Shown in pieces: positions 1-45,764 of a stretch of 45,764 nucleotides of DNA (position 1 is the stretch's first letter; every line of letters begins with the position of its first letter). Below the pieces are notes generated by a model that made no database searches, was not told the DNA's origin, and worked only from the letters and a program-made list of their open reading frames with translations. The translations under genes and the position numbers were made by a program. Source of the stretch: an uncultured SAR86 cluster bacterium (lineage in GTDB: Bacteria > Pseudomonadota > Gammaproteobacteria > Magnimaribacterales > Magnimaribacteraceae); assembly GCA_902606175.1 (NCBI GenBank), contig CACLEZ010000003.1:1-45764 (forward strand), written 5' to 3'.

Positions 1-2
1 CA

Positions 3-1100
3 AGCAGCAGTAGTTCCTCTGGTAGCAGTAGTTCCTCATCAACAGGCACTTCTGGAGGAAGTTCAACTGGCATGCAAAGCACTGCAAGTCGTTTTGATGT
101 TTATATGAGAGGTATTATTGGATTTCAGGATGACGAATCAGAGAACAATCAATTTGCCTCGATTAGATCTCAAGTTAGTAATTTACCAGAAGTTATCTAT
201 TGGACATCTGTCAGTGATGTAGAATTAGAAGGATCACTTGGCATTACAGCTTTTCCGTCAAATAACTTCACAACAAATTGGGACAAAGTTGATACTGGTA
301 ACTGGACGCTAAGTTTTGGAGATGAGTTTTTTACTGACACTCCAGTCACCTATACCTCTCGGTCTGAATTCAGCATGAATCTCCAAGATAATGGTGCTCA
401 GATTGATGGAGGTTTTGCAGGTAATGCAGACAGTATGTCTGGAGTATTTGTAAGCTTTAACAGTTCTGATTTAACTGAAGTAGATTTGTACCAATCTATG
501 CCAGAGAATACGAGCTACTCAACTTGGGGGTTCTGGAGCTTGACTGCCTCAGATGCTGCCAGTGTCACAGACTCAGTTAGTGCTTCGGTTAATAATGGTT
601 TTTGGGTGGGAGGTGAGCAAATTTCATTCAGCGATCTTCCTACTTCTGGCTCTGCAAGTATGAATGGAGCTGCTTTGATGGACGTAGCTTATCGCTACGG
701 TCAATCTGGTTCTAACTATGGTGTTCAAAGATATCAAACAGCGGCTGATGTGGCTGCAACTTTTAATTGGGGCTCTAGCAGCTGGTCGGGAACTATTACT
801 GTTAGTAACTTTGATCAAGATAACCCGATAGTAAGTAATGCAGGCTTTACATCTTTCTCTTTTGAACTTGATCCAAGTTCAAGTACTTTTTATGGTGCTG
901 ATTCAACTGATATTTTAGACAATGCTTGGCAGGGTGGAGCTTCTGTAGCTGGGCAATTCTTTGGAGACACCTCACCTGAACAAACTGGGGGGACTATTGA
1001 TGTAAATCTTTATAAATCTGGCTCAGCTGATACGAGTGGTGCAAATGATTTTTATGTTGCAGAGGGTATTTATCTGCTTTGTATAAGTGGCGGTTGCTAG
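3..1100 (+). CDS. Partial surface protein: Ser-rich linker plus C-terminal beta-rich domain
   Basis: The frame is open from the left edge, so the N-terminus lies outside the window; the Met at 72 is internal. The first codons give a Ser/Gly/Thr-rich linker (two runs of six Ser). After it come about 340 residues rich in Gly, Ser, Asn and aromatics with alternating short strands, typical of an extracellular beta structure. The spacing of Gly/Trp/Tyr strands and a segment beginning FWVGGEQ resemble the C-terminal barrel-like domain found behind FecR-type domains in proteobacteria, but I cannot confirm this without the N-terminal half. The protein ends in CISGGC, a possible disulfide pair. It is probably exported or anchored outside the cell. 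Function is unknown. Confidence 0.6.
   Translation, partial: SSSSSSGSSSSSSTGTSGGSSTGMQSTASRFDVYMRGIIGFQDDESENNQFASIRSQVSNLPEVIYWTSVSDVELEGSLGITAFPSNNFTTNWDKVDTGNWTLSFGDEFFTDTPVTYTSRSEFSMNLQDNGAQIDGGFAGNADSMSGVFVSFNSSDLTEVDLYQSMPENTSYSTWGFWSLTASDAASVTDSVSASVNNGFWVGGEQISFSDLPTSGSASMNGAALMDVAYRYGQSGSNYGVQRYQTAADVAATFNWGSSSWSGTITVSNFDQDNPIVSNAGFTSFSFELDPSSSTFYGADSTDILDNAWQGGASVAGQFFGDTSPEQTGGTIDVNLYKSGSADTSGANDFYVAEGIYLLCISGGC
6..37 (+). repeat. Direct repeat coding for the Ser-rich linker
   Basis: The 14-base unit AGCAGTAGTTCCTC occurs at 6-19 and again at 24-37, an 18-base period. It is in frame and encodes Ser runs separated by Gly. It probably continues beyond the left edge. Such repeats expand and contract by slippage and set linker length. 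Confidence 0.7.
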
Positions 1101-1142
1101 TTAATTAATTCTTTCAACTATAATGAAGAACAGGAGATAGTC

Positions 1143-1880
1143 ATGAATGGTTTTGTAGATTTTTTTCTAAAGATCAGAAACAGTAAGTTTTTTAATACAC
1201 TCGTTATATCTGTGATCCTAGCATCGGCTTTGTATGCAGGTGTTTCCTCTTACGATATTCCATCAAACTACATTTATCTCCTCGAATTTTTTGACTATGG
1301 CATCACTATCTTTTTCACCATAGAGATATTGATTCGTATGATTGCCGAAAAATCATTGGTTAGGTTCTTCAAAGATGGGTGGAATATATTCGATTTCATT
1401 ATCGTCACTATCAGTTTGATTCCAGTGGGTGGTGCAGAAAGTGTTTTCGTAGCTCGTCTTCTTCGCATCATAAGAATTTTAAGGATAGTTACAGTAGTAC
1501 CTGCGTTTAGACATATTATTGAAGCCCTAATCAAGACTATTCCAAGAGTAGGTTTTATAGCACTTTTGATGTTTATCTTTATCTATATCTGGGGCGCTAT
1601 AGGAACCCTGATATTTGGTGAACTTGAACCGGATCGTTGGGGAAATATTGGCGTCGCTATGTTGACATTAATGCAGGTAGCAACCTACGACGATTGGGGA
1701 GCCATAATGGGGGATGTGATTGGAGTCTATCCTTTAGCCTGGGTTTACTTTGTCAGTTTTATTATCATTAACGCCGTTGTTCTTCTGAACATGGTGATAG
1801 GTGTTATTGTTGATGTAATGACTATCGAAGCCAAGCAGACTCTCTTGGCTTCAGATAATACAGAAGAAAATACTAATTAA
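1143..1880 (+). CDS. Single-domain voltage-gated cation channel (NaChBac/NaV-like)
   Basis: This is a 245-residue ion_trans family protein that should assemble as a tetramer in the inner membrane. S1-S3 lie at about 17-95. S4 carries Arg at 105, 108, 111 and 114, every third residue, which is the classical voltage sensor. S5 is about 135-157 and S6 about 198-226. The pore loop reads T181-Y-D-D-W-G186, where NaChBac-type sodium channels have TLESW. Two adjacent Asp at the filter recall the engineered calcium-selective CavAb filter (TLDDW), so selectivity cannot be assumed to be sodium. The C-terminal tail is only about 20 residues, without an obvious long coiled coil. An AGGAGA ribosome site precedes the ATG. 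The stop overlaps the convergent hydrolase stop by four bases. Confidence 0.88.
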   Translation: MNGFVDFFLKIRNSKFFNTLVISVILASALYAGVSSYDIPSNYIYLLEFFDYGITIFFTIEILIRMIAEKSLVRFFKDGWNIFDFIIVTISLIPVGGAESVFVARLLRIIRILRIVTVVPAFRHIIEALIKTIPRVGFIALLMFIFIYIWGAIGTLIFGELEPDRWGNIGVAMLTLMQVATYDDWGAIMGDVIGVYPLAWVYFVSFIIINAVVLLNMVIGVIVDVMTIEAKQTLLASDNTEENTN

Positions 1881-2923
1881 GTTCTTACAAAGTTTGCAAT
1901 CGATAAAGCCGTTTCGTCGCTGATCTCGGGACATCCAAGAAATATATCTGTTCCATGGACTGAGCCCATCACTTGTCTGCACTGAGCATCTACATCTGCT
2001 TCACGTAGTAGACGATAAAAATTTACTCCTTCATCTCTTAGAGGATCCATTTCATTGACTAAGATATAAGTTTTCGGAAGACCTTTAACATCATCTTCAG
2101 TTGCAAAGCTTGGCCAAGCTAGTGGGTCTTTATTTATATAAGCATCTACTCCATAAATAATTGCTCCATGAGAGTATTCATGTTCACTATGAAGCGAAAG
2201 TAAAATACCTTCATTTTCTTCAGACGAGGGATTTTCCGGTAAAGGCCATTGCCCTGCAATATAAGGACATAATGCATATAGACCTTTTATCAATCCAATA
2301 TCTCCATCTTGTTTGAGTTTCAAACTTGTGGCGATAGTTAAATTTCCTCCTCCACTCTCACCAGCTATGACGATTTTGCTATTGTCTATGTTTAAATCTT
2401 TTGCATTAGCATGCACCCACTTAAGACCAGAAACACAGTCATTCAGTCCTGCGGGATAAGGCTCGACTTCAGGAGCAGACGAAGCCCACATAGCATTTCT
2501 AAAATCTACCATCGCTACCGCAACTCCTTGCCTGGCAATACACCTTCCCCATGCTGCATAAAGCTCATCAAAACACGAACTGACCATCATGCCACCACCA
2601 TGGATATAGTAAACACAGGGTAATTCTTCCTCTGTATCTGGTCGAATATACTGGATCTTGATCGTATTACCGTCTGGATCTGAAATAAATTCTTTTGTGG
2701 ATGTTAATAAGCCTGTATTGGGAACAACTTCTTTGTAATGTGCGGCATTATTGACCATTTCTAAAATGGCTCTACCTTGTTTGGCTTCTTCACTTTCTTG
2801 ATCAGCCATTATTCCTTCACGAGTTGAGGCTGGGCTTGATGTAACAGAGCCGAGTTCCACTTCTCCAAAAACTGCACGTATTCGTTTATCTATTTTTAAA
2901 TTATTTTTAATTTTGTTTTCCAT
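1877..2923 (-). CDS. Alpha/beta hydrolase, hormone-sensitive-lipase (HSL) family
   Basis: A 348-residue esterase/lipase-like enzyme expected to hydrolyse carboxylic esters in the cytoplasm. The oxyanion motif HGGG is at 108-111, the nucleophile elbow GESGG has Ser190, and Asp293 (EMDPLRDEG) and His323 (SVHGTD) complete a triad in the right order for the HSL (bacterial esterase IV) family. There is no signal peptide. An AGAGGAAG ribosome site precedes the ATG. The crotonase gene lies 14 bases upstream on the same strand, so the two are probably co-transcribed, which suggests a role in acyl or ester catabolism. The natural substrate cannot be read from sequence. Confidence 0.9.
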   Translation of the reverse strand: MENKIKNNLKIDKRIRAVFGEVELGSVTSSPASTREGIMADQESEEAKQGRAILEMVNNAAHYKEVVPNTGLLTSTKEFISDPDGNTIKIQYIRPDTEEELPCVYYIHGGGMMVSSCFDELYAAWGRCIARQGVAVAMVDFRNAMWASSAPEVEPYPAGLNDCVSGLKWVHANAKDLNIDNSKIVIAGESGGGNLTIATSLKLKQDGDIGLIKGLYALCPYIAGQWPLPENPSSEENEGILLSLHSEHEYSHGAIIYGVDAYINKDPLAWPSFATEDDVKGLPKTYILVNEMDPLRDEGVNFYRLLREADVDAQCRQVMGSVHGTDIFLGCPEISDETALSIANFVRT

Positions 2924-2937
2924 TTTTTCTTCCTCTT

Positions 2938-3759
2938 TTATCTGCCTTTAAAAACTGGTTCTTTTTTTTCTACAAATGCTTTGGTAGCATTTCTATGGTC
3001 TTCAGTTTGACCGCAATGTATGTGATGAGTTGCTTCTAAATCAAGGCAATCATCTACTTCACCATTCATGGCTCTATTGAGATTTTCTTTCATATACCTA
3101 TATGCAACTGAAGGACCAGAAGCAAGTCGATTTGCGATTTCCATAGTCTTTTCCATTAACTCTTCAGGATCACAAACCCAGTTTGTTAATCCAAGATTTA
3201 GAGCTTCATCTGCGGTAATTCGATCAGACAGGTAATACAGCTCTCTTGCTTTCGCTGACCCTAAGAGTTGGGTCATGAAGTAGGAGCCTCCATAGTCTCC
3301 TGAAAAACCAACTTTAGCAAATGCAGTAGTCATGATTGCTGAACTCGACATGACTCTTAAATCACATGCTAAAGCATAAGAGAGTCCTGCTCCTGCTGCG
3401 GCTCCTGGAAGAGCAGCAATAGTTGGTTTTGGCATTTTAAATAATTTACCCGACGTCGCTCTTTGATGAACTCTTTGCTTATGAATAGCCGAGTCAATCG
3501 TATTATCCCCAACTGTCCCATCTCCTGAAGATGCCATTCCTTTTACATCTCCTCCAGCGCAGAAACCTTTTCCAGCACCAGTTAGAACAACACATCTTAT
3601 TTCTTTATCTAATTCGACTTCGGCCAGAACTTCTTGCATGGCTTGATTCATTTCTCCTGACATAGCGTTTCTTGCTTCAGGTCTGTTCATTGTCAGTAAT
3701 GCAACGCCTTTAGCCTTTTCAAAAATGAGGTGATCAGTACCTGTATCAATTTTTTCCAT
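2938..3759 (-). CDS. Enoyl-CoA hydratase/isomerase family (crotonase) protein
   Basis: A 273-residue crotonase-fold protein acting on acyl-CoA thioesters. Oxyanion-hole segments are FCAGGD (66-71) and LPGAAAGAG (117-125). The segment around 148-158 reads FAKVGFSGDYG; Asp155 sits where PaaG-type isomerases carry a catalytic Asp, and the usual paired crotonase Glu residues are not evident. A 2-(1,2-epoxyphenylacetyl)-CoA-isomerase-like or other isomerase reaction is therefore as likely as plain hydration. The start has an AAGGGGAG ribosome site. It leads the minus-strand pair with the HSL hydrolase and diverges from the SGNH gene 45 bases away, so that gap must hold both promoters. Confidence 0.88.
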   Translation of the reverse strand: MEKIDTGTDHLIFEKAKGVALLTMNRPEARNAMSGEMNQAMQEVLAEVELDKEIRCVVLTGAGKGFCAGGDVKGMASSGDGTVGDNTIDSAIHKQRVHQRATSGKLFKMPKPTIAALPGAAAGAGLSYALACDLRVMSSSAIMTTAFAKVGFSGDYGGSYFMTQLLGSAKARELYYLSDRITADEALNLGLTNWVCDPEELMEKTMEIANRLASGPSVAYRYMKENLNRAMNGEVDDCLDLEATHHIHCGQTEDHRNATKAFVEKKEPVFKGR

Positions 3760-3803
3760 AGTTTTTCTCCCCTTAACTATATCTTTGCTATTCTATATCT
3801 AAG

Positions 3804-4634
3804 ATGCAAGGAAAAATTTATCAATTAGGCTTACTTTTTTGCACTATTTTCCTGATTTCACAAGAGAGATTATTTGCTGAAGAGAAACCGCTGCTGACTA
3901 GTCCATTAGTAGAAAATCCTAAGTCTATAGTTTTCATTGGAAATAGCTTTTTCTACTATAACAATGGGGTTCATAAGCCCACTCTTGGCATGGTTAAAGC
4001 TAATCCAGATCTTGGTAAAGGGCATCGATTTAGAAATATCACAATAAACAGCTCTTCTTTAGAATGGCATGATGTTGAATCTTATGTGACTAATGACAAG
4101 ATAGGTTCTTTCTCCATCACTTCAAAAAATCAATACAAGAAGTATCAGCCAGAAAATTATGAATTAGCAATCATGATGGATTGTAGTCAATGCCCAGTTC
4201 ATCCTGATAGAAAAGATTTATTTAATTTTTATGTCGATCAGCATAGTAAAACACTACGCAACAATGATGTAGAACCTTCTCTTTTAATGACATGGGCCTA
4301 TAAAGATAAGCCAGATATGCTGGAAGGACTTGCTTCAGCTTACATCGCAGCAGGGAATAAAAATAAAATAGCTGTTTTTCCTGTAGGTCTTGCATTTGAC
4401 CTTTCACAAAAGGAAAATCCTTCAATAGAACTTTATACTCCAGACAAGAGGCATCCGAGCAAGGCGGGTACATATCTGATGGCGGCGGTGATTTATTCAT
4501 CGATATATAATGTTTCACCAGTAAACAATTCTTACGATTATGGAATTAGTAGTGAGATACAACGAAAGTTACAAGAATCAGCATGGAAAACTGTTTTGAG
4601 TTACAAAGGAAAAGAATATGATTTTAAAAAATAG
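3804..4634 (+). CDS. Exported SGNH/GDSL-hydrolase-like protein
   Basis: This 276-residue protein starts with a hydrophobic signal sequence likely cleaved after LFA (about residue 25). Block I reads FIGNSFF, placing the putative nucleophile at Ser48. Near the C-terminus, D214-KRH217-PSKAG matches the SGNH block V Asp-x-x-His followed by Pro-Ser. The oxyanion Gly and Asn blocks are less clear, so activity is likely but not certain. It should act in the periplasm as an esterase or deacylase. It overlaps the alkaline phosphatase start by 17 bases, so the two are probably translated together, which suggests that both process the same external ester or phosphoester material. Confidence 0.72.
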   Translation: MQGKIYQLGLLFCTIFLISQERLFAEEKPLLTSPLVENPKSIVFIGNSFFYYNNGVHKPTLGMVKANPDLGKGHRFRNITINSSSLEWHDVESYVTNDKIGSFSITSKNQYKKYQPENYELAIMMDCSQCPVHPDRKDLFNFYVDQHSKTLRNNDVEPSLLMTWAYKDKPDMLEGLASAYIAAGNKNKIAVFPVGLAFDLSQKENPSIELYTPDKRHPSKAGTYLMAAVIYSSIYNVSPVNNSYDYGISSEIQRKLQESAWKTVLSYKGKEYDFKK

Positions 4635-5928
4635 ATATTTTTTAGTGATAGTTGCTCTTTTACTAGGCTCTTTCATTGGTTTCAAATTAACGGAAACATT
4701 CGCTATTAAATACATTATGGAAAATCTTCCAATTGATACTGCTACGCTTGACGAAAAGGATGTCTATGTGACTGAAATAGAAGACGGCGTATTTGCTTCT
4801 CCGAAAGAACTAACTTATATCGATAATAAAGCTAAAAATATAATTTTGCTCATTGCAGATGGCATGAGTCTTAGTCAAATAACAGCCTATCGAATGATGC
4901 AGGGTAGTCTTAATGAACGTATCTCAATGGATAAATTCCCTTACTCTGGAATTGTTTTGACACATTCCTATGATGCAGCCGTTACTGACTCAGCATCATC
5001 TGCTACGGCATATAGCACAGGTTTTAAAACAAATAATGGCGCGCTTGGTTTAGATCCGGATCTCAATGAATTGGAAAATTTAACCGAAACTATCGACAAA
5101 TTCGGATTTGTCAGCTCTTTAATCAGTACATCAGAAGTTACACATGCTACACCAGCTGCATTTGCTGCTCACGTAGATTTAAGATGGAAGACAGATCTTA
5201 TAAGTGCACAAATGATTGATTCTAAAGTAGCTACTATCCTGGGCGGGGGACGCTTCTTCTTTACTCCAGAAGAAGAAGGTGGAAAAAGAGAAGATGGACG
5301 AAACCTATTAGATGAGGTTAAAGAATCTCACGTTCTAGTTACAGAAAAAAATCAATTATCAAATGTCTCAGACTCTCTTGATAAGCAAGTATTAGGTCTT
5401 TTTGCTGATGAGCATTTGAGAGACGAAGACAAAAAAGAAAATCATAATCTTGAACCCTCATTAGCAGAAATGCTTCAGTACTCAATAACACGCTCAGACT
5501 TACTGATAAATCAAGGCTGCAAAGGTTTCTTCATCATGGCCGAGGGCTCTCAAGTAGATTGGGCAGGCCACGTAAATGATTTTGATTATCTTATAAGGGA
5601 AATGGAAGATTTTGATGAGGCAGTAGATCTAGCCTTGGAAATTGCAAAGGAAAGGGAAGATACTCTTGTTTTAGTCACCTCAGATCATGAGGTCGGTGGT
5701 TTATTAATAGAACCTGCTAATCCCATAGATAATTCACTTGATGATGTTAAGTTTTCTTTTAACACTGCTGTAGGAAGTGGAACTCATACTGGTGTTCCAG
5801 TGCCAGTCTATGCTTTCGGACCAGGATCAGAAAATTTTACAGGTACACTCGATAATACTGACATTTATTATGCTATGTTGGCTGCTTTAGACTTGAAGGA
5901 TAAAGAAGGCACATGTCTAAGGAGATAA
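4618..5928 (+). CDS. Alkaline phosphatase (PhoA superfamily), membrane anchored
   Basis: A 436-residue phosphomonoesterase that needs two zinc and usually magnesium. Residues 7-25 form an uncleaved-looking signal anchor. All catalytic landmarks are present: Asp81 (IADGMS), the phosphorylated Ser125 in TDSASSATAYSTG, the Arg region ATPAAFAAHVDLR, the metal-binding Glu/Asp/His in MAEGSQVDWAGH, SDHEVGG, and the late His in GTHTG. It should release phosphate from organic esters in the periplasm. AAGGA lies seven bases before the ATG, inside the SGNH gene. In phosphate-poor sea water such enzymes are often Pho-controlled, but no clear Pho box is visible. Confidence 0.94.
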   Translation: MILKNRYFLVIVALLLGSFIGFKLTETFAIKYIMENLPIDTATLDEKDVYVTEIEDGVFASPKELTYIDNKAKNIILLIADGMSLSQITAYRMMQGSLNERISMDKFPYSGIVLTHSYDAAVTDSASSATAYSTGFKTNNGALGLDPDLNELENLTETIDKFGFVSSLISTSEVTHATPAAFAAHVDLRWKTDLISAQMIDSKVATILGGGRFFFTPEEEGGKREDGRNLLDEVKESHVLVTEKNQLSNVSDSLDKQVLGLFADEHLRDEDKKENHNLEPSLAEMLQYSITRSDLLINQGCKGFFIMAEGSQVDWAGHVNDFDYLIREMEDFDEAVDLALEIAKEREDTLVLVTSDHEVGGLLIEPANPIDNSLDDVKFSFNTAVGSGTHTGVPVPVYAFGPGSENFTGTLDNTDIYYAMLAALDLKDKEGTCLRR

Positions 5929-5932
5929 AAAT

Positions 5933-6127
5933 TTGTATTCTGTAATTTTATATTCTTTATTTCTTTTATTTTGGGTAGCCATCATCTATGACTTTGCAAA
6001 AAGACCGAAGGATCGAGATGATGATAAGTTCATGGATCTTCCTTCACTAAGACAGTTAGCACGAACATTCTGGGTGGGCTGGATTGCTATTGTCTTATTA
6101 TATACACTCATTGTAAGTTTGAATTAG
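5933..6127 (+). CDS. Small membrane protein, two helices
   Basis: A 64-residue protein starting at TTG, supported by AAGGAG at 5919-5924 within the end of the phosphatase gene. Hydrophobic helices lie at about 3-20 and 45-62, joined by a charged cytoplasmic-type loop (AKRPKDRDDD). I do not recognise the family. Tight coupling to the phosphatase suggests co-expression; a role in membrane organisation is only a guess. Confidence 0.65.
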   Translation: MYSVILYSLFLLFWVAIIYDFAKRPKDRDDDKFMDLPSLRQLARTFWVGWIAIVLLYTLIVSLN

Positions 6128-6143
6128 ATAAGGGGAGATTGGA

Positions 6144-6725
6144 ATGGAACCGCCAAAAATTATAAAAGCAGATTCATCGAACGTTGAGAAAGTCAAAAGT
6201 GCAATCACTCTAGGATTTGCGGCCGATCCGTTTTTAAGGTGGTTCTTTCCTGATCCTCACATATATCTCAAAAATTTTGCATTTTGGATGGATGCTTTTT
6301 CCAAACCCGCACTTGAATCAGACTCTATATTCACAGACGAAAACTTTTATGGTGGTGCCATTTGGCATCCTCCTGGTATCCATTTAGATTCTGATGTTTT
6401 GGCTCCAACACTGGAAGATATCCCTGATTTTAGGCTTGAAAGTGCCTTACAAATGTTTGAAGAATTCAATGAATGTCACCCTAAAGAAGATCATTGGTAT
6501 CTCCCTTTTATAGGCTTAGATCCCTCAAAACAAGGACAAGGCATAGGTTCTTTGATTCTCAAGGAATCATTAAAACAGGCAGATGAACAGGGAAAGGTCG
6601 CATATCTAGAATCTTCCAATCCTATGAATATGAGTCTTTATGAGAGACATGGATTTGAAACCATGAAAAAAGTCCAAATTGGAGATTCTCCTCCTGCACA
6701 TCCTATGATTAGGTATCCAAGATAG
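6144..6725 (+). CDS. GNAT-family N-acetyltransferase
   Basis: A 193-residue acetyl-CoA-dependent acyltransferase. The acetyl-CoA pyrophosphate-binding motif is KQGQGIGS following a beta strand (FIGLDPS), and the C-terminal SLYERHGFE is the usual GNAT motif B region. The layout, with an N-terminal half containing a FAADPFLRWFFPDP segment, resembles the uncharacterised acetyltransferases of proteobacteria and actinobacteria that act on small molecules. AGGGGAGA precedes the ATG. It sits 16 bases after the small membrane protein and 3 bases before the esterase. The acceptor substrate is unknown. Confidence 0.87.
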   Translation: MEPPKIIKADSSNVEKVKSAITLGFAADPFLRWFFPDPHIYLKNFAFWMDAFSKPALESDSIFTDENFYGGAIWHPPGIHLDSDVLAPTLEDIPDFRLESALQMFEEFNECHPKEDHWYLPFIGLDPSKQGQGIGSLILKESLKQADEQGKVAYLESSNPMNMSLYERHGFETMKKVQIGDSPPAHPMIRYPR

Positions 6726-6728
6726 ATC

Positions 6729-7598
6729 ATGAAACATTTAGAATTTCCCGATGTAGAAATACACGAACTTAAATCAGAAATAATTGGAGAAACTTTTGAA
6801 ATTTTAGTCAAACAACCCGATCCTAATATTGTTTCTTTGTTTGGAGATGAGCCATTACCAGTTATATATGGCACAGATGCAAATATATCTTCAGGAGGTT
6901 ATATCAATACTATTGATAGCTTATACCTAGGCGGAGAAATTCCACCAGTTCTTTTTGTAGGTATACGCTACAAGCTTGGTGACGAACCGGACTTTATGCA
7001 GTTCGTTACCAACAGAACTCGTGAATTCACGCCTGTTGAGGATATCGAAAATCAAAAATTAATGGAGCAAATGACTCTAAGACAAGTCAAGGGCGGGGGT
7101 GCTGATAACTTCCTCAAGTTTTTGACAACTGAATTAAGAGATTGGGTTTCAGAGAGATTTAATGTTTCCGATGATACGACATATATTGGAGATTCTATGG
7201 GCGGGTTATTTGGCCTCTACACATTGTTTCATCATCCAAAGGCTTTTAAGAGATATGTGATTGGTAGTCCTTGGCAAGAATGGAGTTATCCTAATACTTT
7301 CGATCTTGAAGAAAAATATGCTGAAAATAATGAAGATATGGAAGCTATTGTATATATGGCATCTGGAGCGGAGGAAGATGTTATTGGTCCTTATCTGGAA
7401 AAAATGAATCCAGTAATGGTTGAGATCTTCTCCAAAGCAAAAACCGCTGAATATACTGAACAAATGATAAAAAAGCTCAATGGCAGAAATTACCCAAGCC
7501 TAAAACTAAAAGGTCTAATTTTAGAAGATGAGACACACTTCACCATAACTGGAGCTTTATTTAATAGAGGGTTAAGGCACGTCTTTAATGTAAAGTGA
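6729..7598 (+). CDS. Putative esterase (esterase D / IroE-like alpha/beta hydrolase)
   Basis: This 289-residue protein has the nucleophile motif GDSMGG with Ser156 and a late ETHFT with His270, matching the Pfam 'Putative esterase' group that includes esterase D and the ferric-siderophore esterases Fes/IroE/BesA. There is no signal peptide, so it is likely cytoplasmic. It follows the GNAT gene by 3 bases, and its stop overlaps the next possible start as GTGA. A siderophore substrate is possible by family but there is no siderophore gene here; a general acyl or carbohydrate ester is equally likely. Confidence 0.82.
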   Translation: MKHLEFPDVEIHELKSEIIGETFEILVKQPDPNIVSLFGDEPLPVIYGTDANISSGGYINTIDSLYLGGEIPPVLFVGIRYKLGDEPDFMQFVTNRTREFTPVEDIENQKLMEQMTLRQVKGGGADNFLKFLTTELRDWVSERFNVSDDTTYIGDSMGGLFGLYTLFHHPKAFKRYVIGSPWQEWSYPNTFDLEEKYAENNEDMEAIVYMASGAEEDVIGPYLEKMNPVMVEIFSKAKTAEYTEQMIKKLNGRNYPSLKLKGLILEDETHFTITGALFNRGLRHVFNVK

Positions 7599-8626
7599 CT
7601 AATATGAAAAATTTAAGAAACCGTAAATGGACCTTGGCAAACAGACCAGTCGGTATGGTTGGGGAACATAATTTTTCCTATGAAGAGGAAGAAGTAAGAG
7701 ATATTGAAGATGGAGAGTTTCTTATTAAGAACTTATATCTAAGTTTTGATCCTGCTCAAAGGGGTTGGATGGAAGATAGAAAAAGCTATGTTCCACCAGT
7801 TGGAATTGGAGAGGTAATGAGAGCTGGTTCTGTTGGCCAAGTCATTGAATCGAATAATCCTGATTATGCCGTTGGTGATAAAGTTCAAGGCACCTTTGGA
7901 TGGCAAGAGTATGCCATTTCAGATGGAAAGGGTATTTTGAATGCTACTGTCATTCCAGAAGGAGCATCTCTTACCGCACCTCTGAGTGTCTTCGGCATTA
8001 CAGGGCTGACAGCTTATTTTGGTTTATTAGATGTGGGACAACCTAAAGAAGGGGAAACGGTTCTTGTATCTGGAGCAGCCGGCTCTACAGGATCAATCGT
8101 TGCACAGATTGCTAAAATTAAAGGCTGTCGTGTCATAGGTGTTGCTGGCGGAGTTGAGAAATGTAAATGGTTAACTGAGGAAGTAAAAATCGATGCTGCA
8201 ATAGATTACAAAACTGCAAATTTACAAGAAGTTATTCCTGAATTATGTCCAGAAGGCATAGATGTTATTTTTGATAATGTGGGAGGAGAGTTTTTAAACA
8301 CATCACTTTTGAGCATTAATCAAAATGCAAGAGTGGCAATTTGTGGAGCCATCTCAGGCTACAATAATGAGGCACCAGCTCCTGGACCATCAAACTATAC
8401 CGCTCTCTTAATTCAGAGAGCCAAGATGGAAGGATTTATTGTTCTGGATTATATGGATAGATTCCCTGAAGCAATTGGAGAATTAATGCAATGGGTTCAG
8501 GAAGGAAAAATAATATATCAAGAAGATATCCAGGAGGGCATCGAGAATGCACCTGAAACTTTATTGAGGCTCTATACGGGTCAAAATAAAGGCAAGCAAC
8601 TTCTTAAAATAGCTGATCCCGAATAA
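7595..8626 (+). CDS. NADP-dependent oxidoreductase, zinc-free MDR (prostaglandin reductase/CurA type)
   Basis: A 343-residue medium-chain reductase. It lacks the zinc ligands of alcohol dehydrogenases and has the nucleotide-binding loop GAAGSTGSIV, the YFGLLD segment and the NVGGE motif typical of the leukotriene-B4 dehydrogenase / prostaglandin reductase / CurA group. These enzymes reduce the C=C bond of alpha,beta-unsaturated ketones and aldehydes with NADPH, often for detoxification. The GTG at 7595 overlaps the esterase stop by four bases; an in-frame ATG at 7604 is an alternative start. It ends the plus-strand run that begins at 3804. Confidence 0.92.
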   Translation: MTNMKNLRNRKWTLANRPVGMVGEHNFSYEEEEVRDIEDGEFLIKNLYLSFDPAQRGWMEDRKSYVPPVGIGEVMRAGSVGQVIESNNPDYAVGDKVQGTFGWQEYAISDGKGILNATVIPEGASLTAPLSVFGITGLTAYFGLLDVGQPKEGETVLVSGAAGSTGSIVAQIAKIKGCRVIGVAGGVEKCKWLTEEVKIDAAIDYKTANLQEVIPELCPEGIDVIFDNVGGEFLNTSLLSINQNARVAICGAISGYNNEAPAPGPSNYTALLIQRAKMEGFIVLDYMDRFPEAIGELMQWVQEGKIIYQEDIQEGIENAPETLLRLYTGQNKGKQLLKIADPE

Positions 8627-8628
8627 AT

Positions 8629-8868
8629 TTAAAGATCTTTGTGAGTTCCGTCACAAAATGCACCGTTTTTACTCATCTTGCATCCACAAAAGAAAACATC
8701 TTTCTCTTCATCAAGTTTTACTTTCAATGGTAAGAATTCAGTTCCTTCATGAGAGCCATCGCAAAAAGGTTGCTTAGAACTTTTTCCACAACTACACCAC
8801 CAGTAACTTTTTTCAGACTCAACGGTAACTTTATAAGGAAACTTTTGAACTACTTTTGGACTATTCAT
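8629..8868 (-). CDS. Double CDGSH iron-sulfur domain protein
   Basis: A 79-residue protein with two complete CDGSH modules: C25-x-C27...FC36DGSH40 and C61-x-C63...FC72DGTH76. Each three-Cys, one-His set should hold a redox-active [2Fe-2S] cluster. The tandem layout matches the class containing mitochondrial Miner2/CISD3, here without targeting or membrane anchor. A role in electron or cluster transfer is likely; partners are unknown. It ends 2 bases from the converging MDR gene and diverges from the deformylase gene. Confidence 0.93.
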   Translation of the reverse strand: MNSPKVVQKFPYKVTVESEKSYWWCSCGKSSKQPFCDGSHEGTEFLPLKVKLDEEKDVFFCGCKMSKNGAFCDGTHKDL

Positions 8869-8943
8869 AAAAAAAAAGTAACATAAATTATAGATAAAAT
8901 TACTAATGAGATTTATTCTCAGATACTCTATAAAGTAGATTTT

Positions 8944-9492
8944 ATGAGCGTAAAAGAAATATTAAAAATGGGTAACCCTCTTTTAAGAAAAGAGGCTGAC
9001 GATTTCACTATTGAAGAAATCAAAAGTCCCGAAACTAAATTATTACTTGAAGATATGTGGGATTCTTTAGAAGTCGCTGGTGGAATTGGATTAGCAGCTC
9101 CTCAAATAGGTGTCTTAAAAAAGCTTGCTGTAATAAAGCTATCTGAAGAATCAGATAGATATCCAAATATGGAGGACAGTGAACCTTATATAATCTTCAA
9201 TCCAAAAGTTTCCGTACTAGATCAGACAGAGCAAGGCTTCTGGGAAGGTTGCCTTAGTGTTCCAGGGCTAAGAGGTTTTGTCGAAAGACCAAGAGGCATA
9301 AGAGTGGATTATTTAGATGAAAATGCGGAATCAAGATCTATTGAGGCTGAAGATTTTCTAGCTACAGTTTTTCAACATGAATTGGATCATCTAGTTGGAA
9401 AACTTTATGTAGATAGAATGAAAGACATAAAGACATTAATGTTTGAGGATGAAATGATTTTTGAAGAAATAGAGGAAGAAGTATTAGATTAA
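8944..9492 (+). CDS. def: Peptide deformylase
   Basis: A 182-residue enzyme that removes the N-formyl group from new proteins at the ribosome exit. All three family motifs are intact: GGIGLAAPQ (46-54), EGCLS with metal ligand Cys103, and QHELDH with ligands His145 and His149 and catalytic Glu146. Length is normal. The gene is separated from fmt, with which def is usually paired; here it heads a plus-strand run with the ADP-ribosylglycohydrolase 14 bases downstream. It may therefore be a second paralogue, which cannot be decided from this window. Confidence 0.95.
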   Translation: MSVKEILKMGNPLLRKEADDFTIEEIKSPETKLLLEDMWDSLEVAGGIGLAAPQIGVLKKLAVIKLSEESDRYPNMEDSEPYIIFNPKVSVLDQTEQGFWEGCLSVPGLRGFVERPRGIRVDYLDENAESRSIEAEDFLATVFQHELDHLVGKLYVDRMKDIKTLMFEDEMIFEEIEEEVLD

Positions 9493-9506
9493 TTTGAGGA
9501 TATATT

Positions 9507-10574
9507 ATGACGAACGAAGAACGAATTAGAGCAGCTTGGCAAGGGAGAATATCAGGTTGCTTGTTGGGGAAACCAGTAGAAATGATTTCTATGAGAGAAG
9601 GGCCCAAAGGCCTAAACACCTTTTTACAGGACTCAGGATCACTGCCTCTTAGAAACTATGTTAACTATATGGAGCATGAATTACTGAGGGGTGCTAATAA
9701 GCGATGTTGCTTAGGAATGATGGACAGGGCTGAAGTTGATGACGACATTACCTATCTGGTATTAGCTTTAATGATGATGGAGCAATATGGTTTAGATTTA
9801 ACTACAGATGATGTTGCAAGATCATGGATTAACTTGTTGCCAGTCGGAGCCACATTTACCGCAGAAAGAGATTCGTATTTAAAGCTCATTGAAAAATCAA
9901 ATATGGCATATCAATTTGGTGGCCCGCGTAGCTTTGATTTAGAGGAAATAAATGATGGTGAATATAATGACTGGATAGGGGCTCAGATCAGGATTGATAT
10001 GTATGGATGGCTGCTACCAGGGAAGCCAAAATTAGCTGCAGACTTAGCTAGAAGAGACGCAATGCTATCGCATAGGTCCTGTGCTGTTGAGGCCTCAGCT
10101 TATATCGCTGCATTGTGTGCCTTAGTTCCCGTTTCTTCTTCAAGAGAAGATGCTGTTCAAGCTGCATTAGACCTAATTGAAAAAGATTCTCTTGCTTATG
10201 AGGCTGTTGAAGTAGGAATTAAGTACAAGAATGAACCTGCCTCTAATCTTCACGAATATTATGGAGATATGTCTCCTGTTCATAGCTTAAACAATTTAGC
10301 GGTAGTAGTATGGGCATTTTTGTCATTTCAGGATTCATTTGATGAAGCAATCGGAGAAACCATCTGTTGTGGGTGGGATACAGATTGCACAGGTGCAACA
10401 GTAGGAGGATTGCTTGGCTTAGATATGGGAACAATACCAGAATCTTGGACATCTCCATGGCAAGGTAGAGTACAAACAGCAATTGCCGGAGTTGGAGAAC
10501 TCGATCTAGATAGCTTAGTTAAAAGAACATGTACCCTTGTCGATAAATTTTCCTCTTTAGCTGACCTAGGTTAA
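9507..10574 (+). CDS. ADP-ribosylglycohydrolase (DraG/ARH) family protein
   Basis: A 355-residue, all-alpha metal-dependent glycohydrolase. The binuclear metal site motifs are present: VDDDI (Asp78-80) and GWDTDCTGA (Asp291, Asp293). Family members cleave N- or O-glycosidic bonds of ADP-ribose, or of nucleoside-like substrates. The next gene, 5 bases on, is a ribokinase, and a nucleoside hydrolase converges from the other side. That context argues for sugar or nucleoside salvage, freeing ribose which is then phosphorylated, more than for reversal of protein ADP-ribosylation; no ADP-ribosyltransferase gene is nearby. There is no signal peptide. Confidence 0.88.
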   Translation: MTNEERIRAAWQGRISGCLLGKPVEMISMREGPKGLNTFLQDSGSLPLRNYVNYMEHELLRGANKRCCLGMMDRAEVDDDITYLVLALMMMEQYGLDLTTDDVARSWINLLPVGATFTAERDSYLKLIEKSNMAYQFGGPRSFDLEEINDGEYNDWIGAQIRIDMYGWLLPGKPKLAADLARRDAMLSHRSCAVEASAYIAALCALVPVSSSREDAVQAALDLIEKDSLAYEAVEVGIKYKNEPASNLHEYYGDMSPVHSLNNLAVVVWAFLSFQDSFDEAIGETICCGWDTDCTGATVGGLLGLDMGTIPESWTSPWQGRVQTAIAGVGELDLDSLVKRTCTLVDKFSSLADLG

Positions 10575-10579
10575 ATTTC

Positions 10580-11491
10580 ATGAAAAATCCGATTGCAGTC
10601 TTTGGCAGCATCAATATGGATTTAGTGGTTTATAGCTCTACCAAACCCAAAGACGGTGAAACAATTTTGGGAAAAACCTTCGAAACTTTTCTTGGAGGCA
10701 AGGGTGCCAACCAAGCAGTAGCCTGTTCAAGACTTGGTTCAAATGTGTCGTTCGTTGGGAAAGTCGGTAATGATCTCTATGGTGAATTGCTTAGAGAAAA
10801 ACTTAACTCAGAAAATATTGATACAGAATTATTGGGACTGCATGATGGAGAATCCGGAGTGGCTTTAATTAATGTCGTCGAAAGTACCTCTCAAAATCAA
10901 ATAATAGTTGTCCCGGGAGCAAATTCTCATACAAGATCCGAACAGATGAGTGATCAGGTGCTTTCATCTACGGATATCCTTATTTCTCAAATGGAAGTTG
11001 AATCCAAAGAAATTGAGAAACTATTCTTAAGGGCTAAAGAAAGAAATTGCTATCGTATATTAAATGTTGCGCCAGCTTTGACATTGAGTAACTCCCTTTT
11101 TTCTGAGACTGATTTATTTGTAGTTAATGAAATTGAGTTAGAGTCTTTAACAAAAAAATCTATTCAAATGGATTGCTTGGAATCTATCAAAGAAAGTATT
11201 GAATCCATGAGTTTAAATAATCAACAATCTATAGTCGTAACTCTTGGATCAAATGGAGTCTATATCTATCAAAATAATCAATATGAGTTTATCGAGAGTC
11301 ATAAAGTTGATGCCATTGATACAACTGGATCGGGAGATTGTTTTATCGGAGCATTAGCAAGCTGCCTGTCTGAGAAGCATGATTTATTAGAGGCTGCTGT
11401 CTTTGCTAATAAAGCTGCTGCTATTTCTGTGACAAAGAAAGGTGCATCGTCTTCTATGCCAACTACCCAAGAAGTCTTAAAGTTTGGATAA
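10580..11491 (+). CDS. rbsK: Ribokinase (PfkB family)
   Basis: A 303-residue sugar kinase converting D-ribose and ATP to ribose 5-phosphate. Family signatures are FGSINMDLV (8-16), the substrate loop GGKGANQA (39-46), VNEIE (182-186), and the anion hole with catalytic base DTTGSGD (Asp253). ASSSMPT near the end is also typical of RbsK. Length matches E. coli RbsK closely. It is coupled to the ADP-ribosylglycohydrolase and its stop lies one base from that of the convergent nucleoside hydrolase. No ribose transporter is present, so the ribose probably comes from nucleosides or ADP-ribose. Confidence 0.9.
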   Translation: MKNPIAVFGSINMDLVVYSSTKPKDGETILGKTFETFLGGKGANQAVACSRLGSNVSFVGKVGNDLYGELLREKLNSENIDTELLGLHDGESGVALINVVESTSQNQIIVVPGANSHTRSEQMSDQVLSSTDILISQMEVESKEIEKLFLRAKERNCYRILNVAPALTLSNSLFSETDLFVVNEIELESLTKKSIQMDCLESIKESIESMSLNNQQSIVVTLGSNGVYIYQNNQYEFIESHKVDAIDTTGSGDCFIGALASCLSEKHDLLEAAVFANKAAAISVTKKGASSSMPTTQEVLKFG

Positions 11492-11492
11492 A

Positions 11493-12473
11493 TTATAGTT
11501 CTACCAAAAAACCTATTACCCTCTCCTTAAATAAGGAATTAAAAGCTTCAACATCTAAATCTAAAGCAACTTCAGAGTTGGGCTTAGGTTTGAAGATCTG
11601 TCCCATGATAGATTCATTGAATTCGCTAACTGTTTGTCCATCAGTAAATTCACCTTTAGTTTCTACAGATACATAGGCTTCTTTGAAATCTGCTATTTCA
11701 GGCATAAACGAGAGGGCAACTGCTAATGAGTCATATAAATGAAGTCCTTGATCAATTATTTCTTTATTTGGATTTATTTTTAACCATGGATCTACTGATT
11801 TCTGCACAAATTGACAAAAAGGATGTTCATTTTCTCCAATTAAATTCAACTGCTCTCTGCCAAATCTAGTTTTATGACATACGTCTAGTGGAACCATTCT
11901 TATTGGAATGCCAGAGCCAAAGACTCGAGCGGCTGATTCAGGATCAGCCCATACATTAAACTCTGCAGCTGGCGTAACATTTCCTTGTACAGTAGATGCT
12001 CCGGCCATCATGGTTACTTTATTTATGTGATTTGGCAATTCAGGATCTAAGTCTAAAGCTTGAGCGATGTTAGTTAGAGGGCCTATAGTCACAAGCTCAA
12101 TATCACCAGAATTTTCTTTTGCTGTTTCGGCAATAAAAGCTGGGGCACCTTTCTTATCGTTCTCAATTGATAGTATTGGAGTCAATTGTTCCATTTCCCC
12201 CCTTTGGCCAAGCCATTTTCTTTTTTCATTTCTATCCTTACTATATGTTCCAGGTTTTCCAGTGTGAACAGGTATATCTTTCCCAAGCTGCTCAACTAAA
12301 TAGGTAGCATTACTAAAACCTCTCTCTACAGGAACATTTCCTTGCACGGTTGTAATTCCCAGTATTTCAAGTTCTGGCGAATTCATCGCAAGCATAATTG
12401 CAAAACAATCTTCTGGATCACCACCCTTTGTTCCCATTGCTGGATCAGTATCAATTATTATTTTCTTTTTCAT
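11493..12473 (-). CDS. Nucleoside hydrolase (IunH-type), atypical active site
   Basis: A 326-residue member of the inosine/uridine-preferring nucleoside hydrolase family, which splits ribonucleosides into base and ribose using calcium. GPLTNIA (131-137) and EFNVWADPESA (171-181) are canonical. The N-terminal calcium motif, normally DxDPGxDD, is stretched: D8-T-D10-P followed by an insert and then D19 and D22. The C-terminal catalytic pair, usually His-Asp, is Tyr247-Asp248 here, so the calcium-ligand Asp is kept but the leaving-group His is replaced. Activity is likely but the substrate may be unusual. It converges on rbsK and diverges from the carboxylesterase, with 42-48 bases between. Confidence 0.88.
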   Translation of the reverse strand: MKKKIIIDTDPAMGTKGGDPEDCFAIMLAMNSPELEILGITTVQGNVPVERGFSNATYLVEQLGKDIPVHTGKPGTYSKDRNEKRKWLGQRGEMEQLTPILSIENDKKGAPAFIAETAKENSGDIELVTIGPLTNIAQALDLDPELPNHINKVTMMAGASTVQGNVTPAAEFNVWADPESAARVFGSGIPIRMVPLDVCHKTRFGREQLNLIGENEHPFCQFVQKSVDPWLKINPNKEIIDQGLHLYDSLAVALSFMPEIADFKEAYVSVETKGEFTDGQTVSEFNESIMGQIFKPKPNSEVALDLDVEAFNSLFKERVIGFLVEL

Positions 12474-12521
12474 ATTTCGTGATATGTTAACTCTTTAAAT
12501 AAGTAATAGGGAGAAATGCTT

Positions 12522-14069
12522 ATGAGACCAGTTGTCGAAACTAAAAGCGGACCAGTAGAAGGTTTAATTGAAGAATTTAATGGAATTAAGGGCTACAGTT
12601 TCAGAGGTATTCCTTATGCAGCTGATACATCAGGCAATAACAGATGGCGTGCTCCTCAAGATATTGAACCATGGATAGAAAATTTTGATGCCAGTTCATT
12701 TGGACCACAATGTCCTCAATTTAGAAGAGGAGAGGGGGGATTTAGAGATTCAATTGCGAATGCTTACGAAATTGAATTACCTGAAGAGGAACCGCCGCAA
12801 GAATCAGAAGATTGTTTAAGACTGAATATCTATTCAGGAGATTTAGATCCTAAAGAAAAGTTACCCGTTATGTTTTGGATTCATGGCGGAGCTTTAAGAT
12901 TCGGATCTGGAGATAATTATTTACCAGATGGAATACTTTCGAAAGGAAAAATACTTGTAACTATAAATTATAGATTAGGAGAATTAGGTTTCTTTGCTCA
13001 TCCATCAATAAATAATAGCGAAGAAGAATTTAAAACTAATTTCGGCTTACTGGATCAAATTAAGGCTTTGCATTGGGTGAGAGAAAATATAGAAAAATTT
13101 GGCGGTGATCCATCTAATATCACTATATTTGGAGAATCTGCTGGAGGATTTTCGGTTGCAGCACTTTTAGTTTCTCCTCTATCCAAAGGTTTGTTTCACA
13201 AAGCCATTGTTCAAAGTGGAGGTTTTTCAAGAATGGCCCTACATTCATCTGATAAATCAAGTAATGGTTTTTCTGCTGCTGATCTTGGGTCAAGATTTGG
13301 AGAATTTTGTGATATACCAAGTAGTGATGATCAGTTAAAGCTGATGAGAGAATTAACTATAGACAAGATAATTGAGGTGGGAAAAATTGGATTTTCTTCT
13401 TCATTTTTCGTTGATGATAAAACCATTCTCTCACCTGTGATGAAGAGTTTTGAAGAAGGTTTAAACCATAAAGTCCCAACAATAATTGGGACCAACGCCG
13501 ATGAAGGAACCGCACTTTATTGGGGAAGCCCTTTAGCTGATGTCGCACCTCCTGTTAATTCAATTGAAAAATATAAGCTTGTTATTTTGGATAAATTTGA
13601 AGAAAAAGCTGAAAAAATTCTATCTATCTATCCAGCCTCTGATAAAGAAGAGATGATCAAATCAAGCAAGAGGTTATTGGGAGACTCTTTGTTTGGAGCA
13701 CCATCTTTCTTCGCCTCTAAATCTATGGCTGAACGATCTGAAGATATTTATTTTTATCATTTTAATCAGAAACCCTCAGGTAAAGCTGGAGAAATATTAG
13801 GATCTTTCCATGCCTACGAAATAAGCTATGTCTTCGGAGTTGGAGGTTTGGGCATTATAGAAAATCAAGAACTTTCAGATATTATGCTTTCTTATTGGAC
13901 AAATTTTGCTGAATCAGGAAATCCAAATTCAGAAGAGCTGCCAGAATGGGAAAAATTATTACCTGGAGAAAGTAAGTGGCAGGTACTGGGATCTGAAGTA
14001 GGAAAAAAAGATATAGATAGGATGGAGATCTATGATTTACTTCAAGATTTTGAATACAAGGGTATTTAA
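12522..14069 (+). CDS. Type-B carboxylesterase
   Basis: A 515-residue alpha/beta hydrolase of the cholinesterase/carboxylesterase family. The catalytic Ser206 lies in FGESAGG, Glu328 in TNADEGT and His430 in SFHAYE, and the oxyanion motif is WIHGGAL. The early SEDCLRLNIY segment is also characteristic. No signal peptide is seen, so it is likely cytoplasmic. I start it at 12522 rather than 12516 because the AGGGAG at 12508-12513 is only two bases from the first ATG but eight from the second. The stop overlaps the converging SDR stop by four bases. It cleaves short- to medium-chain esters; the exact substrate is unknown. Confidence 0.92.
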   Translation: MRPVVETKSGPVEGLIEEFNGIKGYSFRGIPYAADTSGNNRWRAPQDIEPWIENFDASSFGPQCPQFRRGEGGFRDSIANAYEIELPEEEPPQESEDCLRLNIYSGDLDPKEKLPVMFWIHGGALRFGSGDNYLPDGILSKGKILVTINYRLGELGFFAHPSINNSEEEFKTNFGLLDQIKALHWVRENIEKFGGDPSNITIFGESAGGFSVAALLVSPLSKGLFHKAIVQSGGFSRMALHSSDKSSNGFSAADLGSRFGEFCDIPSSDDQLKLMRELTIDKIIEVGKIGFSSSFFVDDKTILSPVMKSFEEGLNHKVPTIIGTNADEGTALYWGSPLADVAPPVNSIEKYKLVILDKFEEKAEKILSIYPASDKEEMIKSSKRLLGDSLFGAPSFFASKSMAERSEDIYFYHFNQKPSGKAGEILGSFHAYEISYVFGVGGLGIIENQELSDIMLSYWTNFAESGNPNSEELPEWEKLLPGESKWQVLGSEVGKKDIDRMEIYDLLQDFEYKGI

Positions 14070-14845
14070 GCCCGTCTTATAGAAAGACCGCCATCTACAG
14101 GCAAATAAACGCCATTAATATAGGAAGAAGAGGGGAGGCATAGATTTAGAGTAGCATGAGCAACCTCTTCAGGTTCACCATATCTTTTTAGACCAACCCT
14201 TCTTCTTGCGTAAGTTTCTTTGTCTTTAGTGTCTATAGCTGAGGTCATGTTCGTATTGATAGGACCAGGACAAATACAATTTACTGTTACACCTTTTGGA
14301 CCTAATTCAAGCGCCAGAGAGCGAGTTAAACCTATTACCCCATGTTTGGCAGCCGTGTATGGACTATGAAATGGTGATGCACCAAAACCTTCAGTAGAGG
14401 ATATATTTACTATTCTTCCATTATCAGATTCAAGAAGATAAGGAAGTGATGCTCTAATCAATCTAACTTGACCTGTAAGAACTACATTTAAAGTATCATC
14501 CCAATAATTTTCAAAATTTTCGTCATCTACAGCAGTGACAGAAGATATCCCTGCATTATTGATAATGAAATCAATAGCTTTATACGTCTCGATGGTTGCA
14601 TCTATACATTTATTTATTGAAGCACTATCGGTTACATCTAAAAGAAAGGGCATACACTCCCCGCCACTTGTTATTATTTCCGATGAAACTCTATTGACTT
14701 CCTCTTGATTTACATCAGTAGCGATAACCTTAACTCCCTCTGCCGCAAAAACTTTAGCTGTTGCTTCGCCCATACCGCTTCCTGCACCTGAAATGATTGC
14801 AACTCTTCCTTTAACCGATCTAGAAAGTTTTTTGAAGATTTTCAT
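14066..14845 (-). CDS. Short-chain dehydrogenase/reductase (classical SDR)
   Basis: A 259-residue NAD(P)-dependent oxidoreductase. The cofactor loop is GAGSGMG (20-26), the NNAG motif is at 96-99, and the catalytic Ser150, Tyr163 and Lys167 (YTAAK) are in place. Asp44 after the second strand (IATDVN) favours NAD over NADP. PGPINTNM and the C-terminal VDGG are typical of the FabG-like classical group. There is no close partner on its strand, and it converges on the carboxylesterase. It probably oxidises or reduces a hydroxyl/keto pair of unknown substrate. Confidence 0.92.
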   Translation of the reverse strand: MKIFKKLSRSVKGRVAIISGAGSGMGEATAKVFAAEGVKVIATDVNQEEVNRVSSEIITSGGECMPFLLDVTDSASINKCIDATIETYKAIDFIINNAGISSVTAVDDENFENYWDDTLNVVLTGQVRLIRASLPYLLESDNGRIVNISSTEGFGASPFHSPYTAAKHGVIGLTRSLALELGPKGVTVNCICPGPINTNMTSAIDTKDKETYARRRVGLKRYGEPEEVAHATLNLCLPSSSYINGVYLPVDGGLSIRRA

Positions 14846-14915
14846 ATTTAAAATATTTGAGTTATTCGACTACTTATAAGATTATACGTTCCCAGATAAA
14901 TTAAAAGGAAAAACT

Positions 14916-15608
14916 ATGACGGATCAAACAGCAACTTTAACGCAGGATGGAGATGTTTCAATTATTACCTTAGATGATGGAAAGGCCAATGTTTTTTCAA
15001 CTAATATGAGTAATACAATCAATTCTCTTTTAGATTCAGTTCCTGATGACAAAGGTTCTTTATTAATTACTGGTCGAGAAGGTTTATTTTCCGCTGGTTT
15101 TGATTTAAAAACTATTTCAGGAGGAGATCCCAAGGCTGCACTCGAAATGACACAAGCGGGTTTTAAGCTTTTATGCAGAATTTACAACTTTCCAAGGCCT
15201 GTTATAGCGGCGTCTAGCGGCCATGCAATCGCCTTAGGTGCTTTCCTTTTGTGCTGTGCTGATTACAGAGTTGGAGCATCGGGTCAATTCATCGTGCAAG
15301 CGAATGAGACTCGAAATGGCATGTCTATTCCGACTCCAATTTTAGAAATTTCTAAGTCTAGGATTCTTAAGAATCATTGGTATAGAGCAATCTTAAACGC
15401 AGAAGCTTACCCCATATCTGATTCTGTGAATGCTGGGTATTTAGATGAAGTTGTCGAGCCTGAAGAACTCATGACAAAAGCTCTTGAAGTAGCTAAAGAC
15501 TTAGCAACTTTGAGTCATCCTCACTACAAACTCACAAAAGATCTAGATCAAAAAGATGTAGTTAAAAGAATAAATGACTCTATCGCAGAGATGGCTAATC
15601 CTTTCTAA
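14916..15608 (+). CDS. Enoyl-CoA hydratase/isomerase family protein (short crotonase)
   Basis: A 230-residue crotonase, shorter than the usual 260. Oxyanion segments are LFSAGFDL and SSGHAIALGAF. Where hydratases carry the first catalytic Glu it has ANETRNGMS, a pattern seen in the uncharacterised 'crotonase/enoyl-CoA hydratase family' of gammaproteobacteria; the second Glu and the GAGG loop are absent. Hydratase activity is therefore uncertain. AAGGA precedes the ATG. It stands alone, followed by the tRNA gene. Confidence 0.85.
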   Translation: MTDQTATLTQDGDVSIITLDDGKANVFSTNMSNTINSLLDSVPDDKGSLLITGREGLFSAGFDLKTISGGDPKAALEMTQAGFKLLCRIYNFPRPVIAASSGHAIALGAFLLCCADYRVGASGQFIVQANETRNGMSIPTPILEISKSRILKNHWYRAILNAEAYPISDSVNAGYLDEVVEPEELMTKALEVAKDLATLSHPHYKLTKDLDQKDVVKRINDSIAEMANPF

Positions 15609-15624
15609 ATTTAAAAAAAGACTT

Positions 15625-15642
15625 ACTTAGTTCTAAGTTTTT
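15625..15642 (+). terminator. Weak possible terminator
   Basis: An inverted repeat ACTTAG-TT-CTAAGT is followed by a run of T just after the crotonase gene. The stem is only 5-6 AT-rich pairs, so termination would be weak. Confidence 0.25.
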
Positions 15643-15664
15643 GGTAACCTACGCATCCCTAAGT

Positions 15665-15740
15665 GGGGCCATAGCTCAGCTGGGAGAGCGCATCCCTTGC
15701 ACGGATGAGGTCGTCGGTTCGATCCCGACTGGCTCCACCA
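15665..15740 (+). tRNA. tRNA-Ala (anticodon UGC)
   Basis: A 76-base cloverleaf with CCA encoded. The acceptor stem GGGGCCA pairs with TGGCTCC and contains G3:U70, the alanine identity pair. The D-arm is GCTC...GAGC, the anticodon stem CATCC/GGATG with loop CTTGCAC giving anticodon TGC, and the T-arm GTCGG-TTCGATC-CCGAC. It is isolated, not in an rRNA operon. Confidence 0.97.
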
Positions 15741-15781
15741 TTACAATATTTCTTAGTTTCTTATTCATGTATAGTGAATAA

Positions 15782-16591
15782 ATGAGAAAAATTTATCTTG
15801 TACTTTGCTTTGTTTATTCTTCATCAATAATTAGTTCGACTTCCTTGGATGAAAAAATTGACTTTATTTTAGACTCAGAATTAGGTGAGGAAGTTACTAA
15901 TACAATTATAGAATCTTCTATGGAAAGCTTATCTTATTCAGGTATGACTGCTGAAGAACTAGATGAGGTAAATAAAATAACAGAGCCTTATCTTGAAACT
16001 TATATAAAAGATATAAAAAGAAATGTAAGAATTTTATATAAAGAAACTTTTACAGAGGATGAGATAAACGCTTATTACAACTTTTTGAATAGTAAGTCCG
16101 GTAGATCGTTTAAGAGCAAGATGCCACAGTTCTCAATTGATATGATGGGAATGGTTTTCAGCACCCTCACTGACCTACTTTCCCAAATGGAACTAGATCC
16201 TGAAGTAAATACCATGATAGAACAGGACCTTTATGTAAATCCTTTGATGGCAGATAACATGGCAGATATTGAAAATAATAATTCATGCCTTTACTGTGAT
16301 TTAAGTTTTCAGTCTCTTCGTGATAGAAATCTTGACGGAGTAAATTTAAGTGGATCGAGATTACAAAGTGCTGATTTTACAAATAGTTCATTAATTGGAG
16401 CGAATTTTAGCGATACTAATCTAGTTGACACTAACTTTACCGGAGCCAATTTGGAAAATTCAAATTTTACTAATGCCGTTATAGAGTCTGCTGATTTTAG
16501 ACTTACTACTGTTAAGATAATCGATTTAGAAGACGCAAGCTATATCTGTAATGTTAAGCTTTCAGGCGGTATAGAAAATATTGATTGTTAA
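15782..16591 (+). CDS. Exported DUF2059-like/pentapeptide-repeat protein
   Basis: A 269-residue protein with a short hydrophobic N-terminal signal (about 1-19). Residues 20-145 are helical and include ETFTEDEINAYYNFLNS and a following G-R-x-F-K-x-K-x-P, which resembles the DUF2059 domain of periplasmic proteins. After a C-L-Y-C pair (about 174-177) come pentapeptide repeats of the A(D/N)LxN type through about residue 245 (for example ANFSDTNL and ANLENSNF), which should form a right-handed quadrilateral helix. The fusion suggests a periplasmic scaffold, but its partner is not known. It is followed closely by the shikimate-kinase-like gene. Confidence 0.75.
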   Translation: MRKIYLVLCFVYSSSIISSTSLDEKIDFILDSELGEEVTNTIIESSMESLSYSGMTAEELDEVNKITEPYLETYIKDIKRNVRILYKETFTEDEINAYYNFLNSKSGRSFKSKMPQFSIDMMGMVFSTLTDLLSQMELDPEVNTMIEQDLYVNPLMADNMADIENNNSCLYCDLSFQSLRDRNLDGVNLSGSRLQSADFTNSSLIGANFSDTNLVDTNFTGANLENSNFTNAVIESADFRLTTVKIIDLEDASYICNVKLSGGIENIDC

Positions 16592-16603
16592 TCATTCTCA
16601 ACA

Positions 16604-17098
16604 ATGAAAAATTCTATATCTCTTATAGGTATGGCTGGTGCAGGGAAGACATCTATAGGAAAGGCTTTATCCCTTGAGCTTGGTTATGAATTTCTAGACA
16701 CAGACAAAATAATTGAAATCTCATATGGAAAATCCAAGGATATTATTGATTATGAAGGTAAAGATAGATTTAGGGCTATAGAGGAAGAAGTTCTACTTTC
16801 AATAAACTTTGATCATACTTTACTAGCTACTGGAGGTAGTGCAGTTTTTTCTCCCTTGGCTATGCAGCATATAAGAGATAATTCTGATGTCATATATTTA
16901 GAAGTAAGCTTTGAAAATATTTCTGAGAGAGTGTTGGATTTTGTAGAAAGAGGGTTTATAAAAGAATCATCTCAATCAATTGAAGAAGCTTATATGGAAA
17001 GATTAGTCTTATACAAAAAATATGCAGATTATTCCGTGACTAATAACGGTTCAATGGAAGACTGTATTCAAAAGATTTTGTCTTTATTAGAATCGTAG
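16604..17098 (+). CDS. Shikimate kinase family protein
   Basis: A 164-residue P-loop kinase. Walker A is GMAGAGKTS (9-17), DTD (32-34) matches the shikimate-binding Asp pair, FRAIEEE contains the conserved Arg, and TGGSAV corresponds to the GGG substrate loop with the third Gly replaced by Ser. ERLVLYKKYAD near the end carries the last substrate Arg. It most resembles the short shikimate kinases of firmicute type. Gammaproteobacterial aroK normally sits beside aroB, which is not here, so this may be a second copy or act on another polyol. It would phosphorylate shikimate in aromatic amino acid synthesis if canonical. Confidence 0.75.
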   Translation: MKNSISLIGMAGAGKTSIGKALSLELGYEFLDTDKIIEISYGKSKDIIDYEGKDRFRAIEEEVLLSINFDHTLLATGGSAVFSPLAMQHIRDNSDVIYLEVSFENISERVLDFVERGFIKESSQSIEEAYMERLVLYKKYADYSVTNNGSMEDCIQKILSLLES

Positions 17099-17176
17099 AA
17101 AATTTGAAACTTTCTAAAGCATTTCTCAATATTTTTATTGGTATACTTAATTTTTAAATTTTTTGGAGCAAATAAC

Positions 17177-17992
17177 ATGAGTCAAGGTTCGTATACTTTA
17201 AATTATTGGAATGTACCTGGTCGTGGAGAGAGCATACGAGTGATTTTAGCCCTTGGCGGAATTAACTTTGAAAATAATTTTGTTCCTTTGCCTTTACCTT
17301 TAGAAAATCCTGAGAATCAAAATCCTCCCCCTTTTGATGATGGTACTTGGAGTGAACTCAAACCACAAACTCCTTGGGGAACACTGCCAACTCTACTCTT
17401 GCCCTCAGGTGAAATTATTGGTCAACAAAGAGCAATTCTTAGATATCTAGGTAAATTGATTAAGTTTGAAGGCAATTACCTATATCCAGAAGAGCCCGAA
17501 GCTTCGGCAAGAGTGGATGGATTTATGGATATGATGGAAGACATCTGGCCTATTTTAATTGGTCTAAATGGAACAGATTCTATGGAAACGGCGCCCTTAT
17601 ACTCAACAATGTTAGGTCAAGGTACTTTAGATGACTTTCTAAATCCTAGAATGGAAAAAGGAAGTGGGGAACTCGCAACTCTATTTGATTTTTTAGAAAA
17701 TGCCATCAGCGATGAAGGTCCATTCTTACTAGGCTCTAATCCTTCGTGTGCTGATGTTCTTCTTTTTGCCGCTATCTCGTGGTGGGGCGCAGCAGTTTTT
17801 CCAAATATGGACAAAATATTAGAGGGTAGGCCAAAAATCGAGAAATCTATCAGAGCAGTTGGGACTATAGGGGAAATTTCTGATTACTACAGCAGTTTAA
17901 AAGCTAGCAGAGATTCTATGCCTATAGTGGGTTCAACTAACTATGCTAGTTATTACAAGAATTATCATTTATTGTGCGGATTAAATGAATAG
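17177..17992 (+). CDS. Glutathione S-transferase (sigma-like)
   Basis: The start is placed at ATG 17177, with GGAG 8-9 bases upstream; an upstream TTG at 17138 has no ribosome site. The 271-residue protein has an N-terminal thioredoxin-like domain beginning YTLNYWNVPGRGESIRV, typical of sigma/alpha-type GSTs with a Tyr nucleophile activator. The glutathione cis-Pro is in GTLPTLL and the following loop is GQQRAILRYLG. An all-alpha C-terminal domain follows (SCADVLLF). It probably conjugates glutathione to electrophiles or acts as a peroxidase. A Pro-rich insert lies after the second strand. Confidence 0.87.
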   Translation: MSQGSYTLNYWNVPGRGESIRVILALGGINFENNFVPLPLPLENPENQNPPPFDDGTWSELKPQTPWGTLPTLLLPSGEIIGQQRAILRYLGKLIKFEGNYLYPEEPEASARVDGFMDMMEDIWPILIGLNGTDSMETAPLYSTMLGQGTLDDFLNPRMEKGSGELATLFDFLENAISDEGPFLLGSNPSCADVLLFAAISWWGAAVFPNMDKILEGRPKIEKSIRAVGTIGEISDYYSSLKASRDSMPIVGSTNYASYYKNYHLLCGLNE

Positions 17993-18003
17993 TCCATATT
18001 AAA

Positions 18004-19071
18004 ATGAAATTATCAGTAATACTCATTTCAATCCTTTTCTTTGGCATTGTAAGTACTGAAGAACCTGGTTATGTATTTGGCTGGACGCACTTAGCTGACC
18101 CAGATCTGCAAACGCCAATAGGAGGATCAACTACAGGTCCTGAGATCGAGATAGATGAAGATCCTAACTCTTATTGGCTTGAACTTCAAAGCCCAGGCCT
18201 GTCAAAATTTGAAAAGGATAGGTTGGCCATTCTTGCCATGCAGGGAGGTTATAAAGCAAATTTTGATTTTATGGAAACAATGGGTTTTTTTGAAACTTAC
18301 TCACCTTCAAGACCGTATCAATCTTGGGGAACAGAATTTGTGAAAGTCATTGAAGATAAAGAAGATTTCATCAGCCTTCAGCACATCATGGTGATGTTTT
18401 TTGAACAAGATGACGGTTCTATTTCTGATCCAATCGTGGTGAAACATTGGAGACAGGACTGGCATTATGAAGATAAAACTATAAATGTTTATGTAGGAGA
18501 TAATATTTGGAAAAAACAAACTCTTTCAGACAAGGAAATTCAGGGTAAATGGTCTCAGTCTGTTTATCAGGTCGATGATTCTCCTAGATATCAAGGATAT
18601 GGAGAATGGAAACATTATAAAAATACCTCTAGTTGGGTTAGTGAAGAAACAAACAGACCTCTGCCAAGGAGAGAAACTACCATTAGAGACGACTATGATT
18701 TACTTTCAGGTACTAATCTTCACACTATTACTCCTTCTGGTTGGGTTCACGAGCAGAATAATTCAAAGGTTTTATTAAATGGTAAAGTACTTGCTAAAGA
18801 AATAGGCCTTGCCAGATATCAAATGGTGAGCGATTTTGATTGGAGTGCTGGAGAGGAATACTGGGACAAAACAAAACCTTTTTGGCTTGAGGTTCGAAAC
18901 TACTGGAAGAAGACTTTAGAAAAATCCGATCAGGTAGAAGTTCTAAAGGCGCATCAAGAAAATCTTCTATTTGCCGAGTTATTTGGGCTCGCAGATTCAT
19001 ACGCGAAAGGAAATTTAGAGTCAATCAATGAAGTTGCTCCAGTGATCTCAAAATATGTTGAAGAAATTTGA
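18004..19071 (+). CDS. Exported DUF6607-type protein
   Basis: A 355-residue protein with a short cleavable signal (about 1-18). The central region is rich in Trp, Tyr, Arg and His: VVKHWRQDWHYED, VYQVDDSPRYQGYG, RPLPRRE and GWVHEQNN. I recognise this pattern as the DUF6607 family of exported proteins of unknown function from marine proteobacteria and Bacteroidetes. The conserved aromatic and acidic residues suggest a lipocalin-like or beta-sandwich binding protein. It follows the GST by 11 bases and converges on the aminotransferase. No function is established. Confidence 0.72.
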   Translation: MKLSVILISILFFGIVSTEEPGYVFGWTHLADPDLQTPIGGSTTGPEIEIDEDPNSYWLELQSPGLSKFEKDRLAILAMQGGYKANFDFMETMGFFETYSPSRPYQSWGTEFVKVIEDKEDFISLQHIMVMFFEQDDGSISDPIVVKHWRQDWHYEDKTINVYVGDNIWKKQTLSDKEIQGKWSQSVYQVDDSPRYQGYGEWKHYKNTSSWVSEETNRPLPRRETTIRDDYDLLSGTNLHTITPSGWVHEQNNSKVLLNGKVLAKEIGLARYQMVSDFDWSAGEEYWDKTKPFWLEVRNYWKKTLEKSDQVEVLKAHQENLLFAELFGLADSYAKGNLESINEVAPVISKYVEEI

Positions 19072-19075
19072 AAAA

Positions 19076-20401
19076 CTAGATGGTGCTGTGATTTTCTACG
19101 GCAAAATCAACTGATTGTTTTAGCACGTCTACCATTAAATCAATTTCATGATCTCCTATAATAAATGCTGGACCCAGACAAATAATATCTCGATATTGGC
19201 CAGTACCTCCTGGGTATAGAAATACGCCTTCCTCCAGACCTTTTTGCATAACTTTGCTAGTAATTTTCTTAGATTCATCAAATGGTTTTAAGTTGGATTT
19301 ATCCTCCACAATTTCTATACCTACAAGAAGTCCTTTGCCTCTTATCTCGGCAATATTTGGATGTTGTCCTACTTCAGAATTGAGTTTTTGTAGTAACTTT
19401 TCACCAAGAGGCTGAACTCTCTCACATAATTTTTCCTCTCTAAGGGTCTTTAGGACTTCAGCAGAAGCTGCGCATGATTGAGGTAGTGCTGCAAATGTAT
19501 GAAACATAACCTCATATCCTGCTGATTGAATAGAGTCAGCTATCACATCAGTGCTGTAGGTTCCACCAATAGCTGCATATCCTCCACCCATTCCTTTGCC
19601 TGCCACAAGGATATCTGGTTGAGTGTTGTAAAGATTGCTAGCGAAGTCTATTCCGACTCTCCCAAAGCCTGTCATGACCTCATCAGCAATTAGTAAAATA
19701 TCATTTTCCTTTAATATTTTCTCTGCCTCTTCCCAATATCCATCTGGAGGAGTAATTGCTCCTCCACTAGATCCGTTTATAGGTTCCATTAAAAGGGCAG
19801 CTATATTTCTTGGATCTAATCTCTTTATCGTATCTCTCAGATTATCTAAATAATAATCTTTTGAGTCAGGATGAAAACTACCTAAAGGGCATCTAAGTGG
19901 ATAAGGCGTTTCTATTGTGGTTGGTGAAGGGACATAACTTTCCAGTCCTCTTTTTCGAGCTTCATGACCCGAAATACCTGACATATTTAATGTAGTACCG
20001 TGATAAGAGAGACTTCTCGTAAGAATGATATTCTTTTCGGGCTTACCTCTACTTGCTTGATATTGTATGGCTAGTTTTACTGCAGATTCGTTTGCTTCCG
20101 ATCCACCAGATGAGAGATGTATTCTAGTTAAATGAGGTGGTAGCCAGTGATTCCTCAACTCATCTAGTAAAGCTTCTCTTTCAGGAGTAAGAAAGGGAGG
20201 GAGTATGTATGAATTATTTATTACTGCTTTTGAAATAGCCTCCGCAACTTCTTCTCTACCATAACCAATATTATTTACTATCGCTCCGCCAGCAGCATCC
20301 AGAATTTTTCTTCCGTCTTTAGTGTATAAGTATGCTCCCTTCGAACTTTCAAATTCTATTCCCCAGGTTTGTTTGAGAAAAGGCCATTTTATTTGTTCCA
20401 T
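19076..20401 (-). CDS. Class III (omega) PLP aminotransferase
   Basis: A 441-residue fold-type I transaminase. The PLP-binding features are ADEVMTGFGR (cofactor Asp) and AGKGMGGGY, whose Lys (residue 269 from this start) forms the Schiff base; SGGSEANESA and SYHGTT are also conserved. Family members move amino groups from omega-amino acids or amines (taurine, beta-alanine, putrescine, 4-aminobutyrate) to pyruvate or 2-oxoglutarate. ATG 20401 is chosen over TTG 20404 because AAGGTGA is well spaced from it. The Nramp-related transporter gene ends 10 bases upstream and is probably co-transcribed, but the substrate cannot be named. Confidence 0.92.
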   Translation of the reverse strand: MEQIKWPFLKQTWGIEFESSKGAYLYTKDGRKILDAAGGAIVNNIGYGREEVAEAISKAVINNSYILPPFLTPEREALLDELRNHWLPPHLTRIHLSSGGSEANESAVKLAIQYQASRGKPEKNIILTRSLSYHGTTLNMSGISGHEARKRGLESYVPSPTTIETPYPLRCPLGSFHPDSKDYYLDNLRDTIKRLDPRNIAALLMEPINGSSGGAITPPDGYWEEAEKILKENDILLIADEVMTGFGRVGIDFASNLYNTQPDILVAGKGMGGGYAAIGGTYSTDVIADSIQSAGYEVMFHTFAALPQSCAASAEVLKTLREEKLCERVQPLGEKLLQKLNSEVGQHPNIAEIRGKGLLVGIEIVEDKSNLKPFDESKKITSKVMQKGLEEGVFLYPGGTGQYRDIICLGPAFIIGDHEIDLMVDVLKQSVDFAVENHSTI

Positions 20402-20410
20402 CAATTCACC

Positions 20411-21691
20411 TTAGAATGCTAAAAGTATGTCATCTATGATTAAAACTGCCATACTCAATTGTAATACTAAACTCCCCCATAAAATTAATTTAGTTGTTAC
20501 TTTGGGTTGCAGCTCTGGTTCAAGCTTATTTACCAAATAGAGCGCACCTATATTAACAATTGGCAATCCCATCGCGGCCCATATGCCTGCTATGAGAAGC
20601 AAGGTGAAGGGGTTTGGTAAAACAAAATAGAATAAACCGGAAAGAAATGGGATAACGAAAGCTATGAGCTTTATTAACTTCTTTCTTGTATCTGCTTGCT
20701 CTTTTACTAGACCCATAGAAATTAAATAGTCAGATATGGTCCTTGTGAAGGCAGCAGTTCCTGATAAGAGGGTAGAGAACAAAACAAAGAATGCCAAAAC
20801 GATAAAAAGCCATTTAGCCCAACCGCCCAGCACGAGAGAGAACATATTTTGAAGAGAACTTATAACATCTATGTCCCAAAAAGAGCTTGTTGCTAAAGAT
20901 TGTTGTAATTCAGGGATGTTGTAAAGAACACCTGCTCCTAAAAAGAAAAAGGGAAGCGTTCCAAGAGTAATGAAAAAAACTGTCACCCAAACGTCAGTTT
21001 GCATAGTTTTTATCCAATGTTTTGTCTCCTCAACATTATTGCCACTATTTTCCGCATATCCTTTTTCTAAACACCAATATGTATAAGCCATTATTTCTCC
21101 ATAGCTTATTCCAGTAAAACCAAAAACAGCTAGAGCTAGGGGTAAGTACCCCGATGGGAAAGAAAAGCTAAGACCAGAAGAGACTTGCACAGCACTGACT
21201 TGATAATCAGTAGATTGCATTGCAATTGCGATAACCATCGTCATGAAAGAGAAGAACAATACCATCACAAGCAAGGTCTTCTCTAAGCTTTTGTATGATC
21301 CAAAATACAACAATGTCCAAGTAACTAAACAAGAGATTACAACCCATATCTCTACTGTCAGAAAAGGAAACATTGTATTGCCAGCTTCGGCCACAGCACC
21401 TGCTAATCCACCCATACCGGCAATTGAAGGTATGACCCCGATGAACATGAACCAAACTAACCAAGAAGTAGTTTTTCCTTGGATGGTTGTCTTGAAGCCA
21501 GGCATATCAGCAAAAGCTTCTAAAAATGTTTTTTTCGTAACAACTACATACCGCGCTATCTCTGCTTGGATGATAGGTTTGCTCCACATGCTTAAGAGCA
21601 ACCACCATAAAAGCATAAACCCAGCAGCCGCTCCCAATAAAGGTGTCATCACTATTGATCCACTGCCTACAACACTACCTGTGACAACCAC
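20411..21691 (-). CDS. Nramp-related membrane transporter (start displaced by apparent frameshift)
   Basis: This 426-residue protein has about eleven transmembrane segments and the Nramp fold pattern (LGAAAGFMLLWWLLLSM, then EIARYVV). Where true Nramp metal transporters have DPGN in helix 1 and MPH in helix 6, this protein has VGSGS and an EIMAYTYWCLEKGYA segment. It belongs to the divergent Nramp-related branch of marine bacteria, so proton-coupled manganese transport should not be assumed. The GTG at 21691 is not a natural start: conserved residues continue upstream in frame (KFIGPS) to a stop at 21728-21730, without an ATG. The missing N-terminus lies in another frame (see 21692-21744). 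Confidence 0.8.
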   Translation of the reverse strand: MVVTGSVVGSGSIVMTPLLGAAAGFMLLWWLLLSMWSKPIIQAEIARYVVVTKKTFLEAFADMPGFKTTIQGKTTSWLVWFMFIGVIPSIAGMGGLAGAVAEAGNTMFPFLTVEIWVVISCLVTWTLLYFGSYKSLEKTLLVMVLFFSFMTMVIAIAMQSTDYQVSAVQVSSGLSFSFPSGYLPLALAVFGFTGISYGEIMAYTYWCLEKGYAENSGNNVEETKHWIKTMQTDVWVTVFFITLGTLPFFFLGAGVLYNIPELQQSLATSSFWDIDVISSLQNMFSLVLGGWAKWLFIVLAFFVLFSTLLSGTAAFTRTISDYLISMGLVKEQADTRKKLIKLIAFVIPFLSGLFYFVLPNPFTLLLIAGIWAAMGLPIVNIGALYLVNKLEPELQPKVTTKLILWGSLVLQLSMAVLIIDDILLAF

Positions 21692-21744
21692 ACTGGGGCC
21701 AATGAATTTTAATCTTTCAAAAAGGTTTTAGGTGCTTCTTGCAT
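21692..21744 (-). other. Frameshifted N-terminus of the Nramp-related gene
   Basis: On the minus strand an ATG at 21744 opens MQEAPKTFLKD and then stops. Adding one base in the five-A run at 21719-21723 (plus strand) would give MQEAPKTFFERLKFIGPS joined to the transporter, a natural Nramp-type N-terminus. This is either a one-base assembly or sequencing error in a homopolymer, a real mutation, or slippage. Confidence 0.7.
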
Positions 21745-21810
21745 TCTTATATAGATTTTCTCACTAAATATGGAACAATTCCTCAATTCTTTTCAGAAAA
21801 ATTAATACCA

Positions 21811-22650
21811 ATGAAATTTAAAGTTAGTTCAGGCCTAAATATTGAAGCAACTGCCTTAGGTAATCCTGATGACCCTCTTGTAATTTTGCTTCATGGAGGT
21901 GGTCAAACAAGACACGCCTGGGGTGGCACAGCTGAAAAACTATCACAAGCAGGATTCTATGCTGTAGCTATTGACTTAAGAGGACATGGAGACAGTGATT
22001 GGAGTAATGAAGGAGATTACGCAATTGAGAGCTATAAAGAAGATCTCATAAGTATTATCCATCAATTAGGCAAAGATGCTTCCTTGATAGGTGCATCTCT
22101 GGGCGGGATGGTTTCTTTGTGCACCGCAGGTGATAAAGAATGTAGAGATCTATGTAATGCACTGGTAATGGTTGATATAGGTATTTATCCAAATGAAGAT
22201 GGATCAAATGAAATTCTTAACTTTATGAGTTCAGGTTCTAAAGGTTTTAGTTCATTAGAAGAAGCATCTGATTCAATAGCTTCCTATCTCCCGCATCGAG
22301 AAAAACCAAAAGATATCTCGGGTTTAAAAAAGAATTTAAGATTGAAAGAAGATGGAAGATATTATTGGCATTGGGATCCCAGATTCATTGAATCTAGAAC
22401 TAGCAATAGAAATGATTACAAGTTAAGACAAAAAATGTACGCTGAATCAGTTGATATTCCTACTCTGCTCATTAGGGGAGCTTTAAGTAATGTTGTCACT
22501 CAAGAAGAGGTCGATGATTTCTTGGAAACTATAGATCATGCTGATTTCATTGAGATAGATCGTGCTGCTCACATGATAGCTGGAGATAGAAATGATATTT
22601 TTGCTAATGCTGCTATTTCTTTTCTACAAAAGACCTTAAATTCAGAGTAA
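21811..22650 (+). CDS. Alpha/beta-fold hydrolase
   Basis: A 279-residue hydrolase of the abhydrolase_1 group. HGGGQTRHAW is the oxyanion region, Ser96 lies in IGASLGGM, and the late RAAHMIAGD supplies the His. The cap region contains YLPHREKPKDISGLKKN and YWHWDPRF, as in the peroxidase/epoxide-hydrolase-like and dienelactone-type bacterial hydrolases. The ATG at 21811 is preferred because homology begins there; an open frame reaches a TTG at 21739 that would overlap the divergent transporter start. The substrate is unknown. Confidence 0.85.
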   Translation: MKFKVSSGLNIEATALGNPDDPLVILLHGGGQTRHAWGGTAEKLSQAGFYAVAIDLRGHGDSDWSNEGDYAIESYKEDLISIIHQLGKDASLIGASLGGMVSLCTAGDKECRDLCNALVMVDIGIYPNEDGSNEILNFMSSGSKGFSSLEEASDSIASYLPHREKPKDISGLKKNLRLKEDGRYYWHWDPRFIESRTSNRNDYKLRQKMYAESVDIPTLLIRGALSNVVTQEEVDDFLETIDHADFIEIDRAAHMIAGDRNDIFANAAISFLQKTLNSE

Positions 22651-22680
22651 TTTAGAGTACCTTTTGATAATATCAATCAC

Positions 22681-23268
22681 ATGATAGTTGGTTTAACTGG
22701 TGGAATAGGAAGCGGTAAGACTGCAGTCTCAGACTGTTTTGAAGAGCTCGGGATAGTTATAGTAGATGCTGATTTAGCTTCAAGAGTAGTAGTAGAAAAA
22801 GGTAAACCATGCTTAGAACAAATATCTGAACGCTTCGGTCAAGATATCCTAAATGAAGTAGGGGAGTTAGACAGATCAAAATTGAGAGAAATAATCTTTA
22901 ACTCTGATGAAGAGAAAGATTGGCTAGAATCTTTATTGCACCCAGCCATAGCAAGACAAATACAAGATGAACTTAAAGCTTCAACAAGCCCTTATTCTAT
23001 TTTAGTTTCACCCCTTTTACTTGAGACAGGTCAAAAAGATTATTGCGATAAAGTTTTAGTGGTAGATGTTCCTGTTGAAACTCAGGTTGAGAGAACCTTA
23101 AAAAGAGATGGAGTATCTGAAGCCCAAGTTCAATCTATTATTAAAGCTCAGATTTCTAGACAAAAGAGATTAGAGCTTGCAAATGAAGTTATCATTAATG
23201 ATGGCAGTCTTGAGGACCTTAAGTTAGCTGTTAACCAACTTCATAAAAAAATTCTTACAGAAATATGA
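22681..23268 (+). CDS. coaE: Dephospho-CoA kinase
   Basis: A 195-residue P-loop kinase catalysing the last step of coenzyme A synthesis, ATP-dependent 3'-phosphorylation of dephospho-CoA. Walker A GLTGGIGSGKT (4-14), the substrate Asp in VDADLASR, the LID-region HPAI and the late ISRQKRLELA segment are all canonical. Length is normal. It overlaps yacG by four bases (ATGA), the standard coaE-yacG pair. Confidence 0.96.
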   Translation: MIVGLTGGIGSGKTAVSDCFEELGIVIVDADLASRVVVEKGKPCLEQISERFGQDILNEVGELDRSKLREIIFNSDEEKDWLESLLHPAIARQIQDELKASTSPYSILVSPLLLETGQKDYCDKVLVVDVPVETQVERTLKRDGVSEAQVQSIIKAQISRQKRLELANEVIINDGSLEDLKLAVNQLHKKILTEI

Positions 23269-23447
23269 GATATGTGAAATGTCCTGAATGTGGTGAACAA
23301 GCCGAATATTCAGAAAAGAATGAGCATAGACCTTTCTGCAGCCGTCGCTGCCAACTTCTTGATTTAGGAGCTTGGGCAAGTGAAGATAGAAAAATAGCTG
23401 GAGAGAAAGTTTTTGAACCAGAAGAAGATTTTGAAACGCGTCATTAA
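23265..23447 (+). CDS. yacG: YacG zinc protein, DNA gyrase inhibitor
   Basis: A 60-residue protein with the four-Cys zinc finger CPECG...FCSRRCQ and the following LLDLGAWASE, which is the YacG signature. In E. coli YacG binds GyrB and inhibits gyrase. It is translationally coupled to coaE, and its last bases overlap the converging argJ stop. Confidence 0.95.
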   Translation: MRYVKCPECGEQAEYSEKNEHRPFCSRRCQLLDLGAWASEDRKIAGEKVFEPEEDFETRH

Positions 23448-24643
23448 CTCCTGTAATCGCTATTGATAAGAACATAATCTTCAGATAAGTCAGAAGTCAT
23501 CACCTCAAATTCTTTTTTACCCAGTCCGAGACTTACTTCGATTAGAATTTCCTTTTTTTTCATTTCTCTTGATGCGCGTTTTTCTGAATATTTAGCATCA
23601 ATATAGCCTTGCCTCACCAATGGTTCTCCATTTAATTGAATCTTAACTTTATCGATTCTATCAATATTTTTATTTCTACCTATTGCGGAAAGTATTCTTC
23701 CCCAATTAGCATCACTTCCAAACATAGCTGTTTTAACTAGAGGTGATTCAGCTATTGTGAACGCTATAGATTTAGCTTGATCAGTATTTTTAGCTTTACC
23801 GACCTTAATTTTAATTTTTTTTGTTGCGCCTTCTGCATCTTCTACGAGTAGTTCAGCAAGCTCTTTAAAGATTTCTGTAATTGCAATAGAAAGTCTTTTT
23901 TCTTCAAGAGAACCTACTTTTATAGATTTTTCTTTATTACCATTTGCAACTAATAAAGAAGAATCATTGGGGGAAGTATCTCCATCAACAGTAATAGCTT
24001 CAAAACTAACTTTGAGAGCATTAGCATGGATATTATTTAGAGATTTTTGAGTTAATTTTGCATCTATGAATACAAAACTTAATAATGTAGCAAAGTCGGG
24101 TCTGATCATTCCTGAACCTTTTGCAAATCCAGTTACAAAATAAGAAGTCTTGCCAACTTTAACTTTTTTAGAAATTATTTTCGGCTTCGTGTCGGTAGTT
24201 AGAATAGCCTCAGAAGCTTTTTTCCATTTATTCTCACTTAAACTTTTTGATGCCTCTCTAAAAGCGGATAGATAATTTTCTACAGCTAGTGGCTCTCCAA
24301 TGACACCGGTTGAAAAGGGTATAACATTCTCTTGACTAGTTTTGAAATCTTGAGCAATTTCTTTGCAGTATTTCCTAACATCTTTTAAACCATTAGGCCC
24401 TGTAGCGGCATTCGCATTTCCAGCATTAATTAACAAAACCTTTTTGGCTTTTTTTGAATAAGATAAATTTTCAATAGCTAACTTAACTGGCGCAGCTTTG
24501 AGTTTATTGGAGGTAAATTTTCCACTAAGTATTGCTTCTTGAGGAAGAGTTACTATCAGGCTATCTTCTTTCTTCCCATATCGTGTATTACTTGAAGCCG
24601 TACCGAAGCTTATGCCTTCAATCTTATGTATTCTTTTTGGCAT
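23444..24643 (-). CDS. argJ: Glutamate N-acetyltransferase / ornithine acetyltransferase
   Basis: A 399-residue enzyme of arginine synthesis that moves acetyl from N-acetylornithine to glutamate and may also use acetyl-CoA. It self-cleaves at Thr186 in KGSGMIRPDFAT, and the oxyanion site FSTGVIGE (110-117) and INAGNANAATG (72-82) are intact. The C-terminal NSDYRS matches the usual ADYRT-type end. Its ATG overlaps the secA stop by one base, so the two are coupled. Having argJ implies a recycling arginine pathway rather than the linear argA/argE route. Confidence 0.95.
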   Translation of the reverse strand: MPKRIHKIEGISFGTASSNTRYGKKEDSLIVTLPQEAILSGKFTSNKLKAAPVKLAIENLSYSKKAKKVLLINAGNANAATGPNGLKDVRKYCKEIAQDFKTSQENVIPFSTGVIGEPLAVENYLSAFREASKSLSENKWKKASEAILTTDTKPKIISKKVKVGKTSYFVTGFAKGSGMIRPDFATLLSFVFIDAKLTQKSLNNIHANALKVSFEAITVDGDTSPNDSSLLVANGNKEKSIKVGSLEEKRLSIAITEIFKELAELLVEDAEGATKKIKIKVGKAKNTDQAKSIAFTIAESPLVKTAMFGSDANWGRILSAIGRNKNIDRIDKVKIQLNGEPLVRQGYIDAKYSEKRASREMKKKEILIEVSLGLGKKEFEVMTSDLSEDYVLINSDYRS

Positions 24644-27330
24644 TATTTCTTTCTGGCATTTTTCCTAGCCATTTTCGCTTCTGCTCTTCTAAGTCTTCTG
24701 TTACCTTGATCTTGTGAAGATGACTCTTCTTGCCTGGCGGGATTCAATGCTGATTCAGGACTTTGGTGATCTAAATTCTGAGCCTGATTTTGTTTCGGAA
24801 GGTTCAAATCCCCAGAATCTTCCAGTTCAATCTCCACCCTTGATAAGAATCTTATTCCTTCTAACCTTATTTTATTTAAAAGGCTTTCAAATAGTTCAAA
24901 TGATTCTCTTCTAAATTCAAGTTTGGGATTCTTACTGGCATAGCTTCTAAGGCCAATACCTTGTCTCAATGCGTCTACTTCTGCTAAATGATCTTTCCAG
25001 GCATTATCAATAATTTGAAGAAGTATTTGCTTCTCAAAATCTCTCATGACTGGACCTATGCTGTTACTCTTTTCGCTATAAGCTTGATTGGCAGATGTAA
25101 GTATCTTTTGCTCTACATCTTCTCGTGTCATATTACTATCTGAAGTAATCCACTGTTTAATTGGAATTTGCAGTCCAAATATATTCGATAGAGAACTTTC
25201 CAATATATCTGTATTCCATTCGTGAGGCTCTAAATCTCCAAGAGAAACAGAATCTAATTCATCTGAAATTATGGTTTCCCTCATGGAATCAAGTAGCTCT
25301 GTTATGACATCAGCCTCGAGAATATTATTTCTTTGCGAATAGATAATTTGTCTTTGCTCATTTGCCATATCATCATATTCAAGTAGCATTTTCCTGATAT
25401 CGAAATTTCTTCCTTCAACTCTTTTTTGTGCTCTTTCTATCGCTCCGCTTAACATCCTATGCTCTATAGATTCTCCTTCCTCCAAACCTACTCTTTGCAT
25501 AATATTTTTGAATTGGTCGGATGCAAATATTCTCATCAGATTGTCTTCAAGAGAAATATAAAATCTAGATGAACCAGGATCACCTTGTCTGCCTGAACGT
25601 CCCCTAAGCTGATTATCCATTCTTCTTGATTCGTTCCTCTCTGTCCCAATGACATGTAAACCTCCAGAGCTAATAACCTCCGAATTTAGCTCTTTCCATT
25701 TAGATTCCAATTCTTCTTTTTTTGAATCATCCTTAGAATGCTTCTCAAACTCTGCTTCCCAGTTTCCGCCTAAAACTATATCTGTTCCTCTTCCTGCCAT
25801 ATTAGTAGCTATAGTGATAACACTAGGCTTACCAGCTTGTGAAATAATCTCAGCTTCTTTTGCATGATTTTTTGCATTCAGAACTTGATGTTCAATATTT
25901 TCCTTTTTTAAAAGGCTCGATAAGAGCTCTGAGCTCTCTAAAGATGCTGTACCAACCAGTATGGGATTACCCTTATCTCTATATTCCTTTATCTCATCTA
26001 TTACAGCTTTGTATTTTTCACCTTGGGTCAAATACACAAGATCATTTTTATCATCACGAACCATAGGTTCATTTGTTGGTACTTCCAGAACATTAAGACC
26101 ATAGATTTCAGCAAACTCTTCTGCTTCTGTACTTGCTGTGCCCGTCATTCCAGATAATTTTTCATATTGCCTGAAGTAATTTTGGAAAGTACAAGATGCC
26201 AAAGTCTGACTTTCCATTTGTATGGGTACATTTTCTTTTTGCTCTATCGCTTGATGTAAACCATCAGCCAATCTTCTTCCCGGCATAGCTCTGCCTGTAT
26301 TTTCATCAATTAACACTACTTGATTATTTTGGACCATGTAATCAACATCTTTATTGAAAAGAAAGTGAGCTCTTAGTGACGATTGAATATAGTGAAGAAG
26401 TCTTAGATTTCCAGAAGAGTAAAGACTTTGATCTTCTTCAAGAAGATTATCATCTTTTAATAGCTGCTCGATGAAATCATGTCCAAAATCAGTAAGCTCA
26501 ACCTGCTTCGATTTCTCATCTATAACAAAATGACCCGTATCTTCTTTATCTTGATCTTGGTCTTCCTCTTCATCTGCCTCATTAATAGGTTGTTCCTCTA
26601 ATTTAGGAATAAATTTGCTAATTTTTTGGTAGATTTGAGCTGTATTTTCTGCTGGGCCAGAAATAACAAGAGGAGTCCTTGCTTCATCTATAAGGATAGA
26701 ATCTACTTCATCAATGATTGCAAAATAATAGTCATTCATCATCCTATCATTTGTATTCACAACCATATTATTTCTCAGAAAATCAAATCCAAGCTCATTG
26801 TTAGTTGCGTATATAACATCTGCTTCATAAGCAGTTTTTCTTTCATCTAGTTGCTGTCCTGGAATAATAAAAGAAACAGACATTCCTAGATTTTCATATA
26901 TTGGACCCATCCATTCTGCATCCCTTTTTGCTAAGTAATCATTCACTGTTACTAAAACAACTTTTCTTTCGGTTATGGAATTAAGGTATGAAGGTAAGGT
27001 GGCTACAAGTGTTTTGCCTTCTCCAGTTGCCATTTCAGCTATTTGACAATTATGAAGGGCTATTCCGCCTATAAGCTGGCAATCGTAATGCCTTAAACCT
27101 AGCTGTCTTGTACTTACCTCTCTAACAACCGCAAAGGCTTCAGGGAGAAGTGCGTCTAAAGATTCTCCATTGTTGTGGCGTTGTATAAAATTTACTCTCT
27201 TATTCCTTAAATCTTCGTCAGTGAGCTGTGAATATTCTTCCTCAAGGGAATTGATAGAATTCACCAAAGGTTGAATTTTTTTTAATACTTTTTGGTTTTT
27301 TGAACCAAATATTTTATCTAATAAACCCAT
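24643..27330 (-). CDS. secA: SecA preprotein translocase ATPase
   Basis: An 895-residue motor that drives preproteins through SecYEG. Walker A is ATGEGKT (101-107) and Walker B DEVDS (207-211), with DEARTPLVISG and later GTERNESRRMDNQLRGRSGRQGD-type helicase motifs. Two features are unusual. An acidic insert EADEEEDQDQDKED (251-264) lies in the preprotein-binding region. The protein ends in a basic tail RRAEAKMARKNARKK with no CxCxSGKK...CH zinc-binding domain, the usual SecB and lipid contact. No secM-like leader occurs in the 54 bases upstream. Confidence 0.97.
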   Translation of the reverse strand: MGLLDKIFGSKNQKVLKKIQPLVNSINSLEEEYSQLTDEDLRNKRVNFIQRHNNGESLDALLPEAFAVVREVSTRQLGLRHYDCQLIGGIALHNCQIAEMATGEGKTLVATLPSYLNSITERKVVLVTVNDYLAKRDAEWMGPIYENLGMSVSFIIPGQQLDERKTAYEADVIYATNNELGFDFLRNNMVVNTNDRMMNDYYFAIIDEVDSILIDEARTPLVISGPAENTAQIYQKISKFIPKLEEQPINEADEEEDQDQDKEDTGHFVIDEKSKQVELTDFGHDFIEQLLKDDNLLEEDQSLYSSGNLRLLHYIQSSLRAHFLFNKDVDYMVQNNQVVLIDENTGRAMPGRRLADGLHQAIEQKENVPIQMESQTLASCTFQNYFRQYEKLSGMTGTASTEAEEFAEIYGLNVLEVPTNEPMVRDDKNDLVYLTQGEKYKAVIDEIKEYRDKGNPILVGTASLESSELLSSLLKKENIEHQVLNAKNHAKEAEIISQAGKPSVITIATNMAGRGTDIVLGGNWEAEFEKHSKDDSKKEELESKWKELNSEVISSGGLHVIGTERNESRRMDNQLRGRSGRQGDPGSSRFYISLEDNLMRIFASDQFKNIMQRVGLEEGESIEHRMLSGAIERAQKRVEGRNFDIRKMLLEYDDMANEQRQIIYSQRNNILEADVITELLDSMRETIISDELDSVSLGDLEPHEWNTDILESSLSNIFGLQIPIKQWITSDSNMTREDVEQKILTSANQAYSEKSNSIGPVMRDFEKQILLQIIDNAWKDHLAEVDALRQGIGLRSYASKNPKLEFRRESFELFESLLNKIRLEGIRFLSRVEIELEDSGDLNLPKQNQAQNLDHQSPESALNPARQEESSSQDQGNRRLRRAEAKMARKNARKK

Positions 27331-27384
27331 AAAAATTTGCTAGGCGCAATTCTAACAGCTGCTAAGGAATATCAGATAAAAAAA

Positions 27385-28305
27385 TTATCCTGAACTAGGA
27401 TCAATAATAGGCTCGAGGTATTTGATGGGTGAATTCACTGGATCATCATAAGTTTTAACTTCCCATGTATCTGGCCTTGCAATGAGTTCTCTTAGAAGCG
27501 CATTATTTACTTTATGACCTGACTTATAGCCTTCGAAAGAGCCTACCAAATTATGACCAAGTAAATATAAATCTCCAATAGCATCAAGGATTTTATGCTT
27601 GATCATTTCATTCTCAACTCGCAAACCATCTTCATTTAGAATGCAGTCATCACCTATGGCGATTGTATTTTTAACGCTCGCCCCTAAGGCAAGATTATTT
27701 TCATTTAATGTTTCGAGTTCGCTCATGAACCCGAATGTTCTTGCTCTGCTTACTTCCCTTACGAATGAAGTGCTATTGAAGTTTACAGAAGCCTTTGTGG
27801 CATGGTCCTTGTGAACTGGATGATCGTATAGCATTGTAAAATCAACTTTAAACCCTTCAAAAGGTGATACCTGAGCCCAGGCATCATCATGAGATACTTT
27901 TACTGTATCTTTAATTCTTATAAATTTCTTTATTTCGTCTTGTTCCAATAAGCCTGCGGATTCTAATAAGAAAACGAATGGTGCTGCGCTCCCATCCATT
28001 ATAGGAATTTCAGGACCATTAACTTCCACAAAGGCATTATCTATTCCTAGTCCCGCAATAGCAGACATGAGATGTTCTATGGTAGAGATTCTTGTATCAC
28101 CTGACATTAAACAAGTTGACAATGAAGTATCTCCAACATTTTCGGCGGAAGCCTTTATTTCGACAACAGGATCTAAATCAACTCTTTTAAAAATTATCCC
28201 TGTATCTGTTGGAGCAGGAAGAATCTTGAGTATTATAGGATTTCCTGTATGCAAACCTACACCAAATGCCTTAATGGGATTCTGCAGAGTTCTTTGGGTA
28301 AGCAT
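27385..28305 (-). CDS. lpxC: UDP-3-O-acyl-N-acetylglucosamine deacetylase
   Basis: A 306-residue zinc amidase for the committed step of lipid A synthesis. The zinc ligands His78 (TIEHLMSA), His237 and Asp241 (HKILDAIGD) and the catalytic His264 (SGHKVNN) fall one residue before their E. coli positions. It proves a lipopolysaccharide-bearing outer membrane. It lies directly upstream of secA, as in many gammaproteobacteria. LpxC is often regulated by FtsH through its C-terminus; the tail here (EPIIDPSSG) is different from that of E. coli. Confidence 0.97.
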
Positions 28306-28327
28306 TTGGTTATTCTATAGATAAATT

Positions 28328-29077
28328 TTAATTAAAAGAATTGTTTTGTTTTTTGATCTCAAACAGCATTATTCCGGCACTTACTGATGCATTTAAGCTA
28401 TCCATTTTTTCTGACATCTTTATTTTGATAAGTTCATCACAATTTTCTCTAGTAAGCCTTCTAATGCCTTTATCTTCAGAACCAATTATTAATGCCACCT
28501 TCTCGGGGTAATCGATTTCGTTATATCCTAATGAGGCCTTCAAATCACTACCATAAACGGCCACTCCCATCTCTTGCAGATTATTAATTGTTCTCACTAT
28601 GTTAGTGACAATTACAAATGGAATAAGTTCTGAAGCTCCGCAGGATATTTTTCTAACTGAAGGAGTGAGATGACAAGATCGATTCTTTGGAACTATTACT
28701 GCATCCACATCTGCTGCTGCTGCGCTTCTTAAACATGCTCCAACATTATGTGGATCAGAGAGTCCATCTAAAATAAGAAATGTAAGTTTAGGCCTTTCAA
28801 TTATCGACTCTATGAAGGCTTCAGATTCTTCTAGTCTCTTATTGCAGGACACTGCAATGCTTTGATGATTGATATCTTTAAATACTTTTTCAAAAAATTC
28901 AGGATCTTTTTTATTGATTTTTATTTTATTTTTTTTAGCCTCTTCTACGACAGATTCGATCCTAGTATTTGTTATTTCGCTAAAATAAAGAGACTTAACC
29001 GATTTAGGCCTTGAGACTATTATTTGGTTTACAGCATTTAAGCCACATACCATTTCTTGATCAGGATTTGAGCTCAT
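28328..29077 (-). CDS. rlmB: 23S rRNA 2'-O-methyltransferase (Gm2251), TrmH/SpoU family
   Basis: A 249-residue SPOUT enzyme with an N-terminal substrate-binding domain (GLNAVNQII). The three knot motifs are DPHNVGACLRSA, IIGSEDKGIRRL and SLNASVSAGI. It methylates the ribose of a conserved G in the peptidyl transferase loop, using S-adenosylmethionine. It overlaps rnr by four bases, the usual rnr-rlmB order, which supports the RlmB name over other TrmH paralogues. Confidence 0.93.
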   Translation of the reverse strand: MSSNPDQEMVCGLNAVNQIIVSRPKSVKSLYFSEITNTRIESVVEEAKKNKIKINKKDPEFFEKVFKDINHQSIAVSCNKRLEESEAFIESIIERPKLTFLILDGLSDPHNVGACLRSAAAADVDAVIVPKNRSCHLTPSVRKISCGASELIPFVIVTNIVRTINNLQEMGVAVYGSDLKASLGYNEIDYPEKVALIIGSEDKGIRRLTRENCDELIKIKMSEKMDSLNASVSAGIMLFEIKKQNNSFN

Positions 29078-31011
29078 TTTACTAATCTAAGATCCACTTT
29101 CTGAGAAAAGACTTCCACCTTTTCAATCGTAGCTTTAACCTCATCTCCAAGGGAGTATGAATGTCTTGAACTATTGCTTTGTAACATTTTACTATCTTCA
29201 TCGAAGACATAATACTCATTACGAGGTAAATACTTTATGTGACAGAGGCCTTCTATATTTATCTCTTTTAAGTGAATAAATAAACCGAAATTAGTAACAC
29301 CAATTATCTGACCATTGAAAGTATTTCCAATATTCTCTGAAGCAAAAGCACACTTAAGGTGATTTAACGCTTCTCTTTCAGCTTTTTCTGCAACCCTCTC
29401 CTTTATAGAACAACTTTTTGAAGACTCCATTAACTGCTCATGGCTGTAAACAGGTTTAGTCTTTATAGAACTTTCGTCTATTTTAATATTTCCATCATTC
29501 GACCTTATTAAAGATTTTATTGCTCTATGAACTAGCAAATCAGGATATCTTCTTATTGGAGAGGTGAAGTGTGAATAGTTTGAGTAATTAAGGGCATAGT
29601 GGATTGCAACATCAGCTTCGTAAGTAGCCAAGCTCATAGAATATAAAATCTGTGAGTGAATGATGCTTTTATCTTTTCTATCTTTAGCTATTTCCGCCAG
29701 AGCTGTTAATTTTTTTATGTCGCTTCCATCGTCCAAAGCAGCATTAATCTTTCTACTTCTTAAAAATTTTTCAAGAGTTTTAATTTTTAATATATCCGGC
29801 TTTGGGTGAACTCTGTAAACGGAAGGTACTTTATGTTTTAAGCATAATTCAGCTGCCGATATATTTGCAGCAAGCATGAATTCTTCGATCATCATATGAG
29901 ATATCTCTCTAGGCGAATCAATAAATCGAACAATTTTCTGATTTTCTACCTTGGGAATGTATGAAGGTACTTCGAGCTCCAACGAGCCTCTTTCAACTCT
30001 ATTTTTCTTTAATCTTCTATAAATTTCTAATAGAACCCTTAAAGAATCCGCATAGGGTTTTTTAAATTGTTTTTTCTGTATTTCCCGTGTAACTGTGGGA
30101 TAAGTCAATCTAGACTTAGAATTGATTATTGCTTCGAAAAAAGAAGTGTCAGAGAGATTACCATCCGCACAGACTGTAGTTTTACAAACTACACAGAATC
30201 TATCTTCATCAGGTTTTAGTGAGCACAAATCGTTGCTTAATTCCTCAGGCAACATAGGAATTACTCTCTGCGAGAAATAAACTGAGGTTCCTCTATCAAA
30301 AGCTTCATTGTCTAGATGACTTCCTTCATCTATATAACGTGCAACATCGGCTATTGCTACGTATAAAATTAGATTTCCATGCTCATCCTTCTCTCCTAGC
30401 ACAGCATCATCAAAGTCTTTTGCACTTTTTCCATCTATAGTCACAAAAGTTTTATCCCTGAGATCTTTTACGGATTCAATATCAAAATTCTTATCTTTTA
30501 ACTTTCTTGATTCATTAATTACCGCCTTAGGCCATTCACGTTTAAGATTATGATTAGTTACAGCCATCTCATATGCCAAACTAAATTCATTATCTAAATC
30601 GAATAAAGAAATAAGATTTGCTTCAGGCAGTGCTTCTAGACTGGGTTGTTTATGCATCGAAAATTTACCGATGCCACCATCTTTTATCATTTTAGGATGC
30701 GGCTCTTTGATTAAAACTCTTAAATCATTTTCGTAGCCCATGGGACTTGTGTATAACCTTTTGCCTCTTCTAAATATCTTCCCAATAAACTCACTTGTAT
30801 TTTCTGTAATGACTTTATCTATTTTTGCCCAACCTTTTGGAGTAAGAGAAAATTGAACTAAGTCTCCAGGCATTGCTTTAAATAGTTCTTTCTTTCCAAG
30901 TTTAAATTGGGAATCATATTTGGAATCATCGACATAAAATCCTCTAGATTTATTAGATTTTTTTACAATCCCTCTGAACGCTTTAGAGGTTTGTTTGTAT
31001 GATTTTTTCAA
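29074..31011 (-). CDS. rnr: Ribonuclease R-type 3'-5' exoribonuclease
   Basis: A 645-residue RNase II/R family enzyme. Cold-shock-like domains occupy about 1-150 (RGIVKKSNKSRGFYV), the RNB catalytic domain follows with Asp193, Asp199, Asp201 and Asp202 (TIDGKSAKDFDDAV), and an S1 domain lies at about 560-645. It degrades structured RNA. Compared with E. coli RNase R (813) it lacks the N-terminal helix-turn-helix and the Lys-rich tail, and is the size of RNase II. The rnr name rests on coupling to rlmB. The start is TTG with no clear ribosome site, so the true start is uncertain. Confidence 0.88.
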   Translation of the reverse strand: MKKSYKQTSKAFRGIVKKSNKSRGFYVDDSKYDSQFKLGKKELFKAMPGDLVQFSLTPKGWAKIDKVITENTSEFIGKIFRRGKRLYTSPMGYENDLRVLIKEPHPKMIKDGGIGKFSMHKQPSLEALPEANLISLFDLDNEFSLAYEMAVTNHNLKREWPKAVINESRKLKDKNFDIESVKDLRDKTFVTIDGKSAKDFDDAVLGEKDEHGNLILYVAIADVARYIDEGSHLDNEAFDRGTSVYFSQRVIPMLPEELSNDLCSLKPDEDRFCVVCKTTVCADGNLSDTSFFEAIINSKSRLTYPTVTREIQKKQFKKPYADSLRVLLEIYRRLKKNRVERGSLELEVPSYIPKVENQKIVRFIDSPREISHMMIEEFMLAANISAAELCLKHKVPSVYRVHPKPDILKIKTLEKFLRSRKINAALDDGSDIKKLTALAEIAKDRKDKSIIHSQILYSMSLATYEADVAIHYALNYSNYSHFTSPIRRYPDLLVHRAIKSLIRSNDGNIKIDESSIKTKPVYSHEQLMESSKSCSIKERVAEKAEREALNHLKCAFASENIGNTFNGQIIGVTNFGLFIHLKEINIEGLCHIKYLPRNEYYVFDEDSKMLQSNSSRHSYSLGDEVKATIEKVEVFSQKVDLRLVK

Positions 31012-31139
31012 TGGATGGATTTCTGTTAAGCATTTTGCTTTTAACTTCGTAGAGTATTTTAAATCATTAAGTTCTTTAAGAGTGATTTTTGTATTAGGAC
31101 AAGGTTGCTTGCTAATAACTTAGCTATTAAAGTTGCGTT

Positions 31140-31298
31140 ATGCATATTGGAATTATTATTTCTTTAATATTTATAAGCCTTCTATTCTTTCTTTGGCAAT
31201 ATTCGAAAGGAGAGCAAGTTGGAAGAAGAATTGGTTTCTTATTAAATATTTGGGGAGCAGTAATAGTATTCTACTTATTCATGGTTGTTTTTTTATAA
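31140..31298 (+). CDS. Small two-helix membrane protein (52 aa)
   Basis: An ATG at 31140 opens a 52-residue frame: a first hydrophobic helix (IIISLIFISLLFFLW), a basic loop with KGEQVGRRIG, and a second helix ending in VVFL. The loop charge pattern gives both ends on the outside. It ends 12 bases before the acyl-CoA ligase, so it probably leads that operon. A longer overlapping frame (31133-31330) is Cys/Trp-rich without domain sense and is rejected. The family is unknown. Confidence 0.55.
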   Translation: MHIGIIISLIFISLLFFLWQYSKGEQVGRRIGFLLNIWGAVIVFYLFMVVFL

Positions 31299-31310
31299 CT
31301 GGGGAAAATT

Positions 31311-32855
31311 ATGTCTGTCAAACATTATGATTGGTCTGCATATCACGCTTATGTGAGGCCAACTAAGATAGCGATTCGTGATTTGAGTGCAAAACAAAGT
31401 CTTACTTACAAAGAGCTTGATGATAGAGCTTGTCTCTTGGCAAATTGGTTACAAAGAAAGGGAGTACAAAAGGGCGATAGGGTCGCAATTTTATCTCAGA
31501 ATTGTGCTGAATTTTTCGAACTAGAATTTGCTTGTGCAAAAATAGGAGCTATCGAGCTACCCTTAAATTGGCGATTAACAAAACCTGAACTTGAATATAT
31601 TCTTAATGACAGCACGCCTAAAGTTCTTATCTATGATGTATCTTTTTCTGACATCTCAAACGAATTAGTAAAAGACTGTAATATTTCCAGCTCTTTGGAG
31701 ATTGATAAGGAAGATTTAGAAAGCGAGTATGAAATTTCTTTGAAAGAGTCTAGCTATGACTTTGTTCAACCTGATATTAATCAAGAAGATTTGATAATGA
31801 TTATGTACACGTCTGGAACAACTGGTCATCCTAAAGGCGCAATGATTAATCATCAAATGCAACTTTATAACGCGATAAATCTTGCCTCTCCTGCATTCGT
31901 AGCAACGGATACAGTGCAGTTAGTAGTTTTACCGCTTTTTCATACAGGCGGAATGAATTGCTATGCAAATCCTGTTTTGCATGCAGGAGGAGAATTAATC
32001 CTCATAAGAGATTTTGATCCAGGCTTAGCATTATCAATCTTAGGAAGTGATGAATATAAGGTTTCTCACTTTTTTGCTGTTCCAGCTCCCTATCAGTTCA
32101 TGATGAATCATCCTGAGTTTGATAGTACTAATCTGTCAAATTTAAGAGTTGCAGGAATTGGAGGTGCTCCTTGCGCTGAAGCGATTCTTAGAACCTGGTC
32201 TGATAGGGGAGTATCAATGATTCAAGGTTGGGGTATGACTGAGACAAGTCCTGGAGGAATAGGACTGCCCGCTGAAGATGCAGAAAGAAAGTTAGGCTCT
32301 GCGGGAAAACCATTGCTACATACAGAAGTTAAAGTAGTTGATGATGAAGGTAAGGAACTCCCTTGGGGAGAGGTAGGGGAGCTCTATATTAGAGGTCCGA
32401 ATATCACACCTGGTTACTGGAATAATGAAGAAGCTACAAAGAACTCTTTCGAAGACGATTGGCTTAAAACTGGTGATGCTGCTAGATTTGATGATGAAGG
32501 CTTTATCTATATTGTAGATCGCTGGAAAGATATGTATATATCAGGTGGAGAAAATGTTTATCCGGCGGAAGTTGAAAATGTTCTTTATCAACTCCCGGAA
32601 ATTGCTGAGGCAGCAATTATTGGTGTTCCAGATGAAAGATGGGGTGAGACAGGTATAGCTTTCATAAGCCTCAAACCGGAACAAATGCTGGAAGAAAAAG
32701 ATATCATCCAGCATTGTCTAAATAACCTCGCAAAATTTAAAGTACCAAATTCAGTAGAGTTTATAGATGCCCTGCCCAGAAATGCTACTGGTAAGGTTTT
32801 AAAAAGAAACTTAAGAGATGATCTTCTTGGATCAGATGCTCCTGCAATTTCATGA
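31311..32855 (+). CDS. AMP-forming acyl-CoA synthetase
   Basis: A 514-residue adenylate-forming ligase. The P-loop is MYTSGTTGHPKGA, the adenine motif GWGMTETSPG, the hinge and ribose region TGDAARFDDEGF...DRWKDMYISGGENVYP, and the catalytic Lys lies in LPRNATGKVLKR. It joins a carboxylic acid to CoA through an acyl-AMP. GGGGA is five bases before the ATG. It overlaps the GST by four bases. As first enzyme of the run with the LDI-family protein it probably activates the pathway acid; medium-chain, branched or aromatic acids are all possible. Confidence 0.94.
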   Translation: MSVKHYDWSAYHAYVRPTKIAIRDLSAKQSLTYKELDDRACLLANWLQRKGVQKGDRVAILSQNCAEFFELEFACAKIGAIELPLNWRLTKPELEYILNDSTPKVLIYDVSFSDISNELVKDCNISSSLEIDKEDLESEYEISLKESSYDFVQPDINQEDLIMIMYTSGTTGHPKGAMINHQMQLYNAINLASPAFVATDTVQLVVLPLFHTGGMNCYANPVLHAGGELILIRDFDPGLALSILGSDEYKVSHFFAVPAPYQFMMNHPEFDSTNLSNLRVAGIGGAPCAEAILRTWSDRGVSMIQGWGMTETSPGGIGLPAEDAERKLGSAGKPLLHTEVKVVDDEGKELPWGEVGELYIRGPNITPGYWNNEEATKNSFEDDWLKTGDAARFDDEGFIYIVDRWKDMYISGGENVYPAEVENVLYQLPEIAEAAIIGVPDERWGETGIAFISLKPEQMLEEKDIIQHCLNNLAKFKVPNSVEFIDALPRNATGKVLKRNLRDDLLGSDAPAIS

Positions 32856-33469
32856 TGAAGTTATATGATTTTCCTCAAGCACCTAACCCAAGAAGGGTAA
32901 AAATATTTGCTGAAGAAAAGCAAATAGCCTTAGAGCTTGTCAACTGTGATATGGCAAGCAGAGAGCATAAGTCACCAGAATTTTTAAAAAAGAACCCTAG
33001 TGGAAAAATTCCTGTATTAGAACTAGAAGATGGAAGATGCATATCAGAATCAATACCTATCTGCAGATATCTAGAGAGTCTCGAGCCAGAACCTAACTTA
33101 TTTGGAGAAGATGCTTTTGAGACTTCATTTATCGAAAGTAGAAATAGACACATAGAGTTAGAACTTTGGACTCAGATCGGAACTTCATGGGTTAATGGAC
33201 CAATTGTTGGCGCTATGGGTTTATTTAAGCAGATTCCAGCTGCCAAAGAAGCAAGTGATAATAATGTTAATTCTTACTACAAAAGATTAGATAATGAATT
33301 CTCATCTTCAGAATATGTGGCGGGAAATAGGTATACAGTTGCAGACATTACTCTTTTATCAGCTATAGACTTTGCTTCGAGTATGGTAGAGCTTAAACCT
33401 CATGAGAGTCTAAAAAATCTGCATAGATGGCATAATCAGATACTATCAAGACCTAGTTCATCAATTTAA
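32852..33469 (+). CDS. Glutathione S-transferase (bacterial, theta/zeta-like)
   Basis: A 205-residue two-domain GST. The thioredoxin domain starts KLYDFPQAPNPRRVKIF, with PSGKIPVLELEDG (cis-Pro) and ISESIPICRYLE (the Ser that contacts glutathione gamma-Glu). The C-terminal domain has the N-cap motif NRYTVADITLL. ATG overlaps the ligase stop (ATGA), so expression is coupled. GSTs in catabolic operons often open epoxides or isomerise intermediates, but the reaction here is not known. Confidence 0.9.
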   Translation: MMKLYDFPQAPNPRRVKIFAEEKQIALELVNCDMASREHKSPEFLKKNPSGKIPVLELEDGRCISESIPICRYLESLEPEPNLFGEDAFETSFIESRNRHIELELWTQIGTSWVNGPIVGAMGLFKQIPAAKEASDNNVNSYYKRLDNEFSSSEYVAGNRYTVADITLLSAIDFASSMVELKPHESLKNLHRWHNQILSRPSSSI

Positions 33470-33476
33470 TAATCTA

Positions 33477-35138
33477 ATGCAAAACAATCATCCTGCACTG
33501 AACGAAAGAGCTAAAGGATGGCTAAATTTTTTACATCAAAAGGCAACTACATCAGATGATTGGTCAGAAGCAGGAACTCCAAATGAATGGTGGGATCAGA
33601 CATCAACACCACCAATGTGCTCTTTCCCCCGTTTTGATCTTCAAGAGTCAACCTATGCAATAGGGTTGATGGCCGATAAGACTCCTGCTTGGAGAGAGGT
33701 TTATTCAGAAATTCTTGATGAAATCGCTGAACGTTCAATTACTTACTGGGCAGCTGTTGATTGGCTATCTCAATTTGGTCATGATCCGAATAGGCAAAAT
33801 TATCCCGAAGCATGGAAAGGTACTCTTATTCCAGAAGAATTTTGGGGTAATTATGACGCCCCCGGATGGACTGCTAATGGCGTTGCGCCGTGGGGATTTC
33901 ATATGGATCCTATTGGTGCGGATGGTAATTTATTTTTTAAAGGCTGGCTCAATTTAACTCAATCTTTGCATACTTATGTTAGTGGTTATGATAAGTGGTC
34001 TAGTTCCTTTAGTGTTGCCGGCGCTTATAATTCACGATTCGAATGGACTCAACATCAATTAGCTGACCATCTGCATCAGCAATGGTCTAAAACTCCTATG
34101 GGACCTCATTGTGAAAATACTAAAGCTTGGCCATTTTGTCTGTCAGCTGCTGGATTAGGATTAATGATGTATGACAAAATTTTTGATAATAATTTCCATA
34201 GTTCATACTCTAATTGGTTATCTTTTACTAAAGATAAATATTATGGATTTGATAAGAGTGGTGCTTTGCAATGGGTCACAATGTATTTCGATGAAATTAA
34301 CGATCATCATCACAAAACATTACCTACTCATGGTCTTGCAGTAGCGTTTTATGCAAAACCACAAGACCCTCATTTTGCTGAACTTCTTTATCGAGGTGCC
34401 ATTAATTTTCTAGGATGGGACAACCCATCTATTCCGATTACAAATGAATATATATCTGATCCAAGAATGTTTGCGCTTGGATTGACTATGTCTAGAGAAT
34501 TTGACGATCAGGTTACTTATGAGAGACTAAAAAAATATGCAGAAGAAAATTTTGAACCACAATTCTTTGGTATTAATGACAGTAAGTTTGGATTTTGGTT
34601 TAACTTTGGAGAAAACTGGCCGAGAGGGCAGCTTTCTGCATTAGCCATGTGTGCAGAAGTTTGTGAACCTGATGCATGGGAAAATCTTTTCAATAATCCT
34701 AATCTAACTAAGTTCTATTCACCTAGCATTCAAGGGATTGACTTTCCATCTTTATATGTTGAAAAGGCTTTTCATGATGACCAGAAAGGAAGATTACATT
34801 TCAGTATATGCGACGGTGATAAAACTAAGACTAATCGAAGTACAACTGTAGAAGTTTTCAATCTACCTAATTCAAATTCCATTGATGTTTTATGTGATGG
34901 TAAAGTATTTAAAGATTACAAAATCATCGATAATTCAAAAATAACTATTAATACCGAAGTAGCAAATCATAATTTTGAAATAACGACAGGCTATTATTTA
35001 TCAAAGTTAGAAGAACAAGACTTAAACAAGAAGCTTAAAGAATATAATAATCCAAATAATGAAAATTTGAGTAGTTCTTCAAAAGTAAATTCCAAATTAA
35101 TCCTACCTACTAATCTTAATTCGTGCGGTTGCTGTTGA
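33477..35138 (+). CDS. Linalool dehydratase/isomerase (LDI)-family protein
   Basis: A 553-residue protein with the (alpha/alpha)6-barrel signatures of LDI: PRFDLQESTYAIGLMADKTP, the PIGADGNLFFKG stretch (145-156) and GPHCENTKAWPFCLS. In Castellaniella defragrans LDI converts linalool to myrcene and isomerises it to geraniol; its active site uses Asp39/Tyr45 and Cys171/Cys180. Here Asp54 and Tyr60, and Cys212 and Cys221, keep those exact spacings, and His142 lies near the expected catalytic His. Unlike the Castellaniella enzyme it has no signal peptide, and the position three after Tyr (a disulfide Cys there) is Gly63. It ends in CGCC. Substrate is probably an alkenol, not necessarily linalool. 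Genes 7 bases before and about 55 after suggest one operon. Confidence 0.88.
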   Translation: MQNNHPALNERAKGWLNFLHQKATTSDDWSEAGTPNEWWDQTSTPPMCSFPRFDLQESTYAIGLMADKTPAWREVYSEILDEIAERSITYWAAVDWLSQFGHDPNRQNYPEAWKGTLIPEEFWGNYDAPGWTANGVAPWGFHMDPIGADGNLFFKGWLNLTQSLHTYVSGYDKWSSSFSVAGAYNSRFEWTQHQLADHLHQQWSKTPMGPHCENTKAWPFCLSAAGLGLMMYDKIFDNNFHSSYSNWLSFTKDKYYGFDKSGALQWVTMYFDEINDHHHKTLPTHGLAVAFYAKPQDPHFAELLYRGAINFLGWDNPSIPITNEYISDPRMFALGLTMSREFDDQVTYERLKKYAEENFEPQFFGINDSKFGFWFNFGENWPRGQLSALAMCAEVCEPDAWENLFNNPNLTKFYSPSIQGIDFPSLYVEKAFHDDQKGRLHFSICDGDKTKTNRSTTVEVFNLPNSNSIDVLCDGKVFKDYKIIDNSKITINTEVANHNFEITTGYYLSKLEEQDLNKKLKEYNNPNNENLSSSSKVNSKLILPTNLNSCGCC

Positions 35139-35193
35139 TACTTTTTTGAAAAGACTCTAATGTAAATATTTATTCATTTTTATTTATTGGTTT

Positions 35194-36024
35194 ATGTCTC
35201 TTTCAGAATTTTCATTAAAAGGTAAAAAAGCTTTAGTAATTGGAGCAAGAAGGAATATGGGGAAGGGCTTTGCTCTTGGACTTGCTGAAGCAGGTGCTGA
35301 TGTTGCAGTCACAGATCTAAATACTGAATCAGGTCAACTCAATGCTGTCTGCGAAGAAATCAAGGCGATGAACAGGAATTCTATCTGCATCAAGACCGAT
35401 ATATCTTCTCAGCTAGATGTAAAAAAAATGGTAGATCAAGTTAAGCAGGAATTCGGACGAATCGATATTTTGATGAATGTGGCTGTCATGTACCACATGA
35501 AACCTGTGACTGATCTGGATGAAGAAAGTTGGGATATGCTGAGTAATGTAAATTTGAAAGGTTACTGGCTAACTATTCAGGAAGTAGCCCCAATAATGAA
35601 GAAGCAAAAAAGTGGAAGCATAATAAACCTAACTTCGAGAGGCGGACTTAAGGCACATGCTGATAAAGCTATGGGAAACTATGCAATAGTTAAATCAGGT
35701 ATAGCAATGATGACAAGACAGTATGCAAGATATCTTGGACCTCATAATATAAGAGTTAATGCTATTGCACCTTCTTTAGTCGAGTGGGAAGAATTTCCGG
35801 GCCAAGAAAATAGAGAAAATAAAAAAACTACTAAAGAAGAAGTAAAAAAAGAAATATCTGAAAAAGAGAAATTCGAAGTATGGTCTACCGGACCGGAAAA
35901 TATTCCTTTAGGTCGTGTTGCTACCTTTAATGAAATGGCGAATGCGGCTGTTTTTCTTGCATCTGATGCATCTAGTTATGTAAACGGTACTATCTTAAAT
36001 GTTGATGGCGGATACATGGCATGA
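35194..36024 (+). CDS. Short-chain dehydrogenase/reductase
   Basis: A 276-residue SDR. The cofactor loop reads GARRNMGKG (17-25), Asp41 after strand two suggests NAD, and the catalytic Ser148, Tyr163 and Lys167 (YAIVK) are present. The usual NNAG is NVAV (95-98). A Lys/Glu-rich loop (about 204-225) replaces the substrate lid and is unusually charged. In this operon it would fit oxidation of an alcohol made or used by the LDI-family enzyme. Its stop overlaps the VOC start by four bases. Confidence 0.9.
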   Translation: MSLSEFSLKGKKALVIGARRNMGKGFALGLAEAGADVAVTDLNTESGQLNAVCEEIKAMNRNSICIKTDISSQLDVKKMVDQVKQEFGRIDILMNVAVMYHMKPVTDLDEESWDMLSNVNLKGYWLTIQEVAPIMKKQKSGSIINLTSRGGLKAHADKAMGNYAIVKSGIAMMTRQYARYLGPHNIRVNAIAPSLVEWEEFPGQENRENKKTTKEEVKKEISEKEKFEVWSTGPENIPLGRVATFNEMANAAVFLASDASSYVNGTILNVDGGYMA

Positions 36025-36941
36025 TGCTTAACTGGGAATTTAATCATCTTGGGATGATGGTCACTGATCGAGATGAAATATTGAGCTACTATCAGTCTAT
36101 TGGACTTGGAGTTAGCGTAGGACCTCAACCTCTATTGCCATACATAGAAGGTGAAGGAGAAATAACTTTTTTTAAAGAGCTGGACGGCGAACCTGTCTCT
36201 CATAAATTCGAAACGGGGGGAGCGCATAACTTTAAAGATGGCCAATCGCAAATTGGAAATTGTCAGCTTGAAGTTTATCCCATGCAGCCCGGACCCGGCA
36301 TGTTCATTAGCAGATATCTAGAAAAGAAAGGCGATGGAATTAATCATATAGCTTTTAATACGAATGATATTGAAGGAGATACTCAATTCTTTTTAGATCG
36401 AGGCTGCGATTTAGTTTTTAATGTCACAACTAACGGCAAAACTGTAGAAAACTACATCGATACTAGATTACATGGAGATTTAATGATTTCTTTGAGACCG
36501 CCAGCAGATACTTGGGAAAAATCTTGGCGAAAAAATAATGAATCACATCCTCTAGTGAATAAATGGAAATTTTTAGGATTAGGAATATGTGTTAATGATT
36601 TGGAGTCTGCTTCTGGTTATTACTCCAACCTGGGTTATGAGACTATTGAAGAAAAGAAGGTCAGAAAAGAATGGAAAATAACCTCTCAAGAATTCTATAT
36701 CAGTAATATACTTTTTGAATTGATACAGGCCGAAAAGGACAGTATTTATAGAAATTCATTAGCACAACGAGGTGATGGAGTTGCAGAAATGATATTTCAG
36801 GTTTCCGATCTGAAAACAGAAATAGATTTACTTAACATTAAAGGCGCTAAAATACTTAGAGTTTCTGATGATAAGAAAACGGCTTATATTGATTCATGTA
36901 TGAAAGGTAACTTACTTACTAGGCTTATAGAAAAGGAATAA
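36021..36941 (+). CDS. Two-domain VOC (glyoxalase/dioxygenase superfamily) protein
   Basis: A 306-residue protein with two vicinal-oxygen-chelate modules. The first (about 5-160) has metal-ligand candidates His9 (FNHLGM), Glu84 (LEVY) and His109 (GINHIAF), like methylmalonyl-CoA epimerase. The second (about 180-305) lacks the matching His residues (FLGLGICV, EMIFQV), so it is probably structural or binds substrate. Possible reactions are epimerisation of a branched acyl-CoA, ring or C-C cleavage, or lyase chemistry. It is translationally coupled to the SDR. Confidence 0.82.
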   Translation: MMLNWEFNHLGMMVTDRDEILSYYQSIGLGVSVGPQPLLPYIEGEGEITFFKELDGEPVSHKFETGGAHNFKDGQSQIGNCQLEVYPMQPGPGMFISRYLEKKGDGINHIAFNTNDIEGDTQFFLDRGCDLVFNVTTNGKTVENYIDTRLHGDLMISLRPPADTWEKSWRKNNESHPLVNKWKFLGLGICVNDLESASGYYSNLGYETIEEKKVRKEWKITSQEFYISNILFELIQAEKDSIYRNSLAQRGDGVAEMIFQVSDLKTEIDLLNIKGAKILRVSDDKKTAYIDSCMKGNLLTRLIEKE

Positions 36942-36943
36942 CC

Positions 36944-37081
36944 ATGGAATTTTCATCTTTCATCGCTGCTATTTTCATATTTATTATCTGCCTAATAGTG
37001 GCGTTGAAGCCGAGTAAAATTATTACACTTCTGGGTGCAGTTCTCATTCTTCCGCTGCTACTTCTCGTAATCTATCAGTGA
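36944..37081 (+). CDS. Small two-helix membrane protein (45 aa)
   Basis: A 45-residue frame starting 2 bases after the VOC stop, with AAGGA well placed upstream. Helix one is FIAAIFIFIICLIVAL, then a KPSK turn, then ITLLGAVLILPLLLLVIY. It resembles a hairpin protein, possibly an accessory to a transporter or membrane enzyme. The family is unknown. It closes the LDI operon, which also begins with a two-helix small protein. Confidence 0.65.
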   Translation: MEFSSFIAAIFIFIICLIVALKPSKIITLLGAVLILPLLLLVIYQ

Positions 37082-37167
37082 TAAAGGTTACCAAGGGCTA
37101 TCATTACGGAAAATAAACGAAAAGGTTGACTTTTGAAAAGAAGCCTCAATTGATTGCTTGATTATTT

Positions 37168-37196
37168 TTGACCACATACTACACTTTACGTAGTAA
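37168..37196 (+). promoter_or_regulatory. Candidate promoter of the TonB-receptor gene
   Basis: TTGACC at 37168-37173 matches the -35 consensus in five of six bases, and 17 bases later TAGTAA at 37191-37196 is a weak -10. The weak -10 would fit an activated or controlled promoter. Confidence 0.4.
37177..37195. promoter_or_regulatory. Inverted repeat, possible operator
   Basis: TACTAC-7-GTAGTA is a perfect dyad in the spacer of the candidate promoter and overlaps its -10. A repressor bound here would block RNA polymerase. The cognate regulator is unknown; the MarR gene at 43522 is one candidate. Confidence 0.4.
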
Positions 37197-37207
37197 TCTA
37201 AATTATT

Positions 37208-37223
37208 TAAGCATATTTGCTTA
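37208..37223. repeat. Inverted repeat next to the ribosome site
   Basis: TAAGCA-TATT-TGCTTA is a perfect six-base dyad with a four-base loop ending just before the GGGGGGA ribosome site. It could form a leader hairpin or be a second protein site. Confidence 0.45.
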
Positions 37224-37238
37224 ATGGGGGGACCAACA

Positions 37239-39821
37239 ATGTTTGGAAAAATTCGTGAAAAGTTAACCTTTTATCTTTCAACTTTTGTTTTATTAAATGC
37301 TTCTGCATTCGGTGGCTATGCTATGGCTCAAGATGCTTTAGAAGAAATTGTAGTTACTGCAAGAAAAAAAGCAGAAAGTTTACAAGACGTACCCTTGTCT
37401 GTTTCGGCTCTTAGAGAGAGCTCTCTTGAAGAACTTGGTGTAAATGTTTTTGAAGATTATTTACTTCAGCTTCCGAGCGTCACAGCTGGTGGAGCTGGTC
37501 CAGGAACAAGTACTATCTACATCAGAGGTCTTGCATCCACAACCCCTAATCTTACAACAGCAGGTGTTGGTGGTTTGGCCCCAAACGTATCATTTTATCT
37601 TGATGAGCAACCCCTGGCTCAACCTGGAAGAAATCTAGATGTATATGCTGCAGATATTGGTCGTATAGAAGTATTGAAGGGACCCCAAGGAACACTTTTT
37701 GGAGCTAGTTCCCAAGCCGGTGTAGTAAGAATGATTACTAATAAGCCCGTGATAGGGGAAACTGAATTGAACCTAGAGCTTGAAACAAGGCGCATGGGCG
37801 AGGGAGATCCAGGTGGAAAGGCTGAATTAGTTACAAACATACCTTTGGGTGAATCAACCGCTATGAGATTTGTTGCTTACAGAGATAGAAAAGGTGGTTA
37901 TATTGATCAAGTTGCAGGCTCAGTAGATGTGAGCCAATCTGCGCGCTTTAGACTCGAAGGGGCAGTTAGAGATAACGGACTACCTGTTTCTGCTGCAAGA
38001 AAAGGTTTTCAGGCCGGCGTTGACCTTGCAGGTGTCACAATGCCTAAAGCAAATGCTATTGTTAAAGAAAATATAAATGAAGTTTCTTATGAAGGTTACA
38101 GAGCAAGCATAGCTCATGAGATAGACGACAATTGGGAAGCTCTTGTTACGGTTTCAGGACAAACTTTAGAATCTGATGGAGTATTTTTTACTGATCCTGC
38201 CTTAGATGATCTGGAAATTCAGAGATATCATAATGATAGTCTTAAAGATGAATTTGATAATGCTAGCCTAACTATCGAAGGCTCAATTGGTGATTTGGAA
38301 ATCCTTTACACAGGCGCTTACACTGACAGACAGTCGGATCAGATAATCGACTACACAGACTATCTTTTTGTAGGTCAATATTTACCTTATTACATCTGTG
38401 ACTACTATGTTACGTATACAAAATTCGCACCAGGTAATGTCCCAACCGGAAATTGCGGCGCACCTGATATGTTTGTTGATTCCATAACAGATACTGAAGT
38501 GAAAACACATGAGATAAGAATCAACACTCCTGTGGCTGATAATATGAGTTTGACTGCAGGTGCATTTTTTAGCGATCTAGAGTTAAAGGAACACAATATG
38601 TTCACTTATCCAGGCTCACCAGTAAGTGATATCGGATTCAAAACGAACTATGCTCTGACTGATATTTCAGTTACTGGAATACCAGATCATGGTAAGTCCA
38701 AGATGTATGCTGGAGCAGGTTGGCATTCAGGAAGAGGGCCTTATGAACTCCCAGTCGTTTTTGTTAATGACGTTCGAAGAACTGATAAACAGCAAGGTGT
38801 TTTCGGTGAATTGAGCATAGATATAAATGATGATATTGAATTGACTCTTGGAGCCAGGTGGTATGACATTGAGGTTGATCTTGAAGGTAGTGCAAACGCT
38901 TCATTCGGAAATGGTTTTGGTGGACCAGATGAACAGAGATTTGGAACTAATCTCTCTGTTCAATACGACGAACCAGGAGCAGTGTCCGGCAATGCTCTAC
39001 TAGATGCTCTAAATTATCCTGACAAAGCAGAAACAGATGGTGTTATAGGTAAAGCCACTTTATCTTGGAATAGAACACAAGACACTATGTACTATGTGAC
39101 ATGGTCTGAAGGCTTTAGACCAGGATTATTAAATCGTCCAGCGGGACAATCAACACCAGATGGCTCTTACACTGTCAGACCTGTAACGGATTCTGATGAA
39201 GTAACAAATTATGAATTCGGATGGAAGTCTGTATTAAATGACGGAAGATTAAGGTTCAACGGAAGTGTATTTTTTGTAGATATTTCAGGTTTACAAACAA
39301 CAATATTTGATCCAAGCATAGCAAACCTTTTCTTCTCAGATAATGCTGCAGATGCTGAGATTTCAGGTATTGAAGGTGATTTCTTATATTACCCCAATAT
39401 TGAAGGTTTGATGATTTCAGGTGCTTTCTCTTTGCTAGATTCTGAGATCAAGAAGTCCTTAACCACTACCGATGTTATTGCAGGGCAAGAGTTAGCCTTT
39501 GCTCCTGGTGTGCAGGCGAATTTGGTAGCTAGATACGAGTGGGGGCTTACCGCTGGCAATCAAGGTCATGTTCAAGCTCAAGTTAATTGGTCTGATGAAA
39601 GTTTTTCAGACATTATTGAACCAAACAAAGCAAAACAAGATAGTTATAGTTTTGTTAATTTACGTGCGGGTATAAGCAATGATGATTGGATGACAGAGAT
39701 GTATGTCGATAACGTGACCGATGAGAGAGCAGAAATTAGTAATAATTTTGTTTTTGATCGACAGCGTGTAGCTGTTATCAGACCAATGAACTATGGTTTT
39801 AGGTTTAAACGTAAATTCTAG
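37239..39821 (+). CDS. TonB-dependent outer-membrane receptor
   Basis: An 860-residue receptor; the start is ATG 37239 because GGGGGGA lies six bases before it and inside the longer frame from 37224. A signal peptide ends at AMA (residue 30). The TonB box EEIVVTARKK follows at 35-44, then the plug with RIEVLKGPQGTLFGASSQAG, then the beta barrel ending in a C-terminal Phe (FRFKRKF). It imports a scarce ligand through the outer membrane with energy from TonB. The type, with an IVVTA box and a QGTLFG plug, is the broad group used for carbohydrates, siderophores, steroids or other organics. It is expressed alone or nearly so, given the terminator after it. Confidence 0.94.
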   Translation: MFGKIREKLTFYLSTFVLLNASAFGGYAMAQDALEEIVVTARKKAESLQDVPLSVSALRESSLEELGVNVFEDYLLQLPSVTAGGAGPGTSTIYIRGLASTTPNLTTAGVGGLAPNVSFYLDEQPLAQPGRNLDVYAADIGRIEVLKGPQGTLFGASSQAGVVRMITNKPVIGETELNLELETRRMGEGDPGGKAELVTNIPLGESTAMRFVAYRDRKGGYIDQVAGSVDVSQSARFRLEGAVRDNGLPVSAARKGFQAGVDLAGVTMPKANAIVKENINEVSYEGYRASIAHEIDDNWEALVTVSGQTLESDGVFFTDPALDDLEIQRYHNDSLKDEFDNASLTIEGSIGDLEILYTGAYTDRQSDQIIDYTDYLFVGQYLPYYICDYYVTYTKFAPGNVPTGNCGAPDMFVDSITDTEVKTHEIRINTPVADNMSLTAGAFFSDLELKEHNMFTYPGSPVSDIGFKTNYALTDISVTGIPDHGKSKMYAGAGWHSGRGPYELPVVFVNDVRRTDKQQGVFGELSIDINDDIELTLGARWYDIEVDLEGSANASFGNGFGGPDEQRFGTNLSVQYDEPGAVSGNALLDALNYPDKAETDGVIGKATLSWNRTQDTMYYVTWSEGFRPGLLNRPAGQSTPDGSYTVRPVTDSDEVTNYEFGWKSVLNDGRLRFNGSVFFVDISGLQTTIFDPSIANLFFSDNAADAEISGIEGDFLYYPNIEGLMISGAFSLLDSEIKKSLTTTDVIAGQELAFAPGVQANLVARYEWGLTAGNQGHVQAQVNWSDESFSDIIEPNKAKQDSYSFVNLRAGISNDDWMTEMYVDNVTDERAEISNNFVFDRQRVAVIRPMNYGFRFKRKF

Positions 39822-39842
39822 GCTATAAATAGAAAATTAAAG

Positions 39843-39864
39843 GGGAGCTTTTGCTCCCTTTTTT
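39843..39864 (+). terminator. Rho-independent terminator
   Basis: GGGAGC-TTTT-GCTCCC forms a perfect stem followed by six T. It lies 21 bases after the TonB-receptor stop and separates it from the sulfotransferase gene. Confidence 0.9.
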
Positions 39865-39900
39865 CCTTCAAGAAAGTAATGAGGGAACAGAAGCAATTTT

Positions 39901-41931
39901 ATGGATAAAAATAAGGTAGACATTGATGATACCAATATCTCATTGGATCTAAGTGATGCGACTCAAGCTGTCAAAGAAAATAGATTTCAAGATGCTATTT
40001 TATTGTTAAAAAGAATTCTTAAAGATCAGCCCGATAATATCGATGCCTTATATCTTTCGGCTGTTTCTAGCAGATTCCTTAAGAAATTTGATGAATCTAA
40101 AAGTTACATTATGGATTTATTGTCAAATGCTCCCGATATGGGTCGGGCTTATCAGGAATATGGACATTTAAACAGAGATCAAGGGAACGAAGAAAAAGCT
40201 GTGATGCACTATAGACAAGCTTGCGAACTTAACCCCGCTCTTGTAGCTTCTTGGAATTTTCTTTTCCAATACTTTACGAAATATAAAAATAAACCTGCAG
40301 CAGATCATGCAGAGGAACAACTCAAAAAGTTGAAATCTTTACCCGCATTGCTTTTGTATATTAGTCAAATACTCAATGAAGGCAGGCTTGGATTGGCTGA
40401 GGAAAAATGCAGAGCTTTTCTTAAAAAGAATCCCACACATACATATGCTATGTCCCTTCTTGCTGAAATAGCAAATAGACTGGGATATTTCGATGACGCC
40501 GAATTCTTACTTGAGAAAGCAGTTGAATTTAGTCCAGATGATGGGGACTTGAGAACGAAATATGCAGAAATACTTAGGAAAAAACAAAAATTTTCTAAAA
40601 CTATGGAGCAAGTTGAAATACTCTGTGAGAAGTTCCCTAATAACCTAAATTATAAGGCACAAAAAGCAAGTGAGATCATGCAAAATGGTGATCATCAGGA
40701 AGCTATAAATTTACTCAATGATATTCTTAAAAAGAATCCTTATAACTTTAGTACGCTTACTTCAAGAGGTCATGCGCAAAAAACATTAGGTAAGACAGAT
40801 CAAGCAATTGAAAGTTATCAATCTGCTTATCAAATTAAACCTGATCATGGAGAAGCATTCTTTTCCCTAGCGAACTTGAAGACTTACTCTTTTACAAATC
40901 AAGAATTAGATAACATGAGAACACAAGTTGAAAGAATAGATTTATCATTGAGAGATAAAGCATATTTTCATTTTGCTCTTGCTCAAGGATGTGAGGTAAA
41001 GGGTGAATTTGAGGAAGCTTTTCATCATTTAGTTCGAGGTAACCAAATTAAAAAAGATCAAAGTCAATATTCTATTGAGAGAATGGACAATGAATTAAGT
41101 GCTCAAATGAATGTTTGCGATGATTCATTCTTCACTGACTTAGGCGATGGAGGATATCAAACTAAAGACCCAATATTTATACTGGGTCTTCCCAGAGCTG
41201 GATCTACCTTAATAGAACAGATCTTAGCATCACATTCGATGATTGATGGCACATTAGAACTTCCAAATATTCTCTCAATTGCACAAAGTTTAAGAGGTGA
41301 AGATATCTATGGAAAACTTGGCAATTATCCAAAAAGTATGAAGTCTATGACGCCTGATCAAAGAAAAGTATTAGGTAGAAACTTCATTGAAGATACGAGA
41401 ATGCACAGAAAAGATGCTCCTTTTTTTACCGATAAAATGCCTAATAATTTTAGGCATATCGGATTAATTCATTTGATTATGCCAAATGCAAAGATTATTG
41501 ATGCAAGAAGATACCCTCTTGATTGTTGTTTCAGTATGTTTAAACAGCTTTTTGCACAGGGCCAAGAATTCACATACGGACTTGAGGAAGCTGGCAGCTA
41601 CTACAATAGTTACGTCAAACTAATGAATCATTGGGAATCGGTTCTGCCCGGCAAGATATTAAGAGTAAATAATGAAGATATAGTTGAAGATCTTGAAGGA
41701 CAAGTTTCCAACATCCTTGAATTTCTTGAGTTACCTTTTGAAGAGGAATGTATTTCCTTTTATGAAACTGAGAGATCAGTAAGGACTGCTAGTTCCGAGC
41801 AAGTCAGAAAACCTGTTAATAAAGAAGGCATGGGAAGATGGAAACCTTATGCTAGATATTTAAAACCCCTAGTTAAAACTCTAGATAAAGATCTTCTCAA
41901 GTCTGAAGATATTATCCATATTAATGAATAG
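39901..41931 (+). CDS. TPR-repeat sulfotransferase
   Basis: A 676-residue protein with about ten tetratricopeptide-like helical pairs in residues 15-380, then a sulfotransferase domain. The 5'-phosphosulfate-binding loop is GLPRAGST (429-436), and a 3'-phosphate-binding Arg/Ser element lies in RRYPLDCCFSMF. It should move sulfate from PAPS to a hydroxyl or amine, with the TPR part choosing a protein or polymer partner. Such genes commonly follow TonB receptors in marine bacteria, but the acceptor is unknown. No signal peptide is seen. It follows a terminator, so it has its own promoter, and is nine bases before the BCCT gene. Confidence 0.9.
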   Translation: MDKNKVDIDDTNISLDLSDATQAVKENRFQDAILLLKRILKDQPDNIDALYLSAVSSRFLKKFDESKSYIMDLLSNAPDMGRAYQEYGHLNRDQGNEEKAVMHYRQACELNPALVASWNFLFQYFTKYKNKPAADHAEEQLKKLKSLPALLLYISQILNEGRLGLAEEKCRAFLKKNPTHTYAMSLLAEIANRLGYFDDAEFLLEKAVEFSPDDGDLRTKYAEILRKKQKFSKTMEQVEILCEKFPNNLNYKAQKASEIMQNGDHQEAINLLNDILKKNPYNFSTLTSRGHAQKTLGKTDQAIESYQSAYQIKPDHGEAFFSLANLKTYSFTNQELDNMRTQVERIDLSLRDKAYFHFALAQGCEVKGEFEEAFHHLVRGNQIKKDQSQYSIERMDNELSAQMNVCDDSFFTDLGDGGYQTKDPIFILGLPRAGSTLIEQILASHSMIDGTLELPNILSIAQSLRGEDIYGKLGNYPKSMKSMTPDQRKVLGRNFIEDTRMHRKDAPFFTDKMPNNFRHIGLIHLIMPNAKIIDARRYPLDCCFSMFKQLFAQGQEFTYGLEEAGSYYNSYVKLMNHWESVLPGKILRVNNEDIVEDLEGQVSNILEFLELPFEEECISFYETERSVRTASSEQVRKPVNKEGMGRWKPYARYLKPLVKTLDKDLLKSEDIIHINE

Positions 41932-41939
41932 AAGATTAT

Positions 41940-43532
41940 ATGAATCATAATTTTAATAATGCCTCAACTTCTATAATCAGACCTATGAAGAACGTAAAAT
42001 TTTTAGGTTTAGACGTTAACTTACCGGTTTTCTTAATCAGCTCTGGACTGGCAATTCTTTTTTCTTGCTTGGTACTAATTTTTCCGGAGGCTTCAAGTAC
42101 TTTTCTTACAAGAAGTAGGCAATTTGTTGTCAGTAGGTTTGATACTTTATTTACAGTTTCGATGTTGTCTTTTACTTTCATAATTCTCTTTTTAATAGTT
42201 TCCCCTTTTGGAAAGATTAAACTTGGTGGAAAGGATTCATCTCCAGAATTTAGTTTCTTATCATGGATTTGCATGCTATTTGCAGCAGGTGTGGGTATAG
42301 GAATGACTTTTTATGGAGCCGCCGAACCTCTCTCTTACTATACAGGAGTCTTTGGAACGCCATTAAATATTACCCCGGGGACTGAAGAAGCGAGGAGATT
42401 AGCTTTTAGCGCCACAATTTTTCATTGGGGTATAAATGGTTGGTCTGTATATGCAATTATAGGACTGTCACTTGCTTTCTTTAGTTACAACTGGAAATTG
42501 CCTTTAACCATTCGTTCAATATTCTTCCCCCTTCTTGGTAATAAAATTTGGGGATGGCAGGGAGACTTAATAGACATAATAGCTGTTTTGGCTACTTTAT
42601 TTGGTTTAGCTACTTCCCTAGGATTAGGTGCACAACAAGCATCTTCTGGTTTATATTATTTATTTAATTTACCCAATAATTTAGTCAGTCAATCTTTGGT
42701 CATAATCTTTATTACATCTGTAGCAATTTTTTCGGTTTATAGAGGTCTTGATAAGGGTGTACGTATATTGAGTAATTTAAATATAGCCTTAGCTTTATTG
42801 TTATTACTTTTTGTAGTTCTCGCTGGACCAACATATCAAATAATTTCTTCTTATGGGGCGAATTTAATAGCATATTTTCAGGATATAGTTCCATTAAGTA
42901 ACTGGAATAGATCTGAAGATCGTGATTGGTATCAAGATTGGACAATCTTTTATTGGGCTTGGTGGATTTCTTGGTCTCCTTTTGTTGGAATGTTTATTGC
43001 TCGTATCTCAAAAGGAAGAACAATAAGAGAGTTTTTATCTGTGGTTATGTTTATACCTCTAATATTCAATTTAATCTGGTTTTCTTCATTTGGCGGAGCA
43101 GCAATTTCTCAATTTGAAGAAGGAATTGGCATGTTAAGTGAGCCCGTAAGTGATATTTCCCTAGTACTTTTTTATATGTTAGATAATTTATTCTTACCCA
43201 CCTTAACAAGCTTATTTGCCCTCTTTATGTTGGTTCTCTTTTTTGTGACCTCATCTGATTCAGGCTCTTTGGTCATTGATACGATAACTTCTGGAGGGCA
43301 AGATAATAATTCAAGTAAACAAAGAGTAATCTGGGCAATAATTCAGGGCTTAATAGCGATAGTGTTATTGGTTGGAGGTGGCTCTTATGCTTTATCAGCA
43401 ATTCAGTCGGGTGCAATATCAATGGCATTGCCATTTGTATTTATATTGATATCTGCAACATTGAGTTTGTTGCGAGGAGTCTATATAGAAGTATACGATT
43501 CAAAAAAAATGGAAGATTTACATGGAAGATAA
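41940..43532 (+). CDS. BCCT-family transporter (betaine/choline/carnitine)
   Basis: A 530-residue inner-membrane carrier with about twelve helices. Signature segments are AAGVGIGMTFYGAAEPL (115-131), FHWGINGWSVYA (161-172) and YWAWWISWSPFVGMF, whose clustered Trp residues form the aromatic cage for trimethylammonium groups in BetP. ARISKGRTIREF and VTSSDSGSL are also family motifs. The GVGIGM glycine stretch is like that of sodium-coupled members. Likely cargo is glycine betaine, choline, carnitine or DMSP. The C-terminal regulatory tail is short, so it may be a nutrient importer. It overlaps the MarR gene by 11 bases. Confidence 0.93.
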   Translation: MNHNFNNASTSIIRPMKNVKFLGLDVNLPVFLISSGLAILFSCLVLIFPEASSTFLTRSRQFVVSRFDTLFTVSMLSFTFIILFLIVSPFGKIKLGGKDSSPEFSFLSWICMLFAAGVGIGMTFYGAAEPLSYYTGVFGTPLNITPGTEEARRLAFSATIFHWGINGWSVYAIIGLSLAFFSYNWKLPLTIRSIFFPLLGNKIWGWQGDLIDIIAVLATLFGLATSLGLGAQQASSGLYYLFNLPNNLVSQSLVIIFITSVAIFSVYRGLDKGVRILSNLNIALALLLLLFVVLAGPTYQIISSYGANLIAYFQDIVPLSNWNRSEDRDWYQDWTIFYWAWWISWSPFVGMFIARISKGRTIREFLSVVMFIPLIFNLIWFSSFGGAAISQFEEGIGMLSEPVSDISLVLFYMLDNLFLPTLTSLFALFMLVLFFVTSSDSGSLVIDTITSGGQDNNSSKQRVIWAIIQGLIAIVLLVGGGSYALSAIQSGAISMALPFVFILISATLSLLRGVYIEVYDSKKMEDLHGR

Positions 43533-44025
43533 TCATCTAGAGGAAGCGCTAGTCGCAATTAGGCGGGTAATGAGAGCTACTGAAATAAATTCATTGTCTT
43601 TAGCAAAGAAATCACAGCTTACCCCAACGCAGCACATTGTTCTGCAGATCATTGCTAATAAGAAACACACCACACCAAGTCATATTTCATATATAACAAC
43701 TTTGAGACATACAACCATTGCAACGGTCATCAATAAACTTCTATCTAGAGATCTAATAACAAGAGAGAAAGGTATAAATGATAAAAGGATTCAATATTTA
43801 AATATCACTGAAGAAGGACTGAAGATACTTGAATCATCGCCAGATGTTCTGCAAGATAAATTCAAAGAACAATTTTCTAGCTTAAATGACTGGGAGCAAA
43901 GCATGATCGTGTCCTGTTTACAGAGGGTAGCAAGATTTATAGATGCAGAAGAAATAGATGCTGCACCGATCTTGGATTATGGCGGCTTAAATGAAGAACC
44001 TGAAGAATATCTGAATGAAGAGTAA
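43522..44025 (+). CDS. MarR-family transcriptional regulator
   Basis: A 167-residue winged-helix repressor. Residues 28-100 carry the DNA-binding domain: LTPTQHIVLQII, then PSHISYITTLRHTTIATVINKL (recognition helix), then the wing LITREKGINDKRIQYLNITEEG, in which Asp-Lys-Arg is the usual wing sequence. Flanking helices form the dimer. The acidic tail (about 145-167) is unusual. Its overlap with the BCCT gene suggests that it senses or controls uptake of that cargo. Confidence 0.93.
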   Translation: MEDNHLEEALVAIRRVMRATEINSLSLAKKSQLTPTQHIVLQIIANKKHTTPSHISYITTLRHTTIATVINKLLSRDLITREKGINDKRIQYLNITEEGLKILESSPDVLQDKFKEQFSSLNDWEQSMIVSCLQRVARFIDAEEIDAAPILDYGGLNEEPEEYLNEE

Positions 44026-45277
44026 TCTTCTTTTGACTAAAAGAAATTTCTTAAAATTTATCACTCTTTTATCGGCAGGATTGATCTTCAATTTAGACTC
44101 TAAAGAGAATAAATTTCAATTGAGTAATATAAAAAAAAATATAGAAAAGGATCTTATAAATTGGGATTCTATAAAACTTCATAGAACAGGTACTGAGGGT
44201 GATAATGAAACTGCCTATTGGCTAGCCGATGAGATAAAAAAATGCGGTCTTACTGCAGAAGTAGATTCCTTTAATTTTATTAAGCGAACTCCTGGTAAAT
44301 GCGAGGTTACAAATGGCACTCATACTGCTATTGGATTGCCTATGTTTGACGGTGGAAGCACTTCCTCGAATGGAATTAAAGGCCCGCATGGATCTTTAAA
44401 TACGGATGATGTCATTGCAATAACTAAATATGGCTCTTCAACTAATGACGAGTCCTCTATAAATCTAAATGAAGCGAGAGAGAAAAATAAACATCCTGCA
44501 ATTGTGGCTATTGCAGATGTTTTTCCTAACATTCCAGGGCTTGCTGTCCTAAATGCTGAATCTTATAGAAAACCATATGGACCACCTGTCCTTCAGGTAG
44601 CGACGCAAGAGGGAGAGTGGCTCATGAAATTAAAAGCAGATGAACAGATAAGCGTATCTGTCGAATTAATTGATGAAAAATCCGATGCCATAAATGTTCA
44701 AACTAAGATAGAAGGAAAAGATCAATCGCTTAGCCCTTTAGTTGTCATGACACCGAAGAGTGGCTGGTGGACTAGTACTTCAGAAAGAGGAGGTGGAATA
44801 ACTATTTGGTTAAATGCGGTGAGATATCTATCCAAAAATCAGCCCAACCGCAATGTAATATTTACTGCAAATACTGGACATGAATTAAGCCATCTGGGAC
44901 TAGATCATTTTTTAGAAAAAAATTCGTCATTAGTCAAAGATGCTTTTTCATGGGTTCATCTAGGAGCTAATTTTGCTGCCAAAGAAGGTCAGGTATTATG
45001 GCAAGCCTCCACAAAAGAATTTATGGAAAAAGGCTTGGAGCAACTTAAGGCTTTAGACTTAGATGAAATCATATCTTGGCCTGTATCATCTAGGCCCCTC
45101 GGAGAAGCAAGAAATATCTATGATGGAGGTGGCCAATTTATTTCATTACTCGGAAGCAATCCTCTTTTTCATCATCCAGAGGATATATGGCCAGACTCTA
45201 TAGATATGGAAAAGTTGATAAAACTTAATTCTTTTATGACGAATATGATTATGGATATGGCTAATGTTACTCATTAA
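44015..45277 (+). CDS. Exported M28-like peptidase-fold protein with altered metal site
   Basis: A 420-residue protein overlapping the MarR stop by 11 bases. The N-terminus KRNFLKFITLLSAGLIF resembles a signal peptide with a Tat-like KR-x-FLK core. The layout (substrate domain, then VVMTPKSGWWTSTSERGGG and RNVIFTANTGHELSHLGLDHF) matches a group related to M28 aminopeptidases. However, the first zinc-ligand region that normally reads HxD is TPKSGWW, while a new HExxH (His289-Glu290, His293) is present where M28 enzymes have Glu-Glu. It may be a remodelled hydrolase or a catalytically dead binding protein. Confidence 0.72.
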   Translation: MKSNLLLTKRNFLKFITLLSAGLIFNLDSKENKFQLSNIKKNIEKDLINWDSIKLHRTGTEGDNETAYWLADEIKKCGLTAEVDSFNFIKRTPGKCEVTNGTHTAIGLPMFDGGSTSSNGIKGPHGSLNTDDVIAITKYGSSTNDESSINLNEAREKNKHPAIVAIADVFPNIPGLAVLNAESYRKPYGPPVLQVATQEGEWLMKLKADEQISVSVELIDEKSDAINVQTKIEGKDQSLSPLVVMTPKSGWWTSTSERGGGITIWLNAVRYLSKNQPNRNVIFTANTGHELSHLGLDHFLEKNSSLVKDAFSWVHLGANFAAKEGQVLWQASTKEFMEKGLEQLKALDLDEIISWPVSSRPLGEARNIYDGGGQFISLLGSNPLFHHPEDIWPDSIDMEKLIKLNSFMTNMIMDMANVTH

Positions 45278-45360
45278 GAATCTTTTATTATTCATTTGCA
45301 TTTTTAAGCTGTTCGTTTATTGCAAGAGAGATTTATGATTTTAGATTCGAGATAGATTTT

Positions 45361-45738
45361 ATGAATAATGTGTACAAAATATTAAGAGAATATGAATGGG
45401 AAGAGGCTAAAGAATCAGGTCAAATTACTACGGCTTTAGATAAGCAAGATGGATTCATTCATTTATCAACTGCTTCTCAACTAGCTGCCACATTAGCTTT
45501 TTTCTTCAAGGATTCAGATTCTCTTCAACTCTTGCAACTAAATTTAGATAAGATAGATGAAACTCAACTAATCTATGAATCTTCTCATCCTAATGAAGGG
45601 AAAAGAAATAGTGCTTTTCCTCATCTTTACTCTAAATTAATGACTAACCAAATATTTGAAAGTTGGAATATAAAAAGAGGAAGTTTTAGTCTTCCCGAAG
45701 AGGTTCTGCTTCAGGCAGAAAACCTAATTGAAGAATAA
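45361..45738 (+). CDS. DUF952 family protein
   Basis: A 125-residue protein. GFIHLSTASQLAATLAFFF and FPHLYSKLM are the hallmarks of DUF952, a small domain with a fold related to ADP-ribosyltransferase-like proteins. No signal peptide. Function is not established; family members are usually cytoplasmic and single. It stands 83 bases after the M28-like gene. Confidence 0.85.
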   Translation: MNNVYKILREYEWEEAKESGQITTALDKQDGFIHLSTASQLAATLAFFFKDSDSLQLLQLNLDKIDETQLIYESSHPNEGKRNSAFPHLYSKLMTNQIFESWNIKRGSFSLPEEVLLQAENLIEE

Positions 45739-45764
45739 AATACTTTCTCTCCATCACATATGGA

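Follow-up and report, generated by a model that had tools for sequence, protein, structure and literature searches.

A swappable gene cluster around an LDI-family protein suggests isoprenoid alcohol breakdown in SAR86

Our analysis of DNA from SAR86, an abundant lineage of the surface ocean, uncovered a swappable gene cluster around an LDI-family protein, which suggests an undescribed breakdown of plant- or algae-type isoprenoid alcohols. In the reading that we favor, with a probability of roughly 0.45, an LDI subfamily found in SAR86 would act on allylic isoprenoid alcohols before their CoA-dependent breakdown, with the LDI gene and an adjoining glutathione S-transferase (GST) gene serving as an add-on. 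A conserved relative of LDI in SAR86 would mean that cofactor-free alkenol chemistry also operates in a marine heterotroph that lives aerobically, and it would provide a soluble biocatalyst. It would also hint at isoprenoid alcohols as a carbon source for SAR86, a question that strain comparison can address because the GST-LDI pair is cleanly present or absent among close relatives.

Results

The cluster lies on the plus strand at positions 31,140-37,081 of the window (the whole stretch of 45,764 nucleotides that was analysed). As the first-pass annotation had described, seven co-directional frames are packed there with overlaps or short gaps, the longest spacing being 55 bases between LDI and the short-chain dehydrogenase/reductase (SDR). 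The run begins with sTM1, a two-helix membrane protein of 52 residues (31,140-31,298), followed by an AMP-binding acyl-CoA ligase of 514 residues (31,311-32,855), a GST of 205 residues (32,852-33,469), the Ldi-family protein of 553 residues (33,477-35,138), an SDR of 276 residues (35,194-36,024) and a two-domain VOC protein of 306 residues (36,021-36,941), and ends with sTM2, a two-helix membrane protein of 45 residues (36,944-37,081). Pfam supports the family assignment of all five enzyme genes; the two small proteins were read from the sequence and carry two hydrophobic segments apiece in a hydrophobicity scan. On the minus strand to the left is rnr, the RNase R gene (29,074-31,011), part of a constant flank with rlmB and lpxC (names assigned by eye). 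Since promoter-like sites (13 vs 22.6 in shuffles) and terminator-like sites (4 vs 3.6) are not above chance, the call of a putative operon is based on gene spacing and synteny.

The ligase matches PF00501 (AMP-binding) with 323 bits and the long-chain-fatty-acid--CoA ligase subfamily PRK06187 of NCBIfam with 524 bits (cut-off 476). Its stop overlaps the start of the GST gene (ATGATG), whose product carries GST_N and GST_C (PF02798/PF00043) and has yeast Gtt2 as its closest solved structure (E=8e-28). An apparent ligase-GST fusion in one genome (G021/L032), a 729-residue open frame, was rejected, as a short indel close to the 3' end of the ligase merges the frames; there are two separate genes in nine other junctions and in the window's own. 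The SDR matches PF13561 (adh_short_C2) with 192 bits. The VOC protein is composed of Glyoxalase_4 (PF13669) and Glyoxalase (PF00903) domains, and its N-terminal half resembles methylmalonyl-CoA epimerase; it scores 54.5 bits against TIGR03081, below the cut-off of 115, and H9, E84 and H109 are invariant in 12 aligned sequences.

Relatives assign the window to SAR86, in line with the marine origin first suggested. The neighborhood is conserved across related genomes, and the grouping of these genes is therefore not due to chance. The five-enzyme order recurs in two genera, being kept in 8 of the 19 genomes in the window's genus and in 2 of 6 in another; in genera g1 and g6, GST lies directly upstream of LDI in every one of the 16 genomes that have LDI. 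The earlier proposal that all seven genes may form one pathway was not supported, as ligase-SDR-VOC occurs without GST-LDI in four genomes (L073-L075, L078), two have ligase-GST-LDI but no SDR-VOC, and one has SDR-VOC but none of the other three enzyme genes (ligase, GST, LDI), while LDI sits among different neighbors in three further genera (g2, g4 and g5). In genus g2, LDI begins in overlap with the gene for a separate 135-residue protein that has three hydrophobic segments. sTM1 adjoins rnr in every fetched locus holding the rnr start, even in L076, which lacks the ligase, GST and LDI genes, and is thus the constant left anchor of a variable site. The cluster is a mosaic at this site, with no single fixed pathway, and GST-LDI would be an add-on that can be exchanged, attached to a ligase-SDR-VOC unit beside rnr. 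Because ligase, SDR and VOC all occur without LDI, none of them need serve the LDI product.

Comparison with one relative (G023) points to the exchange of GST-LDI between relatives by recombination. An approximate tract from the ligase 3' end to the SDR 5' end (32,340-35,340) is 95-100% identical to G023 in 150-base windows, and 98-100% identical over 32,939 to 35,188, a stretch that takes in GST-LDI, whereas the windows just outside the tract are 79-95% identical. This difference from most of the flanking windows is the basis of the recombination reading; the left end (31,139-31,738) is again 96-99% identical.

Consistent with the initial assignment, the 553-residue protein matches the Ldi family (PF18566) with 45.6 bits, above the cut-off of 26.1, covering profile positions 66-304 of 318. 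A profile match to LDI structures (70 bits, E=1.2e-18) aligns the Cys pair, the similarity to LDI spanning about residues 142-365 of 553. In direct and profile alignments, Cys212 and Cys221 align with LDI C170 and C179 at the same spacing. All 18 complete SAR86 copies keep the pair, and so, with its exact spacing and E213, do 11 of 11 rows of alignment A3, three of whose homologues are non-SAR86; one PF18566 homologue (G763) is without it. H128 of LDI, which appears in the list of active-site residues in a portion of PMC12455561, is replaced by W157 (KGHLNL vs KGWLNL, in the same register in both alignments), and for this reason our assignment of activity stops at "LDI family". Tryptophan occupies this position in all 18 SAR86 copies, in a non-SAR86 homologue (G247) and, read by eye, in a Streptomyces homologue (L110), while two more distant homologues in A3 have tyrosine. 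D54 and Y60, invariant in alignment A2, match LDI D38 and Y44 by their spacing (6) alone, the region being outside the alignments to LDI. A Kyte-Doolittle scan, which is not a signal-peptide predictor, found the whole protein free of hydrophobic segments, and no signal peptide was seen. The C-terminal region comprises a variable linker and then a conserved C-x-C-C tail (residues 550-553). AlphaFold2 run from a ten-sequence alignment (A1) gave a mean pLDDT of 37, and our conclusions were drawn without models. The protein would be a member of a putatively cytosolic, tail-bearing LDI subfamily found in SAR86.

The window's own genome (G000) encodes AtuA (PF07287, 535 bits) on a contig (C10) other than that of LDI, with genes for acyl-CoA carboxylase subunits and an enoyl-CoA hydratase in the same row. 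This hydratase scores 121 bits, far below the gamma-carboxygeranoyl-CoA hydratase cut-off of 426, and the sole model listed for the carboxylase beta subunit is TIGR01117 (260 bits, cut-off 999). At the region of a carboxylase paralogue (C13), the closest same-strand neighbor is an aldehyde dehydrogenase, and no leucine/isovalerate operon was recognized by eye. AtuA and LDI are not associated: within the family, 17 of the 21 genomes with LDI yielded AtuA, as did 11 of the 14 without LDI; the LDI-positive genomes where it was missed (G011, G021, G023 and G028) are all incomplete. The G247 homologue, 52% identical, adjoins an AtuA gene (462 bits), and its row also contains a P450 and an FAA hydrolase, both identified by profiles, as well as an alcohol dehydrogenase and a TonB receptor recognized by eye. 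In Thauera, a section of PMC4847356 places the isomerase gene lis with the atu genes. The earlier notion of a terpenoid or alkenol pathway thus gains an indirect isoprenoid link, through the own-genome AtuA row and the position of G247 beside AtuA and P450, though not as one seven-gene pathway.

Discussion

What the sequence itself provides is the family, the Cys pair, the tail, the lack of a hydrophobic N-terminus, the modular gene content, the recombination tract and the AtuA row. In the reading that we favor, the conserved Cys pair would most likely serve to interconvert allylic isoprenoid alcohols of the tertiary and primary kind, to dehydrate them, or both, candidate substrates being of the linalool/geraniol type or possibly longer, such as isophytol/phytol (the phytol idea being our own). 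The primary alcohol would be oxidized by the SDR or other dehydrogenases, the ligase would then activate the resulting acid, and AtuA-type carboxylase, hydratase and lyase genes elsewhere in the genome may account for degradation of the CoA ester. We infer the reaction, the substrate, the order of these steps and any roles of the GST and VOC protein. On the supporting side are the PF18566 score, the Cys pair, the GST-LDI pairing, the AtuA row, the neighbors of G247 and the Thauera lis-atu arrangement; on the other are Trp157 at the H128 position, the counterparts of D38 and Y44 placed by spacing, the partial span of the LDI match, G763 without the Cys pair, ligase, SDR and VOC genes in genomes that have no LDI, the non-association of AtuA and LDI, and the breadth of the AtuA, SDR and ligase families.

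A possible, though less probable, alternative is an LDI-fold enzyme with different chemistry, the His-to-Trp replacement and extra C-terminal domain marking an enzyme for a different class of substrate, such as an alkenol that is polar, is bound to CoA or glutathione, or belongs to a steroid side chain. The residues found at position 157 in SAR86, G247, the Streptomyces homologue and the two distant ones fit this alternative, as do the diverse neighbors of LDI beyond g1 and g6 (P450, amidohydrolase, amidase, sulfatase, fatty-acid desaturase-like, DUF1330); the invariance of both cysteines and E213 in A3, and the AtuA gene adjoining the G247 homologue, argue against it. An unlikely alternative is that the cluster serves generic detoxification or lipid handling, with the ligase, GST, SDR and VOC protein acting on diverse acids and electrophiles and LDI as a passenger. 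Each of these four enzyme families is promiscuous, ligase-SDR-VOC persists without LDI, and LDI has other neighbors in g2, g4 and g5, but GST and LDI are paired in one fixed order in all LDI-positive genomes of g1 and g6, they share one recombination tract, and the ligase and GST ends overlap.

In ribonucleotide reductase, a C-terminal cysteine arm re-reduces the active-site cysteines. By a speculative and rather improbable extension, the SAR86 proteins would form an oxygen-tolerant, self-protecting LDI subfamily on a swappable cassette for niche adaptation, in which the flexible C-x-C-C arm re-reduces the oxidized active-site Cys pair with glutathione and GST supplying the reductant, and tertiary or primary allylic isoprenoid alcohols, for instance isophytol/phytol from algal chlorophyll, would be used in oxic seawater via the ligase and an AtuA-type route. 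A binning or assembly artefact joining unrelated genes could be suspected because most genomes are incomplete assemblies, G014 includes a contig (C14) that is an inverted duplicate, and LDI is in none of the four family genomes at least 90% complete, yet it is refuted by a gene order that recurs in many assemblies, including what we take from their AG-/AH- isolate codes to be single-cell isolates (L024, L027, L028, L029 and L032).

Among known systems, isoprene degradation clusters combine iso genes with GSTs, the SDR IsoH and the CoA-acting IsoG, and the SAR86 cluster likewise places a GST, an SDR and a CoA-activating enzyme around what would be a small isoprenoid; in contrast, its seven genes are without a monooxygenase, and a ligase replaces the CoA transferase. 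Literature searches for LDI together with GST and CoA ligase, for PF18566, and for SAR86 together with acyclic terpenes found no paper, and a search on phytol/isophytol returned nothing on topic, as judged by title. For HTCC2089, part of PMC8371827 gives Prokka calls of "linalool 8-monooxygenase".

As with the Atu pathway of Pseudomonas and Thauera, the own genome has an AtuA-family protein, a carboxylase pair and an enoyl-CoA hydratase, but this row is off the LDI contig and equally common in LDI-free relatives. Portions of PMC6600392, PMC6013536, PMC4847356 and PMC4791888 name two such enzymes that have been characterized, LDI and LIS, each from a denitrifying betaproteobacterium and each dependent on reductant. 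Passages of PMC4791888 and PMC4847356 describe LIS of Thauera linaloolentis 47Lol as a distant LDI relative, encoded among atu genes, with four N-terminal transmembrane helices and a cytosolic catalytic domain of ~500 residues that needs reductant. The window protein, likened to LIS by description, has no such helices, and a hydrophobicity scan found no LIS-like membrane anchor in the partner protein encoded upstream of the Streptomyces homologue. LDI itself requires reduced thiols, as stated in parts of PMC6600392 and PMC6013536, which makes a cytosolic SAR86 enzyme plausible. With LDI/LinD of Castellaniella defragrans 65Phen (EC 4.2.1.127 / 5.4.4.4) the window protein has PF18566 and the Cys-pair spacing in common, while the capping disulfide of LDI (C48-C101) falls in an N-terminal part that is unaligned between the two. 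In contrast to LDI, which is periplasmic and has a signal peptide, the window protein is without a seen signal peptide, is ~180 residues longer than the solved chains of 371-372 residues, and has Trp at the H128 position, a C-x-C-C tail, other gene neighbors and a SAR86 host.

A packed gene cluster around an LDI-family protein

Seven plus-strand frames occupy 31140-37081, with overlaps or short gaps between them (the longest 55 bases), as the first-pass annotation had described, and profile searches back the enzyme families it gave to the five larger frames, namely a ligase, GST, LDI-family protein, SDR and VOC protein, which lie between two small two-helix proteins (sTM1 and sTM2). The LDI assignment also held: the 553-residue protein at 33477-35138 scores 45.6 bits with the Ldi profile (PF18566), above the curated threshold of 26.1, and a profile built from 11 homologues matched the structures of the Castellaniella linalool dehydratase/isomerase (LDI) at E=1.2e-18. 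Membership of the LDI family is firm. From sequence, the protein most likely interconverts allylic isoprenoid alcohols before their CoA-dependent breakdown, though its EC activity is not firmly assigned, since one LDI active-site residue is altered and its localisation is apparently different.

Variable gene content next to rnr

The cluster is a cassette open to exchange, and it lies at a site whose content varies between genomes. Arrangements were read from tblastn of the window proteins against fetched loci (for the window's own genome, G000, a 1.32 Mb assembly that is 80.7% complete with the window on contig C3, from the window's frames), starting at the constant anchor rnr and sTM1. This search for conserved synteny recovered the full five-enzyme order in 8/19 genomes of the window's genus, g1 (G000, G017, G021, G023, G025, G028, G030, G032), and in 2/6 of genus g6 (G013, G014). 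Within g1, the same order ran into a contig end within VOC in G031 and within LDI in G033 (1/19 each), and G019 (1/19) was cut by a contig end after ligase-GST. Two of the 19 (G020, G034) carry ligase-GST-LDI without SDR-VOC, three (G022, G024, G029) carry ligase-SDR-VOC without GST-LDI, G029 being a single contig and 95% complete, and one (G026) has SDR-VOC without ligase, GST or LDI; G018 and G027 gave no LDI, ligase, GST or VOC match at the thresholds used. In g6, contig ends break the order in G010 and G011, and G012 and G015 had no LDI, ligase or GST match. Contig C14 of G014 holds the locus twice as inverted copies (L035/L044), probably an assembly artefact. A single 719-residue ligase-GST frame in G021 (L032:6832-8991) was rejected as a fusion: a short insertion or deletion towards the 3' end of the ligase gene, probably a sequence error, brings the two genes into one frame.

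The other genera vary further. The g3 genome (G005) has ligase-SDR-VOC and no LDI. All three g4 genomes have ligase-GST, cut short in G006. LDI sits on a separate contig in G008, as does a remnant of it in G006, and G007 gave no LDI match. In three of the four g2 genomes (G001, G002, G003) a luciferase-like monooxygenase comes after the ligase; beyond additional genes, G001 and G003 then have SDR-VOC, and the contig of G002 stops short of that point. G001 and G003 carry LDI on separate contigs, and neither G002 nor G004 gave an LDI match. The G001 ligase is broken into two frames (L080:2711-4185). The g5 genome (G009) has LDI among other neighbours with no ligase close by, and the g7 genome (G016) gave no LDI, ligase, GST or VOC match. 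GST sits immediately upstream of LDI in 16/16 LDI-positive g1 and g6 genomes and in 0/5 of g2, g4 and g5. On the far side of the site, tuf occurs in 7/12 and a birA-like gene in 6/12 of the loci listed, both named by eye.

Probable exchange between relatives

Gene-wise DNA identity between the window and G023 is 99% for GST and LDI, 88-92% for lpxC, rlmB, rnr, ligase, SDR and VOC, and 74-77% for the TonB receptor and sulfotransferase; sTM1 (99%), BCCT (95%) and MarR (94%) are likewise high. In 150-base windows, identity is 95-100% at about 32340-35340 (98-100% over 32939-35188) and 79-95% in adjacent windows outside this tract, returning to 96-99% at the left end (31139-31738). The comparison with G028 shows the opposite pattern, with lpxC, rlmB, rnr and ligase at 86-91% and GST through VOC at 74-81%. 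Both patterns fit replacement of segments, including GST-LDI, by homologous recombination between relatives. In the downstream stretch 37224-45738, the TonB receptor and TPR-sulfotransferase genes share 93% DNA identity with G022 and 74-82% with G023, G024, G026, G028 and G029, and thus seem to exchange separately from LDI; beyond them lie BCCT, MarR, M28-like and DUF952-like genes.

Distribution of LDI homologues

Protein searches found LDI homologues in 21/35 family genomes and 5/7 genera, and in 0/4 family genomes at least 90% complete; three of the 21 are partial, two stopping at contig edges (G033, G011) and one a remnant (G006). This remnant of ~50 residues (L043:12703-12849), soon followed by another gene, sits between an M28-like gene and one resembling a desaturase-like gene of L038, and is a trace of gene loss. 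Across the order, PF18566 matched 18/203 genomes, all within this family and hence 0/168 of other families. Samples, rather than full surveys, of the class (369 genomes, including our own) and phylum (398 genomes, searched with PF18566) added G247, G292 and a fragmentary G375, and G837 and G763, respectively; no Cys pair was seen in the inspected G763 translation. A 38% homologue occurs on two Streptomyces plasmid records.

A possible isoprenoid link

AtuA (PF07287), of the acyclic terpene utilisation pathway, is present in 28/35 family genomes, including G000, where carboxylase beta, biotin carboxylase, AtuA and enoyl-CoA hydratase form a four-gene row in this order. Occurring in 17/21 LDI-positive versus 11/14 LDI-negative genomes, it is a general trait of this family and no evidence of a specific tie to LDI. 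Near the row on contig C10 is a flavin monooxygenase (L105:14353-15969) whose best NCBIfam match, the pentalenolactone D synthase model, scores 259 bits against a cut-off of 1100. In G247, outside SAR86, the 52%-identical homologue lies in a row oriented divergently from AtuA, with a P450, extended SDR, alcohol dehydrogenase, TonB receptor, FAA hydrolase and DUF1330 (AtuA, P450, FAA hydrolase and DUF1330 by profile, the rest by eye). In Thauera, lis is located with atu genes, according to PMC4847356. DUF1330 genes occur within ~7 kb of LDI in g2, g4 and G247 (profile-backed at L036:11147-11434 and L099:1399-1704; by eye at L038:1246-1533 and L043:9339-9626), and the short LDI contig of g5 showed no such gene. 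In literature with subscription titles mostly outside coverage, no paper was found joining SAR86 with 'acyclic terpene' or mentioning PF18566.

Active site, cysteine tail and localisation

Residues 506-540 share a mean pairwise identity of just 36% among 18 SAR86 copies, and the tail behind them is conserved (C552-C553 100%, C550 89%), C-x-C-C ending 17/18 copies and R-x-C-C the remaining one. G247 has CACC twelve residues ahead of its C-terminus; G292, G837 and the Streptomyces homologue have no such tail motif. A conserved C-x-C-C behind a variable linker suggests selection for a mobile cysteine arm. As LDI and the Thauera linalool isomerase (LIS) both require reductant (PMC6600392, PMC4791888), re-reduction of the active-site Cys pair by this tail is a reasonable guess, with metal binding as the alternative.

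The key LDI residues listed in PMC12455561 are H128, Y44, D38, C179 and C170. Direct alignment and the profile match agree: KGWLNL of the window protein lines up with KGHLNL of the LDI chain, and the C-x8-C pairs of the two proteins coincide. C212 and C221 are thus the counterparts of the catalytic cysteines, and W157 takes the place of the active-site histidine. D54/Y60, invariant in an alignment of homologues, have the same spacing as D38/Y44 and lie outside the region aligned to LDI. The window protein has no hydrophobic segment, whereas LDI has a signal peptide (PMC6013536) and LIS four N-terminal helices (PMC4791888). A protein of 135-136 residues, which has three hydrophobic segments, overlaps the beginning of LDI in g2 (L036:10720-11127) and is found again in G006, ~11 kb away from the remnant of LDI (L043:1566-1976); it may represent the membrane domain of LIS as a separate protein.
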